Origin: Fibrobacter succinogenes
GTDB lineage: Bacteria; Fibrobacterota; Fibrobacteria; Fibrobacterales; Fibrobacteraceae
DNA: 64,000 bases
Assembly (NCBI GenBank): GCA_902799745.1
Contig: CADCBQ010000002.1
Coordinates: forward strand, 62,001-126,000
Reading direction: 5' to 3'
Position numbers and translations under genes: made by a program. Positions 1 through 64,000 of this stretch are shown here, one piece after another (position 1 is the first letter of the stretch; each line of letters opens with the position of its first letter). Under the pieces are notes generated by a model. The model was not told the origin of the DNA, searched no databases, and saw only the letters and a program-made list of their open reading frames with translations.

Positions 1-1
1 G

Positions 2-3000
2 GGTGACCAAATGCGTGAAGGTGCGTTTGAATTGACTATTGTAGACATGAATGGCCCTGAATTCAATGATAAGGTGAAATCTTACGACATTATAGAAAAT
101 GCTCCTAAGGATACTACTTTTGCAACGATTCCTATCAAGAATGTTGATGTCGCCGCAGCTGATATTGATAATTTCAAACTTATTGTTGATGGTAGTGACG
201 CGACTGCGGCAAAATCCTTATTCAACTTTGAATTGGAGAAGAAAGCTATCAAAAATTCTGATGTCTACGATACCGCTTATATTGTGATATCTGTTAAGAC
301 TGCTGATCTTAACTACGAAGAGTTGACGAAAACTTCTTTCAAGCTTACATTCCGTTTGGATGATAACGGAACTATTAGTGATTCTACGACTCGTACTATT
401 AATGTAATTGACGTGAACGAAAAGCCGGCTGTTTCTGATACTACGTTTAGCATTAAAGAAAACCCGAAGAAAAATGCTACTGTTGGTACTGTGAAGGCTA
501 CGGATCCTGATACCAAGAATCCTACGAAGTTCGGTCATTTGGAATATGTCTTGGTTGATACCTCTGTTCCGTTTAATGTGGGTTCCTCGACGGGTGTAAT
601 TACTGTTCGTGATTCTACAAAGTTGGATTACGAAGCGTTGAAAGATCAGGACTACAAGTTTACTTTTGATGTGAAAGTTAAAAACTGCGAACAGGCAAGT
701 AATGGTGCTTGGACGCTGAATTGCTTGGATACGATTTCTCAGGTCACTGTTAAGGTGCTTGATGTCAATGAACCTCCGCATATCGTTAATGATGGTCATG
801 ATCTCGAAGTGGATGAAAATACGCCGAGTGGTACTCTTGTTTTCGATGCGACTACGGGTGGTTCCGCTAAAATTGAAGTCGTTGATGTTGACGGTATTGA
901 CAATGCTTCGAAGCTGTCGGTTGAACTGGTGGGACTCGATAATGTGTCCGGCATGCCGACCGCAGAGAAATTGTTCAAAACACCGATTCATCCGACGGAA
1001 GATCCTGCTACCGGAAAAATGGTGTTGGTTGTTGCGGTTGATGCTGATAGCCTGCTGAATTATGAAGCCGTAAAACCTTATTATACCGTAAAACTGGTTG
1101 TGACGGATCACGATGGGGCTAAGGATTCTATTACAAAGAAAATCGTCATCAACGACGTTAACGAAGCTCCGGAAATCACGGGTGTTCGTGGCGAAAATGA
1201 CGGCCTTCCTGCTGATTCTGTTAGAAAGGAATTTACGCTGTACCCGAAGGAAAACTTGGGCAAGAATGCCTCGATTGGCGTTGTCCAGGCAAAGGATCCT
1301 GATACCAAGAACGCCGAGTACAGACATTTGGAATACAGAATTATTCCTGATGCATCTAATCCGGTTCCGTTCACAATGAAGGGTACTACGGACTCTACCA
1401 TCTATGTGAGCGATTCTACCAAGATGAATCACGAAGATGGTATCGTGTATACATTTAATGTGGAAACAGCCAACTGCCTGAAGAACGCATCGACGGGTAA
1501 GTATACGCAGTCTTGCTTGTATGACACTGCTTTGGTTACCGTGAAAATTCAGAATGTTCCGGAAGATCCGAAAATCCAGTGCTATACGGGCGATACGAAT
1601 TGTAATGGTCCGTATGATGTGAAGGAAAATACTGCTTTGAACACACTCGTTCATGCATTCCAGATTGTTGACCCGGATAAGGACCAGGCTAAAAACATGG
1701 ATTCCGTCTGGCTTGCAGACAGGAAGAGCGGTGGCAAGGCTGCAGACTATTTCAAGGCTGTCACTAGTGGTGATTCGTTGAAGATTGTTGTGAAGAGCGG
1801 TATCAACTATGAAACAATTAAAGACACGATTTACAATGTAAGAGTGACTATTAAGGATAAAGATGGCAAGACTGCTTACATTGACCGTACGATTAATATT
1901 GTTGATGTGAACGAAAAACCGGAATTTGTTAGCGCAGATACAACGATTTCTGTTAAGGAAAATACGCCTAACAAGACTGTTGTTGCTACGTTGCCGGCTT
2001 CTGACCCGGATACCAAGCATGTCAGGGAATTCGGTCACCTCGAATACTCTATCTTGACTGCTGATGTTCCGTTCGAAATGGATTCTAACAGGGTTAGGGT
2101 AACCGACGTCAAACGTTTGGATTATGAAGCTCTGCAGCCTACGGCTAAGTTCTCCTTCTATGTCCAGGTGGCAAACTGCGAACTGAATACTTCGACGAAC
2201 AAGTATACTGGCGCCTGCCTCTATGACACCGCCAAGGTGACGCTTTCTGTGACTGACGAACCTGAAAAGACGGAAATTATTCCTGACTGTAAGGGTGACA
2301 GCTGCACCGTATGCACTGGCCCGGATTGCCACGACATTGTGGATTCGCTCTGCAAGGGTCCGAATTGCACCGGTGTTCATACTCACGATTCTGTCTTGAC
2401 TCTGGCCGTAAAGGAAAATGTTCCGACTGGTTACAAGATTATCGACTACTTGGTTTCTGACGAAGACGTTGGAACTGGCCACAAGGATACGCTGGTTGCC
2501 TCCTTCAAGAATACAAATAAGTCTGGTGCTGACAGCCTGTTCAAGATTGCAATGGTAAAGGTTGGAGGCCAGTGGAGAGTCGTGGTATCCGTAAAGGATG
2601 GTAGCAAGCTCGACTACGAAAAGGTCAAGGACAAACATGCGATTACGATTTACGTTAGCGACCCTGACGATCCGGCCGGTATGGGAGACTCCATCCGTCG
2701 TATTATCGAGGTTGTCGACGTGAACGAAGCTCCGAGCGCAAAGGATGCCGACCTGAAACCCGAAGAAAACCTGCCGAAGGGTACTGTCATTGGTAAGCTT
2801 GATGTGACCGAACCGGATACTAAGCATGTCAAGGAATTTGGCCACTTGGAATACTCTATTATCGGTAAGGATAGCACATTTGCCTTTGTCATGGACTCCA
2901 ACGAGGTTAAGGTGAATGACCCGACCAAGATGGATTACGAATTGGCCGTTCATAAGTACGTGTTCAATGTCTTGATTTCGAACTGCGAATTGAGCGCTAC

Positions 3001-6000
3001 TTCGGGTAAGTACGATGGCGCCTGCCTCTATGATACCGCTAAGGTGACGGTTGATATTCAGGATGTCAACGAAAAGCCGAAGATTATCATTGACGGTCCT
3101 GTCCCGGATGGCGACGATGATTCCGATACGCTTTGCGTGGCTGTCTGCGATACCACAGACCGTGGCGTCAAGAGCAAGGATTCTATCCTTACCGTGGGTG
3201 TCAGGGAAAACCCCGACAATCCGAATGGTACGCAGAAGATTGTTACTCCGACGGGTAAGATCTTGTTCCAGTACCATGTTGCTGACGAGGATACCAACCA
3301 TGCTACTGGTGCTAAGGTAACTTGGTTCGATGCCGGTACGACAATTCCGAGTGTGAGCACGAAGGGTTCCGACCTCTTTACGATAGCTTACGATTCTGTA
3401 AAGCATGTGATTACGGTCCGTGTCAAGGATGAAAAGCTGCTTGACTACGAAACTCTTAGAAACGCTTCTTCTCGTGAAGATCCGGATCCGGAATATACGA
3501 TGGGTATTGTCGTGACCGACCCGAAGGGCATGGCCGATACGCTCTACCGTAAGATTCGCGTGACGGACGAAAACGAAAAGCCGCTCTTCGATGTCTGGCC
3601 GCTTGTTATTACCGAAAACAATCATATTAATGATTCTCTTGGTCACGTGGAACACCCGAGCGATATCGACTCTATGTCTAGGAATCCGGAATTGTATGAT
3701 AACGGCTTCAAGATGACGGGTGGTGATACTGCATTGTTCTGGCTCGACAAGGACTCTACGGACTTGATGCGTGTCATGATTCGCGCGAATGTCGTGCTTG
3801 ATTGCGAAAACGGTGACTATATCTGTGGTCAGGATTCCATGTACTGGGTGTACATGACCTATGGCGATACGACCCTCAAGACTGTCTATACAGACTTGAA
3901 GATTCCTGTCAAGCTGATTGACTTGAACGAAGATCCTGAAATCCTGACGGATACCATTGGCGTCGACGAAAATTCGCCGAAGGGTACCGTTGTCGATACC
4001 GTCAAGTGGTTTGATATTGACCGCTTCGATACCGTGATGACGTTCAAGATTGTGGACGATCCGATTGGCTGCTTCGATATCGATTCGAAGACTGGCGTTG
4101 TGACCGTCAGTGCGGACAAGTGCGTTGGCCTTGACCATGAAAAGTATCCGACGATCGACCTTGTGGTGTCTGTCACGGATATGGTGAACGTCAAGGATAC
4201 GAGCTTGATTTCTGGTGGCCCGAATACAGTCAAGAAGACGATCAAGGTGTATATCCATGACGTGAACGAACCGCCTTCTATTACGGACAAGACGGTCACG
4301 GTGAAGGAAGACACCAAGCCGGGTACGGTTATCGATACCGTGCGTGCAACCGATCCGGATAAGGAACCGAAGTTCCGCGACCTGACCTATACGCTGATCG
4401 GTGGCGATACGACCACGTTCAAGATCGACCCGAAGTCGGGCGCCTTGACTCTGATCGATTCCCTCGACTACGAAGCCAAGAACAGCTACTATGTAACTGT
4501 CCAGGTGGATGACGGTGAATTCGCTGATACCGCGAAGGTCAAGATCAACATTGGTAACATTGAAGAATGGACCAAGGTCAAGATTACGCAGGCAAGCACC
4601 GACAAGAAGACCTGGGAAGATCCTGAAACGATTTACACGAACCGTCCGGTGCGTGAAATCTGCTGGAACCAGGATGGCCTCGATACTTGCATGACGACAA
4701 ATATTGCCAAGGACTCTGTCGTGGTGATCAAGTGGAAGAACCCGACTAAGGACCACGCCGATTCTGACACGCTCCGCATCTACTTCAGCGATGCTGTTCC
4801 GTCGGTCACGGTTTCTGGCAAGAAGACTACGGTTAACGCAAGCAACGTGTTTACCATTGTGGAAGACATGGGCGATGCAGACACCAACATTTACGTGAAC
4901 AAGCCGAAGGATTCGATCTATGTGAACATCAAGGATCCTGCATCCAAGAAGGATACTTCGTTCGCTATCGAAGTTAGCCTTGAACCGGTTGACATTTCGC
5001 AGTCTACTCTCGACAAGGTGAAGAATATTGTCGACAGCAAGATTATGCTTGACGAAACTGGCAAGAAGGTTACCGAAACGGCTGTGAACAGCAATCAGAT
5101 CAAGTTCTCCTATAAGGAAATCGTTGGTCATGATACGGTTGAGGTCTCTTACATGACCGACAAGAATGAAAACCCGATCAAGGTTCCGGTGATTAACGAC
5201 AAGGGCAAGGTTGACTCTGTCGAAGTGATTACCGTGACCTACAAGACGAAGGTCGACGGCAAGGAAGTTGAAATTTCTTACGTGGCTGATGCCTTGACCG
5301 GTCAGGTCTTTGTGAAGGGTCCGTCTGGCGAACTTATGGAACAGGGCGCTTCTGCTGCACTGTACAACACTTCGAAGGACAGCAAGGATTCTACGAAGTC
5401 CAGCTCCAAGTCCAACAATGTCTCCGAAGGTATCTTCACGATTACCACGGGCGGCAAGGATGCTCTTGGAAACTACAGGACGATTTCTTACGCTGTTGAC
5501 AAGAAGGGCAACATGGTCAAGAACGCCGAAGGCGATATCGGTTACTCTGCAACGTACTCTTACGTGAACAAGTACGGCAACATTGCAACGGAATCGGTGT
5601 TCATCGTGCTTGACCAGGTGGGTCCGACGGTCGAAATTCTTTCGCCGGAACCGCTCGCCGTTATTCGTTCCAACTATGTGGTCGTGAAGTGGACTGTCAA
5701 CGGTATTGAACAGGATACCTTGACTCTGCAGGGCCTTGAAAAGGGTGCAAACGTGATCGTTCGCTTCTACCGCGACAAGGCTGGCAACGAAGCTTCTGAT
5801 ACCGTGTCTGTTTACATGAAGGACAGCAAGGATGTCGATATCGCCGTGGTTAAGCCGGTGACCAAGATCTCTAAGGATGACGTCGACGAATACTACGCGA
5901 TCAATCCGCCGAAGAAGGGACAGACCTTTGCTGTGAGCATCAAGAACCCGACTACCGAAGAAGAAGTTGAAACCTTGATCGGTGGCAGCTTCAAGACCAA

Positions 6001-6673
6001 GGAAGGTAGCGGCAAGGAACCGTATCCGGGTGCTTCTGGTTCCCAGCATTTGGGTCCGACGCTTGCCATGGATATCAAGTTGCCGGTGATTGTTCCGGGT
6101 GAAGGTACTGGCGTTAGCCAGGGTTCTGTAAGCGGTATGGCTACTTTGGATGACCTGGTTCTTCCGAACGGCAGAATCTCGAACATGGGTATCGGTGTCG
6201 ATACGGCCAAGCTCGACGAAAAGACGAAGAAGGAATATAAGGAATACTCTGTGCAGGAATTCGTGACGAAGTTCTGCGAAGACAATACCGAAATTCCGAC
6301 CGATCTGAGCCAGTTCAACCTGTACGATTCCAAGCTGCATGCACAGATTTGGGTCTACACCTCGCTGGGCAACTTCGTGGATTACTTCAGCTTCACTCAG
6401 GACCTGAACGATCCGAAGTATACCGACGAAGCTGGCGTGCTCAAGCTGTACTTTGAACAGAAACCGGATAAGGACGGCTTTGTGAAGGCTGACAACGGCA
6501 AACTGTACGCTACGGGCGCCTACGTCTACAAGGTCGAGGCTAGCTTGAAGAACAAGTTGCGTTGCTCGCTCCCGCCGTTCAATGGCGCAAATCCGAAGAT
6601 GAAGGGCGATGTCGTCAAGCATACGGACGAACTCCTGAAGTCCTTCGGTTACCGCCGTCCGCAAGTTAAGTAA
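2..6673 (+). CDS. Giant cadherin-repeat surface protein (5' truncated by window)
   Basis: The frame is open to the left window edge, so the ATG at 11 is probably internal and the N-terminus lies outside. From about residue 1 to 1515 the protein is a chain of roughly 12 cadherin-like domains. Each joint carries a DVNExP-type linker (near residues 133, 250, 381, 513, 632, 748, 902, 1017, 1185, 1304, 1417) and an acidic calcium-type DPDxD motif. Four domains share FGHLEY and a Cys pair ending in CLYDTA. A Cys-rich insert lies near 757-790 and a Ser/Lys linker near 1790. The last ~150 residues contain an LGNFVDYFSF...ATGAYVYKVEA stretch resembling a FlgD-type Ig domain. Cadherin domains normally mediate calcium-dependent adhesion, so a cell-surface role, possibly in fibre contact, is inferred. 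Strong terminator follows. Confidence 0.85.
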   Translation, partial: GDQMREGAFELTIVDMNGPEFNDKVKSYDIIENAPKDTTFATIPIKNVDVAAADIDNFKLIVDGSDATAAKSLFNFELEKKAIKNSDVYDTAYIVISVKTADLNYEELTKTSFKLTFRLDDNGTISDSTTRTINVIDVNEKPAVSDTTFSIKENPKKNATVGTVKATDPDTKNPTKFGHLEYVLVDTSVPFNVGSSTGVITVRDSTKLDYEALKDQDYKFTFDVKVKNCEQASNGAWTLNCLDTISQVTVKVLDVNEPPHIVNDGHDLEVDENTPSGTLVFDATTGGSAKIEVVDVDGIDNASKLSVELVGLDNVSGMPTAEKLFKTPIHPTEDPATGKMVLVVAVDADSLLNYEAVKPYYTVKLVVTDHDGAKDSITKKIVINDVNEAPEITGVRGENDGLPADSVRKEFTLYPKENLGKNASIGVVQAKDPDTKNAEYRHLEYRIIPDASNPVPFTMKGTTDSTIYVSDSTKMNHEDGIVYTFNVETANCLKNASTGKYTQSCLYDTALVTVKIQNVPEDPKIQCYTGDTNCNGPYDVKENTALNTLVHAFQIVDPDKDQAKNMDSVWLADRKSGGKAADYFKAVTSGDSLKIVVKSGINYETIKDTIYNVRVTIKDKDGKTAYIDRTINIVDVNEKPEFVSADTTISVKENTPNKTVVATLPASDPDTKHVREFGHLEYSILTADVPFEMDSNRVRVTDVKRLDYEALQPTAKFSFYVQVANCELNTSTNKYTGACLYDTAKVTLSVTDEPEKTEIIPDCKGDSCTVCTGPDCHDIVDSLCKGPNCTGVHTHDSVLTLAVKENVPTGYKIIDYLVSDEDVGTGHKDTLVASFKNTNKSGADSLFKIAMVKVGGQWRVVVSVKDGSKLDYEKVKDKHAITIYVSDPDDPAGMGDSIRRIIEVVDVNEAPSAKDADLKPEENLPKGTVIGKLDVTEPDTKHVKEFGHLEYSIIGKDSTFAFVMDSNEVKVNDPTKMDYELAVHKYVFNVLISNCELSATSGKYDGACLYDTAKVTVDIQDVNEKPKIIIDGPVPDGDDDSDTLCVAVCDTTDRGVKSKDSILTVGVRENPDNPNGTQKIVTPTGKILFQYHVADEDTNHATGAKVTWFDAGTTIPSVSTKGSDLFTIAYDSVKHVITVRVKDEKLLDYETLRNASSREDPDPEYTMGIVVTDPKGMADTLYRKIRVTDENEKPLFDVWPLVITENNHINDSLGHVEHPSDIDSMSRNPELYDNGFKMTGGDTALFWLDKDSTDLMRVMIRANVVLDCENGDYICGQDSMYWVYMTYGDTTLKTVYTDLKIPVKLIDLNEDPEILTDTIGVDENSPKGTVVDTVKWFDIDRFDTVMTFKIVDDPIGCFDIDSKTGVVTVSADKCVGLDHEKYPTIDLVVSVTDMVNVKDTSLISGGPNTVKKTIKVYIHDVNEPPSITDKTVTVKEDTKPGTVIDTVRATDPDKEPKFRDLTYTLIGGDTTTFKIDPKSGALTLIDSLDYEAKNSYYVTVQVDDGEFADTAKVKINIGNIEEWTKVKITQASTDKKTWEDPETIYTNRPVREICWNQDGLDTCMTTNIAKDSVVVIKWKNPTKDHADSDTLRIYFSDAVPSVTVSGKKTTVNASNVFTIVEDMGDADTNIYVNKPKDSIYVNIKDPASKKDTSFAIEVSLEPVDISQSTLDKVKNIVDSKIMLDETGKKVTETAVNSNQIKFSYKEIVGHDTVEVSYMTDKNENPIKVPVINDKGKVDSVEVITVTYKTKVDGKEVEISYVADALTGQVFVKGPSGELMEQGASAALYNTSKDSKDSTKSSSKSNNVSEGIFTITTGGKDALGNYRTISYAVDKKGNMVKNAEGDIGYSATYSYVNKYGNIATESVFIVLDQVGPTVEILSPEPLAVIRSNYVVVKWTVNGIEQDTLTLQGLEKGANVIVRFYRDKAGNEASDTVSVYMKDSKDVDIAVVKPVTKISKDDVDEYYAINPPKKGQTFAVSIKNPTTEEEVETLIGGSFKTKEGSGKEPYPGASGSQHLGPTLAMDIKLPVIVPGEGTGVSQGSVSGMATLDDLVLPNGRISNMGIGVDTAKLDEKTKKEYKEYSVQEFVTKFCEDNTEIPTDLSQFNLYDSKLHAQIWVYTSLGNFVDYFSFTQDLNDPKYTDEAGVLKLYFEQKPDKDGFVKADNGKLYATGAYVYKVEASLKNKLRCSLPPFNGANPKMKGDVVKHTDELLKSFGYRRPQVK

Positions 6674-6695
6674 CGAAATTTAAACTATGAGATTT

Positions 6696-6727
6696 AACCC
6701 CGGCCCAGCCGGGGTTTTCTGTTTTTT
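6696..6727 (+). terminator. Rho-independent terminator after cadherin gene
   Basis: A perfect 9-bp stem (AACCCCGGC / GCCGGGGTT) with a CCA loop is followed by a T-rich tail (TTCTGTTTTTT). It starts 23 nt after the TAA stop at 6671-6673. Confidence 0.9.
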
Positions 6728-6774
6728 ACACTTGAAAAGTGTATCTTTTACCCCATAAATTCTAGGTATTTGAC

Positions 6775-9700
6775 ATGGAAAAACATCAAGGTTCTTTCGC
6801 TTTTTACGGGGTCGTTTTTACGCAAGTTGCTGCGACCACGGCCCTGGTTGCTCTCATGGAATTGGTGCTGAATCGCCTGCATTTGTTTGATTCATGCGAC
6901 AGTTCGTTCGTAGTGTTACACCTGCTGATTCTTTTGCCGTGCATTTTGCTGGTGACCCCTGCGGGTTATTTTTCGGACAAGTACCCTAAGGAACGTGTGT
7001 TGCGTATTGCGTCGCTGTTGCTGTTGCCCGCCGTGGGCGTGTTTGGTATGGCGGCGTATGTTGGAAGTATGACGCTAGTGTTTGCGGCTGCGGCCCTTTT
7101 CTTTGTTCTGCAGGCCGTTGTGTCGCCGGCAAAGAGTGGCTACCTCAAGGAACTGGTGGGTGTGCGCATGCTTGCAAATGGGGCGGGCTGGTTTAGCATT
7201 GTGACCTTTGTGAGCTTGCTTGTTGCTGCTGCGGCAACGGCGGTGGCTTTTGAACAGATTGCTCCGCAGACGCTGGACTTTGCCCACTTGATGCAGGGTG
7301 TTCTTCCGATTATTGCTGGCATTGCGGCTGTTGAACTCTTGGGTGTGGTGTTTGCGTTTATGTTGCCCTCGATTGGCGCCTACGATGCCGAAATGCGATT
7401 CCCGTGGAACCGCTACTACAACTTCGCTTTTACGCGCCGCAAGTTCAAGAAGGCTTGGAAAAACCGTGCGCTCCGCCAGTCGATTATCGGCCTTTCGATG
7501 TTCTGGGTCATGATATTCTTGCTGTTGTTCATTGTGCAAGAAATGTTCGGCTCGGGTTCGCTGTTCAATAAGGATTTAAAGGCGAACTATGCCATTGTCG
7601 GTACGATTCTTGGCCTGGTGGTCGGATTCTACTACGCCAAACGCATGTCCAAGGCCTTTATCGAAATGGGACTTATTCCGCTCGGCTCTGCCGGTGCCGC
7701 CGCTTTGATTTTGATTATTCCGTTTATTCCGCGCCCCTACAATGCGATTGCGTTTGCCTTGCTCGGTTTTTGCGGTGGTCTTTATGCGCTTCCGATGTTT
7801 GCAATGCTCCTGTACAACACCAAGCCGCGTTCGGCGGGTCACGTGCTTTCGATAAGCAATGCGGTGCAGAATGTTTGCATTATCGCCTTTGACTTGCTCC
7901 TGATTGTTGCGCTCAAGTACCTGAACTTTGGGCGCATGGACCTGTTCTTTATTCTGGGAATTTTCTGTCTTGCCGGTACGGTGTGGGCGCTTTGGGCGAT
8001 GCCGCATACGCTGCTTCGCCAGTTGCTGCGATCGGCACTTTCGATTCATTACAAGTTCCTGGTGTCGGGCGTGCAGAACATTCCATGGGAAGGCCCGGTG
8101 CTGTTGGTGGGTAACCACATTTCGTACATTGACTGGGCGCTGATCCAGATGGCAAGCCCGAGACCGATGCGCTTTGTGATTACGCGTAGGCCTTATGAAA
8201 AGTGGTATGTGCGTCTGCTGCTTTCGCAGATGAAGACTATTAACCTGGATATTTCGAATCCGGGGCCTGCAATGGAAAAGGCGCGCCATGCGCTCTTGCG
8301 TGGTGAAGCGGTGGTGATGTTCCCCGAAAACGCGATGACTCCGACTGGTAACATGAACCGCTTTAGGCTTGACTATTCGCCGGCGATTCGCGATGTGCCC
8401 AAGGTAAAACTTTTGCCGTTCTATGTGCAAGGCCTGTGGGGAAGTTCCTATTCCATGGCCGATGCGGGCTTTAAGGACCTGGTGCATTCGGGCGGACGTA
8501 TTGTGACGGTTGCTTTTGGTGACGAACTCCCGCTTGAAGCGAACCCCGTGATGATCAAGCGTGCGGTGCAGGAACTTTCGATTACCGCTTGGGAAACCTA
8601 CATCCGTAAGCTGCGCCCGGTGGCTTCTGCCTGGATCCGTACGGCAAAGAAGGTGGGGAGTGGTCCCTCGGTTTATAGCCCCGACGGTAAGCATTTGTCG
8701 GCACATACGCTTACGACGGCGGTGCTTTCGTTTGCAAAGGTTATCGATAAATTAACAGTCGGCGAAAAGCAGGTGGGTGTTTTGATTCCGCCTTCGGGCC
8801 CGGGCATTATTGCAAACATGGCATGCCTTGTGCGCGGCAAGACGGTTTACAACCTGAACTACACCAATACGCCTGAAACCATGGACTATTGCTGTGGTGT
8901 AGCCGAAGTCAAGAGCATTATTACGGCGAAGGTCTTTGTCGAAAAGTTGAAGCAGAAGGGCATCAACATGGACATTCTGCTTTCGAAGTACAAAGTGTAC
9001 TATATGGAAGACCTGAAGGAAATGATTCCGAAGAGTACCTTGATTCTCAACTTCTTGAGAGTGCTCGTGCTGCCGGCTTGGTACCTGGAACTGCGCTTCT
9101 TTAAGAAGGTGACGCTCGACGATGTGGCGACGGTGATCTTTAGCTCCGGTTCCGAAGGTAGGCCGAAGGGTGTGGAACTCACACATTACAACTTGATGGG
9201 TAACATCAAGCAGTGCGAAAGCGTGTTGAACCCCTGTCAGGATGACGTGTTCCTCGGTTCGCTCCCGCTGTTCCATGCGTTCGGTTTCTCGATTACGACC
9301 ATGCTCTGCCTTGTCGAAGGCGTGCCGGTGGCGACTTGCCCCGACCCGACCGATGCAAAGCTCGTGTCGCGCATTTGTGCTCAGTTCAAGGTGTCGTTCA
9401 TGGTGGCGACGGGTACGTTCTTGCGCATGTGGGGCGTGAACCGTGCCGTTCACCCGCTCATGTTCTCGCATGTGCGCCGCATTTACGCCGGCGCCGAAAA
9501 GATTCGCGAAGACGTGCGCCAGCTTTACCGCACCAAGTTCAAGCTCGAAATCTTTGAAGGCTTTGGCTGTACCGAAACGACTCCCGTGGCGGCCGTAAAT
9601 ACCAAGGACGCCCTGATGGATGACTACAAGACCGTGCTGGTAGGTAACAAGCCGGGTACCGTGGGTGCTCCGCTGCCGGGTACGCAGTTTCGCATCGTGG

Positions 9701-10227
9701 ACCCTGACACCATGGAAGAGCTGCCCATTGGCGAAGATGGCTTGATCTTGATCGGTGGTGCCCAGATTATGAAGGGCTACCTCAAGAACCCCGAAAAGAC
9801 GGCACAGGCGATTGCAATCATTAATGGTCGCCGTTGGTACAAGACGGGCGACAAGGGCCATGTGGACGAAGATGGCTACCTGACGATTGTTGACCGCTAC
9901 AGCCGCTTTGCAAAGCTCGGCGGTGAAATGGTGAGCTTGGGCTCGGTGGACTTCAAGATTTCGGAAACGCCGTACTTTGAAGGCGTGGACCACTTTACGG
10001 TGGCCGTGCCCGATGGATCCAAGGGCGAAAAGATTGCGCTCCTGTTTGCAGGCGATATTTCCGAAGACGAAGCCAAGGATCGGCTTAAGCAGGTGGGGCT
10101 TCCGCCGCTCATGCAGCCGTCTTATGTGCTCAAGCTCGACGATTTGCCGAAGCTTGGCTCGGGCAAGTGCGATTTCCAGACCGGCAAGAAGATTGCCATG
10201 GAACGACTCGGTCTTAAAAACGAATAG
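6775..10227 (+). CDS. aas: LplT-like MFS + PlsC-like acyltransferase + acyl-ACP synthetase fusion (Aas type)
   Basis: An 1150-residue membrane enzyme with three parts. Residues 1-410 are a polytopic MFS-like domain similar to the lysophospholipid flippase LplT. Residues 430-630 are a glycerophospholipid acyltransferase with the HxxxxD motif (NHISYID, about 447-453) and a VMFPEN block (about 515). Residues 650-1150 are an AMP-forming acyl ligase with the SSGSEGRPKG P-loop (about 790) and YKTGD (about 1022). In enterobacteria LplT and Aas are separate neighbours that import and re-acylate lysophosphatidylethanolamine; here the whole pathway is one polypeptide in the inner membrane. It precedes the eIF1-like gene by 9 nt, so the two are probably co-transcribed. 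The substrate is inferred from family knowledge. Confidence 0.88.
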   Translation: MEKHQGSFAFYGVVFTQVAATTALVALMELVLNRLHLFDSCDSSFVVLHLLILLPCILLVTPAGYFSDKYPKERVLRIASLLLLPAVGVFGMAAYVGSMTLVFAAAALFFVLQAVVSPAKSGYLKELVGVRMLANGAGWFSIVTFVSLLVAAAATAVAFEQIAPQTLDFAHLMQGVLPIIAGIAAVELLGVVFAFMLPSIGAYDAEMRFPWNRYYNFAFTRRKFKKAWKNRALRQSIIGLSMFWVMIFLLLFIVQEMFGSGSLFNKDLKANYAIVGTILGLVVGFYYAKRMSKAFIEMGLIPLGSAGAAALILIIPFIPRPYNAIAFALLGFCGGLYALPMFAMLLYNTKPRSAGHVLSISNAVQNVCIIAFDLLLIVALKYLNFGRMDLFFILGIFCLAGTVWALWAMPHTLLRQLLRSALSIHYKFLVSGVQNIPWEGPVLLVGNHISYIDWALIQMASPRPMRFVITRRPYEKWYVRLLLSQMKTINLDISNPGPAMEKARHALLRGEAVVMFPENAMTPTGNMNRFRLDYSPAIRDVPKVKLLPFYVQGLWGSSYSMADAGFKDLVHSGGRIVTVAFGDELPLEANPVMIKRAVQELSITAWETYIRKLRPVASAWIRTAKKVGSGPSVYSPDGKHLSAHTLTTAVLSFAKVIDKLTVGEKQVGVLIPPSGPGIIANMACLVRGKTVYNLNYTNTPETMDYCCGVAEVKSIITAKVFVEKLKQKGINMDILLSKYKVYYMEDLKEMIPKSTLILNFLRVLVLPAWYLELRFFKKVTLDDVATVIFSSGSEGRPKGVELTHYNLMGNIKQCESVLNPCQDDVFLGSLPLFHAFGFSITTMLCLVEGVPVATCPDPTDAKLVSRICAQFKVSFMVATGTFLRMWGVNRAVHPLMFSHVRRIYAGAEKIREDVRQLYRTKFKLEIFEGFGCTETTPVAAVNTKDALMDDYKTVLVGNKPGTVGAPLPGTQFRIVDPDTMEELPIGEDGLILIGGAQIMKGYLKNPEKTAQAIAIINGRRWYKTGDKGHVDEDGYLTIVDRYSRFAKLGGEMVSLGSVDFKISETPYFEGVDHFTVAVPDGSKGEKIALLFAGDISEDEAKDRLKQVGLPPLMQPSYVLKLDDLPKLGSGKCDFQTGKKIAMERLGLKNE

Positions 10228-10236
10228 AGGTTGATC

Positions 10237-10566
10237 ATGGGTATTGAAGAACGTTCTACATTGGTTTATTCTACAGCATTAGGTGGTCGTGTCAAGCAGG
10301 AAAAGCCCAAGGCCGAACGCCCGCAGGGTGACGGCGTGGTGCGAATCCAGCTGAAGCGTCTGGGGGGCGGTAAAATGGCCAGTGTAGTGACCGGAGTACC
10401 GCTCGATGAACCTGAACTCAAGGAACTTGGCCGCGAACTCAAGCAGAAATGCGGGGTAGGCGGCTCGGTCAAGGATTTTGTGATTGAAATCCAGGGTGAC
10501 AAGCGAAATCTGCTTAAAACGGAGCTTGAAAAGCGCGGATATACGGTAAAGCTCGCAGGTGGCTAA
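10237..10566 (+). CDS. yciH: SUI1/eIF1-like translation factor (YciH family)
   Basis: A 109-residue protein whose C-terminal half (VVRIQLKRLGGGKMASVVTGV ... KCGVGGSVKDFVIEIQGD) matches the SUI1/eIF1 fold found in bacterial YciH. The ATG at 10237 is preferred over an in-frame TTG at 10231 because an AGAGG ribosome-binding site ends 6 nt before the ATG. Bacterial YciH is thought to influence start-site fidelity on the 30S subunit. It sits 9 nt behind the lipid-recycling fusion gene, which implies shared transcription rather than shared function. Confidence 0.88.
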   Translation: MGIEERSTLVYSTALGGRVKQEKPKAERPQGDGVVRIQLKRLGGGKMASVVTGVPLDEPELKELGRELKQKCGVGGSVKDFVIEIQGDKRNLLKTELEKRGYTVKLAGG

Positions 10567-10669
10567 AATTGCCTGTTTTGGGCATGATTTATATCACCTT
10601 CGAAAAAAAGTCAGTGCTTTTTGTAAAAAAAAAGAATATTTTTTGTCTTGATAGAGAAAGGGGCGAATA

Positions 10670-12298
10670 ATGGTCAGATTTTCTGTTTCAAGCAAAATGT
10701 TTTTACGCACAATGATGCTTCTTGCCGTAATTCCGGCAATGGCTTTTTCGGCACCGGCGGTTGGTAAAGTCCGTATGACTTTGGGTGAAGTGGACCGCTG
10801 GAAAGCAAAACAGAACGAATGGAACGCCATTAAGCCCGGCGTCAAGATTTATCAATCCGACAAGGTTCGTACCGGTGTGGAATCCGAAGTCGTATTCGGA
10901 CTCCCTGACGGCAGTTCCATTATGATTGGCGAAAAGACAATCGTTGAAATGGAAAACCTCTTTGAACCCAATGACGAGGGTGGTTTTGAAACCAAGATCA
11001 ATGTCGAAAAGGGTTTCCTGAATTTTGCCGTTCATAAACTCAAAAACAAAAAGTCGAAGTTCATTTTTAAGACCGGAACTGCAACTGCATCGATTCGCGG
11101 TACCGAGGGTTACATTGGTGGCGAAGGCGTGTTCTTTGCGGGTCTAAAGACGGGTAAGCTTGAAATTACGCCGAAGGGTTCTGCTAGGTCTGTTTCCATT
11201 GTCGCTGGCGAAACCACTTTCGGTACAGATTCGTTAGTTGTCGTGAAACTTGCCTCTTCGGGTGAAGCTCGCTTTGCCAAGCGTCTTACCAAGATCTTGT
11301 CTGACAAGTCCAAGTCGGCAAGGGTACTGCAAGAAGAATTGTTTAAGGCCGATAAGGCCTTCCAGGAAGAGTTGAAGGCAGAAGCCGAAAAGGCCGCTTC
11401 TATGGTTCCTGAAAATGGATTTATTGTAAACACGAATTCCCCGGTCGAAGTTTGCGATGATGGCCTTATGATTGACGGTTCCTACCGCACTTCGGACGAA
11501 GCCGCCTCGCTCGTTTTGAAGGTGGGTAACGGTTATACTTCGGACAACTTGATTCGTTCCGCCGATGGCCAGCCGCATTCCTTCTCGGAAACGGTGGTAA
11601 TCAACGACGAAAACGGTCTTTGGACTGCTGACAAGGCGGTGCTTGAATTCAAGGGCGCCGGTACGACGAGCTCCAAGACGATTGACTTGCAGGTCAATAA
11701 GGCATGCACCGAAGTGAATACCAAGTCGCCGGTTGCATCGATCGTTTCTTATGACTCGCTGCGCTGTGTCGCGAACGTGTCTGTCGTTGAAATGCAAAAC
11801 GATGCCGCCGTGCTGAGTTTTGAAGCAGACGGTAGCAAGGTATCCGAAGAATCGCTGACCAAGAATTCCCAGAAGAGACTGAAACTTCAAAAGGGCCGCC
11901 ACGAATATGTGGTTCGTGTCGAAGACCAGGCCTCGAACAAGTCCGAAGTGACCAAGACCATGGGGTGCTACCCGAACAAGAGATTCCCGATCGATGTCCT
12001 GGGTGGACTAAAAGAAGTGCTGAAGGTTCCGCCTCCGCCGAAAGATATTCCGGACCGCCTCACGCAGACGCTCCAGTTTAGAATTCGTATTCCCGAGAAT
12101 GATCCTGAATTTTTGCACAAGGTAACGGTCCGTCAGAACGGCAAGGTTATCTTGCAGGAATCGCTCTCGCAAATTCACAACTTGGATTACCAGATTCCGG
12201 TAACGCTTTCAAGGGGTGCGAAGAACCATTTCGATATCGAGGTCGTTCACAAGAGCGGCTACGTATCGAGGGCTAAGAAGGATTATGAGGTCCGTTGA
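10670..12298 (+). CDS. Secreted FecR-domain protein
   Basis: 542 residues with an N-terminal signal peptide (hydrophobic segment about 10-27, cleavage near FSA-P). Residues 30-170 form a FecR-type domain: TLGEVDRWKAKQ, a VRTGVESEVVFGLPDGSSI core and FIFKTGTATASIRGTEGYIG. The rest contains Ig-like beta-rich stretches and a helical Lys/Glu segment (about 200-245). FecR domains are periplasmic and often act as sensors or scaffolds; no sigma factor or TonB receptor lies nearby, so a signalling role is not supported here. A good AGAAAGGGG ribosome-binding site precedes the ATG. The stop overlaps the next start (TGATG), indicating translational coupling to the outer-membrane protein downstream. Confidence 0.8.
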   Translation: MVRFSVSSKMFLRTMMLLAVIPAMAFSAPAVGKVRMTLGEVDRWKAKQNEWNAIKPGVKIYQSDKVRTGVESEVVFGLPDGSSIMIGEKTIVEMENLFEPNDEGGFETKINVEKGFLNFAVHKLKNKKSKFIFKTGTATASIRGTEGYIGGEGVFFAGLKTGKLEITPKGSARSVSIVAGETTFGTDSLVVVKLASSGEARFAKRLTKILSDKSKSARVLQEELFKADKAFQEELKAEAEKAASMVPENGFIVNTNSPVEVCDDGLMIDGSYRTSDEAASLVLKVGNGYTSDNLIRSADGQPHSFSETVVINDENGLWTADKAVLEFKGAGTTSSKTIDLQVNKACTEVNTKSPVASIVSYDSLRCVANVSVVEMQNDAAVLSFEADGSKVSEESLTKNSQKRLKLQKGRHEYVVRVEDQASNKSEVTKTMGCYPNKRFPIDVLGGLKEVLKVPPPPKDIPDRLTQTLQFRIRIPENDPEFLHKVTVRQNGKVILQESLSQIHNLDYQIPVTLSRGAKNHFDIEVVHKSGYVSRAKKDYEVR

Positions 12299-15200
12299 TG
12301 AAACTTAGGGATTGGTTTTTTACAGCGATATGTATGGCAGCACTCCAAGTGAGTGCTTTTGCCGTTGATAGGGACCCCATGCAAGGGAGCATCATTGGGG
12401 GCGAAATCAGCGGGTTTTTGAAAAAGGACAATTCTCCGTACCTGGTAAAGGAAACCTTGGTTGTGCCCGAAGGCAAAGCCCTGGTGATCGAAGCCGGAAC
12501 GGAAATTTATTTTAACGAGAATACGGGTGTCGATGTCCGTGGCGGCTCGATTGCGGTCATGGGTGAACGCAATAACTTGGTCGTGATGGGTTCTGCCGAA
12601 GGCGACAAGCCCTGGAACGGCATTTCCATTACAGGTACTAAGCGTTCCGAAATACAGGGGACTCAAGTAGAGAATGCTGTATTTGGCTTTGCCGTTGAAA
12701 GCGGCTCGCTGGAAATTCGCGATGGTGTTATCAAGAATGCGCGCCGTGCGGGTATGTTTGTGCGTAACGGTTCTGTTGCCATGCAGTCGACGCAGATTGA
12801 CAACTGTCAAAATGTGGGCTTGTGGGCTAGCGCCAGTGCTGTTGTCGATATTGATGCCTCTTCGATGTCGAACAACCAGATTGCCTTGGTCGCCGGTGAA
12901 GGCTCGACCGTTAATCTGAAGCGCGCCCATTTAGATTTAAACAAGTTGGCGATTCTTGATTTTGGCGGCAATGTTCTTAAGCAAAGGAATTCGATGGTCG
13001 ATGGCAATACGGTCGGCTATGTATCAAGGGATATTCCGCCCGAAAATATTCGCCAGTCGTTAGAAAAGAACGAAAACACGCTTTCGAATAACTTCAACAA
13101 CTATTCGGGAGTTTTGGGCGAAGAACCGGTTAATCCGTATGCAGATGCCGCGAAGTATGCCGCAACGCAGGAAGATGATTCAGATTCCGTGTGGACCCTT
13201 TCGGGTAGCGTTGGTATGGAACTCGGTTACCATAAGGTGCTTATGCGTCATAATTCCTTGGGCGAAGACTATATTTCGGACAAGGATACGGTGCATCCGG
13301 GCGAACGCTTCATTAACTACTTCCAGGTTCCCGGTTTCTTTACGAACTGGAATGCGAATTTGACGATGAAGTCCCCGACGGGTGCTACGATTGAGTTTCT
13401 CTTTGATGCATCGAGCGATTCTTGGGATAACCTGAAGCTTTACCAGTTGCAGGCGAGTTATACCGACGAAATGCACCGCTTGGTATTGGGCGACTTTTAT
13501 GAAAACGGCGGCGAACTTTATTTGGCCGGCTTGAATGCTTTCGGTGCTAGTTATGAAATGAACTTGTTCAAGAATCCGGCGAATGACCCCATGTTCGTCG
13601 GTACGGTATTTGCTGGCGAAATGAATCCGCCTAAATTGGAAGGCAACCGCAACTACGATGTCTACCAGGACTATATTGACGATGGCGAAGCCGAAGCGCA
13701 GCGAATGGTGGCCGGTGGAAAAGTCCGCTGGAATATGCACAGCCGCTTTAACGGATCGCTTGGCTTTATTGCCAGCAAGGATTATCTGGAAGACCCGTTC
13801 TTGAGAGACGGCGCTGCGCCCGAAACCAATACGGCGAATCCGTTGATTTCTTCGAAAACGTTTTTTGCTGATGGAAACTGGCTTTTCTATCCGGGTGATG
13901 TCAAGCTGAATGGACAAGTGGCAGTCGGTGGTGCCGATACGGCGAATGCCGCCAAGATAAGGGCGATTAACCAGGTGTTTTCCGATGCCGGGCTCGATGC
14001 TTCGAACTTTGCGCTTTTGAATAAGCTGATGGGAAACATCAACCAGGTGAATTCGCTGAGCATTGCCCAGTTGGAATCGATCTTTGGCGAAAATTCGATG
14101 AAGACTCCGTCTGAAATGCGTGCCGAGTTGAGGACCCTTTTGACCAAGGCTTCTGAAATTGCAAGGTCGATTCATACCGATGAAGTCAAACCGTCGAGCG
14201 GTGAATTCTGGGGGCATGAACACTGGGCGTTTGCCGGGTCTTACCAGTGGTCCAATTCGACGACCTTTATCGAGGGCTTTTTGAGGTATGTCGGCAGTGA
14301 ATACTACAGTGCCGGTTCCGAGGATTTGTTGCAGAATACCCGTATGATTGGCGGTAACTTGAAGCACAAGGTTTACGAATTCTGGAACTTGGGCTTTGGC
14401 TACACTTTGAATGTTGAAAATGCGGCTGGAGAAGGTTCTGCTTACAACTTCTTTGGCCTGGGTGAAGGAACCAAGTTGGGCTTGACCGGTGCCGATGACA
14501 GCTGGCTCAAGAAACATGAACAGGATCCGGTAAGAACGCTCTATATTCATGACGCCTACTTGAAAAATGACTTTAAGCTGAACGAAAAGATTGATTTCAT
14601 GTTCAAGTATGCTTTGAACTATAGAACGCGCCATACCGCGCAGCGCCTGTATGCGAATTATTCCGCCTCTTCGGGAATTTACGATGACCCGTGGTTTGAC
14701 GCTCTTCCGGGCCGTTCGACTTTGGAATTCGTGAACGATGAAGGAGACACCTTGGTCATTGATTCTGCCCATTGGGCGAGGTATTATGCCCTTGCGGATG
14801 AAGATTTCTTGGCGACCCAGTTCGTCGAAAAACTGATGAAGCACACTCTTGAATTGGGATTTGCGTTCAAGCTGCCCAAGAACGTGTTGAAGGCAGGGGC
14901 AACCTTGGTCGTGTTTACCGACATGTCTAAATTCGAACAGAATGAGTTGCTTTCTCCGTTCGATTTCAGGAACAAGACTTATGGTGTTCTAGGCTATTAT
15001 TGCCATGGAAGCGATTACCTGGAACAGCGCTACCCGATTTCTTTGACGACAACTACGGATTACCTCAAGAATACGGTATCCGTGATGCCGAGGTACAAAA
15101 TTTATAACCGAAACGACATGCGAGAGTTCGAATGGAGCTTGATGGACAATATGGAAGTCGAAATTGTTCCTGAATTTATGGATCTTTCGCTGTCGGGTGG

Positions 15201-15414
15201 CTTGCGCCAGAATTTGCTGAGCTATGAAATCGAAGACGAAGATTACGATGAAATGGAACTGGATATTGATGCGTCTGCCAAGTTGCGTATACACCTGTCG
15301 CCGTCGCTGTATACAGATTGGACTGTAGGCTCCATTTTCAACTATCGACCGGATAGCAAGGCTGACCAATATAAAGATTTCTACATAATTGCTGCCTTGA
15401 ATTACGATTTCTAG
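12298..15414 (+). CDS. Outer-membrane protein: beta-helix passenger plus C-terminal beta-barrel
   Basis: About 1038 residues with a signal peptide (MKLRDWFFTAICMAALQVSAFA). Residues 30-230 contain short repeating beta-turns typical of a right-handed parallel beta-helix (for example GIDVRGGSIAVMGERNNLVVMG-like rungs, then VRNGSVAMQSTQIDNCQNVGLW). Residues 290-1038 are rich in aromatic, alternating beta-strands and end in YIIAALNYDF with a terminal Phe, as in outer-membrane barrels. The ATG overlaps the FecR gene stop by one base; a TTG three bases upstream is in frame but less likely. Function unknown; it probably acts with its FecR-domain partner at the outer membrane. Confidence 0.75.
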   Translation: MKLRDWFFTAICMAALQVSAFAVDRDPMQGSIIGGEISGFLKKDNSPYLVKETLVVPEGKALVIEAGTEIYFNENTGVDVRGGSIAVMGERNNLVVMGSAEGDKPWNGISITGTKRSEIQGTQVENAVFGFAVESGSLEIRDGVIKNARRAGMFVRNGSVAMQSTQIDNCQNVGLWASASAVVDIDASSMSNNQIALVAGEGSTVNLKRAHLDLNKLAILDFGGNVLKQRNSMVDGNTVGYVSRDIPPENIRQSLEKNENTLSNNFNNYSGVLGEEPVNPYADAAKYAATQEDDSDSVWTLSGSVGMELGYHKVLMRHNSLGEDYISDKDTVHPGERFINYFQVPGFFTNWNANLTMKSPTGATIEFLFDASSDSWDNLKLYQLQASYTDEMHRLVLGDFYENGGELYLAGLNAFGASYEMNLFKNPANDPMFVGTVFAGEMNPPKLEGNRNYDVYQDYIDDGEAEAQRMVAGGKVRWNMHSRFNGSLGFIASKDYLEDPFLRDGAAPETNTANPLISSKTFFADGNWLFYPGDVKLNGQVAVGGADTANAAKIRAINQVFSDAGLDASNFALLNKLMGNINQVNSLSIAQLESIFGENSMKTPSEMRAELRTLLTKASEIARSIHTDEVKPSSGEFWGHEHWAFAGSYQWSNSTTFIEGFLRYVGSEYYSAGSEDLLQNTRMIGGNLKHKVYEFWNLGFGYTLNVENAAGEGSAYNFFGLGEGTKLGLTGADDSWLKKHEQDPVRTLYIHDAYLKNDFKLNEKIDFMFKYALNYRTRHTAQRLYANYSASSGIYDDPWFDALPGRSTLEFVNDEGDTLVIDSAHWARYYALADEDFLATQFVEKLMKHTLELGFAFKLPKNVLKAGATLVVFTDMSKFEQNELLSPFDFRNKTYGVLGYYCHGSDYLEQRYPISLTTTTDYLKNTVSVMPRYKIYNRNDMREFEWSLMDNMEVEIVPEFMDLSLSGGLRQNLLSYEIEDEDYDEMELDIDASAKLRIHLSPSLYTDWTVGSIFNYRPDSKADQYKDFYIIAALNYDF

Positions 15415-15457
15415 CTAACCCAAACAAAAAATTACTCATTTTATAGCGATTTTTTTC

Positions 15458-15486
15458 GAACTATAGCATAGATTTTGCTATAGTTC
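15458..15486 (+). terminator. 11-bp perfect inverted repeat between OMP and GH9 genes
   Basis: GAACTATAGCA and TGCTATAGTTC are separated by 7 nt and followed by TTTCATATT. The position, 44 nt after the OMP stop, fits a terminator, but the weak T tail and location upstream of the GH9 start also allow an operator or 5'-UTR hairpin. Confidence 0.5.
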
Positions 15487-15567
15487 TTTCATATTAGGGA
15501 TGATTTGGAAAATGCGCGGTTGCAGCGGTAAACAGATATGTATACAGGGATGCTAGGGAATAGTATT

Positions 15568-17349
15568 ATGAATAACTATTCTTGTCATATGAAGATTCCT
15601 GTTCGCTACAACCATGTCGGCTATACTCCCGACGCGGCAAAGATTTTCTTTGTAAATCCGCAGGAGCTTGAATCAGCCAACGAAGGTCCAGAATCCTATA
15701 AATTCCGTATTGTAAGGTGTCTCCAATGTGATGATGCGTCGGCTGTGTGGGAAGGCTCTCTGGTGGAGGGTTCTTTTGAACATCATGGCGCTTGCGAATA
15801 TACCGGCGAAACTCTCTGGTCGGGGGATTTTTCGAGCGTTTCGCTAACGGGAATCTTTTCTATCCAGATTTTTAAAAGAGACAAAACGGGCGAATCCCTG
15901 CTGTTTGAAACGGAACCGTTTGAAATTTCGAATGCCTGGCTTTACAGGCAGTTGCTTGCGAATATCAAGTCGTTTTATTATCAGCGGAGTGGTGTCGACT
16001 TGACGCCCGATTTTGCGGGTAAGTGGGCTAGGCCTGCCGCGCACCTGGACGATTGTATCGGGTTTCACCCGAGCATGCAGCGAGATGGCACTTGGAATGC
16101 CCATGGTGGCTGGTACGATGCCGGCGATTATGGCAAGTACATTGTAAATGGCGGTGTTTCCGTCGCGACTCTTTTACTCGCTTGTGAACTGGTTGATGAC
16201 TCTGTCTACCGCAATCCGCTATACACGGCGATTCATTCTTCTGAACCGTTCGTATTGCCTGATGGGCATAAAATGTATAGCCTAAAGGAAGAAGTACGCT
16301 TTGAACTTGAATTCTTCTTGCGCATGCAGGATACCGATGGCGGCGTGTTCTTCAAGGTGACGCCCGAACGCTGGGACGGCTTTATTTCGCCGAGTGATTC
16401 GGATTTGCTGCAGAAGCGACTGATTTTAGGAAAGTCGACGACTTCGACTTTGAATTTTGCAGGTTCTTTAGCGGCGGCTTCGCGCGTCTATCGCAAGAGC
16501 GATAGTGCGTTCGCAGAACGCTGCCTGCAAGCCGCGGTAAAGGCTTACAACTGGGCCGTATCGCGCCCATTCGTGGATTGGCCGCACAATACCGAAGGCA
16601 GCGGCGGTTACGGCGATGAACACGCCGAAGATGAATTTTTCTGGGCGCGTGCGATGCTTTACCGCGAGCTGCAGGCCCGCGGCGAAGCCATTGACGGTGT
16701 CTCGGCAGAAGGCTTGCGTCCGCTGCTTTTGGAAGACATGAAGGTGATTCCGCCGAAGTCTGGCTTGGATTGGCGCGATACGCAGAATTTTGGCTGGATT
16801 GCGCTTGCCTTGCAGGACTTTGACAAAGAATTCCGTATTTACGCCCGTACGACGCTGAACATGACAGCCCGTGAAATCATAGACTTGCAGCGGAGTGATG
16901 CTTATGGCGTGCCGATGCGCAAGTTTATTTGGGGCAGTAACGGTGATATTGCTAACCATGCCCTTACGCTTGCAATTGTAAAGCGCTGGGCTCCGAGTTT
17001 GGGCGGTACTTCGCTCGATTTCTGGTGCCGTGAACTGGTGAACTACATTTATGGCCGCAATCCGGTTGACGTGAGCTTTGTGACGGGTTCTGCCTGGAGT
17101 TCTCCTAAGGAACCGCACCATCGCTTGAGCCATTCCGATGGCGTTGAAGAACCGATTCCGGGACTTTTGGTGGGCGGCATCAACAGCGACCGCCAGGACA
17201 TGCACCGTTCGCCGCTTATTGTGCCGCATTATCCGGGAGAACAGTCGGGATTTTCGTATACCGATGAACGCTGCTCTTTTGCGAGCAACGAAACGGCTAT
17301 TAACTGGAACGCCCCGCTTACAGCGGTTCTTGCGTTACTTTGTTGCTGA
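15568..17349 (+). CDS. GH9 family glycoside hydrolase (cellulase/cellodextrinase), no signal peptide
   Basis: 593 residues. The N-terminus (PVRYNHVGYTPDAAKIFFVN) is the CelD-type Ig-like domain that precedes many GH9 modules. The catalytic module has the base motif GGWYDAGDYGKY (Asp184, Asp187), YGRNPVDVSFVTG, the PHHR block and the acid-bearing CSFASNETAINWNAPL (Glu near 575). GH9 enzymes invert beta-1,4-glucan bonds. The ATG at 15568 is chosen because AGGGAA lies 7 nt upstream; in-frame ATGs at 15538 and 15550 lack a well-placed site. No start yields a signal peptide, so a cytoplasmic or periplasm-independent cellodextrin role is inferred. The 3' end overlaps the convergent ydcF-like gene by 15 bp. 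Confidence 0.92.
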   Translation: MNNYSCHMKIPVRYNHVGYTPDAAKIFFVNPQELESANEGPESYKFRIVRCLQCDDASAVWEGSLVEGSFEHHGACEYTGETLWSGDFSSVSLTGIFSIQIFKRDKTGESLLFETEPFEISNAWLYRQLLANIKSFYYQRSGVDLTPDFAGKWARPAAHLDDCIGFHPSMQRDGTWNAHGGWYDAGDYGKYIVNGGVSVATLLLACELVDDSVYRNPLYTAIHSSEPFVLPDGHKMYSLKEEVRFELEFFLRMQDTDGGVFFKVTPERWDGFISPSDSDLLQKRLILGKSTTSTLNFAGSLAAASRVYRKSDSAFAERCLQAAVKAYNWAVSRPFVDWPHNTEGSGGYGDEHAEDEFFWARAMLYRELQARGEAIDGVSAEGLRPLLLEDMKVIPPKSGLDWRDTQNFGWIALALQDFDKEFRIYARTTLNMTAREIIDLQRSDAYGVPMRKFIWGSNGDIANHALTLAIVKRWAPSLGGTSLDFWCRELVNYIYGRNPVDVSFVTGSAWSSPKEPHHRLSHSDGVEEPIPGLLVGGINSDRQDMHRSPLIVPHYPGEQSGFSYTDERCSFASNETAINWNAPLTAVLALLCC

Positions 17350-18183
17350 TGAATCTTTCTTGACCGCAGAGGAATCCTTCGTTGCGGAGGAGTCTGTTTT
17401 TGCCGTATCTGCCGGTGCGGTTTCCTGAATCTTGGTCTGAGTCTTCTGGAGAAGCGATTGCAAGTCGACAATCGGATTCTTTTCAGCTTCGTATTCCTTG
17501 GCCGAAACAATCGGTTTGTAGTAGAAAGAATCCGAGGCGGTGAGGTTTCCGGCCGGGAGTAAGTCGATGTACGAGGCGAACAAGGCTGCCCAGCCGCGTA
17601 ACCATTCCTTACGCGATTCGCGGTTGGTGTACCAGGAATCTGCATTGTAGGTGCGATGGTGAACATCCTTGGTCAAGTATACCGGAGTTTCCCCAGAAAG
17701 CGTCTGGAAAATGTTCTTGACTCGATGCGTCGAGGCGCCTCCGGTAATGAGCAATACGGTGTCGGCGTTGTGCTTCTTAAGCCAGGGAATAATGGAGTAC
17801 GCTTCGTCAATAGTCGACGGGTCGTCGTGTCTTGCGATAAAGACGGCGTTGCTGTCGAAGTCGCCAAGTCGCATAAAGTCTTCGAGGTAGAATTCGGCGT
17901 TGCTACGGTTACGGAGAATGCGACGCCCTAAAATCAAGACGGAGTCCGCCTTTCCGCTAGCCATCATTTCGGCGGCAAGGTCGATGCGTTCCATATCGGC
18001 GGTTTGCCCGTCCAATACAACGACCCAGCTTACATGATCGAATTCATCGTCGTCTACGAGCCAGTGCCCGCTATGTGTCATGATCAGGTAAAATACGATT
18101 ACCAGGAGCACGACCGCGGCTGCGATTGCACTTAAGATGATTTTCTTTTTCTGGATCTGTTTTTTAGTGGGTAGCTTAGCCAA
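17335..18183 (-). CDS. YdcF/SanA/ElyC-like (DUF218) membrane-anchored protein
   Basis: A 282-residue protein with one N-terminal transmembrane helix after a Lys-rich stretch, then a DUF218 domain (WVVVLDGQTADMERIDLAAE ... SVLILGRRI ... DEAYSIIPWLKK ... TVLLITGGASTHR). The tail is a Lys/Ser/Asp repeat (KDSSAVKKDSSATK). DUF218 proteins such as ElyC and SanA affect envelope integrity; the exact reaction is unknown. A TTG start at 18183 is preferred: AAGGAG lies 6 nt upstream and it overlaps the rimI stop by 8 nt, whereas the longer frame to 18252 would sit deep inside rimI. Last gene of the ddl-tsaB-rimI operon. Confidence 0.75.
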   Translation of the reverse strand: MAKLPTKKQIQKKKIILSAIAAAVVLLVIVFYLIMTHSGHWLVDDDEFDHVSWVVVLDGQTADMERIDLAAEMMASGKADSVLILGRRILRNRSNAEFYLEDFMRLGDFDSNAVFIARHDDPSTIDEAYSIIPWLKKHNADTVLLITGGASTHRVKNIFQTLSGETPVYLTKDVHHRTYNADSWYTNRESRKEWLRGWAALFASYIDLLPAGNLTASDSFYYKPIVSAKEYEAEKNPIVDLQSLLQKTQTKIQETAPADTAKTDSSATKDSSAVKKDSSATK

Positions 18184-18616
18184 TTTGTGCTCCTTCGGTG
18201 CGGTAAAGTGCCGCGTTTTCGCCGTCGGCGTAATATTTTTTGCGGATTCCAAACAAATTAAATCCGTGCTTTTCGTAGAAGTTGCGTGCCTTGATATTGT
18301 TCTCGCGGACCTCTAGAAAGCAACAGTCCGACTTGAGGTCGAGCTGCGAAAGTCCTGCGTGCAAAAGCTTCGAACCGATTCCCTTGCGCTGAGCCGATTC
18401 ACTTACGGCAATCGACAAAAGCTCGGAGTCTGCGCCCAGCAAATGAAATACGGCATAGCCTTCGATGCCAAGATCGCCTTCATAAACAATAGCGTAAGTG
18501 TAGGGCGCCTTGATTTCTCGCTCGTATTGTCGCTCGTTCCAGTCTTGAAATGCAAGTTCGCCCTGAATTCTCAGTACAGCAGGAATGTCGGCGGAATTCA
18601 TTTTGCGAATCGGCAT
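18176..18616 (-). CDS. rimI: GNAT N-acetyltransferase, RimI-like
   Basis: 146 residues matching the GNAT fold: IRKMNSADIPAVLRIQ at the start, the acetyl-CoA loop SAQRKGIGSKLL (Q/RxxGxG/A), and ARNFYEKHGFNLFGIRKKYY near the end. RimI acetylates the N-terminal alanine of ribosomal protein S18. The order tsaB-rimI, with only 26 nt between them, is a common bacterial arrangement and supports the RimI call over other GNATs. Confidence 0.85.
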   Translation of the reverse strand: MPIRKMNSADIPAVLRIQGELAFQDWNERQYEREIKAPYTYAIVYEGDLGIEGYAVFHLLGADSELLSIAVSESAQRKGIGSKLLHAGLSQLDLKSDCCFLEVRENNIKARNFYEKHGFNLFGIRKKYYADGENAALYRTEGAQIG

Positions 18617-18642
18617 GGCGCGTATCCTAGTTGCGTGGGAAC

Positions 18643-19278
18643 TCAGTGCAGTTTTTCGAAGTACGAGGGCTGAATGTAGTTCGCTTCTTGCATGAGGCTC
18701 GGGGCTGTTCTTTCGAATAGCCTTGCCCAGTCGCTTAAGGGCTTGCCTTTGTCGAGGACCGTTGTGGCGCCAATCTTATCGAACAGGGCCTTGAGTTCTT
18801 CGTCTGCTTGGGCGGCTTCGTCTACGACGACATATTTGATATCGCTCAGTTGAAGTTGCTTTACGACTTGTTCGGTTTCGATAAAGCTTTCGTTGCTGTT
18901 GAGGCGCAGGTACCAGTAACCTTTGCGGGCTCGGATTACAACTGCAGCCTTGTCGGGCTCGGCAGCAAAGTAGGAAAGCGCCTGCAAGGTCGATACGCCG
19001 TAGAGTTTGCGCTTGCCGCTAAAGCTTAAGCCTTCGCAAAAGGCGACTCCCGTGCGCAGTCCGCTGAATGACCCTGGGCCAAGAGTGACCATGACTCGGG
19101 TGACTTGGTCGAGGGTCGCGTTTGCTTTTTCAAGCAGGGCGTCGAGCATGGCCGAGGCGGTTTCGCCGCGAGCCGATTCGTCGATGGATTCCAGATAACG
19201 GGGGCTGGCGGCGTCCGATTCCAGGAGCGCCATCGAAATTCCCTTGCGCGAAGTATCTACGAATAAGTCGAAGGTCAT
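18643..19278 (-). CDS. tsaB: tRNA threonylcarbamoyladenosine biosynthesis protein TsaB
   Basis: 211 residues with the TsaB signature DTSRKGISMALLE near the start and VTLGPGSFSGLRTGVAFCEGL (about 65-86). TsaB is the inactive ASKHA-fold partner of TsaD and is required for t6A37 modification of ANN-decoding tRNAs. The start codon lies 2 nt after the ddl stop, so both are translated from one message; rimI follows. Confidence 0.93.
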   Translation of the reverse strand: MTFDLFVDTSRKGISMALLESDAASPRYLESIDESARGETASAMLDALLEKANATLDQVTRVMVTLGPGSFSGLRTGVAFCEGLSFSGKRKLYGVSTLQALSYFAAEPDKAAVVIRARKGYWYLRLNSNESFIETEQVVKQLQLSDIKYVVVDEAAQADEELKALFDKIGATTVLDKGKPLSDWARLFERTAPSLMQEANYIQPSYFEKLH

Positions 19279-19280
19279 GA

Positions 19281-20315
19281 TTAACGCTTGATGTAGAGGC
19301 TCTTGTCGATAATCAAGTCAATCAGCTGACTGTAGGTGATGCCGTTGCAGGCGGCCTGCTGCGGCAAGAGCGAAGTGGGAGTCATGCCCGGGAGCGTGTT
19401 CGTTTCGATTGCGAACAGCTGCTTGTCCTTGGTGATGCGCACGTCGGTACGGCTGTAGCCGGCACCGCCGAGGGCGTAGTGGGCGTTCTTCACGAGTTCC
19501 TGGATGCGGGCGGTCAGATCGGGGTCGAATTCGGCCGGAGTGACTTCCTTGCATTCACCATTGTATTTGGCTTCAAAGTCAAAGTATTCGCGCGTGGTCA
19601 TGCGCATTTCGGTCGGCGGGAGCGGCTTTTCGCCTTCGATGTAGCCGCAGCTGGCTTCTTCGCCGGCTATGAACTTTTCGCAGAGCAGACGGTTGGAATC
19701 CTTGAACAAGTCTTGAGCAATCTTGCCGGCTTCGTCCAAGTCCTTGGCGATGCCGATACCGATCGAAGAACCGCCCAGCGGGTCCTTGATCACCAGCGGA
19801 AATCCGAGTTCGTCGGAAACAGATACGAGCGTGTCGCCGGTAAAGTCGTGCTTCCAAATCACGCGGTACGGCGGAGTCGGAATGCCGTTAGCCTTGTAAA
19901 TTTCCTTGGACTTCACCTTGTCCATGGCAAGGGCGGAAGCGAGGAGACCGCAACCAGTGTAGGGAATGCCCCAGTTTTCGAGCAAGGCCTGAATGTGGCC
20001 GTCTTCGCCCCATTTGCCGTGCAAGGCGAGGAATGCGATGTCTGCGTCGGGGAGCTCAGAAAGGGCGGGGTTCTTTTTGCAGTTTGCGGCAGTGCCTTCG
20101 AGACCGCGGAAGTAATTGACCGAGAAGTTGTCCTTCTGGTACGGGGAAAGTTCGCGGGAGGACCAGTGCCAGGTGCCGTCTTTGTCGATGAGCACCGGGT
20201 GGATGTTGTAACGGTCCGGGTTCATGGCACGAACAACGCCGGTGCCACTGACAACGGAAACATCATGTTCGGTGGACGGGCCACCCATTAAAACGAGTAC
20301 GCGCAAACGAGCCAT
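19281..20315 (-). CDS. ddl: D-alanine--D-alanine ligase
   Basis: 344 residues with the ATP-grasp features of Ddl: VLMGGPSTEHDVSVVSG near the N-terminus, LHGKWGEDGHIQALLE, PLGGSSIGIGIAKD, CEKFIAGEEASCGYIEG, and the C-terminal FAIETNTLPGMTPTSLLPQQA with metal-binding Glu and Asn. It makes the D-Ala-D-Ala dipeptide for peptidoglycan. The start MARLRVLV at 20315 has an AGAGG site 6 nt upstream; the frame extends further but the added residues come from a low-complexity repeat. First gene of the ddl-tsaB-rimI-ydcF-like operon. Confidence 0.95.
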   Translation of the reverse strand: MARLRVLVLMGGPSTEHDVSVVSGTGVVRAMNPDRYNIHPVLIDKDGTWHWSSRELSPYQKDNFSVNYFRGLEGTAANCKKNPALSELPDADIAFLALHGKWGEDGHIQALLENWGIPYTGCGLLASALAMDKVKSKEIYKANGIPTPPYRVIWKHDFTGDTLVSVSDELGFPLVIKDPLGGSSIGIGIAKDLDEAGKIAQDLFKDSNRLLCEKFIAGEEASCGYIEGEKPLPPTEMRMTTREYFDFEAKYNGECKEVTPAEFDPDLTARIQELVKNAHYALGGAGYSRTDVRITKDKQLFAIETNTLPGMTPTSLLPQQAACNGITYSQLIDLIIDKSLYIKR

Positions 20316-20384
20316 TATAAACCTCTTTAGTAAAAATCTTTGTGAATAATGTAGTAAAATCGTAGAAAAAAGGCTGTGCCTGGT

Positions 20385-20446
20385 GTAAAATGTACAATGT
20401 GGGATGTATGATGAAAAAAATCCACATTTCACATTCCACATTTTTT
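20385..20446. repeat. AATGTG-type quasi-palindromic microrepeat
   Basis: Between divergent ddl and the epimerase gene, AATGTGGGATGT (20396-20407) faces ACATTCCACATT (20431-20442): 12-bp arms with one wobble pair. The surroundings repeat ATGT/ACAT hexamers. It could fold as a hairpin in either transcript. Confidence 0.5.
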
Positions 20447-20509
20447 AACAAACTTGGTTGCCTGCATCGCAAAAGGTTTGTATTTTGTAGGTATTAGAGA
20501 GGTATATGT

Positions 20510-21430
20510 ATGCGAGTATTCGTTACAGGTGGGACAGGGTTCATTGGACATTATGTAGTCAAGGCCCTTTTGGAAAAAGGCCATGAAGTCGTGATTGCGA
20601 CTAGACACCCCAATAAGGTGCCGACACTCAAGGCGATGCCGAACGTTTCGTTCGTGGAATGCGCCTTGACCGATTTCGATGTCATGGCTGAAGGTTTGCA
20701 GGGTTGCGACGCTTGCATCCATATTGCACTCGGTTGGGGCGATACCCCGAGCGCCATGCTCAATAACGATACCCGCGCAACGGTGATGCTGCTTGAAAAT
20801 GCGGCAAAGGCCGGTTGCAAGAAGTTTATTTACACCAGCAGTACCGCGGCAATGGGCCGTATGCGCCCCTCGATGCGCGAAGTGACGAGCAACTTGCCGA
20901 TGGACCTTTACGGTGCCACCAAGGCCGCTGGCGAAGCCTTTGTGCTTGGTTTTACACATGGCTACGGAACTCAGTTCCCCGAAGTCAAGATGACCCGCAA
21001 CATTATCCGCCCGGGTTATACGTTCGGTAACCCTGCTTGGCCCGATGGTTGCTCCCAGCCGGACCGTCGTTTCTTCTCGATGGCTCAGGCTGTCAAGGAA
21101 AACCGCGACATCAACATTATCAAGAATGACGGTACGCAGTTCATTCATGCAAGCCAGCAGGCTAAGCTTTATTTGAGCGTTCTGGAATCCGACAAGAACG
21201 AAGAAATTTTCCTCGGTCTTGGCGAAGTCTGGATGAGCTGGAAGGAAATCGCCGAAATGATGATTTCGATGAAGCCCGGTTGCAAATCCAAAATCGTGGA
21301 AAGTGACCTTGGCTGGGGTGACGAACCCATGCTCTTTGACGTGAGCAAGATTCAGGAACAGTTCGGGCTTGCCTTTGATGCCCACGAGTTCATGCTCGAT
21401 CACGTCAAGTGGACTTATAACCAGATTTAG
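20510..21430 (+). CDS. NAD(P)-dependent epimerase/dehydratase (extended SDR)
   Basis: 306 residues with the Rossmann motif VFVTGGTGFIGHYV at the N-terminus, the STAAMGRM serine region and the active-site YGATK (YxxxK) near residue 143. This is an extended short-chain dehydrogenase, as in sugar-nucleotide epimerases or dihydroflavonol-reductase-like enzymes; the substrate cannot be told from sequence. A GAGAGG site precedes the ATG. Its stop directly abuts the stop of convergent purF. Confidence 0.85.
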   Translation: MRVFVTGGTGFIGHYVVKALLEKGHEVVIATRHPNKVPTLKAMPNVSFVECALTDFDVMAEGLQGCDACIHIALGWGDTPSAMLNNDTRATVMLLENAAKAGCKKFIYTSSTAAMGRMRPSMREVTSNLPMDLYGATKAAGEAFVLGFTHGYGTQFPEVKMTRNIIRPGYTFGNPAWPDGCSQPDRRFFSMAQAVKENRDINIIKNDGTQFIHASQQAKLYLSVLESDKNEEIFLGLGEVWMSWKEIAEMMISMKPGCKSKIVESDLGWGDEPMLFDVSKIQEQFGLAFDAHEFMLDHVKWTYNQI

Positions 21431-22816
21431 TTACCCGCACCTATTTTTGCTGGAATCGCTGCCGATGTAATCGGGGTAGTCGTTGTCAAAGCAGGCGGCG
21501 CAGTAGTTTTCGCCTTCGCCGGTACATTCCTTCATACCTTCGACGCTCAGGTAGCCGAGGCTTTCGACGCCGAGCATTTTGGCGATTTCGGGGGGCGTCA
21601 TGGAACTTGCGGCAAGTTCGCCTTGGCTCGGGAAATCCATACCGAAGAAGCACGGGTGTGCGACCGGAGGCGATGCAATGCGAATATGCACTTCTAAAGC
21701 GCCGGCATCACGCAGCATCTTGGAAAGGATCTTGAGCGTGGTGCCGCGCACGATGGAATCTTCGACCACGCAGACGCGCTTGTTCTTGAGCACGCCTTCG
21801 ATGGGGTTGAATTTGAGTTTGACTTTCTGTTCGCGAACGTTCTGCGTGGGGTCAATGAAGGTGCGGCCCACGTAGTGGTTACGGAGCAAGCCGATTTCAA
21901 AGCGGATGCCGCTCGCCTGGGCGTAGCCGAGTGCAGCGGTAGTAGCGCTGTCGGGCACCGAGATGACGATGTCGGCATCGACCGGGCATTCCTTGGCGAG
22001 TTGCTTGCCCATTTTGCGGCGGACCTTGTCACAGCTCTGTTCGAAAATCTTGGAATCAGGACGGCTAAAGTAGATGTATTCGAAAATGCAGTGGGCGAGG
22101 CGATCCTTTTGCACGAAGCGTTCGGAATGCAGCCCGTTCTTAGTGATGGTCAGGAATTCGCCGGCCTGGATGTCGCGAATGTAGTGTGCGCCCAGCAAGT
22201 CGAAGGCGCAAGTTTCGCTGGCAACGCACCAGGCTTTTCCCATGCGTGCAAGCGACAGCGGGCGGAATCCGAATCCGTCGCGGGCGACGTACATGGTGTC
22301 TTTGCTGATGAATACGAGGCAGAAACTGCCGGTAAATTTGGTGACAGCCTTCTTGATGGCTTCTCCTAAGTCGACGGCTTCGGTGCGGGCGATTTCGTGC
22401 AACAGAATTTCGGAATCGGATGTCGTCTGAAAAATATGGCCGTCGGCTTCCATTTCGGCACGGAGCTCGGCGGCGTTAGTGATGTTTCCGTTGTGGGCGA
22501 CTGCGATCTGGCCCCATTTGCAACTCACCAGAATCGGCTGCGCGTTGGCAAGCGTTGAGGCGCCTGTGGTGCTGTAACGCACGTGGCCAATGCCTGCAAA
22601 GCCGTCAAATTCATTGATGTCGTGTTCTCGGAGAAGGGTCGATACAAGTCCCATTGACTTGCGGACGCGAATTTTGTCTCCGTCGGTGACCGCGAATCCG
22701 GCACTTTCCTGCCCGCGGTGTTGCAGGGCGTAAAGCCCCATGGTAATATTCCTTACGACAGTGTCGCCATTGTAAATGCCGATCACGCCGCATTCTTCGT
22801 GCAATTCGTCGAGCAT
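21431..22816 (-). CDS. purF: Amidophosphoribosyltransferase
   Basis: 461 residues. The N-terminus MLDELHEECGVIGIYNG carries a short propeptide before the nucleophilic Cys of the class II glutaminase domain. ALQHRGQESAGF and the GHVRYSTTG block follow. The phosphoribosyltransferase loop is VCVVEDSIVRGTT. The C-terminal CAACFDNDYP fits the Fe-S ligand region of Bacillus-type PurF. It catalyses the first step of de novo purine synthesis (PRPP plus glutamine to phosphoribosylamine). Confidence 0.96.
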   Translation of the reverse strand: MLDELHEECGVIGIYNGDTVVRNITMGLYALQHRGQESAGFAVTDGDKIRVRKSMGLVSTLLREHDINEFDGFAGIGHVRYSTTGASTLANAQPILVSCKWGQIAVAHNGNITNAAELRAEMEADGHIFQTTSDSEILLHEIARTEAVDLGEAIKKAVTKFTGSFCLVFISKDTMYVARDGFGFRPLSLARMGKAWCVASETCAFDLLGAHYIRDIQAGEFLTITKNGLHSERFVQKDRLAHCIFEYIYFSRPDSKIFEQSCDKVRRKMGKQLAKECPVDADIVISVPDSATTAALGYAQASGIRFEIGLLRNHYVGRTFIDPTQNVREQKVKLKFNPIEGVLKNKRVCVVEDSIVRGTTLKILSKMLRDAGALEVHIRIASPPVAHPCFFGMDFPSQGELAASSMTPPEIAKMLGVESLGYLSVEGMKECTGEGENYCAACFDNDYPDYIGSDSSKNRCG

Positions 22817-22932
22817 AACGCCTCTTTGAAATGTATGTCCCCTCTACCTCGAAGGTCACAGCCCACCCGGACGGGTGCAAGCAAGGGAACGGCCGCCCCT
22901 GTTAAGCAAAAAATGTGCCTAAATGGCGAATT

Positions 22933-23042
22933 TGAGCGAAAATTGCCGTTTTGGAGCGAAAATAAGGTGCTTTGATGGTTCAAATAGAAAATCGCTTTAC
23001 ATTTGGTGTAAAACAAACTCTGAAAATTACAGAAAATGTAAA
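22933..23042. repeat. purF upstream region: direct decamers and inverted repeat
   Basis: The 241-nt gap between ubiA-like and purF genes (both minus) holds GAGCGAAAAT twice, 20 nt apart (22933-22942 and 22953-22962), and an inverted repeat TTTACATTT / AAATGTAAA (22996-23004 and 23034-23042). These could be regulator sites or a weak hairpin for the purF leader; nothing here identifies the regulator. Confidence 0.4.
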
Positions 23043-23057
23043 ATAAGTGGGCTGACT

Positions 23058-23951
23058 TTAGCAGCTCACGACGAGGGCGATAAGGCCTGCGAACATGGCG
23101 ACTTTCACCAGTTTTTGGGCGCGGCGATAGTTTTGCCTGTTCGCAAAAATCAGGATAGAAAGAATCGTGGGCGTGAAGATGGCTCCGGTAATAATCAAGA
23201 ATAATGTGGGGTAGTAACCCTGCGCCACCGGAAGCGGCAAGATTGCCCAGCAGAAAATGCAGATGAATCCGGCGAGGCGCCTAGCGGTGGGGGCGCCTGC
23301 AATCAGCGGGAACGTCATGATGCCAGCCTTGAGGTCGCCGGTTTCGTCTTCCAGGTCCTTGTAGATTTCGCGGGCGGTCGTGAGGAGTATTGCGAACAGC
23401 ATCGCGGGGTAGAGAAGTCCGATTTTGTTCGAAATTCCAAGCGTCGATTCGATGGATTCCTTGAGGCCCGTGGGGTAGAACAGGCAGAGAATCAGGGGTG
23501 TTGCGCAAAGGAAGGCGACTGTCATGTTCTTTAAAAGCGGAATGTGCTTGAGCCACTTGTTGTAGGCAACCAGAAGCGCGCTGAGTAGCACAAAGAAAAT
23601 GCAAGCCGTGAAGTTCGTCTTGGTCATCAGGCTGTCGGCAAGGCCCGCCGCAACTGTGAGTACAAGAAGAATAATCCACGCCCTCCGCGCCGCTGCCACC
23701 GAAACCTTCCCGCTCACTAGCGGACGCTCCGGGCGATTCAGGCGGTCGCTATCCAAGTCCCAAATGTCGTTCTGGATGTTTGCAAAGGCAATTGCAAATG
23801 CAAACCCCAGCGCCTGCAAAACAAGCGGCAACCATTCGATACCGCCCGTCGTTGTGGGCAACGCCGAAAGCAGGTAGTAGCCGATTACAAGCGTGACCAT
23901 CGCAATCACGATGTTCACCGGCCGGGACATTTTAACGAGGGCTAGGAGCAT
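23058..23951 (-). CDS. UbiA-family prenyltransferase
   Basis: 297 residues with about nine hydrophobic segments. The first Asp-rich motif NIQNDIWDLDSDRLNRPERPL (N-x3-D-x3-D form) and a second loop AREIYKDLEDETGDLKAG are diagnostic of the UbiA superfamily, which moves isoprenoid chains onto aromatic or other acceptors in the inner membrane. The substrate (menaquinone, GGGP-like or other) is not resolvable. On the minus strand TATATTCA lies 4 nt before the ATG, a degenerate version of the TATATTTG box seen elsewhere in the window. Confidence 0.85.
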   Translation of the reverse strand: MLLALVKMSRPVNIVIAMVTLVIGYYLLSALPTTTGGIEWLPLVLQALGFAFAIAFANIQNDIWDLDSDRLNRPERPLVSGKVSVAAARRAWIILLVLTVAAGLADSLMTKTNFTACIFFVLLSALLVAYNKWLKHIPLLKNMTVAFLCATPLILCLFYPTGLKESIESTLGISNKIGLLYPAMLFAILLTTAREIYKDLEDETGDLKAGIMTFPLIAGAPTARRLAGFICIFCWAILPLPVAQGYYPTLFLIITGAIFTPTILSILIFANRQNYRRAQKLVKVAMFAGLIALVVSC

Positions 23952-24056
23952 GCCGTGAATATAGAAATATTTGTAGAAACGGAAGGTTCGTCTTCCGCTG
24001 ATTGGCTGTTTTGAAAATTTTACAATCGAAAATGGTATTCAGACGCCTGAAAAAAG

Positions 24057-24093
24057 CGTGTTAAGTAATAGGGGGTGCCCGTAACTTAACACG
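24057..24093 (+). promoter_or_regulatory. 10-bp perfect inverted repeat just upstream of nuclease gene
   Basis: CGTGTTAAGT and ACTTAACACG are separated by 17 nt (loop contains GGGGGTGCCC). The right arm ends 2 nt before the AAGGA ribosome-binding site of the Rpn-like gene, so it could be an operator, a 5'-UTR hairpin or one end of a mobile unit. Confidence 0.55.
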
Positions 24094-24104
24094 AAAGGAA
24101 ACAC

Positions 24105-25043
24105 ATGCCTGACAACACCAATCATTCAACAAAAAAATACATCGTCACGAACGAGCATGGCGAGGAATTCCTGCTGCCCAAATACGCGGCGACTTTCCGC
24201 ATCCTGATGGACGACAAGGACACAATTCGCGATGTGCTCAACAGCTTGCTCCAGCTGGACCATGACCATGAAATTGTTGACCTCGAATACGAATTTGAGA
24301 AGCCCATCGACATCTTTATGCCCGAAAACGACCCCGCGCGCCTCGATGTCTGGGTACATACCAGGGATAATCGGTATCTCAACATTGAGATGCAGAATAA
24401 AGTTCATTCGTTCTTTTTCGACCGTATGCAACTCTACAATTCGTACCTCACACTGCGCGGCAAGTACGAGTTTAACCGTTCTGACTATTTCATGGGCCTG
24501 CCGGAAGAGGAACGCAGGTATCGGTACTATGAACTTCCGGAAACGGTATCCATTTGGCTTTGCAACAATTCGGTGCTCAGATCAAAAGAAATATATAAGG
24601 ACGTATGGTCCACCTATAGCGAATATGAAGTCAAGTCGGGGAACGCCCTTCCCATTTCACGGAAAAATAGGTATATTGTAGTAGACCTGCCCAATTTTTT
24701 GCAGTTGCGCAAAGGCGTGAAAACTCGCGAAGATTTCTGGCTCCGGCTCATTTCGAGAGGACCGCTCCAGGTTCCCGAAACGGAAGACCCGATTTTTGCA
24801 AATGCTCTTGACCGCTTGCGCGTAAGCCGCGTGAAACCCGAACTTTTGAAAGCACTGGAGGCAAACATGTTTGACCATCATGAATACGAGGTTCTCGAAG
24901 CCGAAGCCTTCCTCAAGGGCCAAGCAAATGGCGCACGGCAGGAACGTGAAAAAAACGAAGCTCGCGACTCAAAACGGGCTGACTTCTTGCGTTCGCAGAA
25001 CGTGCCTGACAATGTGATTGCGGCAATGCTTGCCTTGAAATAG
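24105..25043 (+). CDS. Rpn/YhgA-like PD-(D/E)XK nuclease (putative recombination-promoting nuclease)
   Basis: 312 residues. The N-terminus has KYAATFRILMDDKDTIRDVLNSLL, typical of the Rpn/PDDEXK_2 transposase-associated family. The catalytic core RLDVWVHTRDNRYLNIEMQ gives Asp followed by ExQ, the variant PD-(D/E)XK signature. The C-terminus is a charged helix ending in a short DNVIAAMLALK stretch also common in this family. Relatives of Rpn are DNA endonucleases that promote recA-independent recombination and occur as many paralogues per genome. AAGGA lies 5 nt before the ATG; a clean terminator follows. It stands alone between two transcription units. Confidence 0.85.
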   Translation: MPDNTNHSTKKYIVTNEHGEEFLLPKYAATFRILMDDKDTIRDVLNSLLQLDHDHEIVDLEYEFEKPIDIFMPENDPARLDVWVHTRDNRYLNIEMQNKVHSFFFDRMQLYNSYLTLRGKYEFNRSDYFMGLPEEERRYRYYELPETVSIWLCNNSVLRSKEIYKDVWSTYSEYEVKSGNALPISRKNRYIVVDLPNFLQLRKGVKTREDFWLRLISRGPLQVPETEDPIFANALDRLRVSRVKPELLKALEANMFDHHEYEVLEAEAFLKGQANGARQEREKNEARDSKRADFLRSQNVPDNVIAAMLALK

Positions 25044-25071
25044 CATTTTTTTATAAGTCCGAAATTTGGAT

Positions 25072-25096
25072 GCCGATCCTTGGGGTCGGCTTTTTC
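25072..25096 (+). terminator. Rho-independent terminator after nuclease gene
   Basis: GCCGATCC / GGGTCGGC form an 8-bp stem with one wobble pair and a TTG loop, followed by TTTTTC. Confidence 0.88.
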
Positions 25097-25115
25097 AATT
25101 CCTGCGACATTTAAC

Positions 25116-25123
25116 TAAATTTG
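25116..25123 (+). promoter_or_regulatory. TAnnTTTG -7 box upstream of FISUMP lipoprotein
   Basis: TAAATTTG matches the Bacteroidetes-type -7 consensus; the implied start near 25130 would give a leader of about 25 nt containing the GGAGG site. No clear -33 element is visible. Confidence 0.4.
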
Positions 25124-25155
25124 TCAAAAACGTTTGAGGTTACTGGAGGTCTTCC

Positions 25156-26433
25156 ATGAAAAAGATTTTTGCGCTGTTCGCTCTATTAGCCCTGCTTGCA
25201 GCATGTGGCGATGAATCCTCTTCTTCTGTTTCGCCGGAACCCCGCCAGTGCGAGGAACAGAGCGATGACTGCGATAATGTAAGTTCTAGCAGTGGTGAAG
25301 TTTCCAAGAATTCTTCGAGTTCGCAAAAGAGCGCCGATAAGGACAAGTCTTCTTCGTCGGTAGAAAAGTCGAAGTCCTCTTCTAGCGAAGGTAAGGTCGC
25401 CTCTTCGTCTTCTAAAAAAGACGAAAATTCTAGTTCTTCAGTAGAAAAGGCAAAGGAATCTAGTTCCTCGGTAAAGCCTTCTTCTTCGGATGCCAAGTCC
25501 AGCAGCAGCGAAGAAACGAAAACGTCTTCATCAAGTGGCGTTTTTGACATAAACGCTCCCTGTACTTATGGAGATGTTTATGTAGAAGAAGTTGATGGTG
25601 AAAAAAAGGCTTACATTTGTTACGAAGATGGGTGGAAAAGATATATTCCGAAGTCTTCCTCTAGTTCCACACCCAAGAGTAGCAGTAGCCAGGGGTACAA
25701 ATCTTTGCCGAATCCGTTGCGCTATAATATGAGCTATGGCGAATTTACTGATTCTCGTGACGGTACAAAGTACGCAACAATCGATATTGATAACGAGTTT
25801 GGCCCAGATAGTGTCCATCTAGCCTTTACCGTATTTGCCCAGAATCTTAAATATCATGAAAAAATGGTTGCTGGTACAGAAGAGCAAGATGACGACACAA
25901 GGGTGGAAATGTACTGCTATAACGACAGCATTGAGTATTGCAATGACTGGTGGGGCGGCTTGTACCAGTGGGCCGAAATGATGGCCTTGCCGTATGAATG
26001 TAGCAGTAAAAACTGTGCCGATTTGATTGACCCCGATGGAGACGGTTTCCATCAAGGCATTTGCCCGAGTGGCTGGCATGTAATGACCGAAAGGGAATTT
26101 CTTGCTGCATCTTATGCATCAGGCGTTGGTAAAAGTAATATTGAAAGAGCGAATACTATGAAATCTGAAATTTCTTTTTCGATAAGTTGGGGGAGCAATC
26201 TTACAGGAATGAGCTTGATTGCAACTGGCTATCGTTTGAATAGGATGGATGGAAATAAATTGGTAGTGTTCAAAAACTTTCGAAATGGAACATTTTTTCA
26301 TTTTCCTGCAGAATATGAAGCCGTGGACGCAGCTACATGTAGAGGTGGAGCTGTGTATTCTGATGATGCTTATTTGGCAGGGGGTAATCAAAAAAGGTAC
26401 GGCGCTTCCGTTCGCTGCGTTAAGGACTATTAA
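25156..26433 (+). CDS. FISUMP-domain lipoprotein with Ser-rich linker
   Basis: 425 residues. A lipoprotein signal peptide ends in LLAAC (Cys16). Residues 20-130 are a low-complexity linker of SSSS blocks alternating with Lys/Glu, typical of Fibrobacter surface proteins. A second small Ser block lies near 170-185. The C-terminal ~230 residues carry the Fibrobacter major paralogous (FISUMP) features: WGGLYQWAEMMALP, GICPSGWHVMTEREF and the terminal YGASVRCVKDY. The function of this domain is unknown; a surface lipoprotein is the supported statement. GGAGG precedes the ATG. Flanked upstream by a terminator and downstream by a hairpin-rich gap, so it is a single-gene unit. Confidence 0.88.
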   Translation: MKKIFALFALLALLAACGDESSSSVSPEPRQCEEQSDDCDNVSSSSGEVSKNSSSSQKSADKDKSSSSVEKSKSSSSEGKVASSSSKKDENSSSSVEKAKESSSSVKPSSSDAKSSSSEETKTSSSSGVFDINAPCTYGDVYVEEVDGEKKAYICYEDGWKRYIPKSSSSSTPKSSSSQGYKSLPNPLRYNMSYGEFTDSRDGTKYATIDIDNEFGPDSVHLAFTVFAQNLKYHEKMVAGTEEQDDDTRVEMYCYNDSIEYCNDWWGGLYQWAEMMALPYECSSKNCADLIDPDGDGFHQGICPSGWHVMTEREFLAASYASGVGKSNIERANTMKSEISFSISWGSNLTGMSLIATGYRLNRMDGNKLVVFKNFRNGTFFHFPAEYEAVDAATCRGGAVYSDDAYLAGGNQKRYGASVRCVKDY

Positions 26434-26487
26434 TTCCCACAGCCTTCTCTAGGCTTTAAATCAAAAAAAGGTTTAACAAAAAAAATA

Positions 26488-26513
26488 AAGATTCCGCTGA
26501 GGGGTGGAATCTT
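26488..26513 (+). promoter_or_regulatory. 8-bp perfect hairpin ending at ribosome-binding site of small ORF
   Basis: AAGATTCC / GGAATCTT with a 10-nt loop; the right arm touches the AGGAG site of the 33-codon ORF that follows. It could end the FISUMP transcript or control translation of the small ORF. Confidence 0.5.
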
Positions 26514-26525
26514 AGGAGTTCTGTT

Positions 26526-26627
26526 ATGTCTAACAACAAAAAAAACAACAAGAATAAGAAAAATCGCAAAAATTTCACTCTTGAAGCTCTTGAGCCGGAG
26601 CGCTTTTTTTCGGACATGAAAAGCTGA
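26526..26627 (+). CDS. Small Lys/Asn-rich ORF with LEPR-XLL-like motif
   Basis: 33 codons, ATG to TGA, with AGGAG 7 nt before the start. The first half is almost only Asn and Lys; the second half reads FTLEALEPERFFSDM, which resembles the LEPR-XLL motif found at the extreme N-terminus of very large exported adhesin-like proteins. It may be an expressed short peptide or the severed head of a lost large gene. The TGA is immediately followed by hairpins and no continuation was recognised. Function unknown. Confidence 0.45.
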   Translation: MSNNKKNNKNKKNRKNFTLEALEPERFFSDMKS

Positions 26628-26686
26628 TGCCGATTTCCATCGGCATGACGCGGGCGGGGAAAGGAGGTGCCGCATCAAGTGCGGCA
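26627..26686. repeat. Two perfect hairpins after small ORF
   Basis: ATGCCGAT-TTCC-ATCGGCAT (26627-26646) and TGCCGCA-TCAAG-TGCGGCA (26668-26686) are perfect stem-loops 21 nt apart. Neither has a T tail, so they look like repeat-element stems more than terminators. Confidence 0.55.
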
Positions 26687-26821
26687 AGACAACCGGAAAT
26701 GAATGCCCTAAGGCGGAAGAAGATAAGTCGTCGAGCGAACATTCGTCGGCCGAAGGCCGAGGCCATGTGAGTGAGACGAGCACATTTCTGGAGCCGTGGG
26801 CATTTTTGAAGCTGGGGGTTT

Positions 26822-26840
26822 TAGGGGGCAGAGCCCCTTA
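26822..26840. repeat. GC-rich hairpin in intergenic element
   Basis: GGGGC-AGA-GCCCC with flanking TTAG/TTA pairing. Part of the 517-nt gap between the FISUMP gene and the next CDS, which otherwise holds no recognisable gene besides the 33-codon ORF. Confidence 0.45.
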
Positions 26841-26866
26841 GGCGAGAGGGTAGCGGAAAACCCGGC

Positions 26867-26897
26867 TAGATCCTTCGACTTCGCTCAGGATGACACT
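26867..26897. repeat. Dispersed repeat TAGATCCTTCGACT...CGCTCAGGATGACACT, copy 1
   Basis: Shares a 14-nt left part and 16-nt right part with the copy at 39268-39306; ATCCT and AGGAT close the element as a short stem. Similar intergenic elements recur in many bacterial genomes. Confidence 0.6.
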
Positions 26898-26912
26898 GCC
26901 GGGGTTGTAGCG

Positions 26913-26936
26913 AGGGGGAGGCGTCCCCCTTTTGTT
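26913..26936 (+). terminator. Terminator-like hairpin
   Basis: AGGGGGA-GGCG-TCCCCCT, a 7-bp perfect stem, followed by TTTGTT. It lies only 2 nt before the TATATTTG box of the next gene, so it may insulate the rsgA unit from upstream transcription. Confidence 0.55.
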
Positions 26937-26938
26937 GC

Positions 26939-26946
26939 TATATTTG
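26939..26946 (+). promoter_or_regulatory. TATATTTG box 4 nt before ATG (probable leaderless promoter)
   Basis: Exact match to TAnnTTTG; the ATG at 26951 follows after CGGT and no ribosome-binding site is present. A start about 6 nt after the box would fall at or inside the start codon. Confidence 0.55.
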
Positions 26947-26950
26947 CGGT

Positions 26951-27226
26951 ATGCCGTTTTTTACCAAAAGCAATCTTGTGGACTTGCGGGCGGAAGCCGA
27001 GCAACTTTCGATTTGCGTGGAGCATTTTCTGTATGCGTCCGAGCGCGTGGTCGAGGGCGACTACAAAACGAAGGGCTTTTACGATAACTGTATCGAAAAA
27101 TGTAATGGAAGACTCAAGGCAATTCATTTTTTGATGGAGTCCATTCGTCAGGATAGGCCTGTTTCGGAAGACGAACTCCAGGAATCGCTTCCGGATTTTT
27201 TAAATTGCAAGAAAGATGCTAAATAA
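26951..27226 (+). CDS. Hypothetical 91-residue protein
   Basis: A small soluble, mostly helical protein (VDLRAEAEQLSICVEHFLYASERV, then IEKCNGRLKAIHFLMES) with four Cys scattered through it and no recognised family. It overlaps rsgA by 11 nt and so is translationally coupled with it. Possible relation to ribosome assembly is suggested only by that coupling. There is no Shine-Dalgarno; a TATATTTG box lies 4 nt before the ATG. Confidence 0.65.
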   Translation: MPFFTKSNLVDLRAEAEQLSICVEHFLYASERVVEGDYKTKGFYDNCIEKCNGRLKAIHFLMESIRQDRPVSEDELQESLPDFLNCKKDAK

Positions 27227-28376
27227 CGAATTCGATGACGAACCGGAACCGCTCCGTCGCGTAAAGCCGACCCGCCGCGATCACCGCAGCAGGCGTATTG
27301 ACGTGATGCGTGAATTGGAATCGGGCGTGGTAGACGAGCGCCCGGTCAAGGAGCGTTTCAGTCGCGAATTCAAGAATCCCCGTATCAAGAAAATCAAGGA
27401 CCCGCTCGAAAAGATCGACGAGAAGGATTGCGTTGAGGGCTTGGTGGTCGAAGTACACCGCCGCACTTGCGAAGTGCGCTTGCCGGAAGAAGGGACTGTC
27501 ACTGCCATGTACCGTGCGACGACTTCGAAGGCGTTGGGGGAATTCCCGGCGGTGGGAGACCGCGTGCTTTTGGGGCAGGTGAACGAAGACGAGGATTCTG
27601 GCGAAGGCGTTGGCTCGCAGAAGTATTGCGTGGTGCGTGTGCTCCCGCGAAAGAGCGAACTCAAGCGCCCCGGCCCCCGCGATAGCTTTAGGCGTAAACT
27701 CACCTTGGCAGCAAACATTGACCAGGTGGTGATTGTCGCGAGCGTGACGCAGCCGGAATTCAACTACGGATTTATGGACCGCTTCTTGCTGGCGGCGAAC
27801 CTGAATAACTTGCCGTTTGTGCTGGTGCTCACCAAGATGGATTTGCTGCCGAATGGCGAGGCCGATCTGAATGACGATATTCGCGACTTCATGAGTATCG
27901 TGGACAAGGTGATTCCCGTGAGCGTGAAGTCGGGGGTGGGCCTGGAACGCCTGCGCGAAGAACTCCTGGGCAAGTCGTCTGTGTTCAGCGGGCAAAGTGG
28001 CGTGGGCAAGTCGACGCTGGTGAATGCCCTGGTGCCGGGTGCGGAACTAGAAACGGGTGCCGTGCGTGAACGCGACGGAAAGGGTAGGCATACGACGACT
28101 TCTTCGAGCCTGTTCGATTTTCCGGGTGGCGGCTACGTGATCGATACGCCGGGGATTCGGAGTATTGGCCTTGCCGACGGTGATGATGACATGGACGGCG
28201 AGACCTTGGCGAAGATATTCCCGGGATTTTTCGAGGGTGACTTGTTTACTTGCAAGTACAGCAACTGCAAGCACCTGAAGGAACCGGGCTGTTCTGTGCG
28301 CGCGGCGGTGGAATCGGGTAAACTTTCGCGGGCCCGCTATGCGAGTTATTTGAGAATTTTGAATTCTAGGAATTAG
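27216..28376 (+). CDS. rsgA: Ribosome small subunit-dependent GTPase A
   Basis: 386 residues with the circularly permuted GTPase order: an OB-like N-terminal domain, then G4 (VLTKMDLL), G5 (SVKSGVG), the P-loop GQSGVGKST (about 258) and G3 DTPG. A zinc knuckle CKYSNCKHLKEPGC lies near 346. RsgA is a late checkpoint factor of 30S maturation. The first ~65 residues are an unusual Arg/Glu-rich extension before the OB domain, longer than in most homologues. Overlaps the upstream small gene by 11 nt. Confidence 0.95.
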   Translation: MLNNEFDDEPEPLRRVKPTRRDHRSRRIDVMRELESGVVDERPVKERFSREFKNPRIKKIKDPLEKIDEKDCVEGLVVEVHRRTCEVRLPEEGTVTAMYRATTSKALGEFPAVGDRVLLGQVNEDEDSGEGVGSQKYCVVRVLPRKSELKRPGPRDSFRRKLTLAANIDQVVIVASVTQPEFNYGFMDRFLLAANLNNLPFVLVLTKMDLLPNGEADLNDDIRDFMSIVDKVIPVSVKSGVGLERLREELLGKSSVFSGQSGVGKSTLVNALVPGAELETGAVRERDGKGRHTTTSSSLFDFPGGGYVIDTPGIRSIGLADGDDDMDGETLAKIFPGFFEGDLFTCKYSNCKHLKEPGCSVRAAVESGKLSRARYASYLRILNSRN

Positions 28377-28390
28377 GTTTGGGTGTTGTA

Positions 28391-28798
28391 ATGGATATTG
28401 CTATTAAAATTACCTTGGTCGCGTCGATTGTGCTGGTTGGCTACAACCTGCACCAGTTGGTGACGAGTTACGAGGCAATTTGCGAAAAGGTCAAGGAATT
28501 CAAGGCGATGGCGTTGGAAAACGATTCGGACGAAAGTTCGATCCGCCGTTCGAATTTCTTGCTGACCGGAACGCTTTCGGTGCTGTTTATCTTGCTGACT
28601 TACCTTTCGGGCCTGGCCTACTGGGTGGTGGGCGTCGTGTTTGTGAAGCTTGCGGTTTCGATGTATTTGTCGCATTTGGAAATTTCGCAGATTTTCAAGG
28701 AAAATTCGATTCGTCCGAAGTTCTTCAAGATTACCAAGGTGGATGCCGCGGTGAATGTCTTGATGGGGCTTGGGGTGGCGGTAATTGCCGTATCGTGA
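28391..28798 (+). CDS. Small membrane protein, unknown function
   Basis: 135 residues with about three or four hydrophobic segments (near residues 3-22, 55-75, 78-98 and a C-terminal one) and a charged cytosolic-looking loop with EKVKEFKAMALENDSDESS. No family recognised. The ATG at 28391 is chosen; a TTG at 28379 is in frame. It begins 14 nt after rsgA and ends 7 nt before the next gene, so it belongs to the same run. Confidence 0.65.
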   Translation: MDIAIKITLVASIVLVGYNLHQLVTSYEAICEKVKEFKAMALENDSDESSIRRSNFLLTGTLSVLFILLTYLSGLAYWVVGVVFVKLAVSMYLSHLEISQIFKENSIRPKFFKITKVDAAVNVLMGLGVAVIAVS

Positions 28799-28805
28799 GG
28801 TGCCT

Positions 28806-29414
28806 ATGAAAAAGATAATCGCCCTGCTCGTGTTTGCGCTGTTCGCCTGCGTTCCGGCCTGGTCGCAGATGGAAGCGGCTATTGACCCGACTACGGGGGC
28901 TGCCACGGGAACTTCTGCCGGACCGTTGCTGAACGGAATCCGCACGCCGTTGATTATTGGCGGTGCGCTCGGCTTTGGTTCTGGTACGGGCGTGGGCTCT
29001 GACCGCGGAATTGGGCTTCGCCAGATTGAACCGATGATCGGTATCTGGTACCCGGGAATGGCTTTGCTTCGTGTGGGCTACGGCATGTACGGCTACGAAG
29101 AAGATAACGATGAAGGCAAGGATTACCAGGTGGACCATTCGGAAATGGATTTCGAATTGGGGCTCCATTTGCTGGGTGAAGTCTATTTGCTGGGATCGTA
29201 TTCCCGCGTGAAGGAATTGAGCGACCTGGGCGACGTGGCCTGGAACGAATGGGGTGCGGGCTTTGGTTCTCTGTTGTTTATTTTCTCGAAGACGATGCTG
29301 TTTGCTGAAGTCGCTTATCGCTGGGTGTTGACGCATTACGATCCGTTCTTGGACAAGAAGGTTCACGGCGGGCGCATCCAGATGAATTTGGGATTCTCGG
29401 TGTACGTGTTCTAG
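28806..29414 (+). CDS. Secreted beta-rich outer-membrane-type protein
   Basis: 202 residues with a signal peptide (MKKIIALLVFALFACVPAWSQ). The mature part is Gly- and aromatic-rich with alternating strands (PLIIGGALGFGSGTGVGS, then VYLLGSYSRVKEL) and ends in GFSVYVF with a terminal Phe, as in 8-strand outer-membrane barrels. No named family. The GAGGTG site precedes this ATG, 7 nt after the preceding gene. Confidence 0.7.
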   Translation: MKKIIALLVFALFACVPAWSQMEAAIDPTTGAATGTSAGPLLNGIRTPLIIGGALGFGSGTGVGSDRGIGLRQIEPMIGIWYPGMALLRVGYGMYGYEEDNDEGKDYQVDHSEMDFELGLHLLGEVYLLGSYSRVKELSDLGDVAWNEWGAGFGSLLFIFSKTMLFAEVAYRWVLTHYDPFLDKKVHGGRIQMNLGFSVYVF

Positions 29415-29445
29415 GAAATGTGGTTGCGTTTTTAAGGAATTTGTT

Positions 29446-30081
29446 TTGTCTGATTATAAGAAGAATGTTGCTGTTTTAGGGGGAGCGTTCGATCCGGTTC
29501 ATTTGGACCATATTAGGGTAGCAAAGACTTGTTTGCAAAAAGGATTTTGCGACGAGGTATGGTTTATGCCGAGTCCCGACCGCTGGGACAAGAAACTGAA
29601 TGCGAGCCCCGAAGACCGCTTTGCCATGCTGGAACTCGCCATGGAAGGCGACCCGCGGCTGATTCTTTCGGATTTGGAAATACAACAGGGCGACTTTCGT
29701 GGTTCGTACGTGTTCTTGTGCGGGCTCAAGGAAAAATTCCCGGACATCAATTTTCGCTTGCTGACTGGAGCCGATACCTACGATGGCATTCCGCACTGGC
29801 GCGACCCGATGAACTTTTTCGGCACGAACTACAATGGACACCTGCTGTTGCGCGACATTGAACTGATTGTGTTTGCCCGTAACGGTTACCCGAAGCCGGA
29901 TGTCGTGGAACATAAGGCGAAGGGCTATGCGGATTTGCTTTGGCTTGGGCCGGAGCAGGGCTTTGAAGGCGTGTATTCGAGTACCGCGATTCGCAAGGCT
30001 TTGCTGTGTGGCGAAGAACCCAAGGGCTTGCACCCGAAGGTGTACGAGTATATAAAGCAACACAATTTGTATAGAGAATAA
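29446..30081 (+). CDS. nadD: Nicotinate-nucleotide adenylyltransferase-like protein
   Basis: 211 residues. The nucleotidyltransferase motif GGAFDPVHLDHIRVA at the N-terminus and the C-terminal VYSSTAIRKAL (ISSTxIR type) identify a NadD/CoaD-like enzyme; the overall length and PSPDRWDKK loop favour NadD, which makes NaAD in NAD synthesis. It uses a TTG start at 29446 with AAGGA 7 nt upstream. Its TAA overlaps the next ATG (TAATG). Confidence 0.85.
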   Translation: MSDYKKNVAVLGGAFDPVHLDHIRVAKTCLQKGFCDEVWFMPSPDRWDKKLNASPEDRFAMLELAMEGDPRLILSDLEIQQGDFRGSYVFLCGLKEKFPDINFRLLTGADTYDGIPHWRDPMNFFGTNYNGHLLLRDIELIVFARNGYPKPDVVEHKAKGYADLLWLGPEQGFEGVYSSTAIRKALLCGEEPKGLHPKVYEYIKQHNLYRE

Positions 30082-31103
30082 TGTCGCGCGCACCTTCTGA
30101 TATGTACTTTGAGAGCGTGGTGCAGCCGGAGCATGAAGGCTGGCTGTTGCTCGATTCTCTTTGCAAGCGCTTTACTTACCACAGTCGTGAACTGTGGGGC
30201 GAAAAGATTGCGAATGGCTTTGTGGCCGTAAACGGCGAAACTGCGAATCTGGAAACTATTGCGCATCGCGGCGACAAGGTGGTGTACCACGTAACGAATT
30301 ACACCGAGCCCGAAGTTCCGACGGATTTTAAGGTCGTGTTCGAAGACGACGAATTCATGCTGGTGGCAAAGCCCGCTGGCGTGCCGGTGCACCATACGGG
30401 CCATATATTCTACAATACCTTTACGGCGATTGTGCGTCGCGGGACAGACTACGAGACCGCGACCCCCATGCATCGCTTGGACCGCGATACGGGCGGACTT
30501 ATGTTGTTTGCGAAATATGCGGAGTCGGCGGCCAGATTCCAGAAGAATCTGGACCGCATTTTGCTGAAGAAATTTTATATGGCGGTCGTGCGCGGGGACT
30601 TCTCGTCTGAACTTGTAGACTGCACGATGCCTTTGCGCGAAGACCCCGCGGACCGCTTGCGGCTCCGCATGCACCACTTTGAAGACGGCAAACCCTGCCA
30701 CACGCGCTTCAGAAAGGTGGGCGAGGGGCAGCTTTTACAGCCGGTGGCAGGCGAGTCGAAGTACTCGGTGGTGGAGGCGGAACTTTTGACGGGCCGCAAG
30801 CACCAGATTCGTGCACACCTCGCCGAGCTCGGGTACCCGATTCTGGGCGACCGCTTGTACAACTTCGATGGAATCTACTACGAGAAGATGTCTCGCTCCT
30901 GGTCGCGCGATCCTTCGGTCGATAATTCCGAAGAAGGCCTTTCCGCCGAAGACCTAAAGGCCCTCGGCGGCAAGTCGCAGATGCTTTATGCCTACAAGGT
31001 CGAAATCCAATTGCCTTACTGGAAAGAACCGCGCGTTTTTGACTGCGAAGACTATCCGGCTGACATGGCAGAGCTGGTGAAAAGGGTTAAAAGCGGCGTC
31101 TAA
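30081..31103 (+). CDS. RluA-family pseudouridine synthase
   Basis: 340 residues. An N-terminal S4-like segment (ELWGEKIANGFVAVNGE) precedes the catalytic domain with VVFEDDEFMLVAKPAGVPVH and the catalytic HRLDRDTGGL (Asp near 136). HQIRAHLAELGYPILGD is the C-terminal family block. Enzymes of this class isomerise uridines in 23S rRNA or tRNA; the target is not predictable here. Start codon overlaps the nadD stop by one base. Confidence 0.9.
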   Translation: MSRAPSDMYFESVVQPEHEGWLLLDSLCKRFTYHSRELWGEKIANGFVAVNGETANLETIAHRGDKVVYHVTNYTEPEVPTDFKVVFEDDEFMLVAKPAGVPVHHTGHIFYNTFTAIVRRGTDYETATPMHRLDRDTGGLMLFAKYAESAARFQKNLDRILLKKFYMAVVRGDFSSELVDCTMPLREDPADRLRLRMHHFEDGKPCHTRFRKVGEGQLLQPVAGESKYSVVEAELLTGRKHQIRAHLAELGYPILGDRLYNFDGIYYEKMSRSWSRDPSVDNSEEGLSAEDLKALGGKSQMLYAYKVEIQLPYWKEPRVFDCEDYPADMAELVKRVKSGV

Positions 31104-31168
31104 AATTGCGAAATGCACTCGAAAATGATTTTTTTCAAAAAAAAACGCAAAAAATTCGCCCTTACCCC

Positions 31169-31198
31169 TTGACGAATTATTCTGAATATCTATATTTG
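31169..31198 (+). promoter_or_regulatory. Promoter of tRNA-Asn
   Basis: TTGACG (31169-31174) and TATATTTG (31191-31198) are 16 nt apart, fitting both a sigma70-like pair and the Bacteroidetes -33/-7 pattern. Predicted start about 31204, some 34 nt before the mature tRNA. Confidence 0.7.
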
Positions 31199-31237
31199 GT
31201 GCCGTCGATGAGAGCAATCTCAAAGGCAAAACCAAAT

Positions 31238-31310
31238 TGCTTCATAGCTCAGTTGGTAGAGCCCGCGACTGTTAATCGCGTTGTCCTTGGTTCGAGTCCA
31301 AGTGAAGCAG
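31238..31310 (+). tRNA. tRNA-Asn (anticodon GTT)
   Basis: A 73-nt cloverleaf: acceptor TGCTTCA/TGAAGCA, D stem GCTC/GAGC, anticodon stem CGCGA/TCGCG with loop CTGTTAA, T stem CTTGG/CCAAG with loop TTCGAGT, discriminator G. CCA is not encoded. It is a single-gene unit with its own promoter and terminator. Confidence 0.96.
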
Positions 31311-31312
31311 TG

Positions 31313-31345
31313 AAAAAGGTTCCGATGAAAGTCGGGACCTTTTTC
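31313..31345 (+). terminator. tRNA-Asn terminator
   Basis: A 13-bp stem, AAAAAGGTTCCGA / TCGGGACCTTTTT with one G-U pair and loop TGAAAG, followed by C. It begins 3 nt after the tRNA. Confidence 0.92.
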
Positions 31346-31427
31346 TTATACTCTCGACTCGGCAAAATGGGGCTGCCTAAGTCCTTATTTTTTATATTTT
31401 GAATGTACCATTTTAATGAGGGCTTTT

Positions 31428-31826
31428 ATGCTCAAGAAACTGATTGCCATTCTGTTTGCTGCTGCGGTCTTTGCCGTGGCTGACCCCATTGCAATTGAAG
31501 GCCGTCTGACCGAAATCCCGGGCAAGATGCCGAGTAACGACTTGTACAGCTACGTGTACGTGTTCAAGTACAAGGTGCTCAAGGTGGAGTCGGGCAAGCT
31601 CGATGCCAAGGATGTGCTGGTGGGCGTTTACAACCCGCTGATTGCTCGCGGCAAGGTCAAGGACAAAATGGCCGACAAGTCCAAGGGCAACGTGGGCGAA
31701 TTCAAGGCGAAGGCCAAGCATAAGCTCAAGCTCGTTCCGCTCGAAGGTAACTGGGACGGCGCTGTCGAAGATGAATACTTTGACGACGAATCTCCGCGCT
31801 ATTTGGCCATCGAAGTGAACGAGTAG
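31428..31826 (+). CDS. Small secreted protein next to MBOAT gene
   Basis: 132 residues with a signal peptide (MLKKLIAILFAAAVFAVA) and a basic, beta-rich mature part (VYVFKYKVLKVESGKLDAKDVLVGVY). No family recognised. The ATG at 31428 has GAGG 6 nt upstream; an ATG at 31416 is in frame but lacks one. The stop is 3 nt before the MBOAT GTG start, which suggests a paired function, perhaps as a periplasmic accessory to the acyltransferase (inference). Confidence 0.7.
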   Translation: MLKKLIAILFAAAVFAVADPIAIEGRLTEIPGKMPSNDLYSYVYVFKYKVLKVESGKLDAKDVLVGVYNPLIARGKVKDKMADKSKGNVGEFKAKAKHKLKLVPLEGNWDGAVEDEYFDDESPRYLAIEVNE

Positions 31827-31829
31827 TTC

Positions 31830-33248
31830 GTGGTTTTCTCTTCCCAGATTTTCCTTTTCTATTTCTTGCCGACGTTCTTGGTCGGGTACTTTGTGTTGCT
31901 CAAGTTGCACGCAAGGCATTCGACGCTGAACTTTTTCATTACGATTTTTAGCTACCTGTTCTATGGTTGGCTTGAACCGTGGCTTGTATTTTTGATGTTT
32001 AGCTGCACCTTGGTGGTGTATGTGTCCGGGCGCTTTATTTCGGCTCCGGGGGCATCCAAGTTGCAACGGAACTTGGCGCTGGGGGCCGCGGTGGCGGTAA
32101 ACCTGGGCGCGCTCGGCTTTTTCAAGTATTATATGTTTGGCATGGGCATCGTGAACGACGTGGTGACCAAGCTCGGCTGCGAACCGTTCTCAATCATGAC
32201 GGTGCTCTTGCCGGTGGGCATTTCGTTCTATTCGTTCCAGTCCATGAGTTATGCGATTGACGTGTGGCGTGGTACGGCGCCTCCGGTTAAGGATTTTGCG
32301 ACTTTTGCTTGCTATGTGGCGCTGTTCCCGCAGTTGGTGGCGGGCCCGATCGTGCGCTACAATACCGTGGCCGAGGAACTTGCGACCCGTACGCATACGC
32401 TTGATAACTTTGTGCGCGGCATAGCGTTCTTCTGCTTTGGCTTTGCCGAAAAGATATTCCTTGCAAACCAGGTGGGCATTATTGCCGACCGCGTGTTTGC
32501 GGCTGATGCTCCGGGTGTCCTCAACAGCTGGTGGGGCTCGCTTGCGTACATGTTCCAGATTTACTTCGACTTCTCGGCGTATTCGAACATGGCGATCGGT
32601 CTTGGACTCATGCTTGGGTTCCATTTCCCGCGCAACTTCAACGGTCCGTACCGTTCCAAGAGCATTACCGAATTCTGGAAGTTCTGGCATATCTCGCTGA
32701 CGAGCTGGTTCCGCGACTACCTGTATATTCCGCTGGGCGGAAACCGCGTGGGAACGGCGCGCCTGTACTTTAACCTGTTCCTGGTGATGTTTGTGAGCGG
32801 CGTGTGGCACGGTGCGAACTGGACCTTTGTTTGCTGGGGCCTTTACCACGCCTTCTTTATGATTGTGGAACGCGCGAACAATAAGAATGCCTTTTATTAC
32901 AAGGCTCCCAAGTTGGTGCAGGTCCTGATTACGCAGGTAATCGTGCTGTTCGGCTGGGTGCTGTTCCGCGCCGATAGCATTGGCGAAGCCTGGCGCATGT
33001 GGAAGTGCATGCTCGGTTTGAATGCGATCAGCTCTGCCGATGCGATTCTTTCGGCTGAAATCTTTACGCCGACTTGCTTGTTCTTTATGGCGCTTGCGGC
33101 TCTGCTTTCGTTCTGGAAGTTCCGCAGTTTCGATTTCTGCAACAACGTTTCGCCCGTGCGCGTGGCGTTGGCCTTGGTCATTTTTGTGGTTGCGGTACTA
33201 GCTTTGTTTACACAGAGTTACAATCCGTTTTTGTATTTCCAATTCTAG
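31830..33248 (+). CDS. AlgI-type MBOAT O-acyltransferase
   Basis: 472 residues and about ten membrane segments. Diagnostic blocks are LLPVGISFYSFQSMSYAIDVWRG, FPQLVAGPIVRY, DFSAYSNMAIGLGLMLGF and the catalytic VSGVWHGANWTFVCWGLYH with the conserved His. AlgI/PatA-like MBOATs pass acyl groups across the membrane to a periplasmic SGNH partner that acylates a polysaccharide or peptidoglycan. It starts at GTG 31830. No SGNH gene adjoins it; the nearest AlgX-like gene is at 40754. Confidence 0.92.
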   Translation: MVFSSQIFLFYFLPTFLVGYFVLLKLHARHSTLNFFITIFSYLFYGWLEPWLVFLMFSCTLVVYVSGRFISAPGASKLQRNLALGAAVAVNLGALGFFKYYMFGMGIVNDVVTKLGCEPFSIMTVLLPVGISFYSFQSMSYAIDVWRGTAPPVKDFATFACYVALFPQLVAGPIVRYNTVAEELATRTHTLDNFVRGIAFFCFGFAEKIFLANQVGIIADRVFAADAPGVLNSWWGSLAYMFQIYFDFSAYSNMAIGLGLMLGFHFPRNFNGPYRSKSITEFWKFWHISLTSWFRDYLYIPLGGNRVGTARLYFNLFLVMFVSGVWHGANWTFVCWGLYHAFFMIVERANNKNAFYYKAPKLVQVLITQVIVLFGWVLFRADSIGEAWRMWKCMLGLNAISSADAILSAEIFTPTCLFFMALAALLSFWKFRSFDFCNNVSPVRVALALVIFVVAVLALFTQSYNPFLYFQF

Positions 33249-33295
33249 TGAAATGTCCTAGTCTAGTGAATACTTAATTTTCTATTTTTAAGCCC

Positions 33296-34120
33296 ATGAA
33301 ATATTTAACCCGTTTTTTGAGTGTTGTCGGCCTTGCTTTTCTTTCTGTTATGGCAGGCTGTAATAGTCCGTTTTCCGAAGAAGATCCGGTTGTTGTATCG
33401 GTAGGGGAAACTAAGCTCCGTCAATCTGCGGTTTATCGTCTCGTTCCCGAATGGGATTACTTGTCGGATCGTGAAAAGTTGACCTTCCTGGAACATTGGA
33501 TTGACGAAGAAACCATTTACCAGGAAGCAATGGCCAAGGGCTTTTGGAAGGATTCCACCTTGCAGGAACAGATTAGGCGTACCGAACGTAAGCTGACGGT
33601 CGATTATTACCTGCAGACCTTTGCCGACACCATGATGCTCGGCGATACCGAAAAGCTGGACTACTACCACGCTCACCCGGAATTCTTTGTCCGTGGCCGC
33701 AACTTGCTCACCGGCTCGATCCTTTACTTTAAGGATTGGCAGATGGCCGAAATGTACTACAAGGGTCACCGCAAGTTGACTTATGAAACCTATGTGGCAA
33801 ACAGCTGGATGGTGAAGCGTATTGAAAACTTCGATACGGTTGCGGTCAGCCCCGATAGCTGCATTCTCCCGTCGTTTACCAATGTGGAATTCGGCAAGCT
33901 TTCGCAGGTGAAGCTTTGCGGTGGCCAGCTGAAGGCTGTCGTTGTGCTGTCGAGACTTGATTCTGCCGATGTGTTGCCTTATGCCGAAGTGGCCGAAGAT
34001 GTGGCTGCACGCGCTTGGGTCGAACACCAGAAGACGGTGCTTTCTCGCCTGAAGAAGGAATGGAAGAAGGTTCGCCCGATTTTCTCGCAGATGAATGTCT
34101 TTGGCGAGAAGGATAAGTAA
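33296..34120 (+). CDS. Lipoprotein with SurA-like N-domain (prolyl isomerase-associated)
   Basis: 274 residues with a lipobox at VMAGC (Cys22). VVSVGETKLRQSAVYRL ... DREKLTFLEHWIDEETIYQEAMAKGFW is typical of the helical chaperone domain of SurA/PpiD proteins, but no complete parvulin core is evident, so it may be a non-catalytic chaperone. Its TAA overlaps the start of the following SurA homologue, so the two are made together and probably escort outer-membrane proteins. Confidence 0.78.
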   Translation: MKYLTRFLSVVGLAFLSVMAGCNSPFSEEDPVVVSVGETKLRQSAVYRLVPEWDYLSDREKLTFLEHWIDEETIYQEAMAKGFWKDSTLQEQIRRTERKLTVDYYLQTFADTMMLGDTEKLDYYHAHPEFFVRGRNLLTGSILYFKDWQMAEMYYKGHRKLTYETYVANSWMVKRIENFDTVAVSPDSCILPSFTNVEFGKLSQVKLCGGQLKAVVVLSRLDSADVLPYAEVAEDVAARAWVEHQKTVLSRLKKEWKKVRPIFSQMNVFGEKDK

Positions 34121-35415
34121 TGATGCTTTTTGCGATGATGAAACGAGTTGTTTTTGTACTGAGTGCTTTTGCCGCGTTCGCTTTGGCTGAACCGGTGCTG
34201 ATGGAAGGAATTGCTGCTGTTGTTGACGGAAAGCCGATCATGCGTTCGGAATACTTGAATGCTTTGTATCGCTATCAGGAAACTCCGGAAGGCTCCGCCA
34301 TGTCCGAGGCGGATCAGCGTAAGTACGTGCTGGACCAGATGATCGAAGAAAAGGTCTTGCTCAGCCGTATTGACCGCGATTCCATCGTGATTACCGATGC
34401 CGAAGTCGACCAGCGCGTGAATGCCCATTTGTCGCAGCTTGCTGCTAGCCAGAATACGGACCTTGCAACGCTCGAGAAGGCAATCCGTGCTCAGCTTGGC
34501 ATTAGCATGGCCCAGTACCGAGACCAGCTTTCGAAACAGATTCGCAACCACATTGAAATGGCTCGCGTGCGTCAGCGCCACGTGGGTTCCGTAACGCCGA
34601 CCAAGAAAGAAGTGGATGCTTTCTTTGCCGAATACAAGGATTCTATTCCGCAGCAGTTCAACTGCGTGCTCTTGAGCCATATTCAGCTCCCGATTGAACC
34701 GGATTCTTCTATTGTGGATTCGGTAAAGGCGATTGCGGATTCCTTGATCGATACGCTGAACTTGGGTATGAGCTTTGAACTCCTTGCTAAGGCTCATTCG
34801 CAGGATACCTCTGCCATTAAGGGCGGCGATCTCGGCTACTTTAAGCGCGGCCAGCTCGATCCGGCTTTTGAACGCGCACTCGACCAGTTGAAGAACGGTC
34901 AGTATTCTTCGTACCCGGTGAAGACTAAGCTGGGTTGGCATATTGCCCGCGTGCTTGGCCGTAAAGAAGATGGTGTGCGCTCGGCGCAGATTTTGCTCCG
35001 TACGATTCCGACCGCAAAGGATTCTGCTGCGGTTCTTGCTCGCGCCGATTCTTTGAGAAATAGCATTAAGACGACCGAAGCTTTTGCCGCTGCTGCCAAG
35101 AAGTTTAGCGAAGACAAGTCCAGCAATTTTGCCGGTGGCCGCCTGGGCTGGTTCCAGCGCAACGAAATGGAACCGGCTTACGTGGAGCCTGTGGCGAATT
35201 TGAACGTGGGCGAAATTTCGGAACCGGTGCTGATTGACGGCGCCTATCATTTGTTCCGCCTCGATGATTCCCGCCAGACTCGTGACTTGACTTTGGAAGA
35301 AGATTACGGCAAGATTGAACAGATGGCCGCAACGCATCTTGAAAACCAGAAGCTTGAAGCGCTCGTGAAAAAGTGGCGCGATGAAGTTCACATTGAAGTT
35401 CGCATGACGGAATAA
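34120..35415 (+). CDS. surA: SurA-like periplasmic peptidyl-prolyl isomerase (two parvulin domains)
   Basis: 431 residues with a signal peptide (the ATG at 34138, MKRVVFVLSAFAAFALA, may be the true start). The N-terminal chaperone domain (AAVVDGKPIMRSEYLNALY) is followed by two parvulin domains: VLLSHIQLP...DLGYFKRGQLDPAFE (about 185-285) and SAQILLRTIP...GRLGWFQRNEMEPAY (about 287-390). SurA folds outer-membrane beta-barrel proteins, several of which are encoded in this window. Translationally coupled to the preceding lipoprotein. Confidence 0.9.
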   Translation: MMLFAMMKRVVFVLSAFAAFALAEPVLMEGIAAVVDGKPIMRSEYLNALYRYQETPEGSAMSEADQRKYVLDQMIEEKVLLSRIDRDSIVITDAEVDQRVNAHLSQLAASQNTDLATLEKAIRAQLGISMAQYRDQLSKQIRNHIEMARVRQRHVGSVTPTKKEVDAFFAEYKDSIPQQFNCVLLSHIQLPIEPDSSIVDSVKAIADSLIDTLNLGMSFELLAKAHSQDTSAIKGGDLGYFKRGQLDPAFERALDQLKNGQYSSYPVKTKLGWHIARVLGRKEDGVRSAQILLRTIPTAKDSAAVLARADSLRNSIKTTEAFAAAAKKFSEDKSSNFAGGRLGWFQRNEMEPAYVEPVANLNVGEISEPVLIDGAYHLFRLDDSRQTRDLTLEEDYGKIEQMAATHLENQKLEALVKKWRDEVHIEVRMTE

Positions 35416-35427
35416 TTCAGGTGTGCG

Positions 35428-36117
35428 ATGATTCACTTTAACCACGTCACAAAGTCTTACGAAGACAATTGGAAGGCGCTTTCCAATGTGACGTTGCGTA
35501 TTCATAAAGGTGAATTTGTGTTCCTGACCGGGCATTCCGGTGCAGGTAAGTCGACGCTTTTGAAGTTGATCTACATGGACGAACGCCCCGACGAAGAACG
35601 CGGCGGCCAGGTGATGGTGAAGTTTACGGGCGACTGCCTGTACGACAGCAAGAATACGCCGGATAGCAAGATTCAGGCGCTTCGTCGCAAGATGGGGATT
35701 ATCTTCCAGGACTTCAAGTTGCTGCTGGACCGCAATGTGTTTGAAAATGTGGCGCTTGCACTTCGCATTGTTGGTACACCGAGTAAGCTGATCAATGCGG
35801 CTGTCTTTGACGCTTTGGCTCTCGTAGGCATTAGCCAGAAACGCTTTGCCATGCCGTATACGCTTTCGGGCGGTGAACAGCAGCGTGTGGCGATTGCACG
35901 CGCCATGGTGCATAATCCGTACCTTCTCTTGGCTGACGAACCGACCGGTAACTTGGACCCGAAAAACGCCGAAGAAGTTTTCAAGATTTTCAAGGAAATC
36001 AATGCCCGCGGAACAACCGTCGTGATGGCGACGCATAATCCGGACTTTTACTTGAACAGCCCCTTCCGCCGTTTGGTGCTTGACCACGGCGAACTCTTGA
36101 ACAGAGATTTGATTTAA
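35428..36117 (+). CDS. ftsE: Cell-division ABC ATPase FtsE
   Basis: 229 residues: Walker [11 protein letters not shown]-loop IIFQDFKLL, signature [14 protein letters not shown], Walker [14 protein letters not shown] and the H-loop ATHN. The [11 protein letters not shown] start and [12 protein letters not shown] segment match FtsE, which with FtsX controls peptidoglycan hydrolases at the septum. It lies 12 nt after surA. The expected ftsX partner does not follow; a secreted protein does. Confidence 0.85.
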
Positions 36118-36144
36118 TTTGTTTTAAATTTGGAGGGGCGGGGA

Positions 36145-36768
36145 ATGGGGACTTGGCTTAAGAGCACTATTTGCTTGCTACTTGTTAGCTTGTCAGTACT
36201 TGCCTCCGAAGGAGAATCGAAAAATGAGTATTGGCGAGAAGATCAAAGCCATGATGTGTTTTATTTCGGTGCCGATGTCTCTACATGGTCCGATCATGTT
36301 GATTACAATATGGTGGTTGAAGGGGGAAAACCCATTTTAAATCGCCTTTATTTGACGGCTGATTTGTTGAATCTTCACATTATGTCTGACAAGGACAGGG
36401 AAGATTCCGATTCGACCGCAAGAATAACGGGCATGAGTAGCCTAGTGTCGTTGTTTTTTTTGCCGTTTGTTATTTCGGGCAATGAGTCTGAAAATACCAT
36501 GTTCGGTGTCTTGGCCTTGATGAATCCGACTTTGGAGTATTATTTTTGGGAAGGCTTTACGACCGTGTCGGTTGGTGTGGGGTATAAGACGGATTGGTTT
36601 GCTTTTAGCCCTGGGCATGAATTTTATTTTAGACCGCACGCAGATGTGAATTTAAACGTCTTTATAGTTAGGATTTCTGCATCGTATGCGTATGTGGTCA
36701 AGGATACCTATGACTTGAAAAAAGGTTCAAGGTTTTATCTAAGAATCTACTTGGGAAATTGGTATTAG
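36145..36768 (+). CDS. Secreted protein of unknown function
   Basis: 207 residues with a signal peptide (MGTWLKSTICLLLVSLSVLA). The mature part has paired strands and aromatic residues (LEYYFWEGFTTVSVGVGYKTDWF) and ends LRIYLGNWY, consistent with a small outer-membrane barrel. GGAGG lies 8 nt before the ATG. Codon use is more A/T-rich than in neighbours (TTT TTT TTG runs), which may indicate a newer gene. Its stop abuts the convergent RluB-type gene. Confidence 0.65.
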   Translation: MGTWLKSTICLLLVSLSVLASEGESKNEYWREDQSHDVFYFGADVSTWSDHVDYNMVVEGGKPILNRLYLTADLLNLHIMSDKDREDSDSTARITGMSSLVSLFFLPFVISGNESENTMFGVLALMNPTLEYYFWEGFTTVSVGVGYKTDWFAFSPGHEFYFRPHADVNLNVFIVRISASYAYVVKDTYDLKKGSRFYLRIYLGNWY

Positions 36769-37527
36769 TTAGACTTGAATGGCGCGAATTTCGCCGGGTT
36801 TCAGGTCGCCAAGCGTATATTTGTCAAATTGGATGCGCATGAGGCGCAAGACTTCGTAGCCCAAGTGGGCGAGCATGCGGCGGATTTCGCGGTTCTTGCC
36901 TTCAGATAAAGTGATTTCAAGCCAGCAGTTCTTTTCGCCTTCGCTGTAGAGGATGGCGCGTTCGGCGTGCATGAATTCTTCGCTTTCGCCAAAGACGCGG
37001 GGCGGAACGTTGAAGCCTTTTTCCATTTGCGTAAGTTCGGCTGCGGTGGGTTTGCCCTTGACTTGTACGCGGTAGATTTTGAGGTGTGTGGGGTCGGTGA
37101 GGACGCGATCCGCCCAGGTTGTGTCATTGGTAAAAAGCAGCAAGCCTTCGCTTGCGGCGTCGAGGCGACCTACGGGAGCGATGTGCGGCATGGGCTTGCC
37201 GGGATACGTTTTAGCGAACTGTTCGCGGAATAAATCCATCACGGTCTTGCGGCCTTTTTCGTCGCTTGCGGTGGTGACGATTCCGCGGGGCTTGTTCATG
37301 GCGAAGTAGACGAATTCGCTTGCGGTAACGGGAACGCCGTCGACAAGGATTTCGTCGTTTTCGTAGGCGGGCGATTCGGGGTCGCGCACGGGCTTGCCTC
37401 GGAGAGTCACATGGCCTTCGCGTACCAGCTTTTCGGCTTGGCTGCGGCTGCAATAGCCGCGCTTGGAAATCACGCGGGCAACGCCGTGGGCGCCTTGCTT
37501 TTGTGGCTTGTGGTTATTGAATGCCAT
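36769..37527 (-). CDS. RsuA/RluB-family pseudouridine synthase
   Basis: 252 residues with an N-terminal S4 RNA-binding domain (RVISKRGYCSRSQAEKLVREGHVTL...), the YFAMNKPRGIVTT block, catalytic GRLDAASEGLLLFTND and KNREIRRMLAHLGYEVLRLMRIQ. It modifies a specific uridine in 16S or 23S rRNA; RluB is the closest guess. The first 13 nt overlap the end of the upstream arginase-fold gene. Confidence 0.88.
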   Translation of the reverse strand: MAFNNHKPQKQGAHGVARVISKRGYCSRSQAEKLVREGHVTLRGKPVRDPESPAYENDEILVDGVPVTASEFVYFAMNKPRGIVTTASDEKGRKTVMDLFREQFAKTYPGKPMPHIAPVGRLDAASEGLLLFTNDTTWADRVLTDPTHLKIYRVQVKGKPTAAELTQMEKGFNVPPRVFGESEEFMHAERAILYSEGEKNCWLEITLSEGKNREIRRMLAHLGYEVLRLMRIQFDKYTLGDLKPGEIRAIQV

Positions 37528-38329
37528 GGAACCCCGTGAGTAAGCGGAACAGTTTCTCGTTTAGCGCGTTGTTGAGGGCGTCTGCTGCGGTGGTGTCTTC
37601 AAAACCCATGTCGCGGGCGCGTTCGCCGCAAATGTCGATGCCTAAAATTTTTCGGTTCTGTGCGAGGTGTGTAAGCGTGGCGGTGAGTTGCTTAAACGTG
37701 AGCGAGCCTTGATCCCAGTTGGTGGCAGCCTCTGCCGTAGAGAGCGCGTCTTTGTCAATGGAAATATAGAGGCTTGGGGTATGGGGTCGGCACAGAGTGC
37801 CTTTGAGGTGTGGGGTAATAGACTCTAGTTCACTTTCGTGGATGAAGTTGACTCGGTTGAGTATTTCGGCGGCGTTCGCTTGCGAAAGGTCTTCGCGGAT
37901 TTCTTCAACTAGGTGGTCGGCGACTCCGATAACGGTTACATTCTGCACGAACTTGTTGTGGTCAAGAACTTCTTTAATCCAGCCGCCGCAACTCAAGATT
38001 CCTTCGAATCTGGGCGGTTGCATATCGGGATGGTGGTCGAATACCACAAGGTTAAAAGGCTCTTGAACTTGGTCCGTCCAGAGTTTGCTCATGTAGTGGT
38101 AATTGCCGTTGTCGAAAAAGTGAATGCCGAAGGAATTGTTGCCAACGCTTTCGATTTGCTGGCGGAGAATAGCTTGTGCCTCGTCATCGCAGTAGCAGTC
38201 GGTGCCGTCAACTTGAGTGCAGTCAAACCAATGAATATTCTTGTCGGTAGCCGCAGATTCCCGCAGCTTTTGCATAAAAGGCTGCTCGGCGTAAACACCT
38301 GTGAAATCTTGGATAGTGATTATCGACAT
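37514..38329 (-). CDS. Arginase/agmatinase-fold protein
   Basis: 271 residues. LVVFDHHPDMQ (about 90) and YISIDKDAL (about 195) match the metal-binding DxHxD-like and SxDxD motifs of the ureohydrolase fold, though the first is atypical (DHHPD). No arginine-pathway gene adjoins it, so the substrate is unknown and it could be a non-canonical member. A TATATTTG box lies 7 nt upstream of the ATG with no strong ribosome-binding site. Confidence 0.75.
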   Translation of the reverse strand: MSIITIQDFTGVYAEQPFMQKLRESAATDKNIHWFDCTQVDGTDCYCDDEAQAILRQQIESVGNNSFGIHFFDNGNYHYMSKLWTDQVQEPFNLVVFDHHPDMQPPRFEGILSCGGWIKEVLDHNKFVQNVTVIGVADHLVEEIREDLSQANAAEILNRVNFIHESELESITPHLKGTLCRPHTPSLYISIDKDALSTAEAATNWDQGSLTFKQLTATLTHLAQNRKILGIDICGERARDMGFEDTTAADALNNALNEKLFRLLTGFHGIQ

Positions 38330-38336
38330 CTTGACT

Positions 38337-38344
38337 CAAATATA
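38337..38344 (-). promoter_or_regulatory. TATATTTG box 7 nt before ATG of arginase-fold gene
   Basis: On the minus strand TATATTTG-AGTCAAG-ATG. The gap to the upstream radical SAM stop is only 18 nt, so this promoter would sit at the end of the previous gene. Confidence 0.5.
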
Positions 38345-38347
38345 AAC

Positions 38348-39268
38348 TTATTTGCTAAAGCGCTTGCAGAAGGTGCAACTTTGACAAAGCGGGTGGCGCA
38401 ATTCGTGCTTCTCGAATCCTTCGCGGAGGCTTTTGGCGGCAGGCGATTCGAGAATTTCTGCAAGACTCTGGTCGGTGATTTTTCCGAGCGTGATTTGTCC
38501 GCTATGGTCGAGACAGCAGGCGACGACGCGGCCATCGTGCAGAATCGCAACATGCGTGTCGAGGGCGCGGCAAGTCCCTGTTGTGTTTCTCTCGTCTCTC
38601 GTCTTTTGTCTCTCGTCTAATTCAGGCCATTCAAAGCGGGAATCTTGATGCAGGTAGATTTTTCCGATTACGGGGAAACTCTTGTGCCGGCTGCAGAAAT
38701 GTTCCTGTGAGATTTGTTGGCAAGGTTCTGCGCCGCTTGATGCGTTACAGAAAGCTTCGTTGACCTTTGAAATCATGGCTCGATTCCATGCGTCGCTGGC
38801 ATCGTCGCCTACGTTCCAGAGCCTTAAATTAATGTACATGTCCGGACGTTCGGCGTTTGCGAGCTTACAAAAGTCGAGGACATCTTGAAGGTGGTGCGAG
38901 GCTATCTCTGGCGGAAGCTCCGCGTAGGCGTGCGTCGAAAAATTCACCTGTCGCACGGCGGGGGAGGCAAGAATCAACTTGCCGGTGCGTGCAATGGTGG
39001 TGCCGTTGGTGGTCAAGTTCAGCTTGAGGGGCGTGGCTTCCAGTTTTTTCAGGAAATGTCCAAATCCTGGATGCAGCGTGGGCTCGCCGAGCACATGAAA
39101 GTAGACGTTCTCGGCTACGGTTGCCGATTCAGCAATGCAACGCTCGAACAGTTCCGAACTCATGAAATCACGCTTGCCCTGCGAATTGTCAGAAGAATCC
39201 TTTCCGCAAGGGCAAAAGCTGCAATTCAAATTGCAAACATTCGTGATTTCAATGTAGACCGCGTTCAT
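38348..39268 (-). CDS. Radical SAM protein with SPASM-like C-terminal domain
   Basis: 306 residues. CNLNCSFCPC near residue 12 is the SAM-radical CxxxCxxC cluster site. The C-terminal part has ACCLDHSGQITLGKI and CQSCTFCKR, the extra Fe-S ligands of SPASM/twitch proteins that modify peptides or other substrates. Substrate unknown; no precursor peptide gene was found nearby. Residues about 216-227 (DERQKTRDERN) are encoded by a GAGACGA-type microrepeat inserted in frame. The start codon touches a dispersed repeat, so the N-terminus is not fully certain. Confidence 0.82.
   Translation of the reverse strand: MNAVYIEITNVCNLNCSFCPCGKDSSDNSQGKRDFMSSELFERCIAESATVAENVYFHVLGEPTLHPGFGHFLKKLEATPLKLNLTTNGTTIARTGKLILASPAVRQVNFSTHAYAELPPEIASHHLQDVLDFCKLANAERPDMYINLRLWNVGDDASDAWNRAMISKVNEAFCNASSGAEPCQQISQEHFCSRHKSFPVIGKIYLHQDSRFEWPELDERQKTRDERNTTGTCRALDTHVAILHDGRVVACCLDHSGQITLGKITDQSLAEILESPAAKSLREGFEKHELRHPLCQSCTFCKRFSK
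38588..38619. repeat. GAGACGA-type microrepeat inside radical SAM gene
   Basis: Plus strand reads TCTCTCGTCTCTCGTC, TTT, then GTCTCTCGTCTA. Same family as the arms at 42728-42808. It adds about ten charged residues without breaking the frame. Confidence 0.65.
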
Positions 39269-39306
39269 AGATCCTTCGACTCGTTGTACTCGCTCAGGAT
39301 GACACT
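39268..39306. repeat. Dispersed repeat TAGATCCTTCGACT...CGCTCAGGATGACACT, copy 2
   Basis: Same left and right parts as copy 1 at 26867, with a longer centre (CGTTGTACT in place of T). It fills most of the gap between the CLC gene stop and the radical SAM start. Confidence 0.6.
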
Positions 39307-39311
39307 AGGTG

Positions 39312-40685
39312 TCACTTTAGTCTCAGTTTTTTCTGGGCGTAAATGCTTTGACCGCCGTTGCAAACGAAGGCGAAAACGCATACGATAAAGAACGCGGGCA
39401 ACGTGTCGAATCCAAAAATTTCGGCTCCGATAAAGATGGGGGCCAAGAGCGTGTTGGTGGCTCCGCCAAAGACTGCGGCATAACCGAGGGCTGCTGCGAG
39501 TGGCAGGGGAACGCCCACCATGGCGGCGACCCAAGCGCCGAAGGTTGCTCCGATAGCAAATAACGGCGTGACTTCGCCGCCCTTGAACCCGACGGCAATC
39601 GTTGCAATCGTGAGTGCAAATTTCAGAATCCAGTCGCAGGCAAAAACCGTCGTGCCAACGGCGGCTCCATTTGCAAAGCAGAAATCAATCAGGTTCGTGC
39701 CTAGGCCCGCGTAGCGGCCCTGCCAAAACAACAGCAACAGAAGGCTAATGGCGATGCCGACAAAGGCGATGCGCTTGACTGCATTCGGTAACTTGTTAGC
39801 GGCGAGTTTCTTGGCGAGCGAAAGCAACTTGGCAAATCCGCCACCGACAATGCCGAAAAGCACGCCGAGCAAAGCTAGCTTCAATACAAATTGAATATTC
39901 AATCCAGTTTCGTTCCACAGGAGTCCAGCGACATTCCAATCCGGGAAAAGCGTAGCCAAATCAATGGAGAACTTTTCAAGCCCGAGCATTTCAGAAACTT
40001 TGTAGGCCGTAAAGGCGGCGACCGTGGCGGGGAGTAATGCCGACAGATTCAAGTAGCCAACCAGCAGAACTTCGAGCGCGAGCGCAATGGCTGCGAGCGG
40101 TGTTTGGAAAAGTCCCGCAAAACCGGCGGCCATACCTGCAATCAGCAGAATCTTGCTTGCGTTTTCTACAGGAATTTTTTTGCTGATATTGTGCCCGAGT
40201 GTTGCGCCAATTTGAATCGCGACGCCTTCGCGGCCTGCGCTACCACCGAATAAATGCGTAAGCCAAGTGCTTGCCGCCACCATCGGGATCATGCGCAGCG
40301 GAATTTCGCTTTCTTTACCGTGGGCAACTCCGAAAACCATATCCATGCCTCGTTCGGTGCCCTTGCCAAATTTTTTGTAACCAAGAACAATTGCAACGCC
40401 AATCAAGGCAAGTCCTGGAATCCAGTAAAGTGGGTTGGCATCGCGTACTGCGCTTACTGCCAAGAGTACCTGCCCAAAGAATGCCGTAAGGGCTCCTACG
40501 ACTGCTCCCACAACAACAGCAGCGATTGTCAAAATTGGAAGCGACAGCCATTTTTGAACAAATGCGCTGATTCTAGCCTTCATCTGTTCCTTCGCCATGC
40601 GCATCATTTGCTCCTTCATTTCGGGGGACATGCCGGCGAATTGTTCCTTGAACTGGTTGTATTTGCCAAAATCTCTAAAATTCAT
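39312..40685 (-). CDS. CLC-family anion channel/transporter (possibly CLC-F type)
   Basis: 457 residues, an N-terminal charged helix of about 35 residues with a Met-rich EQMMRMAKEQM stretch, then about 12 membrane helices. GGSAGREGVAIQIGA holds the gating Glu; GFKGGEVTPLFAIGA is the second conserved block. The canonical chloride-binding GSGIP motif is not visible, and GREGV plus GGEVTP fits the fluoride/proton antiporter (CLC-F) branch better than EriC. AAGGA lies 6 nt before the ATG. Divergent from the AlgX-like gene. Confidence 0.85.
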   Translation of the reverse strand: MNFRDFGKYNQFKEQFAGMSPEMKEQMMRMAKEQMKARISAFVQKWLSLPILTIAAVVVGAVVGALTAFFGQVLLAVSAVRDANPLYWIPGLALIGVAIVLGYKKFGKGTERGMDMVFGVAHGKESEIPLRMIPMVAASTWLTHLFGGSAGREGVAIQIGATLGHNISKKIPVENASKILLIAGMAAGFAGLFQTPLAAIALALEVLLVGYLNLSALLPATVAAFTAYKVSEMLGLEKFSIDLATLFPDWNVAGLLWNETGLNIQFVLKLALLGVLFGIVGGGFAKLLSLAKKLAANKLPNAVKRIAFVGIAISLLLLLFWQGRYAGLGTNLIDFCFANGAAVGTTVFACDWILKFALTIATIAVGFKGGEVTPLFAIGATFGAWVAAMVGVPLPLAAALGYAAVFGGATNTLLAPIFIGAEIFGFDTLPAFFIVCVFAFVCNGGQSIYAQKKLRLK

Positions 40686-40741
40686 GGATAATCCTTGATT
40701 GCGCGGTAAATTTAGAAATTTAGTCCGAAAAGCAGATTTAG

Positions 40742-40749
40742 TATATTTG
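40742..40749 (+). promoter_or_regulatory. TATATTTG box 4 nt before ATG (probable leaderless promoter)
   Basis: TATATTTG-AAAT-ATG at the head of the six-gene run 40754-53194; no ribosome-binding site between box and ATG. Confidence 0.55.
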
Positions 40750-40753
40750 AAAT

Positions 40754-42730
40754 ATGAAATTGGAATCCCGCTCTAAAAAATTTTCATTGACTCAGATTTC
40801 TTTGGCGATGCTTTCGTCGTCGCTCTTGGTGGCAGCTCTTTCTTCTTGCGCCTCGAATAAACCGGATGCAAATACGTCCGCGACCGAGAACGTGTCTGCG
40901 GAGCGCCCGGCGGTACTTCCGCCTCAGCCTTCGACGCCGGTGACCGTGTTCGAGATGAAAATCATCGGTGCTGATAAGCAGGTGCGAGTGGTCAACAAGC
41001 CGACACTTGCTGCGCTTGATTTTGCGGCGTATTTCAATAACCCGATTCGCTTGGCAGGTAAAGAAGAAAAACCTGAAAACTATACGGGCAAAATGGCGTC
41101 GGCAAAGCTTGCTGAATATCCGTTCCCGATGCTTGATTCCCTTTCGGAATATGAACCTGCCGCTGTTGCAGGTCGCCAGCCATTGGCTTGGGAACCGCTT
41201 GCGAAGATTCTATACGCACAGACCGGAAACGATTCCCTTTCGCAGATGTTGAATTCTGTTGAAGCGGTCAAATGGAATGAACCCGATGTGTTCAGAGCCT
41301 TCCAGACGGTGAGCCGCATGTGGGGCGTTCCCTTGAGCGATGGTTCTGTGGACTGGTGGGTTGAAGTGATGCCTGCGCCGTGGACGGGCCGCTCCGTATT
41401 TTACGGAAAGCTGAAGTTGAGCTCTACGGGTGAAACCGCTGAAATCTTGAATTACTACTTGACTGGCGAAATGAATATTGACGATGCCATGAACTGGGCT
41501 CGCACTTTGTCGTCTTATTGGTATCCGACTTTGAATACGGACTTGGAACCGCATACGGCGGGAGCTCCGTGGGAAGGCGATGCCAATAGACCGTTTGCCG
41601 TAATGCGCGGAAATCCGATGGGAACCCCGATGTGGATTGCCTTTGAAGTTCCTGCGTTCCGTATGAATGACGAGGCCTTGCGCGCCAAGCGTACAGCGGA
41701 TTCCTTGGCGGAAGCGGGTGAGGTGGTTCCGGTGAACCGTACGCTTGATACAAGTTCCGCTTTTAGACTCGAAACGCTTGCTTCGCTCGAAGGTACGTGC
41801 CCTGTGAATGCGAATACGAAAAAATTCCGCGATGCTCTTTCGAAAAAATTGAAGAAGCTTCCGAAGGAACAGAACGCTTGGGCTGGTGGCGACATGCTTT
41901 GGTTTAGGCGCAATGCCAACTACCTGCTTGCCGATAAAATAACCAAGCAAGATTCCTTGCACAATCCGCTTCCGCGCTTGCTGGAACTCAAGAAGTATCT
42001 GGATTCCTTGAATGTGCAGCTCTTGGTGGTGCCGGTTCCGGTGAAAGAAGAAATTTACGGCGAACGCCTGGTCGAAGGCACTGCTGCCGACCTTTGCGTG
42101 AATCCGGCCGGTCGCGAATTTACTCGCGAAATGCTTGCCGCTGGGCTCGACGTGCTTGATCTTTACCCGGCCCTGATGGCTGCCAAATCGGGCGATGAAC
42201 CTCCGCATTACAGCTACCAACGCTACGATACGCACTGGTCCTTGCCTGGCATGCTTGCTGCCATGGAACTCTTGGCTAGCCGCGTGACTCAGTATTCTTG
42301 GTACGCCGAATCGGGTGCTCAGCCTGGTTCGCTTAATCTGCAAGAAACACAAACGGTGCGTGAAGGCGATCTCGTGGCGCATTTGCCCGATGCCGAAAAG
42401 TCCAAATATGCAGCAGATACTTTGCCTGCAATGAAAATCTTTAAGGGTACCGAAGCTTACAAGGGCGGCAAGAATTCGCCGATTCTCTTGATGGGCGACT
42501 CCTTTACGGGTGTATTTGAATCCGTTGATCAAAAGAGCGGAGGTCCGGGCTCGCTTCTTGCTTATGCGACAGGGCTTGACGTGCAGGTGCTTACTAGCTG
42601 GGGCGGCGGCCCGGGCGTGTACCACCGCATGATGAAAATGAAGAAGGATATGCAGAGCAAGCGTCTCGTGATTTACATGATGACGGCTCGCGACTTCTGG
42701 CAGTCTCCGATGGAATGGGATGGTTTATAG
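40754..42730 (+). CDS. AlgX/AlgJ-like SGNH-domain lipoprotein
   Basis: 658 residues with a lipoprotein signal (LSSC, Cys32). Residues 50-330 form an N-terminal domain without a recognised family. From about 370 the SGNH-like acetyltransferase domain of the AlgX/AlgJ type appears: DMLWFRRNANYLLADK, YQRYDTHWSLPGMLAAMELLA (the DxH pair, about 490) and ILLMGDSFTGVF (GDS serine, about 580). AlgX-type proteins receive acyl groups from an AlgI-like MBOAT and acetylate exopolysaccharide. First gene of the 40.7-53.2 kb run; an MBOAT is encoded 8 kb upstream. The target polymer is unknown. Confidence 0.82.
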   Translation: MKLESRSKKFSLTQISLAMLSSSLLVAALSSCASNKPDANTSATENVSAERPAVLPPQPSTPVTVFEMKIIGADKQVRVVNKPTLAALDFAAYFNNPIRLAGKEEKPENYTGKMASAKLAEYPFPMLDSLSEYEPAAVAGRQPLAWEPLAKILYAQTGNDSLSQMLNSVEAVKWNEPDVFRAFQTVSRMWGVPLSDGSVDWWVEVMPAPWTGRSVFYGKLKLSSTGETAEILNYYLTGEMNIDDAMNWARTLSSYWYPTLNTDLEPHTAGAPWEGDANRPFAVMRGNPMGTPMWIAFEVPAFRMNDEALRAKRTADSLAEAGEVVPVNRTLDTSSAFRLETLASLEGTCPVNANTKKFRDALSKKLKKLPKEQNAWAGGDMLWFRRNANYLLADKITKQDSLHNPLPRLLELKKYLDSLNVQLLVVPVPVKEEIYGERLVEGTAADLCVNPAGREFTREMLAAGLDVLDLYPALMAAKSGDEPPHYSYQRYDTHWSLPGMLAAMELLASRVTQYSWYAESGAQPGSLNLQETQTVREGDLVAHLPDAEKSKYAADTLPAMKIFKGTEAYKGGKNSPILLMGDSFTGVFESVDQKSGGPGSLLAYATGLDVQVLTSWGGGPGVYHRMMKMKKDMQSKRLVIYMMTARDFWQSPMEWDGL

Positions 42731-42808
42731 ACGAAAGACGAGAGAGGATATATTATAAAATGAAAAGTATTTTATTTCTCTCGTCTCTCATCTCTCGTCT
42801 CTCGTCTA
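42728..42808 (+). promoter_or_regulatory. Imperfect hairpin enclosing a ribosome-binding site and start codon
   Basis: TAGACGAAAGACGAGAGA (42728-42745) pairs with TCTCTCGTCTCTCGTCTA (42791-42808), 17 of 18 positions. The loop contains the end of AGAGAGGA and the ATG at 42760; the left arm starts with the TAG stop of the AlgX-like gene. Confidence 0.6.
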
Positions 42809-43524
42809 GGTTCTTTTGGCCGGTGCTTATCATCGTTTTCTCGGCGTCGTTAGCGCTGGTGCTTTGGAGCGGGCGTGCCGAAACCATGGGCTTTCGCGAT
42901 GCGGCGTGTTCTTTTGAAGACCGCATGCCGGGATGCCTCGATTCGCTTGAACTTTGGAATAGCGGACTTGCTTATTTCGATAGTTCGCTTGCGGCCACGC
43001 ACGATACTTTGTGGAGCTTGAAAAGTCTGCTTTGGACATATTGGGGATTTGAATTTGCGGGCGCAGGCGATGCCGCCGTTTCCGCCGAAGCGATTCTTCC
43101 GTTGCATGTGTTGCAAATGAAAAAGTCCGGCTGCATGGGTCTTTCTTGGCTTGCGATGATGGTGGCCGAAGAACGTAACTTGCCGCTTTCGGTTATCATG
43201 CTTCCGGGACATGTGTTCCTGCGCTATGGCATGGATTCCTCGACGGCAATCAATTTAGAACCAAACCGTGAAGGCTATAGCTATACCGATGCCGAGTACC
43301 GCGAAAAGTACAAGGCCGGCCCCTGGACTGGGCTTGAATTTAAACCGCTTACGCCATCGCAGTTTGTGGGACTTGCCGCCTTTAACATGGGAAATTTGTA
43401 TCTGGATAGCGATTTGCGCCGGGCACTCACCTGGTACCGCATGGCCGAAGAGTTTTTTGCGGAATATCCGGGCATCAAGGCGAACCAAGAGATTGCCAAA
43501 AGCCGCTTGCCTGACCACTTGTAG
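42760..43524 (+). CDS. Membrane-anchored transglutaminase-like (SirB1-type) protein
   Basis: 254 residues. One N-terminal membrane segment (about 18-40) is followed by a transglutaminase-like core: SGCMGLSWLAMMVAEERNLP with the candidate catalytic Cys and VIMLPGHVFLRYG with the His. The C-terminal third has a TPR-like helix pair (AAFNMGNLYLDSDLRRALTWYRMAEEFF). The SirB1/Tgl-core2 group often works with tetratricopeptide repeats; activity is not established. It begins 29 nt after the AlgX-like stop; part of its signal anchor (SLISRLSSR) is encoded by the GAGACGA microrepeat. Confidence 0.7.
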   Translation: MKSILFLSSLISRLSSRFFWPVLIIVFSASLALVLWSGRAETMGFRDAACSFEDRMPGCLDSLELWNSGLAYFDSSLAATHDTLWSLKSLLWTYWGFEFAGAGDAAVSAEAILPLHVLQMKKSGCMGLSWLAMMVAEERNLPLSVIMLPGHVFLRYGMDSSTAINLEPNREGYSYTDAEYREKYKAGPWTGLEFKPLTPSQFVGLAAFNMGNLYLDSDLRRALTWYRMAEEFFAEYPGIKANQEIAKSRLPDHL

Positions 43525-43559
43525 GCGAATTTTAGGCTTGAAATTATTATTTTTTGCAA

Positions 43560-46304
43560 ATGCGTGTTGCCTTACTGTTTTTTGTATCGCTGATTTTTTA
43601 TGCGTGTTCCTATGAAGGTGGATCTTCAGGGGAAATCGTTGTTGATTTTTCGGAAGATGAATTGGACTGCATGGTGCGAGTTGTTGCTCGAAATGCAAAC
43701 GCTTTGCTCGGTACAAATGATCCTCAGGCTAAGACTGAAGAATACCCGCAAATGAGAGTCAAAATTGACTATTCGTTTTCGATGGGACAGCACGAAGTCA
43801 CTTGTGGCGAGTTTAATAAGTTGATGAAATCTCAGGGCTTGACGCTCTCTTGCGAGAACAAGGACCTCCCTGCAACGGATTTGACCTATTACGATGCGGT
43901 GCTGTTTGCCAATGAAATGAGCAAGGCGAACAAATTTGACACGGTATATACTTTTACGAGCAAGCAAGTCGATAGCGATGGACATTGTACATTCCTTGAA
44001 GGTTTCAATTTTCACCCTGATGTAGAGGGTTTCCGCTTGCCGACCGAAGCGGAATGGGTCTTGGTTGCAGGTCGTAACTGGAATCCCGCGGCCGCCTGGA
44101 ATGCTGAAAATTCGAACATGAAACTTCATGAGGTGTGCTCGCGCAGGGATTCTACCCGTTTTTGTGATTTGGCGGGAAATGCCATGGAATGGGTTAACGA
44201 CTGGCTCGGCTTCTTTAGGGATACCACCATCTATAATTATGCTGGCTCCCCGGATGGGGGTAACCTGGGACGGAGAATCCTTAAAGGTGGTTGCTACCGT
44301 CAGCAGGCTTCTGCAATGCAGTTGTATAGCAGAACCGATGTTTATACTGTTACATCTTCGACTCGTGCCGAATATGTCGGATTCCGTTTGGCGTTCGGAT
44401 CGATTCCCGATGCCGTATGGATGAGTTACGATGGGCAGGTGAATTCCTCGCGTGTAATTGCTTTGGTGAATCAGCGTACCCTAAAGTCCATTTTTGGAAC
44501 CTATAAAGCGATACTTGCTTTTAGAAACAACCTCAATGGTCACATGGGTTATTTCAATTTCTCAAACGGCTCCATTTATACGGTAGACTTTCCGGATGTC
44601 TATGAGGATTTCCACCCTGAAATTTCTCCGAATGGGCGTTATATTGCGTATTGTTCGGGATTGGAAGGCGTGTCCGGTACGTCGACTATTTACGTAAGAA
44701 GGATTGAGCTGGGTGTAAATGGAATAGTAGGATTGAATGTTGAATCGGCGGCGATTCCACGGTGGCGCGTCTTGCCGAATGGCGATACAGTTATAGTGTA
44801 TGTAACCGATGCTGGCAACAATAAGAACGATGGTTCGTTTAAATCGGCCTCGACATGGCAAGTGACGTTCCAAAAGGGTCGATTCGGTAAGCCTAAAAAA
44901 CTATTTGACGGGGCGTATCACGACGGCATAAGCCCAGATGAAAAGTTGACTGTGAGCGGCGCGCGTCTGCTCCGTGCAAGAATAGCCGATTCGTCATCTA
45001 CGGTATCGTCTAGTGCCCGCGATACGGTTTGGTTCAATGGTGAACAGGCTTGCAACGCCTCCCTTTCGATGGACGGCACCAAGAAAACCCTGTTCCTTGA
45101 TTTTGGCAGCAAGACAGGGCGTGATTTTGTAGGGGAATCCTATGGAGTGCATGAACGCCTTTTGGTCATGGATAGTACGGGTAAGTTGATCCGTTCCGTT
45201 AAGGCCCCGGCGGGGTATTCGTTCGACCACAGCGAATGGGTGCGTGGACGTTCGGATTATGCGGTGGCGACGCTTGCCGATGCAAATGGCATGCACAATA
45301 AAATTGTTCTTGTGAATTTCTTGGACAGCAGCATTACGGATTTGGCTGAAGGCGACGATCTTTGGCAACCGAATCTTTGGCTTCCTGATGCTTATGACAA
45401 GTCTACTTTGGAAGTCGATGAAGATAGCGCCGGCGTGTACATGCATGTAGGCGATAATCTTGAAGGCCTTTTGATGCGCTATAATATGGAAGTCTTGTGG
45501 AAATACCGCGATACCGCCAATGTGGTCGTACTAGGTTCTTCTCGTCCGATGCTTGGCGTGTCCCCGAAGTATTTTAGTCCGAAATTCTTTGTCATTAACC
45601 TTGCGCAAACGCCTAATTCCATATACATGTCGAGGGATTATTTGGATACTTATATCTTCCCGCATGTAAAACGCTTGAAGTACATTATTCTGTCTTTAGA
45701 TCTCGATTTGTGGTACAAGAGCGAAGAAGAGAGTTTCTTTGTGAATGGCTATGAACAGTACGCCGGTTATGTCTATGACAAAAACCACGATTATTGGAAA
45801 GACGGTTATCCGAACGGGCTTTTGGAATGTACGGAGAACTACATTTCGGTAGATGGAGAATCGTTCTTCTTGGATGATCGTGGTCGTTATTTAAGTTCGG
45901 AATGCAAGTCTTGGGGCGACCGTGCTGATATTGCGATGGATTCCATGTTCTTTGACAAACATCCTGAGGCATTGGAAAATTCTATCGCGGCATTAAAGGA
46001 AATTCTCAAAAAGGCCGAAGAAAGAGAAATTTACGTTATCGGTGTGATTTTCCCGCTGAATCCGAATTATAAAAAGACGGGCGCATTTGGCCGTTACGGC
46101 ATGCGTCGAAGCCTGGCTCAAAAGGTTATTGAAGATTTGAAGGGTTTTGAAGACGAGTATCCTCATTTTAGACTTTATGACCAGAACCTGATGGGGGATC
46201 ATACTTATGATGACGATACCGCTTCGGATTCAGACCATCTTTGTTCCAAAGGTGCCTCCAAGATTTCGACTCGAATCAACGAGTTCATGAAACAATTAAG
46301 GTAA
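43560..46304 (+). CDS. TIGR02171-like lipoprotein 1: FGE-like + propeller + SGNH-like domains
   Basis: 914 residues. Lipobox IFYAC (Cys15). Residues 45-285 are an FGE/SUMF1-like domain (MGQHEVTCGEFNKLM, RLPTEAEWV, NAMEWVNDWL, ILKGGCYR, VGFRLAFG) without the Cys pair of true formylglycine enzymes. Residues 300-640 are a beta-propeller (FHPEISPNGRYIAYCSGLEG, SFDHSEW, DLAEGDDLW). Residues 645-914 look like an SGNH hydrolase: VVVLGSSRPM (Ser near 659) and DSDHLCSKGA (Asp-His near 891). Resembles Fibrobacter paralogous family TIGR02171, of unknown function. ATG 43560 is used; a TTG lies 6 nt upstream. Confidence 0.85.
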   Translation: MRVALLFFVSLIFYACSYEGGSSGEIVVDFSEDELDCMVRVVARNANALLGTNDPQAKTEEYPQMRVKIDYSFSMGQHEVTCGEFNKLMKSQGLTLSCENKDLPATDLTYYDAVLFANEMSKANKFDTVYTFTSKQVDSDGHCTFLEGFNFHPDVEGFRLPTEAEWVLVAGRNWNPAAAWNAENSNMKLHEVCSRRDSTRFCDLAGNAMEWVNDWLGFFRDTTIYNYAGSPDGGNLGRRILKGGCYRQQASAMQLYSRTDVYTVTSSTRAEYVGFRLAFGSIPDAVWMSYDGQVNSSRVIALVNQRTLKSIFGTYKAILAFRNNLNGHMGYFNFSNGSIYTVDFPDVYEDFHPEISPNGRYIAYCSGLEGVSGTSTIYVRRIELGVNGIVGLNVESAAIPRWRVLPNGDTVIVYVTDAGNNKNDGSFKSASTWQVTFQKGRFGKPKKLFDGAYHDGISPDEKLTVSGARLLRARIADSSSTVSSSARDTVWFNGEQACNASLSMDGTKKTLFLDFGSKTGRDFVGESYGVHERLLVMDSTGKLIRSVKAPAGYSFDHSEWVRGRSDYAVATLADANGMHNKIVLVNFLDSSITDLAEGDDLWQPNLWLPDAYDKSTLEVDEDSAGVYMHVGDNLEGLLMRYNMEVLWKYRDTANVVVLGSSRPMLGVSPKYFSPKFFVINLAQTPNSIYMSRDYLDTYIFPHVKRLKYIILSLDLDLWYKSEEESFFVNGYEQYAGYVYDKNHDYWKDGYPNGLLECTENYISVDGESFFLDDRGRYLSSECKSWGDRADIAMDSMFFDKHPEALENSIAALKEILKKAEEREIYVIGVIFPLNPNYKKTGAFGRYGMRRSLAQKVIEDLKGFEDEYPHFRLYDQNLMGDHTYDDDTASDSDHLCSKGASKISTRINEFMKQLR

Positions 46305-46307
46305 ATG

Positions 46308-49043
46308 ATGAATAGGGTGCTTTTTCTGTTGCTGCTGGGCGCGCTTTTGGCGGCTTGCTCCAATTCTGAAAGTGTTTATTCACATGAGGCTTCGGAGCCC
46401 GTTCTTGTATTCGATTCGCTGAAAGAGATGATTTCTATACAGCTCGAAAAGAAAGAGCTTGTACTTGGAACGAACGAAGAATTGGCGAAGGCGAATGAAC
46501 GCCCTCAAATGAAGGTTTCGCTGGATTACGATTTCTCGATCGGTAAGCACGAAATTACCTGCGGTGAATACAATTCGCTGATGGGGGCCGCCGAGATGAT
46601 CTTGAAATGCGAAAACAAGAAGTTCCCGGCGACGAACCTGACTTATTACGATGCGGTCCTGTTTGCAAATGCCCGCAGCAAGGCTGAAGGCTTGGATACG
46701 GCTTACAGTTATACAATCGCCGTTTTTGATGTTGAAAAACATTGCACGAATTTGGAAGGCTTTGCCTACCACCCGGAAGTAAATGCATATCGATTGCCGA
46801 CGGAAGCGGAATGGGTGTATGTTGCGGGCCTCAATTGGAATCTAGATTCAAGTTGGACAGCCGACAATTCGGAATATAAGTTGCATGAGGTCTGCTTGCT
46901 TACATCCGCAGAAACTGATGTATGCGATATGGCCGGAAATGCGATGGAATGGGTCAACGACTGGCTGGGAGCTTTTCGCGATACCACTGTATCGAATTTC
47001 GTGGGTGCTCCTGATGGAGGTGCGCTCGGGCAGCGTGTCGTGAAGGGTGGAAGCTTCCGTAACGAGGCGCACACCATTACGTCTTATTCCCGTGGAGATG
47101 TTTACACGGTGACATCTTCGACAAAGGCTGATTATGTCGGCTTTCGTTTGGCTTTCGGCGCAATTCCTGCTGCAACCTGGATGAACTCTAATGGAAATGC
47201 GATGACGAGCCGAATTGTCCCGTTGGCAAAATCGTCAACAATCCGTTCGCAGACTGGAACTTTCCGCTCGAAACTGGTATTCCGCAACGACTTGACGGGA
47301 AACCTTGCCTTTGTCGATTATTCAAACAGCATCTTGTCGATTGTCGAAATTGCGGATACGATAGATGCGTATCATCCGGAAATTTCGCCTGATGGCAAGA
47401 AGGTTGCCTTTTGTACGGGGCTTGAAGGAGTGTCGGGAAAATCGTCGCTTTATGTTCGCGACTTGAATGCCGATGGTTCTAATCTCGTTAAGCTAGATGT
47501 TGAATCTGCGGCGATTCCACGTTGGCGAATTTTGCCGGATGGTGATACGGTGATTGTCTATGTGACTGACGCCGGCAATAATAAAAATGAAACCTCGTTT
47601 AAGGCAACATCTACCTGGCAGGTGAAGTTTGCAAACGGCAAGTTCGGTAAGCCGCAAAAACTTTATGATGGCGCTTACCATGGAGGTATCAGCGAAGATA
47701 ATTCCCTGGCGGTCACGGGAGCAAGGCTTTTGCGCACTCGCATGGGGAATGAAGATTCTGTGTGGTATGAAGGCGAACAGGCCTGCAATGTGTCTTTAGC
47801 CAAGGATAGCAGCAAGCGAACATTGTTCCTTGATTTTGGCGGACGCACGGGGCGTGATTATGTCGGCGAAAATTATGGTACGCACGAACGCCTTTTGCTT
47901 GCCGATAGCACCGGAACATTAATCGGCTCGGTTGCTGCTCCGGCAGGCTATGCTTTTGACCACAGCGAATGGGTGTCCGGTGAAAAAGACCTTGCCGTAG
48001 CAACCTTGACGAATGCTGGCGGAGCTCATGTCAAAATCGTCATGGTGAATGTTGCTACGGGCGAGATGATTGATCTTGCTGAAGGGGATGAACTTTGGCA
48101 CCCGAATCTATGGGTCTTGCAAAATAGCGCTTTGAAAAATGTTTCACTTGATGTAGATAGTGCCGGCGTTTATCTGGATGAAAATTTTGATGTAGGTGCA
48201 ACCATATTGCGCTACAAGATAGAACTTGTATGGACCTATAGGGACTGGGCGAATGTGGTGGTTCTTGGATCTTCGCGTCCCCAGTCGGGAATTATCCCTG
48301 CAAAAATGCGCGAAAAGTTCAAGACAATCAATGTCACAAATGTTCCGAACATGGTTGCTTCATCGGAATTCATTGCCCGTAATTACGTGTTCCCGCATGT
48401 GAAGAACTTGAAGTATCTTATTGTGTCGCTGGACATCGATTTGTGGCATAAAGATGAACAGAGTGAATACAATTTCTTCTACTTGGACTATAAAAAATAT
48501 CCTGGATACATCTATGATGAAAATCATGATTTCTGGAAAAATGGTTACCCTGAAGGTTTGGCTGAACTCACCCAGAATACGCTGGGACAGGAATACAATG
48601 AAAAATTGATGCGCTCAACATTGGGTTATGTTCCGGGAGACCCTGCCAATTGGGAAGAAAATCCTGGAGTCGAATTTGACAGTACCTGGATGGATTATCT
48701 TCCGGATCATTTTGAGGCCTCGTTGGAACACCTGGAAAATATTCTCAAGATGGCCGAAAACTACAATGTTTCAGTGATTGGAATCGTTTTCCCGCAGAGC
48801 CCGAATTTTAAGAAGACTGGGTCTTTCGGCCGTTATGGAGTTCGCCGAAGCGAAGCCCCGAAACTATTGAAGCGAATCCAGGATCTAGAACAGGTTTATC
48901 CGAATTTCACATTCTGGGATGAAAATAAAATGGGTGACCACGACTACAGTGATCCGATGGCTAACAACAAGGATCACTTGAGTGACTTGGGGGCTCAACA
49001 GTTGACGGAACGTTTAAACTTATTGCTAGAAAGTATGGAGTAA
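46308..49043 (+). CDS. TIGR02171-like lipoprotein 2: FGE-like + propeller + SGNH-like domains
   Basis: 911 residues, clearly paralogous to the genes on both sides. Lipobox LLAAC (Cys17). FGE-like block: IGKHEITCGEYNSLM, RLPTEAEWVYVAGLNW, NAMEWVNDWLG, VVKGGSFRN. Propeller block: YHPEISPDGKKVAFCTGLEGVSGKS, AFDHSEW, DLAEGDELWHPNLW. SGNH-like block: VVVLGSSRPQSG (Ser near 655), KMGDHDYS and KDHLSDLGAQ at the C-terminus. The ATG at 46308 has AAGG 6 nt upstream; the ATG at 46305 immediately follows the previous stop. A copy-number expansion by tandem duplication is likely. Confidence 0.85.
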   Translation: MNRVLFLLLLGALLAACSNSESVYSHEASEPVLVFDSLKEMISIQLEKKELVLGTNEELAKANERPQMKVSLDYDFSIGKHEITCGEYNSLMGAAEMILKCENKKFPATNLTYYDAVLFANARSKAEGLDTAYSYTIAVFDVEKHCTNLEGFAYHPEVNAYRLPTEAEWVYVAGLNWNLDSSWTADNSEYKLHEVCLLTSAETDVCDMAGNAMEWVNDWLGAFRDTTVSNFVGAPDGGALGQRVVKGGSFRNEAHTITSYSRGDVYTVTSSTKADYVGFRLAFGAIPAATWMNSNGNAMTSRIVPLAKSSTIRSQTGTFRSKLVFRNDLTGNLAFVDYSNSILSIVEIADTIDAYHPEISPDGKKVAFCTGLEGVSGKSSLYVRDLNADGSNLVKLDVESAAIPRWRILPDGDTVIVYVTDAGNNKNETSFKATSTWQVKFANGKFGKPQKLYDGAYHGGISEDNSLAVTGARLLRTRMGNEDSVWYEGEQACNVSLAKDSSKRTLFLDFGGRTGRDYVGENYGTHERLLLADSTGTLIGSVAAPAGYAFDHSEWVSGEKDLAVATLTNAGGAHVKIVMVNVATGEMIDLAEGDELWHPNLWVLQNSALKNVSLDVDSAGVYLDENFDVGATILRYKIELVWTYRDWANVVVLGSSRPQSGIIPAKMREKFKTINVTNVPNMVASSEFIARNYVFPHVKNLKYLIVSLDIDLWHKDEQSEYNFFYLDYKKYPGYIYDENHDFWKNGYPEGLAELTQNTLGQEYNEKLMRSTLGYVPGDPANWEENPGVEFDSTWMDYLPDHFEASLEHLENILKMAENYNVSVIGIVFPQSPNFKKTGSFGRYGVRRSEAPKLLKRIQDLEQVYPNFTFWDENKMGDHDYSDPMANNKDHLSDLGAQQLTERLNLLLESME

Positions 49044-49046
49044 AAA

Positions 49047-51779
49047 ATGAACCGATTCCTGCTAGGCATAGTATTTCTTTGCATCGGATTCTTTGAAGTT
49101 TCCTGTTCTAATTCGACCAATGCGACTTCTGAAAATGTCGCCGAATTCAGCTTTGATGCTGTTTCGGGAATGATTCAGGTAAAGGCAAAAAAAGGCTATG
49201 CTTTGCTGGGAACGAACGAGCCTACGGCCAAGACAAATGAACGCCCCGTAATGCGGGTGGACTTTAGTTACGATTTCGCGATTGGCAAGCACGAAGTGAC
49301 TTGTGGTGAATTCAACGAACTCATGAAGCCTTTGACGGGGCTTGTCTTGACCTGCGAAAACGATAGCTTGCCGGCATCGGATTTGACTTATTATGATGCG
49401 GTCCTGTATGCAAATGCCCGCAGCAAGGCAGAACATCTTGATACCGCCTATACTTATGTCAAGGTAATCTTCGATGCAGAAAAACATTGCACGAATTTAG
49501 AGGGCTTTGCTTTTCATCCTGATGTAGAGGCGTATCGATTGCCGACCGAAGCGGAATGGGTATATGTCGCCTCCCGTAGCTGGAACGTCAAAAATGGATG
49601 GCTAGCTGAAAATTCGGATTATCTGTCCCATAATGTGTGTTTTTTTGAAACTCCAGAAAATGTCCCCTGCGATATGGTGGGCAATGTGATGGAATGGATG
49701 AACGATTGGCTGGGCTATTTCCGTGATACTGCGGTTGTGAACTATGTGGGTGCTCCCGATGGCGATGCGCTTGGTCAGCGCGTTGTGAAGGGTGGAAGTT
49801 TCCGCAATGCCGAAAAATCAATTACGCAGTACGCTCGTGGTGATGTATATACGGTGACATCTTCAACAAGAGCGAATTATGTGGGATTTCGCCTTGCGTT
49901 GGGAGCGGTTCCCGATGCAACTTGGCTGAATGCAAGTGGCAAAGCGGTGGCTAGCCGTGTCATTTCTTTGGCGGGAGCTTCTACGATCCGTTCCTTGACG
50001 GGGACTTATCGCGCTAAACTTGTTTTCCGCAACGATATCACCGGAAACCTCGCTTTTGTAGACTTTTCTGGTGGAACGAATTCGGTCGTCGAAATCGAAG
50101 ATTCCCTTGAAGCTTACCACCCCGAAATTTCTCCTAACGGCAAGAAGGTGGCTTTCTGCACAAAATTTGAAGGTGTTGCGGGCAAGTCGGAACTATATGT
50201 GCGCGATTTGAATGTCGCTGGATCAAATCTTGTTAAGCTGGATGTCGAATCTGCTGCGATTCCGCGTTGGCATGTTCTTGAAAACGGGGATACGGTGATT
50301 GTCTATGTGACTGATGCCGGAAACAACAAGGATGAATCTGCCTTTAAGCAGGCTTCAACTTGGCAGGTGAAGTTTGCGAACAATAAATTCGGAAAGCCCG
50401 AAAAATTGTTCGACGGGGCGTTCCATGGAGGCATTAGTGAAGACAATACCCTTGCTGTGACGGGGGCTAGGCTTTTGCGTGCTCGCGTTGACGGCGAAAA
50501 TGAACTTTGGTATGGTGGCGAACAGGCTTGCAATGCTTCTTTGGCGAAAGATAGTAGCAAACGTACCTTGTTCCTCGACTTTGGCGGAAAAACAGGTCAT
50601 GAATTTGTCGGCGAAAATTATGGTACGCATGAACGCCTCTTGGTTGCCGATGCTCAAGGCCGCTTGATTCAGTCGGTGGCTGCACCATCGGGGTATTCTT
50701 TCGACCATAGCGAATGGGCGGCGAACAAAAACTTGGTGGTGGCAACGCTTACAAATGTAAATGGTGCGCACCAGAAAATTGTCCTTGTGAATATGACCGA
50801 TAGTTCCGTGACGGATTTGACGGAAGGTGAAGAACTGTGGCATCCGTATTTGTGGGTGAATGCCGGAGCCTCTTCCGGTGCCGATGATTTGCTGGATCTA
50901 GATAGTGCGGGTGTTTACCTGTCCGAAGTCCACCAGTTGGAACAGATTCGTTTTAGAATCAAGATGGAAAAGTTCTGGAAGAACCTTGAAACGACAGAAG
51001 TGATTCTCGTTGGAAGTTCCCGCATGGAAATGGGTACAGATCCGGATCTTTTCCCGGAATGGAATATGCTGAATTTTGGCGTGACCGGAATCGACCCGAA
51101 CCGCAATTACTATTTCATCTATAATTACATATTGAACCATTCGGAACATTTAAAGGCGATTGCTGTTTCGATTGACTTGGATTATTGGCGTGGCCTCGAA
51201 AATCATTTGGGCCTTGTCCTTATGTCGGGTGTCGGCTATGAATACGATGCCAATCATTCGTTCTGGAAAGACGGTGTTCCGGCGGGTTTTGTAGAAGCGG
51301 TTGAAAATGCTTACCCCGCAGCTCCTGAAGAAACGGTTCATTTCTCTGCTCGCGGCGGAATGATGGTTCCTATCCGTTCTTGGGATGCCGATGGTGTCGA
51401 CGTATTGCACGATTCTGCTTTTACGGATCTCGAAATGCAATACTTGGACAAGAACTTGGCGGAGTTGAAGAATTTGACAGAACAAGCGGCGGAAAAGAAC
51501 ATTTATATTATCGGAATTATTTTCCCGCAGGCACCTCAGTATAAAAATTCAGGCGCGTTCGGTGCGTATGGAATGCCGCGCAGCGTTGCGGTTCAGAAGA
51601 TTGCTTATCTTGATTCTTTGGCGAAGTCGAATTCGCATTTTATTCTCATGGATGAAAATAAGATGGGTGACCATGACTACTCGGATGAAATGGCTCACAA
51701 TCGTGACCACTTGAGTTTCTTGGGTGCCCAGAAATTGACGGCTCGGATTGATTCTGTGCTACGTACCTTGAAATGGTAA
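49047..51779 (+). CDS. TIGR02171-like lipoprotein 3: FGE-like + propeller + SGNH-like domains
   Basis: 910 residues with a lipobox-like FEVSC (Cys20). The FGE-like and propeller domains are close to lipoprotein 2 (VVKGGSFRN, YHPEISPNGKKVAFCTKFEG, SFDHSEW, DLTEGEELWHPYLW). The last third diverges more: the SGNH-like Ser block reads VILVGSSRMEMG and the following segment (LFPEWNMLNFGVTGIDPNRNYY) differs from its paralogues, though RDHLSFLGAQ is kept. Such divergence in one domain suggests altered substrate specificity. The stop overlaps the next start by 7 nt. Confidence 0.85.
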   Translation: MNRFLLGIVFLCIGFFEVSCSNSTNATSENVAEFSFDAVSGMIQVKAKKGYALLGTNEPTAKTNERPVMRVDFSYDFAIGKHEVTCGEFNELMKPLTGLVLTCENDSLPASDLTYYDAVLYANARSKAEHLDTAYTYVKVIFDAEKHCTNLEGFAFHPDVEAYRLPTEAEWVYVASRSWNVKNGWLAENSDYLSHNVCFFETPENVPCDMVGNVMEWMNDWLGYFRDTAVVNYVGAPDGDALGQRVVKGGSFRNAEKSITQYARGDVYTVTSSTRANYVGFRLALGAVPDATWLNASGKAVASRVISLAGASTIRSLTGTYRAKLVFRNDITGNLAFVDFSGGTNSVVEIEDSLEAYHPEISPNGKKVAFCTKFEGVAGKSELYVRDLNVAGSNLVKLDVESAAIPRWHVLENGDTVIVYVTDAGNNKDESAFKQASTWQVKFANNKFGKPEKLFDGAFHGGISEDNTLAVTGARLLRARVDGENELWYGGEQACNASLAKDSSKRTLFLDFGGKTGHEFVGENYGTHERLLVADAQGRLIQSVAAPSGYSFDHSEWAANKNLVVATLTNVNGAHQKIVLVNMTDSSVTDLTEGEELWHPYLWVNAGASSGADDLLDLDSAGVYLSEVHQLEQIRFRIKMEKFWKNLETTEVILVGSSRMEMGTDPDLFPEWNMLNFGVTGIDPNRNYYFIYNYILNHSEHLKAIAVSIDLDYWRGLENHLGLVLMSGVGYEYDANHSFWKDGVPAGFVEAVENAYPAAPEETVHFSARGGMMVPIRSWDADGVDVLHDSAFTDLEMQYLDKNLAELKNLTEQAAEKNIYIIGIIFPQAPQYKNSGAFGAYGMPRSVAVQKIAYLDSLAKSNSHFILMDENKMGDHDYSDEMAHNRDHLSFLGAQKLTARIDSVLRTLKW

Positions 51780-53194
51780 TTGCTTTTTTTGTCATCCTGT
51801 TCGCGATTTTCCCGCTGACCGATACGGATATTTGGTGGCATTTGGCGTGTGCTCGCGAGTGGGTGACTACATGGACACCTGTCCGCATGCCCATTGTGAA
51901 TGTACATGAGTACTTTCAACTGGTTGTAGGCTTTGTTTACGGTTTGGGTGGTGCACCTCTCTTGGTGGCCATCAAGGCGGTGTTGTGGGGAATCGTCTTT
52001 TGGCTGTTCCTTCGTCGTTCAGGGTCAGCATCCCTAGCTAAATGGGTGCTTTGCCTAGTATTCCTCTTCCTATTCCGCTACCAGTTTGAAATGCGTCCGG
52101 TGCTTTTTTCGCTGTTGTTCCTTGGCGTTTACTGGAATGCGATTCCGTGGCTAGCCAAGGAATGGTATGAATCTCGGTTCGGTGTGAAACGGGTTGCGTA
52201 CGCAGCGTTGATTCTTGTCGTTCAGTGGCTTTGGTGCAAGTGCCAGGGGCTTTATGTCTTGGGCCCCATTTTTGCGACATTAGTATTGTGCGCCTGTTTG
52301 CTTGAATCTAAAAAGCAGGGCAGACTCTGCGCAAAATTCGTAGTTCCGCAAGTTGCTTTTGTATTGCTTCTTTGGACAATGCCGTTTTTGCATCGCGAGG
52401 GCTTGGCGTTGTTCCTGTATCCGTTTGGACTGCTGGACCGCTTGCTTGGCCTTACTCAATCTGCAGCGATATTTGCAAGTGAAATTGCCGAAAACCGTTC
52501 TCCTGTAACACTTTTGATGGCGGGGGAGAACTGGATTGTTTCGGTGATAATGATTGTGCTGAGTCTTGTTGGAATGGTACTTGCTGGCTTGAATTGCCGT
52601 TCTGTAAAGTCTTTGTGGATGCTTGCCATGGCGATTCTCGCGCTTGTTGCCGAACGCAACTTTGTGTTGTTCTTGCCCGTACTTTTGGGAATGTTGCCAA
52701 TTTCCTCAAAGCAACCGAAGGTTGCGACCTCATCCCTCATCCCTCACATCTCGCTTCCTACTGTCTACTGCCTACTTCCAACTTTGTTTATTCTCGGTCT
52801 CTGGGTTCGTTCGCTTTTCGCTTATGACTCCATGGTTGCTTACCAGCGTGTGCCTGTGCAAGCCTCAGAATGGATGGCGGAACATTCCCATTCGGGTAAG
52901 CTGTTTAACGATGACCGCGCCGGTGGTTACTTGGCGTTAATGAATCCTGCGGACTCCATTTATATCGATGGCAGGTTCATCCTCAAGACTGCAGATTTCT
53001 TTGAACGGTATCTGAATTACGCTGAAGATCCCGCTCTGTTTATGCATGATGCCGATTCTTTAGGCATTGACCGTGCCCTATTCCCGCTGCGGTATTACGC
53101 CCGCTGGGATAAACTGATGCTTGCCCTTGATCGGGATTCTCGCTGGCACTTGGCCTACCGCGACGAATACTTCGCCGTATTCGATAAATATTAA
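51773..53194 (+). CDS. Polytopic membrane protein, GT-C glycosyltransferase-like
   Basis: 473 residues with about ten hydrophobic helices and a C-terminal soluble domain of about 100 residues (FNDDRAGGYLALMNPADSIYIDGRF). FPLTDTDIWWHLACAREW right after the first helix resembles the first-loop Asp motif of GT-C lipid-dependent glycosyltransferases. No exact family is certain. It overlaps lipoprotein 3 by 7 nt and closes the six-gene run. Residues about 320-338 (LIPHISLPTVYCLLPT) are encoded by a pyrimidine-rich microrepeat. Confidence 0.65.
   Translation: MVIAFFVILFAIFPLTDTDIWWHLACAREWVTTWTPVRMPIVNVHEYFQLVVGFVYGLGGAPLLVAIKAVLWGIVFWLFLRRSGSASLAKWVLCLVFLFLFRYQFEMRPVLFSLLFLGVYWNAIPWLAKEWYESRFGVKRVAYAALILVVQWLWCKCQGLYVLGPIFATLVLCACLLESKKQGRLCAKFVVPQVAFVLLLWTMPFLHREGLALFLYPFGLLDRLLGLTQSAAIFASEIAENRSPVTLLMAGENWIVSVIMIVLSLVGMVLAGLNCRSVKSLWMLAMAILALVAERNFVLFLPVLLGMLPISSKQPKVATSSLIPHISLPTVYCLLPTLFILGLWVRSLFAYDSMVAYQRVPVQASEWMAEHSHSGKLFNDDRAGGYLALMNPADSIYIDGRFILKTADFFERYLNYAEDPALFMHDADSLGIDRALFPLRYYARWDKLMLALDRDSRWHLAYRDEYFAVFDKY
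52728..52783. repeat. Pyrimidine microrepeat inside membrane-protein gene
   Basis: CATCCCTCATCCCTCACATC is followed by CTACTGTCTACTGCCTACTTCC: short imperfect tandem units on a strict pyrimidine-biased strand, in frame within the CDS. Confidence 0.55.
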
Positions 53195-53229
53195 ATCGGA
53201 CGGTTGCTTTTTGAGAGCTTATATAAGGA

Positions 53230-53255
53230 AGGGGTGCGGCTGATGCCGCACCCCT
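53230..53255. terminator. Shared hairpin between convergent genes
   Basis: AGGGGTGCGGC / GCCGCACCCCT, an 11-bp perfect stem with TGAT loop, midway between the membrane-protein and GH5 stops. Neither side has a long T tail; the plus side is pyrimidine-rich (TCATCTCTCTCTCG). Confidence 0.7.
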
Positions 53256-53279
53256 CATCTCTCTCTCGTTTGATTGGTA

Positions 53280-54677
53280 TTACTTGATCTGGAAGGCGCG
53301 AACCATGTTGGTTGCGTTTCCATGAATTCGTGCAAAGTACTTGCCGGCAGGGAGCTTGGCGAGCGAAAGCGTACCGCTTACATTGTCAATCGCCATCAAC
53401 TTGTTGCCCATAGTGGTGAAAATTTCAACCGTCATCGGTGCGCCAGCAATGTGCAGGGCGTTGTCCAAGAAACTCACATTGAAGTTCACGCTTGCCTTTG
53501 CGAAAATCGGAACTTCGTTGCCGTTCTGGCCATTGTTGTTTTCGTTGTTATTTTCGCCGTTGTTGCCACCCTGGTTTTCGTTGCCGTTGTTTCCGCTGTT
53601 GGCTGCGCACTTGGTGTAGCTAGTGGGGTTGGTGGCAAGGTAGCCCTTAACGAGGTTACCCGAAGTGGTATACTGAAGCGAAGTCTTGGTTGAAGAACCG
53701 TCAAATGCGGCGGTACCTTCGCTAATCTTGGAGGCGGACCAGTTTGCCCAAGAAAGCTGATGCTTGTTGATATATTCCTGCCAGCTCTGGTTACGGCCCT
53801 GATCCGGGTTTCCGCCGCCGCTAGCATCTGCAGTGCCCCATTCCGAAACGAATACGGAAAGACCTGCGTTAATGGCTTCTTCGCCGTTGGTGCCTTCGCA
53901 AGTTCCGCCCCAGTCATACTGACCACTCCAGCAGTGGCTATTAGCGTAGTAGTGCAATGTGTAGGCGGTATTCTTTTTCGGGTCGTTGACTTCGTTGCCG
54001 ATGGCCGCTTGCGGGTTCTGGTCCCACTTGGGGGTGCCCACAAGAACCAGGTTGTCGGAGTATTCGCGAATCACCGAAACCACTTGGTCTGCGTAGGTCT
54101 TGATGGTGCCCCAGGCAATATCAGTGGGTTCATTGAACAATTCAAAGATCACATGGTCGTATTGACCATAGGTCTGCGCCATTTGCTTAAAGAAGTTCTT
54201 GGACGCTTCGGTCTGTTCGTTTGCGTTGTGAGAATGCCAGTCGATGATCACGTAAATGTCGTTCTTGATGGCCGCTTCGACAACGGTTTTCATCAAGCCC
54301 AATTGAGTGTTGGGGTCGCTGCCGTAGCCCTGGTAGCCATTGCTCCAGTCTTCGTTACCGGTGGCCATGGCGGCACGCACAATCTGGATGTTCATATCGC
54401 GAACCATGGTGGAAATGGCTTCTTCACTCCAGAATTCGACAGCTTGCGGCATCAAACTCCAGTAAAGGCTCATTCCACGCACCTGCACTTCGGCGCCGTC
54501 CTTTACACCTTCGCAGCTGCCGTAAATACGGCCCTTGCCTTGTGAGTTCTTGCCGGTCATCAGTTGACCGTATTGGCTAACAGGACCCACGCGGGTGGGG
54601 GTAATCTCTTGGGCTGAGGCGAAAGTAGCACTCAATGCCAATGCCGACAAAAGTGCGATTTTTGAGAATTTTTTCAT
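53280..54677 (-). CDS. Secreted GH5 endoglucanase with C-terminal sorting domain
   Basis: 465 residues. A signal peptide (MKKFSKIALLSALALSATFASA) precedes the GH5 catalytic domain (about 30-350), with acid/base Glu183 in FELFNEPTD and nucleophile Glu279 in FVSEWGTAD; WHSH and the HYYANSH region fit subfamily GH5_2 cellulases. A linker of Asn/Gly (NNGNENQGGNNGENNNENNN, about 363-387) leads to a C-terminal beta domain (VEIFTTMGNKL ... LSLAKLPAGKYFARIHG ... VRAFQIK) like a type IX secretion type A sorting signal. It cuts cellulose or beta-glucan outside the cell. ATG at 54677 has GGGA upstream; the ATG at 54686 has none. Confidence 0.93.
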   Translation of the reverse strand: MKKFSKIALLSALALSATFASAQEITPTRVGPVSQYGQLMTGKNSQGKGRIYGSCEGVKDGAEVQVRGMSLYWSLMPQAVEFWSEEAISTMVRDMNIQIVRAAMATGNEDWSNGYQGYGSDPNTQLGLMKTVVEAAIKNDIYVIIDWHSHNANEQTEASKNFFKQMAQTYGQYDHVIFELFNEPTDIAWGTIKTYADQVVSVIREYSDNLVLVGTPKWDQNPQAAIGNEVNDPKKNTAYTLHYYANSHCWSGQYDWGGTCEGTNGEEAINAGLSVFVSEWGTADASGGGNPDQGRNQSWQEYINKHQLSWANWSASKISEGTAAFDGSSTKTSLQYTTSGNLVKGYLATNPTSYTKCAANSGNNGNENQGGNNGENNNENNNGQNGNEVPIFAKASVNFNVSFLDNALHIAGAPMTVEIFTTMGNKLMAIDNVSGTLSLAKLPAGKYFARIHGNATNMVRAFQIK

Positions 54678-54724
54678 TATAAACATCCCTTTTTTTTATG
54701 AAAATAGGTTTTAAACGCGGAAAA

Positions 54725-54758
54725 AGGCGAAAAAAGAACTTCTTTTTTGTTTACGCCT
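54725..54758 (-). promoter_or_regulatory. Hairpin in the GH5 upstream region
   Basis: AGGCG...CGCCT closes a stem containing AAAAAAG-AACTT-CTTTTTT, 48 nt upstream of the GH5 ATG. If within the leader it could be a 5'-UTR stem; otherwise it separates two divergent promoters. The 169-nt gap holds no gene. Confidence 0.35.
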
Positions 54759-54846
54759 GTGTAATATGTGAGCGAGGTCAATTTTTTGAGGCCAAATGTG
54801 CCATTTTTTCACGGTTTTTGGGGCGGAAATTACTAGATTGCGAGGT

Positions 54847-56052
54847 ATGAAGAATGTGATGAAGTTTGCTATTCCGGCCTTATTGGCTTTTTCGACTGTT
54901 TTTGCCCAGCAGGGTGCTCCGACGGGTGCCGCTGTTGATCCGACAGCTGACGAACAGAAGGCTCTTTCTGCCCTCAAGGGTAAGCTCGAAGGTGCGATTG
55001 TATGGGCCACGAGCCGTGCGAATAGCCATCACGACATTTGGATTATGAATGCCGACGGTACGAATGCCCGTGCCCTTACGCAAGGTGACAACGTGGACTG
55101 GTTCCCGCGCATTTCGCCAGATGGTTCGACGGTGCTCTTTAACCGCAGCAAGGGTGGCTGGGTGCCTGAAAACGATGCCAACTACCCTGAAAAGTGGGAC
55201 TTGTGGATGGTCGATATCTCGGGCGAAAACGCTCGCAAGGTTGTGGACAACGCCACTTGGGGCACCTGGAGACCCGACGGCAAGTCGATTGTATTTAGCC
55301 GCGCCGGCAAGGTGTTTACGATGGACCTCGCCAGCAAAAAAGAAACTCTTGTGCTCGATGGCGAAAAGGCCTTCAACAAGTCCGGCGTAATTCTGCAAGA
55401 ACCGAACATGAGCCCCGATGGCAAGCACTTGGCCATTACGCTCCGCGGTTCCATGCGTGAAACGGGCGTGTGGGATCTCTCGAAGAATGCCTGGACCAAG
55501 TCCGGCGACGGTTGCCAGATTGACTGGAACTTTGATGGTTCCAAGCTTTACCGAGTGAACCCGACAGGTAACGGTGGTACGGCTGCTCCGAGTGAAATCC
55601 TCTGGTTCAGCGCCAAGGACGGCAAACAGGTTGAAAAGGTGGGCTTCTTTGGCATTCCGAAGAATGTGAAGCTGATGGATTTGCCTGGCCGCCGCAGCCA
55701 TGAATATTTCCCGCGTCTCTCTCCCGATGGTAAGTGGCTCGTGTGGGGTGCAACCGACAAGGGTCACGATCACGACTTGTTCGACTACGAACTGTACATT
55801 TGGAAGATTGGCGAACCGGTTGAATCGGCAACGCGTATTACTTACCACAGCGGTAATGACCGCTGGCCGGACATTTGGCTCGGCAAGGTTCCTGTAAAGG
55901 AAACGGTGACGGACAAGGTCGCTTCTCAAGTGAAGGACGCCGTCAACGGTGCTGCAAATGCAATTCAGTCGGGCATTAGCGAAGCCAAGATGGACGAACT
56001 CATCAAGGCCATCGATCGCTTGACCGAAGCGGTGAAGTCGCTGGCTAAGTAG
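54847..56052 (+). CDS. Secreted TolB-like beta-propeller protein
   Basis: 401 residues with a signal peptide (MKNVMKFAIPALLAFSTVFA). The body has repeated propeller blades with PDG turns: DIWIMNADGTNARALTQGDN, FPRISPDGSTVLFNRSKGG, WGTWRPDGKSIVFSRAGK, MSPDGKHLAIT, FPRLSPDGKWLVWGATDKG. A C-terminal helix of about 55 residues (VKETVTDKVASQVKDAVNG...) may be a coiled coil. Function unknown; similar propellers form the middle domain of the TIGR02171-like lipoproteins nearby. Several Met codons are clustered at the start, so the exact start is uncertain. Overlaps the convergent SpoU gene by 8 bp. Confidence 0.8.
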   Translation: MKNVMKFAIPALLAFSTVFAQQGAPTGAAVDPTADEQKALSALKGKLEGAIVWATSRANSHHDIWIMNADGTNARALTQGDNVDWFPRISPDGSTVLFNRSKGGWVPENDANYPEKWDLWMVDISGENARKVVDNATWGTWRPDGKSIVFSRAGKVFTMDLASKKETLVLDGEKAFNKSGVILQEPNMSPDGKHLAITLRGSMRETGVWDLSKNAWTKSGDGCQIDWNFDGSKLYRVNPTGNGGTAAPSEILWFSAKDGKQVEKVGFFGIPKNVKLMDLPGRRSHEYFPRLSPDGKWLVWGATDKGHDHDLFDYELYIWKIGEPVESATRITYHSGNDRWPDIWLGKVPVKETVTDKVASQVKDAVNGAANAIQSGISEAKMDELIKAIDRLTEAVKSLAK

Positions 56053-56812
56053 TCGGACCGCAGTCCGACCTTATCTTAAAGCACATGATGGCGTAGGCGC
56101 CGGCGACATTCATGCTCGCCTTGCGGCCAGCCATCGGGATTGTCACCTTCATCGTCGCTTCGGCCATCAGTTCCGGAGCGATTCCTAATTCTTCGTTGCC
56201 GAGAATAATGAGGCCTTTTTCGGGCCACTTGACTTCATTGATGCTTGGAATATCTTCGCCGGTTTCGAGCGCGATGATTTCGTAGCCGTTTTCCTTGTGC
56301 CACTTGACGCAATCGAAGGGGCTTTCCCAGCGCTTGATAGGAATCCATTCTTGACAGCCACGGGCGGCGCTCTTGACCGTAACATGGTCGGGGCCGCAGC
56401 TGTATCCGCTCAAGTGGACTCCTTCGAGACCGAAGCAGTCCGTGCTGCGAATGATGGAACCTACGTTAAAGGCGCTGCGCAAGTTGTGCACGAGTACGGC
56501 GAACGGAAGCGGAGCTTCGTTGGCAACTTCGCGGTCCCCCGGTTCCTGCTCCAGGTAAACGTCACGTTCGAACCCGAGTCCCGCACGAGTACGGAAGGTC
56601 TTGTACAAGTCTATCATCTGGGCTTGGTTCTTTCCGGTAAGGCGCTCGCTTTCGGGGAGCTTCATCCATTCGGCGTAAGTCTCAAATTCACGCTTTGCAC
56701 GGGGCACGTCGTCGCCCAGCTGCAAAATGATGACGCGTAAAAGTTCGGCCATGCGCTTGGCCTTGGAAGTCTCTTTGGTGGCGAGGAATTTCTTTTCGGA
56801 AAACATGGCCAT
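56045..56812 (-). CDS. SpoU/TrmH-family RNA 2'-O-methyltransferase
   Basis: 255 residues. The three SPOUT motifs are plain: VHNLRSAFNVGSIIRSTDCFGLE (motif 1), LIILGNEELGI (motif 2) and VTIPMAGRKASMNVAGAYAIM (motif 3). The knotted fold binds SAM and methylates ribose 2'-OH in tRNA or rRNA. The ~100-residue N-terminal extension is helical and not typical of TrmH itself. Its start lies only 27 bp from the start of the divergent fourth TIGR02171-like gene. Confidence 0.9.
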   Translation of the reverse strand: MAMFSEKKFLATKETSKAKRMAELLRVIILQLGDDVPRAKREFETYAEWMKLPESERLTGKNQAQMIDLYKTFRTRAGLGFERDVYLEQEPGDREVANEAPLPFAVLVHNLRSAFNVGSIIRSTDCFGLEGVHLSGYSCGPDHVTVKSAARGCQEWIPIKRWESPFDCVKWHKENGYEIIALETGEDIPSINEVKWPEKGLIILGNEELGIAPELMAEATMKVTIPMAGRKASMNVAGAYAIMCFKIRSDCGPTT

Positions 56813-56826
56813 AATGTAGAAAAAAG

Positions 56827-56834
56827 TATATTTG
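56827..56834 (+). promoter_or_regulatory. TATATTTG box 5 nt before ATG (probable leaderless promoter)
   Basis: TATATTTG-CATTA-ATG in the 27-bp space between divergent start codons; no ribosome-binding site. Confidence 0.55.
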
Positions 56835-56839
56835 CATTA

Positions 56840-59548
56840 ATGAAAAAGGTGTGCTATATTGCGATTCTTCTTGTAGAGCTAGTCTTGATGGCTTGCTCTA
56901 ATTCGGAGTCGCTGCAAGATTCCCAGACTCCTGTGGAATATTTGGATACGCTTTCTTTAGAAGAAATGGTCTTGATTCGTTCTAAAGGCAAATCGGTGTC
57001 TTTAGGGACCGAAGATGAATCGGCTCCGATTAAAGAACGTCCCTCGATGAAAGTCTCTTTTGATTATGACTATCTAATAGGAATGCATGAAGTGACGTGC
57101 GGCGAAATCGGCCTCGAATGTGATGATTCCCTGCCCGCCAATGAGGTGACGCTTTACGAAGCGATGCTGTATGCGAATAGGCGGAGCGTTGAGGAGGGTT
57201 TCGATACCGCTTATAGTTACACGATGGCTTTTTTTGATGAAGCGGGAATTTGTACTAGTTTGGAAGGCCTTAAATTCGATCCGAGAAAAAATGCGTATCG
57301 CTTGCCGACGGAAGCCGAATGGGTGTACGCGGCATCCCTTGATTGGCATCCGGAACAATCTTGGAACAATGCGAATTCGGATTACAAGTTGCATAAGATT
57401 TGTACATCGGGGATTAATAGTGACGGCCTATGCGATATGGCTGGAAACGCGATGGAATGGGTAGGGGATGTGCTCGTTTCTTTCAAGAATTCTTCTGTGG
57501 TAGATTATGTTGGCGGAAGGAATAATGGTGGCTTTGAAGAACGCGTTTTGAAGGGGGGCAGCTTCCGTAACGACCCGGCCTTTATCAGCTTGCATGGCCG
57601 AGGTGATGTTTATACGGTGACGTCTGCATCAAAGGCGCCTTATGTGGGTTTTCGGTTGGCATTTGGTGCGATTCCGAATCCCGTATTTCTTGATGAACAG
57701 GGGCGTAGCGCTGAATTTGAAAATTCCTTGTTGGCAAGAAACAGAGACCTGCGAGCTTTTGTCGGCAAACCTCAATCTAAGTTGGTTTTTAGGGACGATT
57801 TCAGCGGGAACTTGCTTTATGTTGATTTCCGTTCGGCGAAGCCTGGAATGCAAGAAATCAATACGGGAGTTTCGGCGTATCATCCTGAAATTTCTCCCGA
57901 TGGTAAATTTGTCGCCTATTGTACTGGACAAGAGGGTGTGTCGGGACCATCGAAGGTCTATGTGGCTGGCCTTGACGAAAATGCGGGCTTACAGGTGGAA
58001 CTACCGGTGAAATCGGCGGCAATTCCGCGTTGGCGTGTGCTTGGAAATGGCGATACGGCGATTGTCTATGTAACCGAAACCGGAAACAATAAAGAATCTT
58101 CTGCGTTTATGTCGCAAGAAACATGGCAGGTGCGTTTTTCGGGTGGAAATTTTGCGACGCCTGAGAAACTATTTGATGGGGCATTCCACGGAGGTGTTTC
58201 TGAAAACGGAAATCTTGCTGTGACGGGAGCAAGACTTCTGCGTTCAAAAATTCGCGGAAAGGACGAAGTCTGGTACAATGGTGAACAGGCCTGCAATGTG
58301 TCGCTAAGCCGTGGGGGAGCGAATCAAACATTGTTCTTGGATTTTGGCAGTAAAACCGGCCGTGCTTTTGTCGGGACCGAATACGGAACACATGAACAGG
58401 CCTTGATTGTCGATAGCACGGGGCGTTTAATTTCGTCTGTCGCCTCTCCTGATGGATTCTCTTTTGACCATACGGAATGGGCCTATGGTTCTGATTCATT
58501 TTTCGTGGCGACTTTGTCGAACGCGAATGGAAAACATGGAAAGATTGTCCTTGTGAATGTGTCGACAAAGGAAATGATGCCTCTTGTAGAAGGTGAGGAA
58601 CTGTGGCATCCGAGTTTCTGGATGCAGGATTATGCGAATCAGTCCAGTTGGGATTTTGATAGTCTTGGCTACTATTACACGGAGAACGGTCAATCGACTC
58701 ATTATTTGCCGCAAAAAATGGCGATTATGTGGAAGTACCGTGATTCTGCGGAGGTTGCTTGTATGGGAAATTCTCATGTGCAGGCGGCGATTGCTGTTAA
58801 TATGATGAGCAAATTTGCGGTTAATTTGTCCGCAGTTCCTTGCGATATGCATTGTGTTGAGTATCTGTATGAAAATTATGTATCCGTTCATATGAAAGAA
58901 TTGAAATATCTAGTTGTTGGCTTAGATATGGATCTGTGGATTGATGAGCAACCTGACGCTTGTATTCAGGTGAATATGGGTGATGCAATCGGATTTAAGT
59001 ACGATATAGACCATCATTTTTGGCAGGATGGTGTAGATTCGGTGTTTGCGAATAGGGCCTATGAAATTGCGACCGCGGATCCGATTATGGCTTATATTAG
59101 GCGGGACCGTGGTTGGTTAAAACAGGAATGCATCGCTGATTGGGGCGCTGGCGGAACAGGTTATGCGGAAATTTTGGTGGATTCAACGCAGAGCGATGAC
59201 GCTCGCGGCTATGAATCGAATTATGCCCAACTGATTAAGGTTCTTGAGATTGCCCAACAACACGGCGTGACTGTGGTCGGTGTCGTTTTCCCGATAAGCC
59301 CTTATTATAAAAATACGGGTAGTTATGGGCGTTATGGCTTGCGCAGGTCTACGGCAAAAATGCTTATGGAACGCCTTGAAAAATTGGCTGCCGAAAACGA
59401 TTATTTTGTCTTGATGGACGAAAATAAAATGGGAAATCACGACTATTTAGGCGATGTGTCTTTCGATTACGATCACCTCTGTAAATCGGGGGCTGAAAAG
59501 TTTACAATGCGCCTTGATTCCTTGCTAAAAACGCTCGATAATCGGTGA
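56840..59548 (+). CDS. TIGR02171-like lipoprotein 4 (divergent member)
   Basis: 902 residues. Lipobox LVLMAC (Cys19). FGE-like domain: IGMHEVTCGEIGLEC (shorter than the paralogues by about 10 residues), RLPTEAEWVYAASLDW, NAMEWVGDVL, VLKGGSFRN, VGFRLAFG. Propeller: YHPEISPDGKFVAYCTGQEG, SFDHTEW, PLVEGEELWHPSFW. The SGNH-like Ser block reads VACMGNSHVQAA rather than GSSR, and the C-terminus has DYDHLCKSGAEK. It stands alone, 3.6 kb past the tandem trio, with its own promoter box; a dispersed duplicate with altered active-site surroundings. Confidence 0.83.
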   Translation: MKKVCYIAILLVELVLMACSNSESLQDSQTPVEYLDTLSLEEMVLIRSKGKSVSLGTEDESAPIKERPSMKVSFDYDYLIGMHEVTCGEIGLECDDSLPANEVTLYEAMLYANRRSVEEGFDTAYSYTMAFFDEAGICTSLEGLKFDPRKNAYRLPTEAEWVYAASLDWHPEQSWNNANSDYKLHKICTSGINSDGLCDMAGNAMEWVGDVLVSFKNSSVVDYVGGRNNGGFEERVLKGGSFRNDPAFISLHGRGDVYTVTSASKAPYVGFRLAFGAIPNPVFLDEQGRSAEFENSLLARNRDLRAFVGKPQSKLVFRDDFSGNLLYVDFRSAKPGMQEINTGVSAYHPEISPDGKFVAYCTGQEGVSGPSKVYVAGLDENAGLQVELPVKSAAIPRWRVLGNGDTAIVYVTETGNNKESSAFMSQETWQVRFSGGNFATPEKLFDGAFHGGVSENGNLAVTGARLLRSKIRGKDEVWYNGEQACNVSLSRGGANQTLFLDFGSKTGRAFVGTEYGTHEQALIVDSTGRLISSVASPDGFSFDHTEWAYGSDSFFVATLSNANGKHGKIVLVNVSTKEMMPLVEGEELWHPSFWMQDYANQSSWDFDSLGYYYTENGQSTHYLPQKMAIMWKYRDSAEVACMGNSHVQAAIAVNMMSKFAVNLSAVPCDMHCVEYLYENYVSVHMKELKYLVVGLDMDLWIDEQPDACIQVNMGDAIGFKYDIDHHFWQDGVDSVFANRAYEIATADPIMAYIRRDRGWLKQECIADWGAGGTGYAEILVDSTQSDDARGYESNYAQLIKVLEIAQQHGVTVVGVVFPISPYYKNTGSYGRYGLRRSTAKMLMERLEKLAAENDYFVLMDENKMGNHDYLGDVSFDYDHLCKSGAEKFTMRLDSLLKTLDNR

Positions 59549-59581
59549 TTTTTAGTGTGATTTTTCTATCTTTTATCTTAC

Positions 59582-60379
59582 ATGCAAGACTACCCGAAGA
59601 CACGTGTCCTCATCTCGAACGATGACGGAATCCAGAGTGGCTATATGCTCGCTTTGGCGTGTGCGCTTGTCCCTTATGCGGACGTGTGCGTTTTTGCGCC
59701 CGAAGTGGAGCAGAGCGGGGTAGGGCACGCCTTTACAGTTCGGCGTGGGCTTTCGGTCAAAAAAGTGGAAATTGCGGAGAATTCGGCTGTTGAGGCGTAT
59801 TCCATGTCGGGTACACCCGCCGATTGCGTCAAATTTGCGCTGGGCCATTTTGCCTCCCATGGGCTTACCACCGAGGGGGTCGGTCCGGGTCAATTTGATG
59901 TGTGTTTTTCGGGCGTGAATCTCGGCGAAAATTCCGGTGTTTCGTCGCTTTATTCGGGCACGGTCGCAGGCGCTCGTGAAGCTGCCCTTTGGGGTGTGCC
60001 GGGCATTGCGCTTTCTCTCCGTGGCACGACCGCAAATATGCTCGAAACCGCAAAGGAATTTGCCGTGAAGGTGGTCAAGGACCGCCTGTTTGAACGGATT
60101 CCTGTAGGCGTATTCTGGAACGTGAATTTTCCAAAGGCTACCGCCGAAACCTTTAAGGGTTTCAAGGCGACCAAGATGGCTCTCGGAATGTTTACGGACC
60201 ACTACTCCCACGAAAATGGACTGTGGCAACTGGATGGCGATAAACTGTGGAATGAACAGCCTAAGGATAGCGACGACTATCTGCTGAATCAGGGCTATGC
60301 GACGATTACGCCCCACCGTATCGACCAGACCGACGAAGAAAGTTTAGAAGTAATAAGTGAAATGATAGAGGAAAACTAA
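59582..60379 (+). CDS. surE: 5'-nucleotidase SurE
   Basis: 265 residues with the SurE metal motif ISNDDGIQSGY, APEVEQSGVGHAFT, MSGTPADCVKFAL and FSGVNLGENSG...YSGTVAGAREA. SurE dephosphorylates nucleoside monophosphates. A TATCTTTT stretch lies 7 nt upstream of the ATG, similar to the leaderless boxes. The stop overlaps the gyrA start by one base (TAATG), an unusual partner that implies co-translation. Confidence 0.92.
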   Translation: MQDYPKTRVLISNDDGIQSGYMLALACALVPYADVCVFAPEVEQSGVGHAFTVRRGLSVKKVEIAENSAVEAYSMSGTPADCVKFALGHFASHGLTTEGVGPGQFDVCFSGVNLGENSGVSSLYSGTVAGAREAALWGVPGIALSLRGTTANMLETAKEFAVKVVKDRLFERIPVGVFWNVNFPKATAETFKGFKATKMALGMFTDHYSHENGLWQLDGDKLWNEQPKDSDDYLLNQGYATITPHRIDQTDEESLEVISEMIEEN

Positions 60380-63081
60380 TGTCAGAAGAATTGGTACCAG
60401 GTTCGCAAATCAGGTCCTTGATTGAAAAGGACATGCAGGATTGCTACTTGCGCTATTCCATGAGCGTGATTGTTGCTCGTGCCTTGCCTGATGCGCGTGA
60501 TGGCTTTAAGCCGGTGCACCGCCGCGTGATGTACAGTATGCACAAGTTGGGCGTGGTGCCCAACAAACCGACGGTCAAGAGCGCCCGTATCGTGGGTGAC
60601 GTGATCGGTAAGTACCACCCGCATGGCGACTCCGCCGTGTATGAAACCTTGGTGCGTATGGCGCAGGACTTCTCGCTGCGCTACCCGCTGGTGTTCGGTC
60701 AGGGTAACTTCGGTTCTATCGACGGTGACGGCGCCGCTGCAATGCGTTACACCGAAGCCAAGATGAACAACATGGGTGCCCTCATGCTCGAAGATCTTGA
60801 AAAAGATACTGTCGACATGGGTCCGAACTTCGACGAATCTTTGGAAGAACCGAAGGTGCTGCCTTCCGCTCTCCCGAATATGCTGGTGAACGGTACCACG
60901 GGTATTGCCGTGGGTATGGCGACCTCGATGGCTCCGCACAACCTCCGCGAAATTGCAAATGCAATCCATGCCGTGGCTGAAAATCCGGATATCTCCGGCG
61001 AAGACTTGCTGCAGTATGTGTCCGGTCCGGACTTCCCGACCGGTGGCGTGATTTGTGGTCGCGCGGGCATCCGTGATGCATACTTGACGGGCCATGGCCG
61101 CGTGCGTGTGCGTGCCCGTACCGAAATCGATGTGGATAGCCGTGGCAAACCGCGTATCTTGGTTACTGAAATTCCTTACATGGTCAACAAGGCCGAACTC
61201 TGTAAGAAGATTGCAGAACTCGTGAAGGATAAGCGCGTCGACGGTATTACCGACATTCGCGACGAATCTAGCCGCGAAGGTATGCGCATCGTGATTGAAA
61301 TGCGCAAGGATGTTGTCGCAGAAGTTGTTTTGAATAATTTGTTCAAAAATACGCAGCTGCAGACGACGTTCAGCATCTATAACCTCGCACTTGTGAACAA
61401 CCTGCCGAAGCTCCTGACGCTCAAGGATCTTATCCAGGTTTACGTGGATCACCGCTTGGAAGTGATTACGCGTTCTACGCAGTTCGACTTGAACAAGGCC
61501 GAAGCTCGTCTCCACATTATCGAAGGCCTGCGCATTGCAACGCAGAATATCGACGAAGTGGTGCAGATTATCAAGTCGAGCCCGACGACCGAAGCCGCAA
61601 AGACTGCCTTGCAGAACCGCTTTAACCTCGACGAAATCCAGTCGCAGGCTATCGTGGACATGCGTCTTGCTCAGCTCACTGGCCTGAATATCGAAAAGTT
61701 GGAAGCCGAATACAACGAACTCGTTGCTACCGTTGCCGACTTGAAGGACATTTTGGAAAAGCGCGAACGCCGCGTGAAGATTATGCTCGACCGTCTCGAC
61801 GCGATTGTAGACAAGTGTGGCGATGACCGCCGTACTTCTATAGAAGATGCTGTCGATGACTACGATTACGAAGACCTGATTGCCGAAGAAGAACAGGTGA
61901 TTACGCTCAGCCGTGAAGGCTATATCAAGCGTTTGCCGATCGATACCTTCAAGGCCCAGAACCGCGGCGGCAAGGGCATTATCGGCGCAACTCTCAAGGA
62001 AGAAGACAACGTCGAACAGATCTTTACCGCAAGCACTCACAGCTACTTGCTCGTATTCACGAACAAGGGTCGTGCTTACTGGACTAAGGTTTACCGACTC
62101 CCCGAAGGAACCCGCAACGGCAAGGGCCGCCCGATTATCAACTTTATCGGTCTTACCGAAGGCGAAAAGGTACAAGCAATTGTGCCGGTTCGCAAGTTCG
62201 GTGGCTACTTCTGCCTCGTATTTGCAACCAAGAAGGGTGTCATCAACAAGATGGACCTCACGCTGTTCAGCCGCCCGCGTAAGGCCGGCGTGAACGCCAT
62301 CAGTTTGGACGAAGACGATGAACTGGTGAAGGTGCAGCTCGTGGGCATGTCTGCCGAAGACTTCAAGGCTAGCCAGGCTGCCGAAGGCGAAGAAGCCGAT
62401 GCTGAAGCCGAAACACAGGCTGCCGAGGCCGCCATCGCCGAGGAATCCGAAGACGCCGAAGATATCGAAGGCCACCCGATTCCGAAGGACTTGTTGATGC
62501 TTGCGACCAAGAACGGTCAGGCCGTGACCTTCCCGATCAGCTGCTTCCGCGCCATGGGCCGCGGCACGCACGGCGTGAAGGGTATTACCTTGGCCGAAGG
62601 CGACGAAGTGATTTCTCTGTTGTGGCTCAAGGCCGGCAACAAGATCGTGACCATCACTGAAAACGGTTACGGCAAGCGTAGCGAACCTTCGACTTACCGC
62701 ATTACCCGTCGCGGTAGCAAGGGCGTGCGTAACCTGAACGTGACCGACAAGGTGGGCGCAGCCGTATTCGTCGAAAGCGTCGCAGATGACTACGACTTGA
62801 TCATTACCAGCCGCGAAGGCCAGGTGATTCGTATCAAGGCTGCTGATATCCGCCTTACGGGCCGTAACGCCCAGGGCGTCAAGGCTATTAGCCTGCGCGA
62901 AGGCGACGTGGTGCAAGATGCAACAGCGCTCCCGAGCGTCGAAGATATCGAACAGGATAGCGCCGAGGCGAAGGAAACCTTTGACAAGGTGGAAGGCGTC
63001 GAAGTCGATGACGATTCTGTCGAAAAGATCGAAGACAAGCCGGAACAGCAGATTGGAGTTCCTTCTTCTGACGAAGAATAG
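60379..63081 (+). CDS. gyrA: DNA gyrase subunit A
   Basis: 900 residues. DARDGFKPVHRRVMY, HPHGDSAVYETLVRMAQDFS and catalytic Tyr124 in AAMRYTEAKM define the breakage-reunion domain. The quinolone-determining Ser (Ser85) and acidic residue (Glu89) are of the susceptible type. The GyrA box appears as QNRGGKG (about 524), with Asn for Arg. The C-terminal pinwheel is interrupted near 658-700 by an Ala/Glu-rich acidic insert (EGEEADAEAETQAAEAAIAE), and the tail is also acidic. The GyrA box favours gyrase over ParC. Terminator downstream. Confidence 0.95.
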   Translation: MSEELVPGSQIRSLIEKDMQDCYLRYSMSVIVARALPDARDGFKPVHRRVMYSMHKLGVVPNKPTVKSARIVGDVIGKYHPHGDSAVYETLVRMAQDFSLRYPLVFGQGNFGSIDGDGAAAMRYTEAKMNNMGALMLEDLEKDTVDMGPNFDESLEEPKVLPSALPNMLVNGTTGIAVGMATSMAPHNLREIANAIHAVAENPDISGEDLLQYVSGPDFPTGGVICGRAGIRDAYLTGHGRVRVRARTEIDVDSRGKPRILVTEIPYMVNKAELCKKIAELVKDKRVDGITDIRDESSREGMRIVIEMRKDVVAEVVLNNLFKNTQLQTTFSIYNLALVNNLPKLLTLKDLIQVYVDHRLEVITRSTQFDLNKAEARLHIIEGLRIATQNIDEVVQIIKSSPTTEAAKTALQNRFNLDEIQSQAIVDMRLAQLTGLNIEKLEAEYNELVATVADLKDILEKRERRVKIMLDRLDAIVDKCGDDRRTSIEDAVDDYDYEDLIAEEEQVITLSREGYIKRLPIDTFKAQNRGGKGIIGATLKEEDNVEQIFTASTHSYLLVFTNKGRAYWTKVYRLPEGTRNGKGRPIINFIGLTEGEKVQAIVPVRKFGGYFCLVFATKKGVINKMDLTLFSRPRKAGVNAISLDEDDELVKVQLVGMSAEDFKASQAAEGEEADAEAETQAAEAAIAEESEDAEDIEGHPIPKDLLMLATKNGQAVTFPISCFRAMGRGTHGVKGITLAEGDEVISLLWLKAGNKIVTITENGYGKRSEPSTYRITRRGSKGVRNLNVTDKVGAAVFVESVADDYDLIITSREGQVIRIKAADIRLTGRNAQGVKAISLREGDVVQDATALPSVEDIEQDSAEAKETFDKVEGVEVDDDSVEKIEDKPEQQIGVPSSDEE

Positions 63082-63128
63082 CTCCAAATTCCGCTAAATA
63101 AAGCCGTTTTTGGCACTTTGTAAATCTT

Positions 63129-63161
63129 TTGCCGTTGTTTCTCGGAACAACGGCAATTCTT
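63129..63161 (+). terminator. Terminator after gyrA
   Basis: An 11-bp perfect stem TTGCCGTTGTT / AACAACGGCAA with TCTCGG loop, followed by TTCTTAT. Confidence 0.85.
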
Positions 63162-63232
63162 ATATATAAAGAATGATTTGTTGAGGCTGGATATATTTTT
63201 GAGGCTAGAGGATCTTTTGATAGGAGACTAAA

Positions 63233-64000
63233 ATGAAAACTCTATTCAAATCTGGCGTCAAAGTTGGTTTGGCTTTGACCTTGGGTGTAGCTGGGGCATA
63301 TGCACAGGATTTCTGTAGCAATGCACAGCATTCTGGCCAAAAAGTAACGATTACTTCGAACCAGACAGGTAAAATCGGCGATATCGGTTACGAACTCTGG
63401 GACGAAAACGGTCATGGCGGTAGTGCTACCTTCTATAGCGACGGTTCCATGGACTGCACTATCACAGGTGCCAAGGACTATCTTTGCCGTGCGGGCCTTT
63501 CTCTTGGCAGTAACAAGACTTACAAGGAACTTGGCGGTGACATGATTGCCGAGTTCAAGCTTGTGAAAAGTGGCGCAAGTAATGTGGGTTACTCCTATAT
63601 CGGTATCTACGGCTGGATGGAAGGCGTTCCCGGAACGGCAAGTAACCTTGTTGAATACTACGTGATCGACAACACCCTCGCCAACGATATGCCGGGTAGC
63701 TGGATCGGTAACGAAAGAAAGGGTACCATTACGGTTGACGGCGGTACCTATACAGTTTACCGTAACACCCGTACGGGTCCGGCAATTAAGAATTCTGGTA
63801 ACGTCACGTTCTACCAGTATTTCAGCGTGCGTACCTCGCCGCGCGATTGCGGTACCATCAATATTTCCGAGCACATGAGACAGTGGGAAAAGATGGGCAT
63901 GACCATGGGTAAGCTCTATGAAGCCAAGGTGCTTGGTGAAGCTGGTAACGTCAATGGTCAAGTTAATGGTGGCCATATGGACTTCCCGCATGCCAAGGTG
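63233..64000 (+). CDS. xynC: GH11 endo-1,4-beta-xylanase, N-terminal part (3' end outside window)
   Basis: 256 codons are visible without a stop. A signal peptide ends at GAYAQ (about 25). The jelly-roll xylanase domain shows the nucleophile Glu141 in SNLVEYYVIDN, YTVYRNTRTGPAI, YQYFSVR, and the acid/base Glu236 in KVLGEAGNVNG. GH11 enzymes cut xylan with retention. The sequence resembles the first catalytic domain of Fibrobacter succinogenes XynC, which has two; the rest is cut off here. TAGGAG precedes the ATG, and the gene follows the gyrA terminator. Confidence 0.88.
   Translation, partial: MKTLFKSGVKVGLALTLGVAGAYAQDFCSNAQHSGQKVTITSNQTGKIGDIGYELWDENGHGGSATFYSDGSMDCTITGAKDYLCRAGLSLGSNKTYKELGGDMIAEFKLVKSGASNVGYSYIGIYGWMEGVPGTASNLVEYYVIDNTLANDMPGSWIGNERKGTITVDGGTYTVYRNTRTGPAIKNSGNVTFYQYFSVRTSPRDCGTINISEHMRQWEKMGMTMGKLYEAKVLGEAGNVNGQVNGGHMDFPHAKV

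Follow-up and report, generated by a model that had tools for sequence, protein, structure and literature searches.

Tandem TIGR02171 lipoproteins of Fibrobacter succinogenes carry a DltD-like SGNH domain and may act as O-acyltransferases with an MBOAT-AlgX gene cluster

The window, a stretch of 64,000 nucleotides of the genome of Fibrobacter succinogenes, contains four genes for large proteins of the family TIGR02171. This is a large multi-copy family in a major fibre-degrading phylum, and no function is assigned to it in its entry (Fb_sc_TIGR02171, Fibrobacter paralogous lipoprotein family). In the open-access literature that was searched, no paper on TIGR02171 or on a three-domain protein of this kind was found. 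The four genes and the neighbours discussed below are as follows.

31413-31826, plus strand: small exported-looking open reading frame, immediately 5' of the MBOAT gene, a position conserved in the phylum
31830-33248, plus strand: MBOAT O-acyltransferase (PF03062, E 4.6e-26) that ends in FLYFQF, orthologue of the MBOAT of the ancestral cluster
40754-42730, plus strand: AlgX-type SGNH lipoprotein (PF16822, E 2.8e-19), with D-T-H-W and then G-D-S-F; first gene of the likely operon
42715-43524, plus strand: transglutaminase-like protein (PF13369, E 1.2e-8), with a 16-base overlap with the upstream gene
43560-46304, plus strand: TIGR02171 lipoprotein 1, 914 aa, with lipobox Cys, FGE-like, propeller and SGNH parts; Ser codon 45540-45542, His codon 46236-46238
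46305-49043, plus strand: TIGR02171 lipoprotein 2, 912 aa, the copy modelled; SGNH residues about 613-912 (from 48141), Ser657 codon 48273-48275, His891 codon 48975-48977
49047-51779, plus strand: TIGR02171 lipoprotein 3, 910 aa; Ser codon 51018-51020, His codon 51708-51710
51773-53194, plus strand: TM473, a polytopic membrane protein of 473 aa without a Pfam match, with a 7-base overlap with lipoprotein 3; conserved along with the cluster throughout the phylum
53280-54686: glycoside-hydrolase-like protein
54796-56052, plus strand: TolB/PD40-type propeller protein, which in relatives belongs to the same cluster
56840-59548, plus strand: TIGR02171 lipoprotein 4, 902 aa, whose block I reads G-N-S-H; Ser codon 58772-58774, His codon 59474-59476

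Judged by profile scores, the membership of all four window copies in TIGR02171 is certain, given full-length scores of 1163, 1274, 1257 and 1050 bits for copies 1 to 4 and a curated cut-off of 544.35. A sequence-only reading of this DNA had described a trio of consecutive paralogues of about 910 residues at 43560-51779. The three back-to-back genes are there, and all belong to TIGR02171, but "trio" understates the family, given the fourth copy in the window and a total of six full copies in the genome, the other two on other contigs. The same reading had pointed to two conserved blocks, and both were found in copies 1, 2 and 3, with G-S-S-R at residues 659, 655 and 656 and D-H-L at residues 892, 890 and 887, respectively; in copy 4, G-N-S-H replaces G-S-S-R. 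Copies 2 and 3 are 51-52% identical to copy 1, which starts with the ATG at 43560, although a TTG 6 bases upstream is likewise open. The window copies are predicted to be lipoproteins, with a lipobox Cys in LLAAC, FYAC, EVSC and LMAC, and the Cys column is 96% conserved.

The intervals between successive genes, from the AlgX-type lipoprotein through the transglutaminase-like protein and the three tandem copies to TM473, are -16, 35, 0, 3 and -7 bases, and therefore these genes likely form one operon. The AlgX-type protein has both the PF16822 match and the H-S-G-N circular order; circular permutation is a feature of the AlgX family (PMC9487903). The neighbours in the operon each recur in about 20 of 78 TIGR02171 loci, when flanks are restricted to 5 kb. 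No Pfam family matches TM473, even when 11 relatives are included, except for TPRs in some of them. Its residues D19, W22, H45, Q49, R102 and R108 are invariant, and these and a C-terminal IDGR motif are conserved across the phylum. From its D-x-D-I-W-W-H motif, TM473 is possibly a glycosyltransferase of the GT-C type.

The N-terminal domain of the TIGR02171 proteins is FGE-like, which is certain from Pfam and from the fold of the model: FGE-sulfatase PF03781 matches copies 1-3 with E 9e-22 to 3e-26, and Foldseek returns the FGE-type folds 2y3c, 1y1h and 5hha. The catalytic Cys pair of FGE is absent, with any Cys at positions 250-265 in just 7 of 113 sequences. An identity as GldK, EgtB or PvdO was rejected, because the matches to these NCBIfam families fall far under their cut-offs and reflect the common FGE-like fold only. 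The central propeller is detected weakly by Pfam (PD40, E 0.002-0.05). In the full-length AlphaFold2 model of copy 2 (pLDDT 92.5, pTM 0.86) the middle part is all-beta, and a Foldseek search with that model matches TolB 4pwz (E 1.8e-9) and kelch propellers. The propeller is the most conserved part of the TIGR02171 proteins, and the SGNH domain is the most divergent.

The C-terminal domain was modelled separately (residues 615-912 of copy 2, AlphaFold2 with 114 homologues), with pLDDT 96.6 and pTM 0.94. Its best solved Foldseek match is DltD 6o93 (E 3.6e-5, prob 1.00), and others include GDSL acylhydrolases, rhamnogalacturonan acetylesterase 1deo (E 8.5e-4), PatB 7tjb and, weakly, PbeAcXE. Target-normalised TM-scores among the DltD, GDSL, 1deo and PatB matches are moderate at 0.37-0.66, as expected when a domain of about 300 residues with large insertions is compared to smaller cores. 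No Pfam family was found in this domain of the window copies, and the domain profile, run against PDB sequences, returned nothing at E<=1, so the link to solved structures is by fold comparison only. The architecture first read from the letters, with a SUMF1/FGE-like N-terminus that lacks the Cys pair, a central propeller and an SGNH-like C-terminus, is thus borne out in each of its parts. A C-terminal fold unrelated to SGNH would have spoken against that reading, and the predicted fold is SGNH.

Across 140 non-redundant domains, G655, S657 and H891 (copy 2 numbering) are invariant, and N676, D712 and D872 are each conserved at 99%. Judging by the G-N-S-H of copy 4, the nucleophile position in G-S-S-R is that of the second Ser. 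In the model, Ser657 lies after the first strand and opens a helix and His891 lies just ahead of the last helix, which is the standard SGNH arrangement. In block V, three positions before the His, 72 of the 140 domains have N and 64 have D; 128 have D one position before the His, and 139 have D at one or the other of the two. The block II Gly is not conserved, given that the column two past N676 is A in 73, G in 38 and S in 27 domains, nor is the block III Asn conserved across the 140; D712 (139 of 140) occupies the end of that strand. SGNH members, including known transferases, also depart at such block sites, and AlgX and others lack the block III Asn (PMC9487903). Because neither the G-S-S-R Ser nor the D-H-L His varies in any of the 140 sequences, the SGNH domain is probably catalytic.

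Pfam DltD (PF04914) was detected in 7 of 114 domain relatives, with a best E of 2.4e-6, and DUF1574 in three. The PF04914 matches in genomes lie over profile positions 253-345, with a few relatives above 22.7 bits and those in the C-terminal third only; in this organism's own genome, window copies included, PF04914 has no match. The domain profile was run on 39 distant genomes from the phylum and on the flanking stretches covered. Besides full-length TIGR02171, it found five weaker single-domain proteins (L173, L174, L178, L179 and L180), in which G-x-S and D-H-L fall on the same profile columns where shown. Three of the five directly follow an MBOAT that ends in FIYFQF, the one in L180 adjoins an AMP-binding enzyme, and the one in L173 has neither MBOAT nor AMP-binding enzyme among the genes tested. 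The L180 protein (L180:784-3961) carries a SEC-C motif, and its setting is reminiscent of DltA-DltD. Single-domain matches to the DltD profile in L175-L177 were rejected as close relatives, as they are ordinary Lipase_GDSL_2 enzymes. A second MBOAT of the genome that holds the window, a 630-aa frame on another contig (C34, L181:5200-7089), also ends in FIYFQF, and two adjoining genes look SGNH-like by eye.

In distant Fibrobacterota the neighbours of the tandem copies form one cluster, in the order small ORF, MBOAT, ALGX1, ALGX2, transglutaminase-like protein, TM473 and TolB-like protein (L190-L198 and L203, some minus a member). TIGR02171 comes after TM473 in another genus (L204 and L208), ahead of the TolB-like gene in L204, and lies just past the end of the cluster in L191. 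In the window the MBOAT gene is 7.5 kb upstream of the operon, and in many Fibrobacter it is on a different contig; an ALGX1 orthologue lies elsewhere in the own genome, at C1:138339. Given that the window retains the small ORF and the MBOAT upstream and the TolB-like gene downstream, the cluster has apparently been spread out here. The FLYFQF tail of the window MBOAT is identical in all cluster orthologues with an intact C-terminus. An FXYXXF tail is a demonstrated acyl shuttle in PatA, where its Tyr is auto-acetylated and feeds PatB, and a reported one in DltX (PMC12148441).

Of 168 genomes from the phylum, 86 contain a TIGR02171 match above the cut-off. The 78 TIGR02171 loci found among GTDB genomes are labelled Fibrobacter or Fibrobacteres-type, except for L067, a short contig in a Bacteroidales MAG that is probably misbinned Fibrobacter DNA. 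With presence defined by E<1e-50 for TIGR02171 and ALGX2, E<1e-100 for the MBOAT and E<=1e-5 for TM473, TIGR02171 and the MBOAT orthologue occur together in 95 of the 168 genomes, one without the other in 5 and 8, and neither in 60; within the own genus the same four counts are 65, 2, 0 and 13. The co-occurrence of TM473 and ALGX2 with TIGR02171 resembles that of the MBOAT, and the 13 Fibrobacter genomes without TIGR02171 are missing MBOAT, ALGX2 and TM473 as well. Fisher values reach down to 1e-30 but ignore shared ancestry and incomplete genomes, and are descriptive only. Exceptions occur both ways: G006, G018 and G166 are among the relatives with the MBOAT-AlgX genes and no full-length TIGR02171, and G066, G133 and G150 have TIGR02171 and are missing this MBOAT. 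Therefore, neither needs the other.

From the relatives and the gene context, we give about an even chance to the proposal that TIGR02171 proteins are the terminal O-acyltransferases of an envelope-glycan acylation system of the Fibrobacterota. The MBOAT at 31830-33248 would take an acyl group from the cytoplasm and attach it to the Tyr in the FLYFQF tail at its C-terminus. The acyl group would then pass to the Ser of the SGNH proteins, namely the AlgX-type proteins and the C-terminal domains of TIGR02171 (Ser657/His891 in copy 2), which would hand it to a glycan acceptor. In TIGR02171 the catalytic domain, DltD/DUF1574-like, would be held on a scaffold of FGE-like and TolB-like propeller domains in a membrane-anchored lipoprotein; the scaffold may provide a binding site for the acceptor or for a partner, and the paralogues, with their divergent SGNH domains, may differ in acceptor or acyl specificity. 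We infer catalysis through an acyl-enzyme, transfer rather than hydrolysis, the acyl type, the acceptor, a physical link between the MBOAT and TIGR02171 proteins, and the membership of the TIGR02171 SGNH domain in the MBOAT/AlgX pathway. The evidence thus offers a specific candidate chemistry, a Ser657/His891 acyl-enzyme, with the FLYFQF tail as candidate donor and MBOAT-AlgX envelope O-acylation as candidate pathway.

Several observations count against transfer by TIGR02171. The ALGX1 orthologue could be the MBOAT's own partner, the MBOAT-AlgX cluster exists without TIGR02171 in some genomes, and the MBOAT is separated from the operon by 7.5 kb here and by contig in many Fibrobacter. An outer-membrane lipoprotein might not reach an inner-membrane MBOAT, and the C-terminal domain of the window copies matches no Pfam family. 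That the MBOAT and AlgX-type proteins make up a complete system without TIGR02171 in some relatives would also suit a modifier, a hydrolase that deacylates the very envelope polymer on which the MBOAT-AlgX system acts and so tunes its decoration. Deacetylases accompany acetyltransferases in other polymers. Such a deacylase would share the gene context and co-occurrence that suggest a transferase, and most GDSL matches in the Foldseek search are hydrolases. However, the nearest sequence relatives are of the DltD/DUF1574 type and mostly lie beside MBOATs, and DltD and PatB are transferases; deacylation is credible but unlikely.

The sequence-only reading had left the choice between surface carbohydrate esterases and acyltransferases. 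Both activities are predictions, and gene context and relatives lead us to favour an envelope-glycan O-acyltransferase over an esterase of plant polysaccharides. Surface acetylesterases acting on plant hemicellulose would fit a group of plant-fibre degraders, the Foldseek matches to 1deo (E 8.5e-4) and, weakly, PbeAcXE, and the glycoside-hydrolase-like protein at 53280-54686. However, relatives of that protein turn up in only 4 of 78 loci, a carbohydrate-binding module was looked for and not found, and the family spans the phylum and travels with the MBOAT/AlgX cluster rather than with glycoside hydrolases, and this role seems slightly less likely still than deacylation. The SGNH domain could also be a non-catalytic binding module, on a protein in which ligand or protein binding falls to the FGE-like and propeller domains, as suggested by the missing Cys pair and by the propeller being the most conserved part. 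Complete conservation of Ser and His in 140 sequences, despite this domain being the most divergent part, makes such a module improbable.

The proposed acyltransferase is built of known kinds of parts. DltD (PF04914; 6o93) is the lipoteichoic acid D-alanyl transferase, and it is the best fold match of the C-terminal domain and a weak Pfam match in 7 of 114 relatives; TIGR02171, in contrast, is a lipoprotein fused to FGE-like and propeller domains, and no DltA/C neighbours were seen in the window. The single-domain Fibrobacterota relatives that follow an MBOAT with FIYFQF match DUF1574, whose proteins have neither an FGE-like nor a propeller part. Neither an activity nor a structure is known for DUF1574 (PMC9487903). 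The likeness to the AlgJ/AlgX system of alginate acetylation lies in the AlgX-family protein with D-x-H and G-D-S in the operon, and in an ancestral cluster of an MBOAT with two AlgX-type SGNH proteins, whereas TIGR02171 has the canonical order, Ser first and His last, and no PF16822 match. As in the peptidoglycan O-acetyltransferase PatA/PatB, an MBOAT with an FXYXXF tail would feed an SGNH transferase, and PatB 7tjb is among the fold matches, but PatB lacks the FGE-like and propeller parts and the MBOAT is not adjacent here. The N-terminal fold (PF03781) is that of the formylglycine-generating enzyme, PvdO and GldK, without the Cys pair. To our knowledge, no characterised MBOAT-SGNH system has this three-domain architecture. 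Neither the putative three-domain enzyme, the MBOAT-AlgX link nor the mode of evolution set out below was found described in the open-access literature searched.

Tandem copies on the same contig are far more alike in the FGE-propeller part, the chassis, than in the SGNH part. For L064, nucleotide identity runs at 0.76-0.98 as far as residue ~601, drops to ~0.5 across the SGNH domain and climbs again in the last ten codons. At third codon positions, the L064 pairs and the top L050 pairs have identities of 0.56-0.76 in the chassis and 0.31-0.42 in the SGNH core. Because the same break appears at third codon positions, protein constraint alone is not a sufficient explanation, and gene conversion or recombination would be the simplest account. 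Among pairs with SGNH identity below 48%, copies from one locus have a chassis identity of 0.64, and copies from different loci one of 0.55. Window copies 2 and 3 show a weaker effect than L064, with 69% identity in the chassis and 37% in the SGNH domain, and their SGNH domains have clear orthologues in L041. A MAG assembly error is possible for single loci, but several contigs agree on the break. L064, L050, L056 and the tandem copies at 43560-51779 have the appearance of concerted chassis evolution with a sharp breakpoint near residue 600. A tentative proposal, which we think more probably wrong than right, is that one MBOAT feeds a set of lipoproteins with a homogenised chassis and anciently diverged SGNH cassettes, which would vary the glycan or position that is acylated, possibly via cassette exchange. 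The pattern suggests that selection maintains diversity in the enzyme part.

Elsewhere in the window, very long open frames run on the minus strand at 218-6664 and 60382-63087, antisense to a 2220-aa ORF and to gyrA, and are probably an effect of codon usage.
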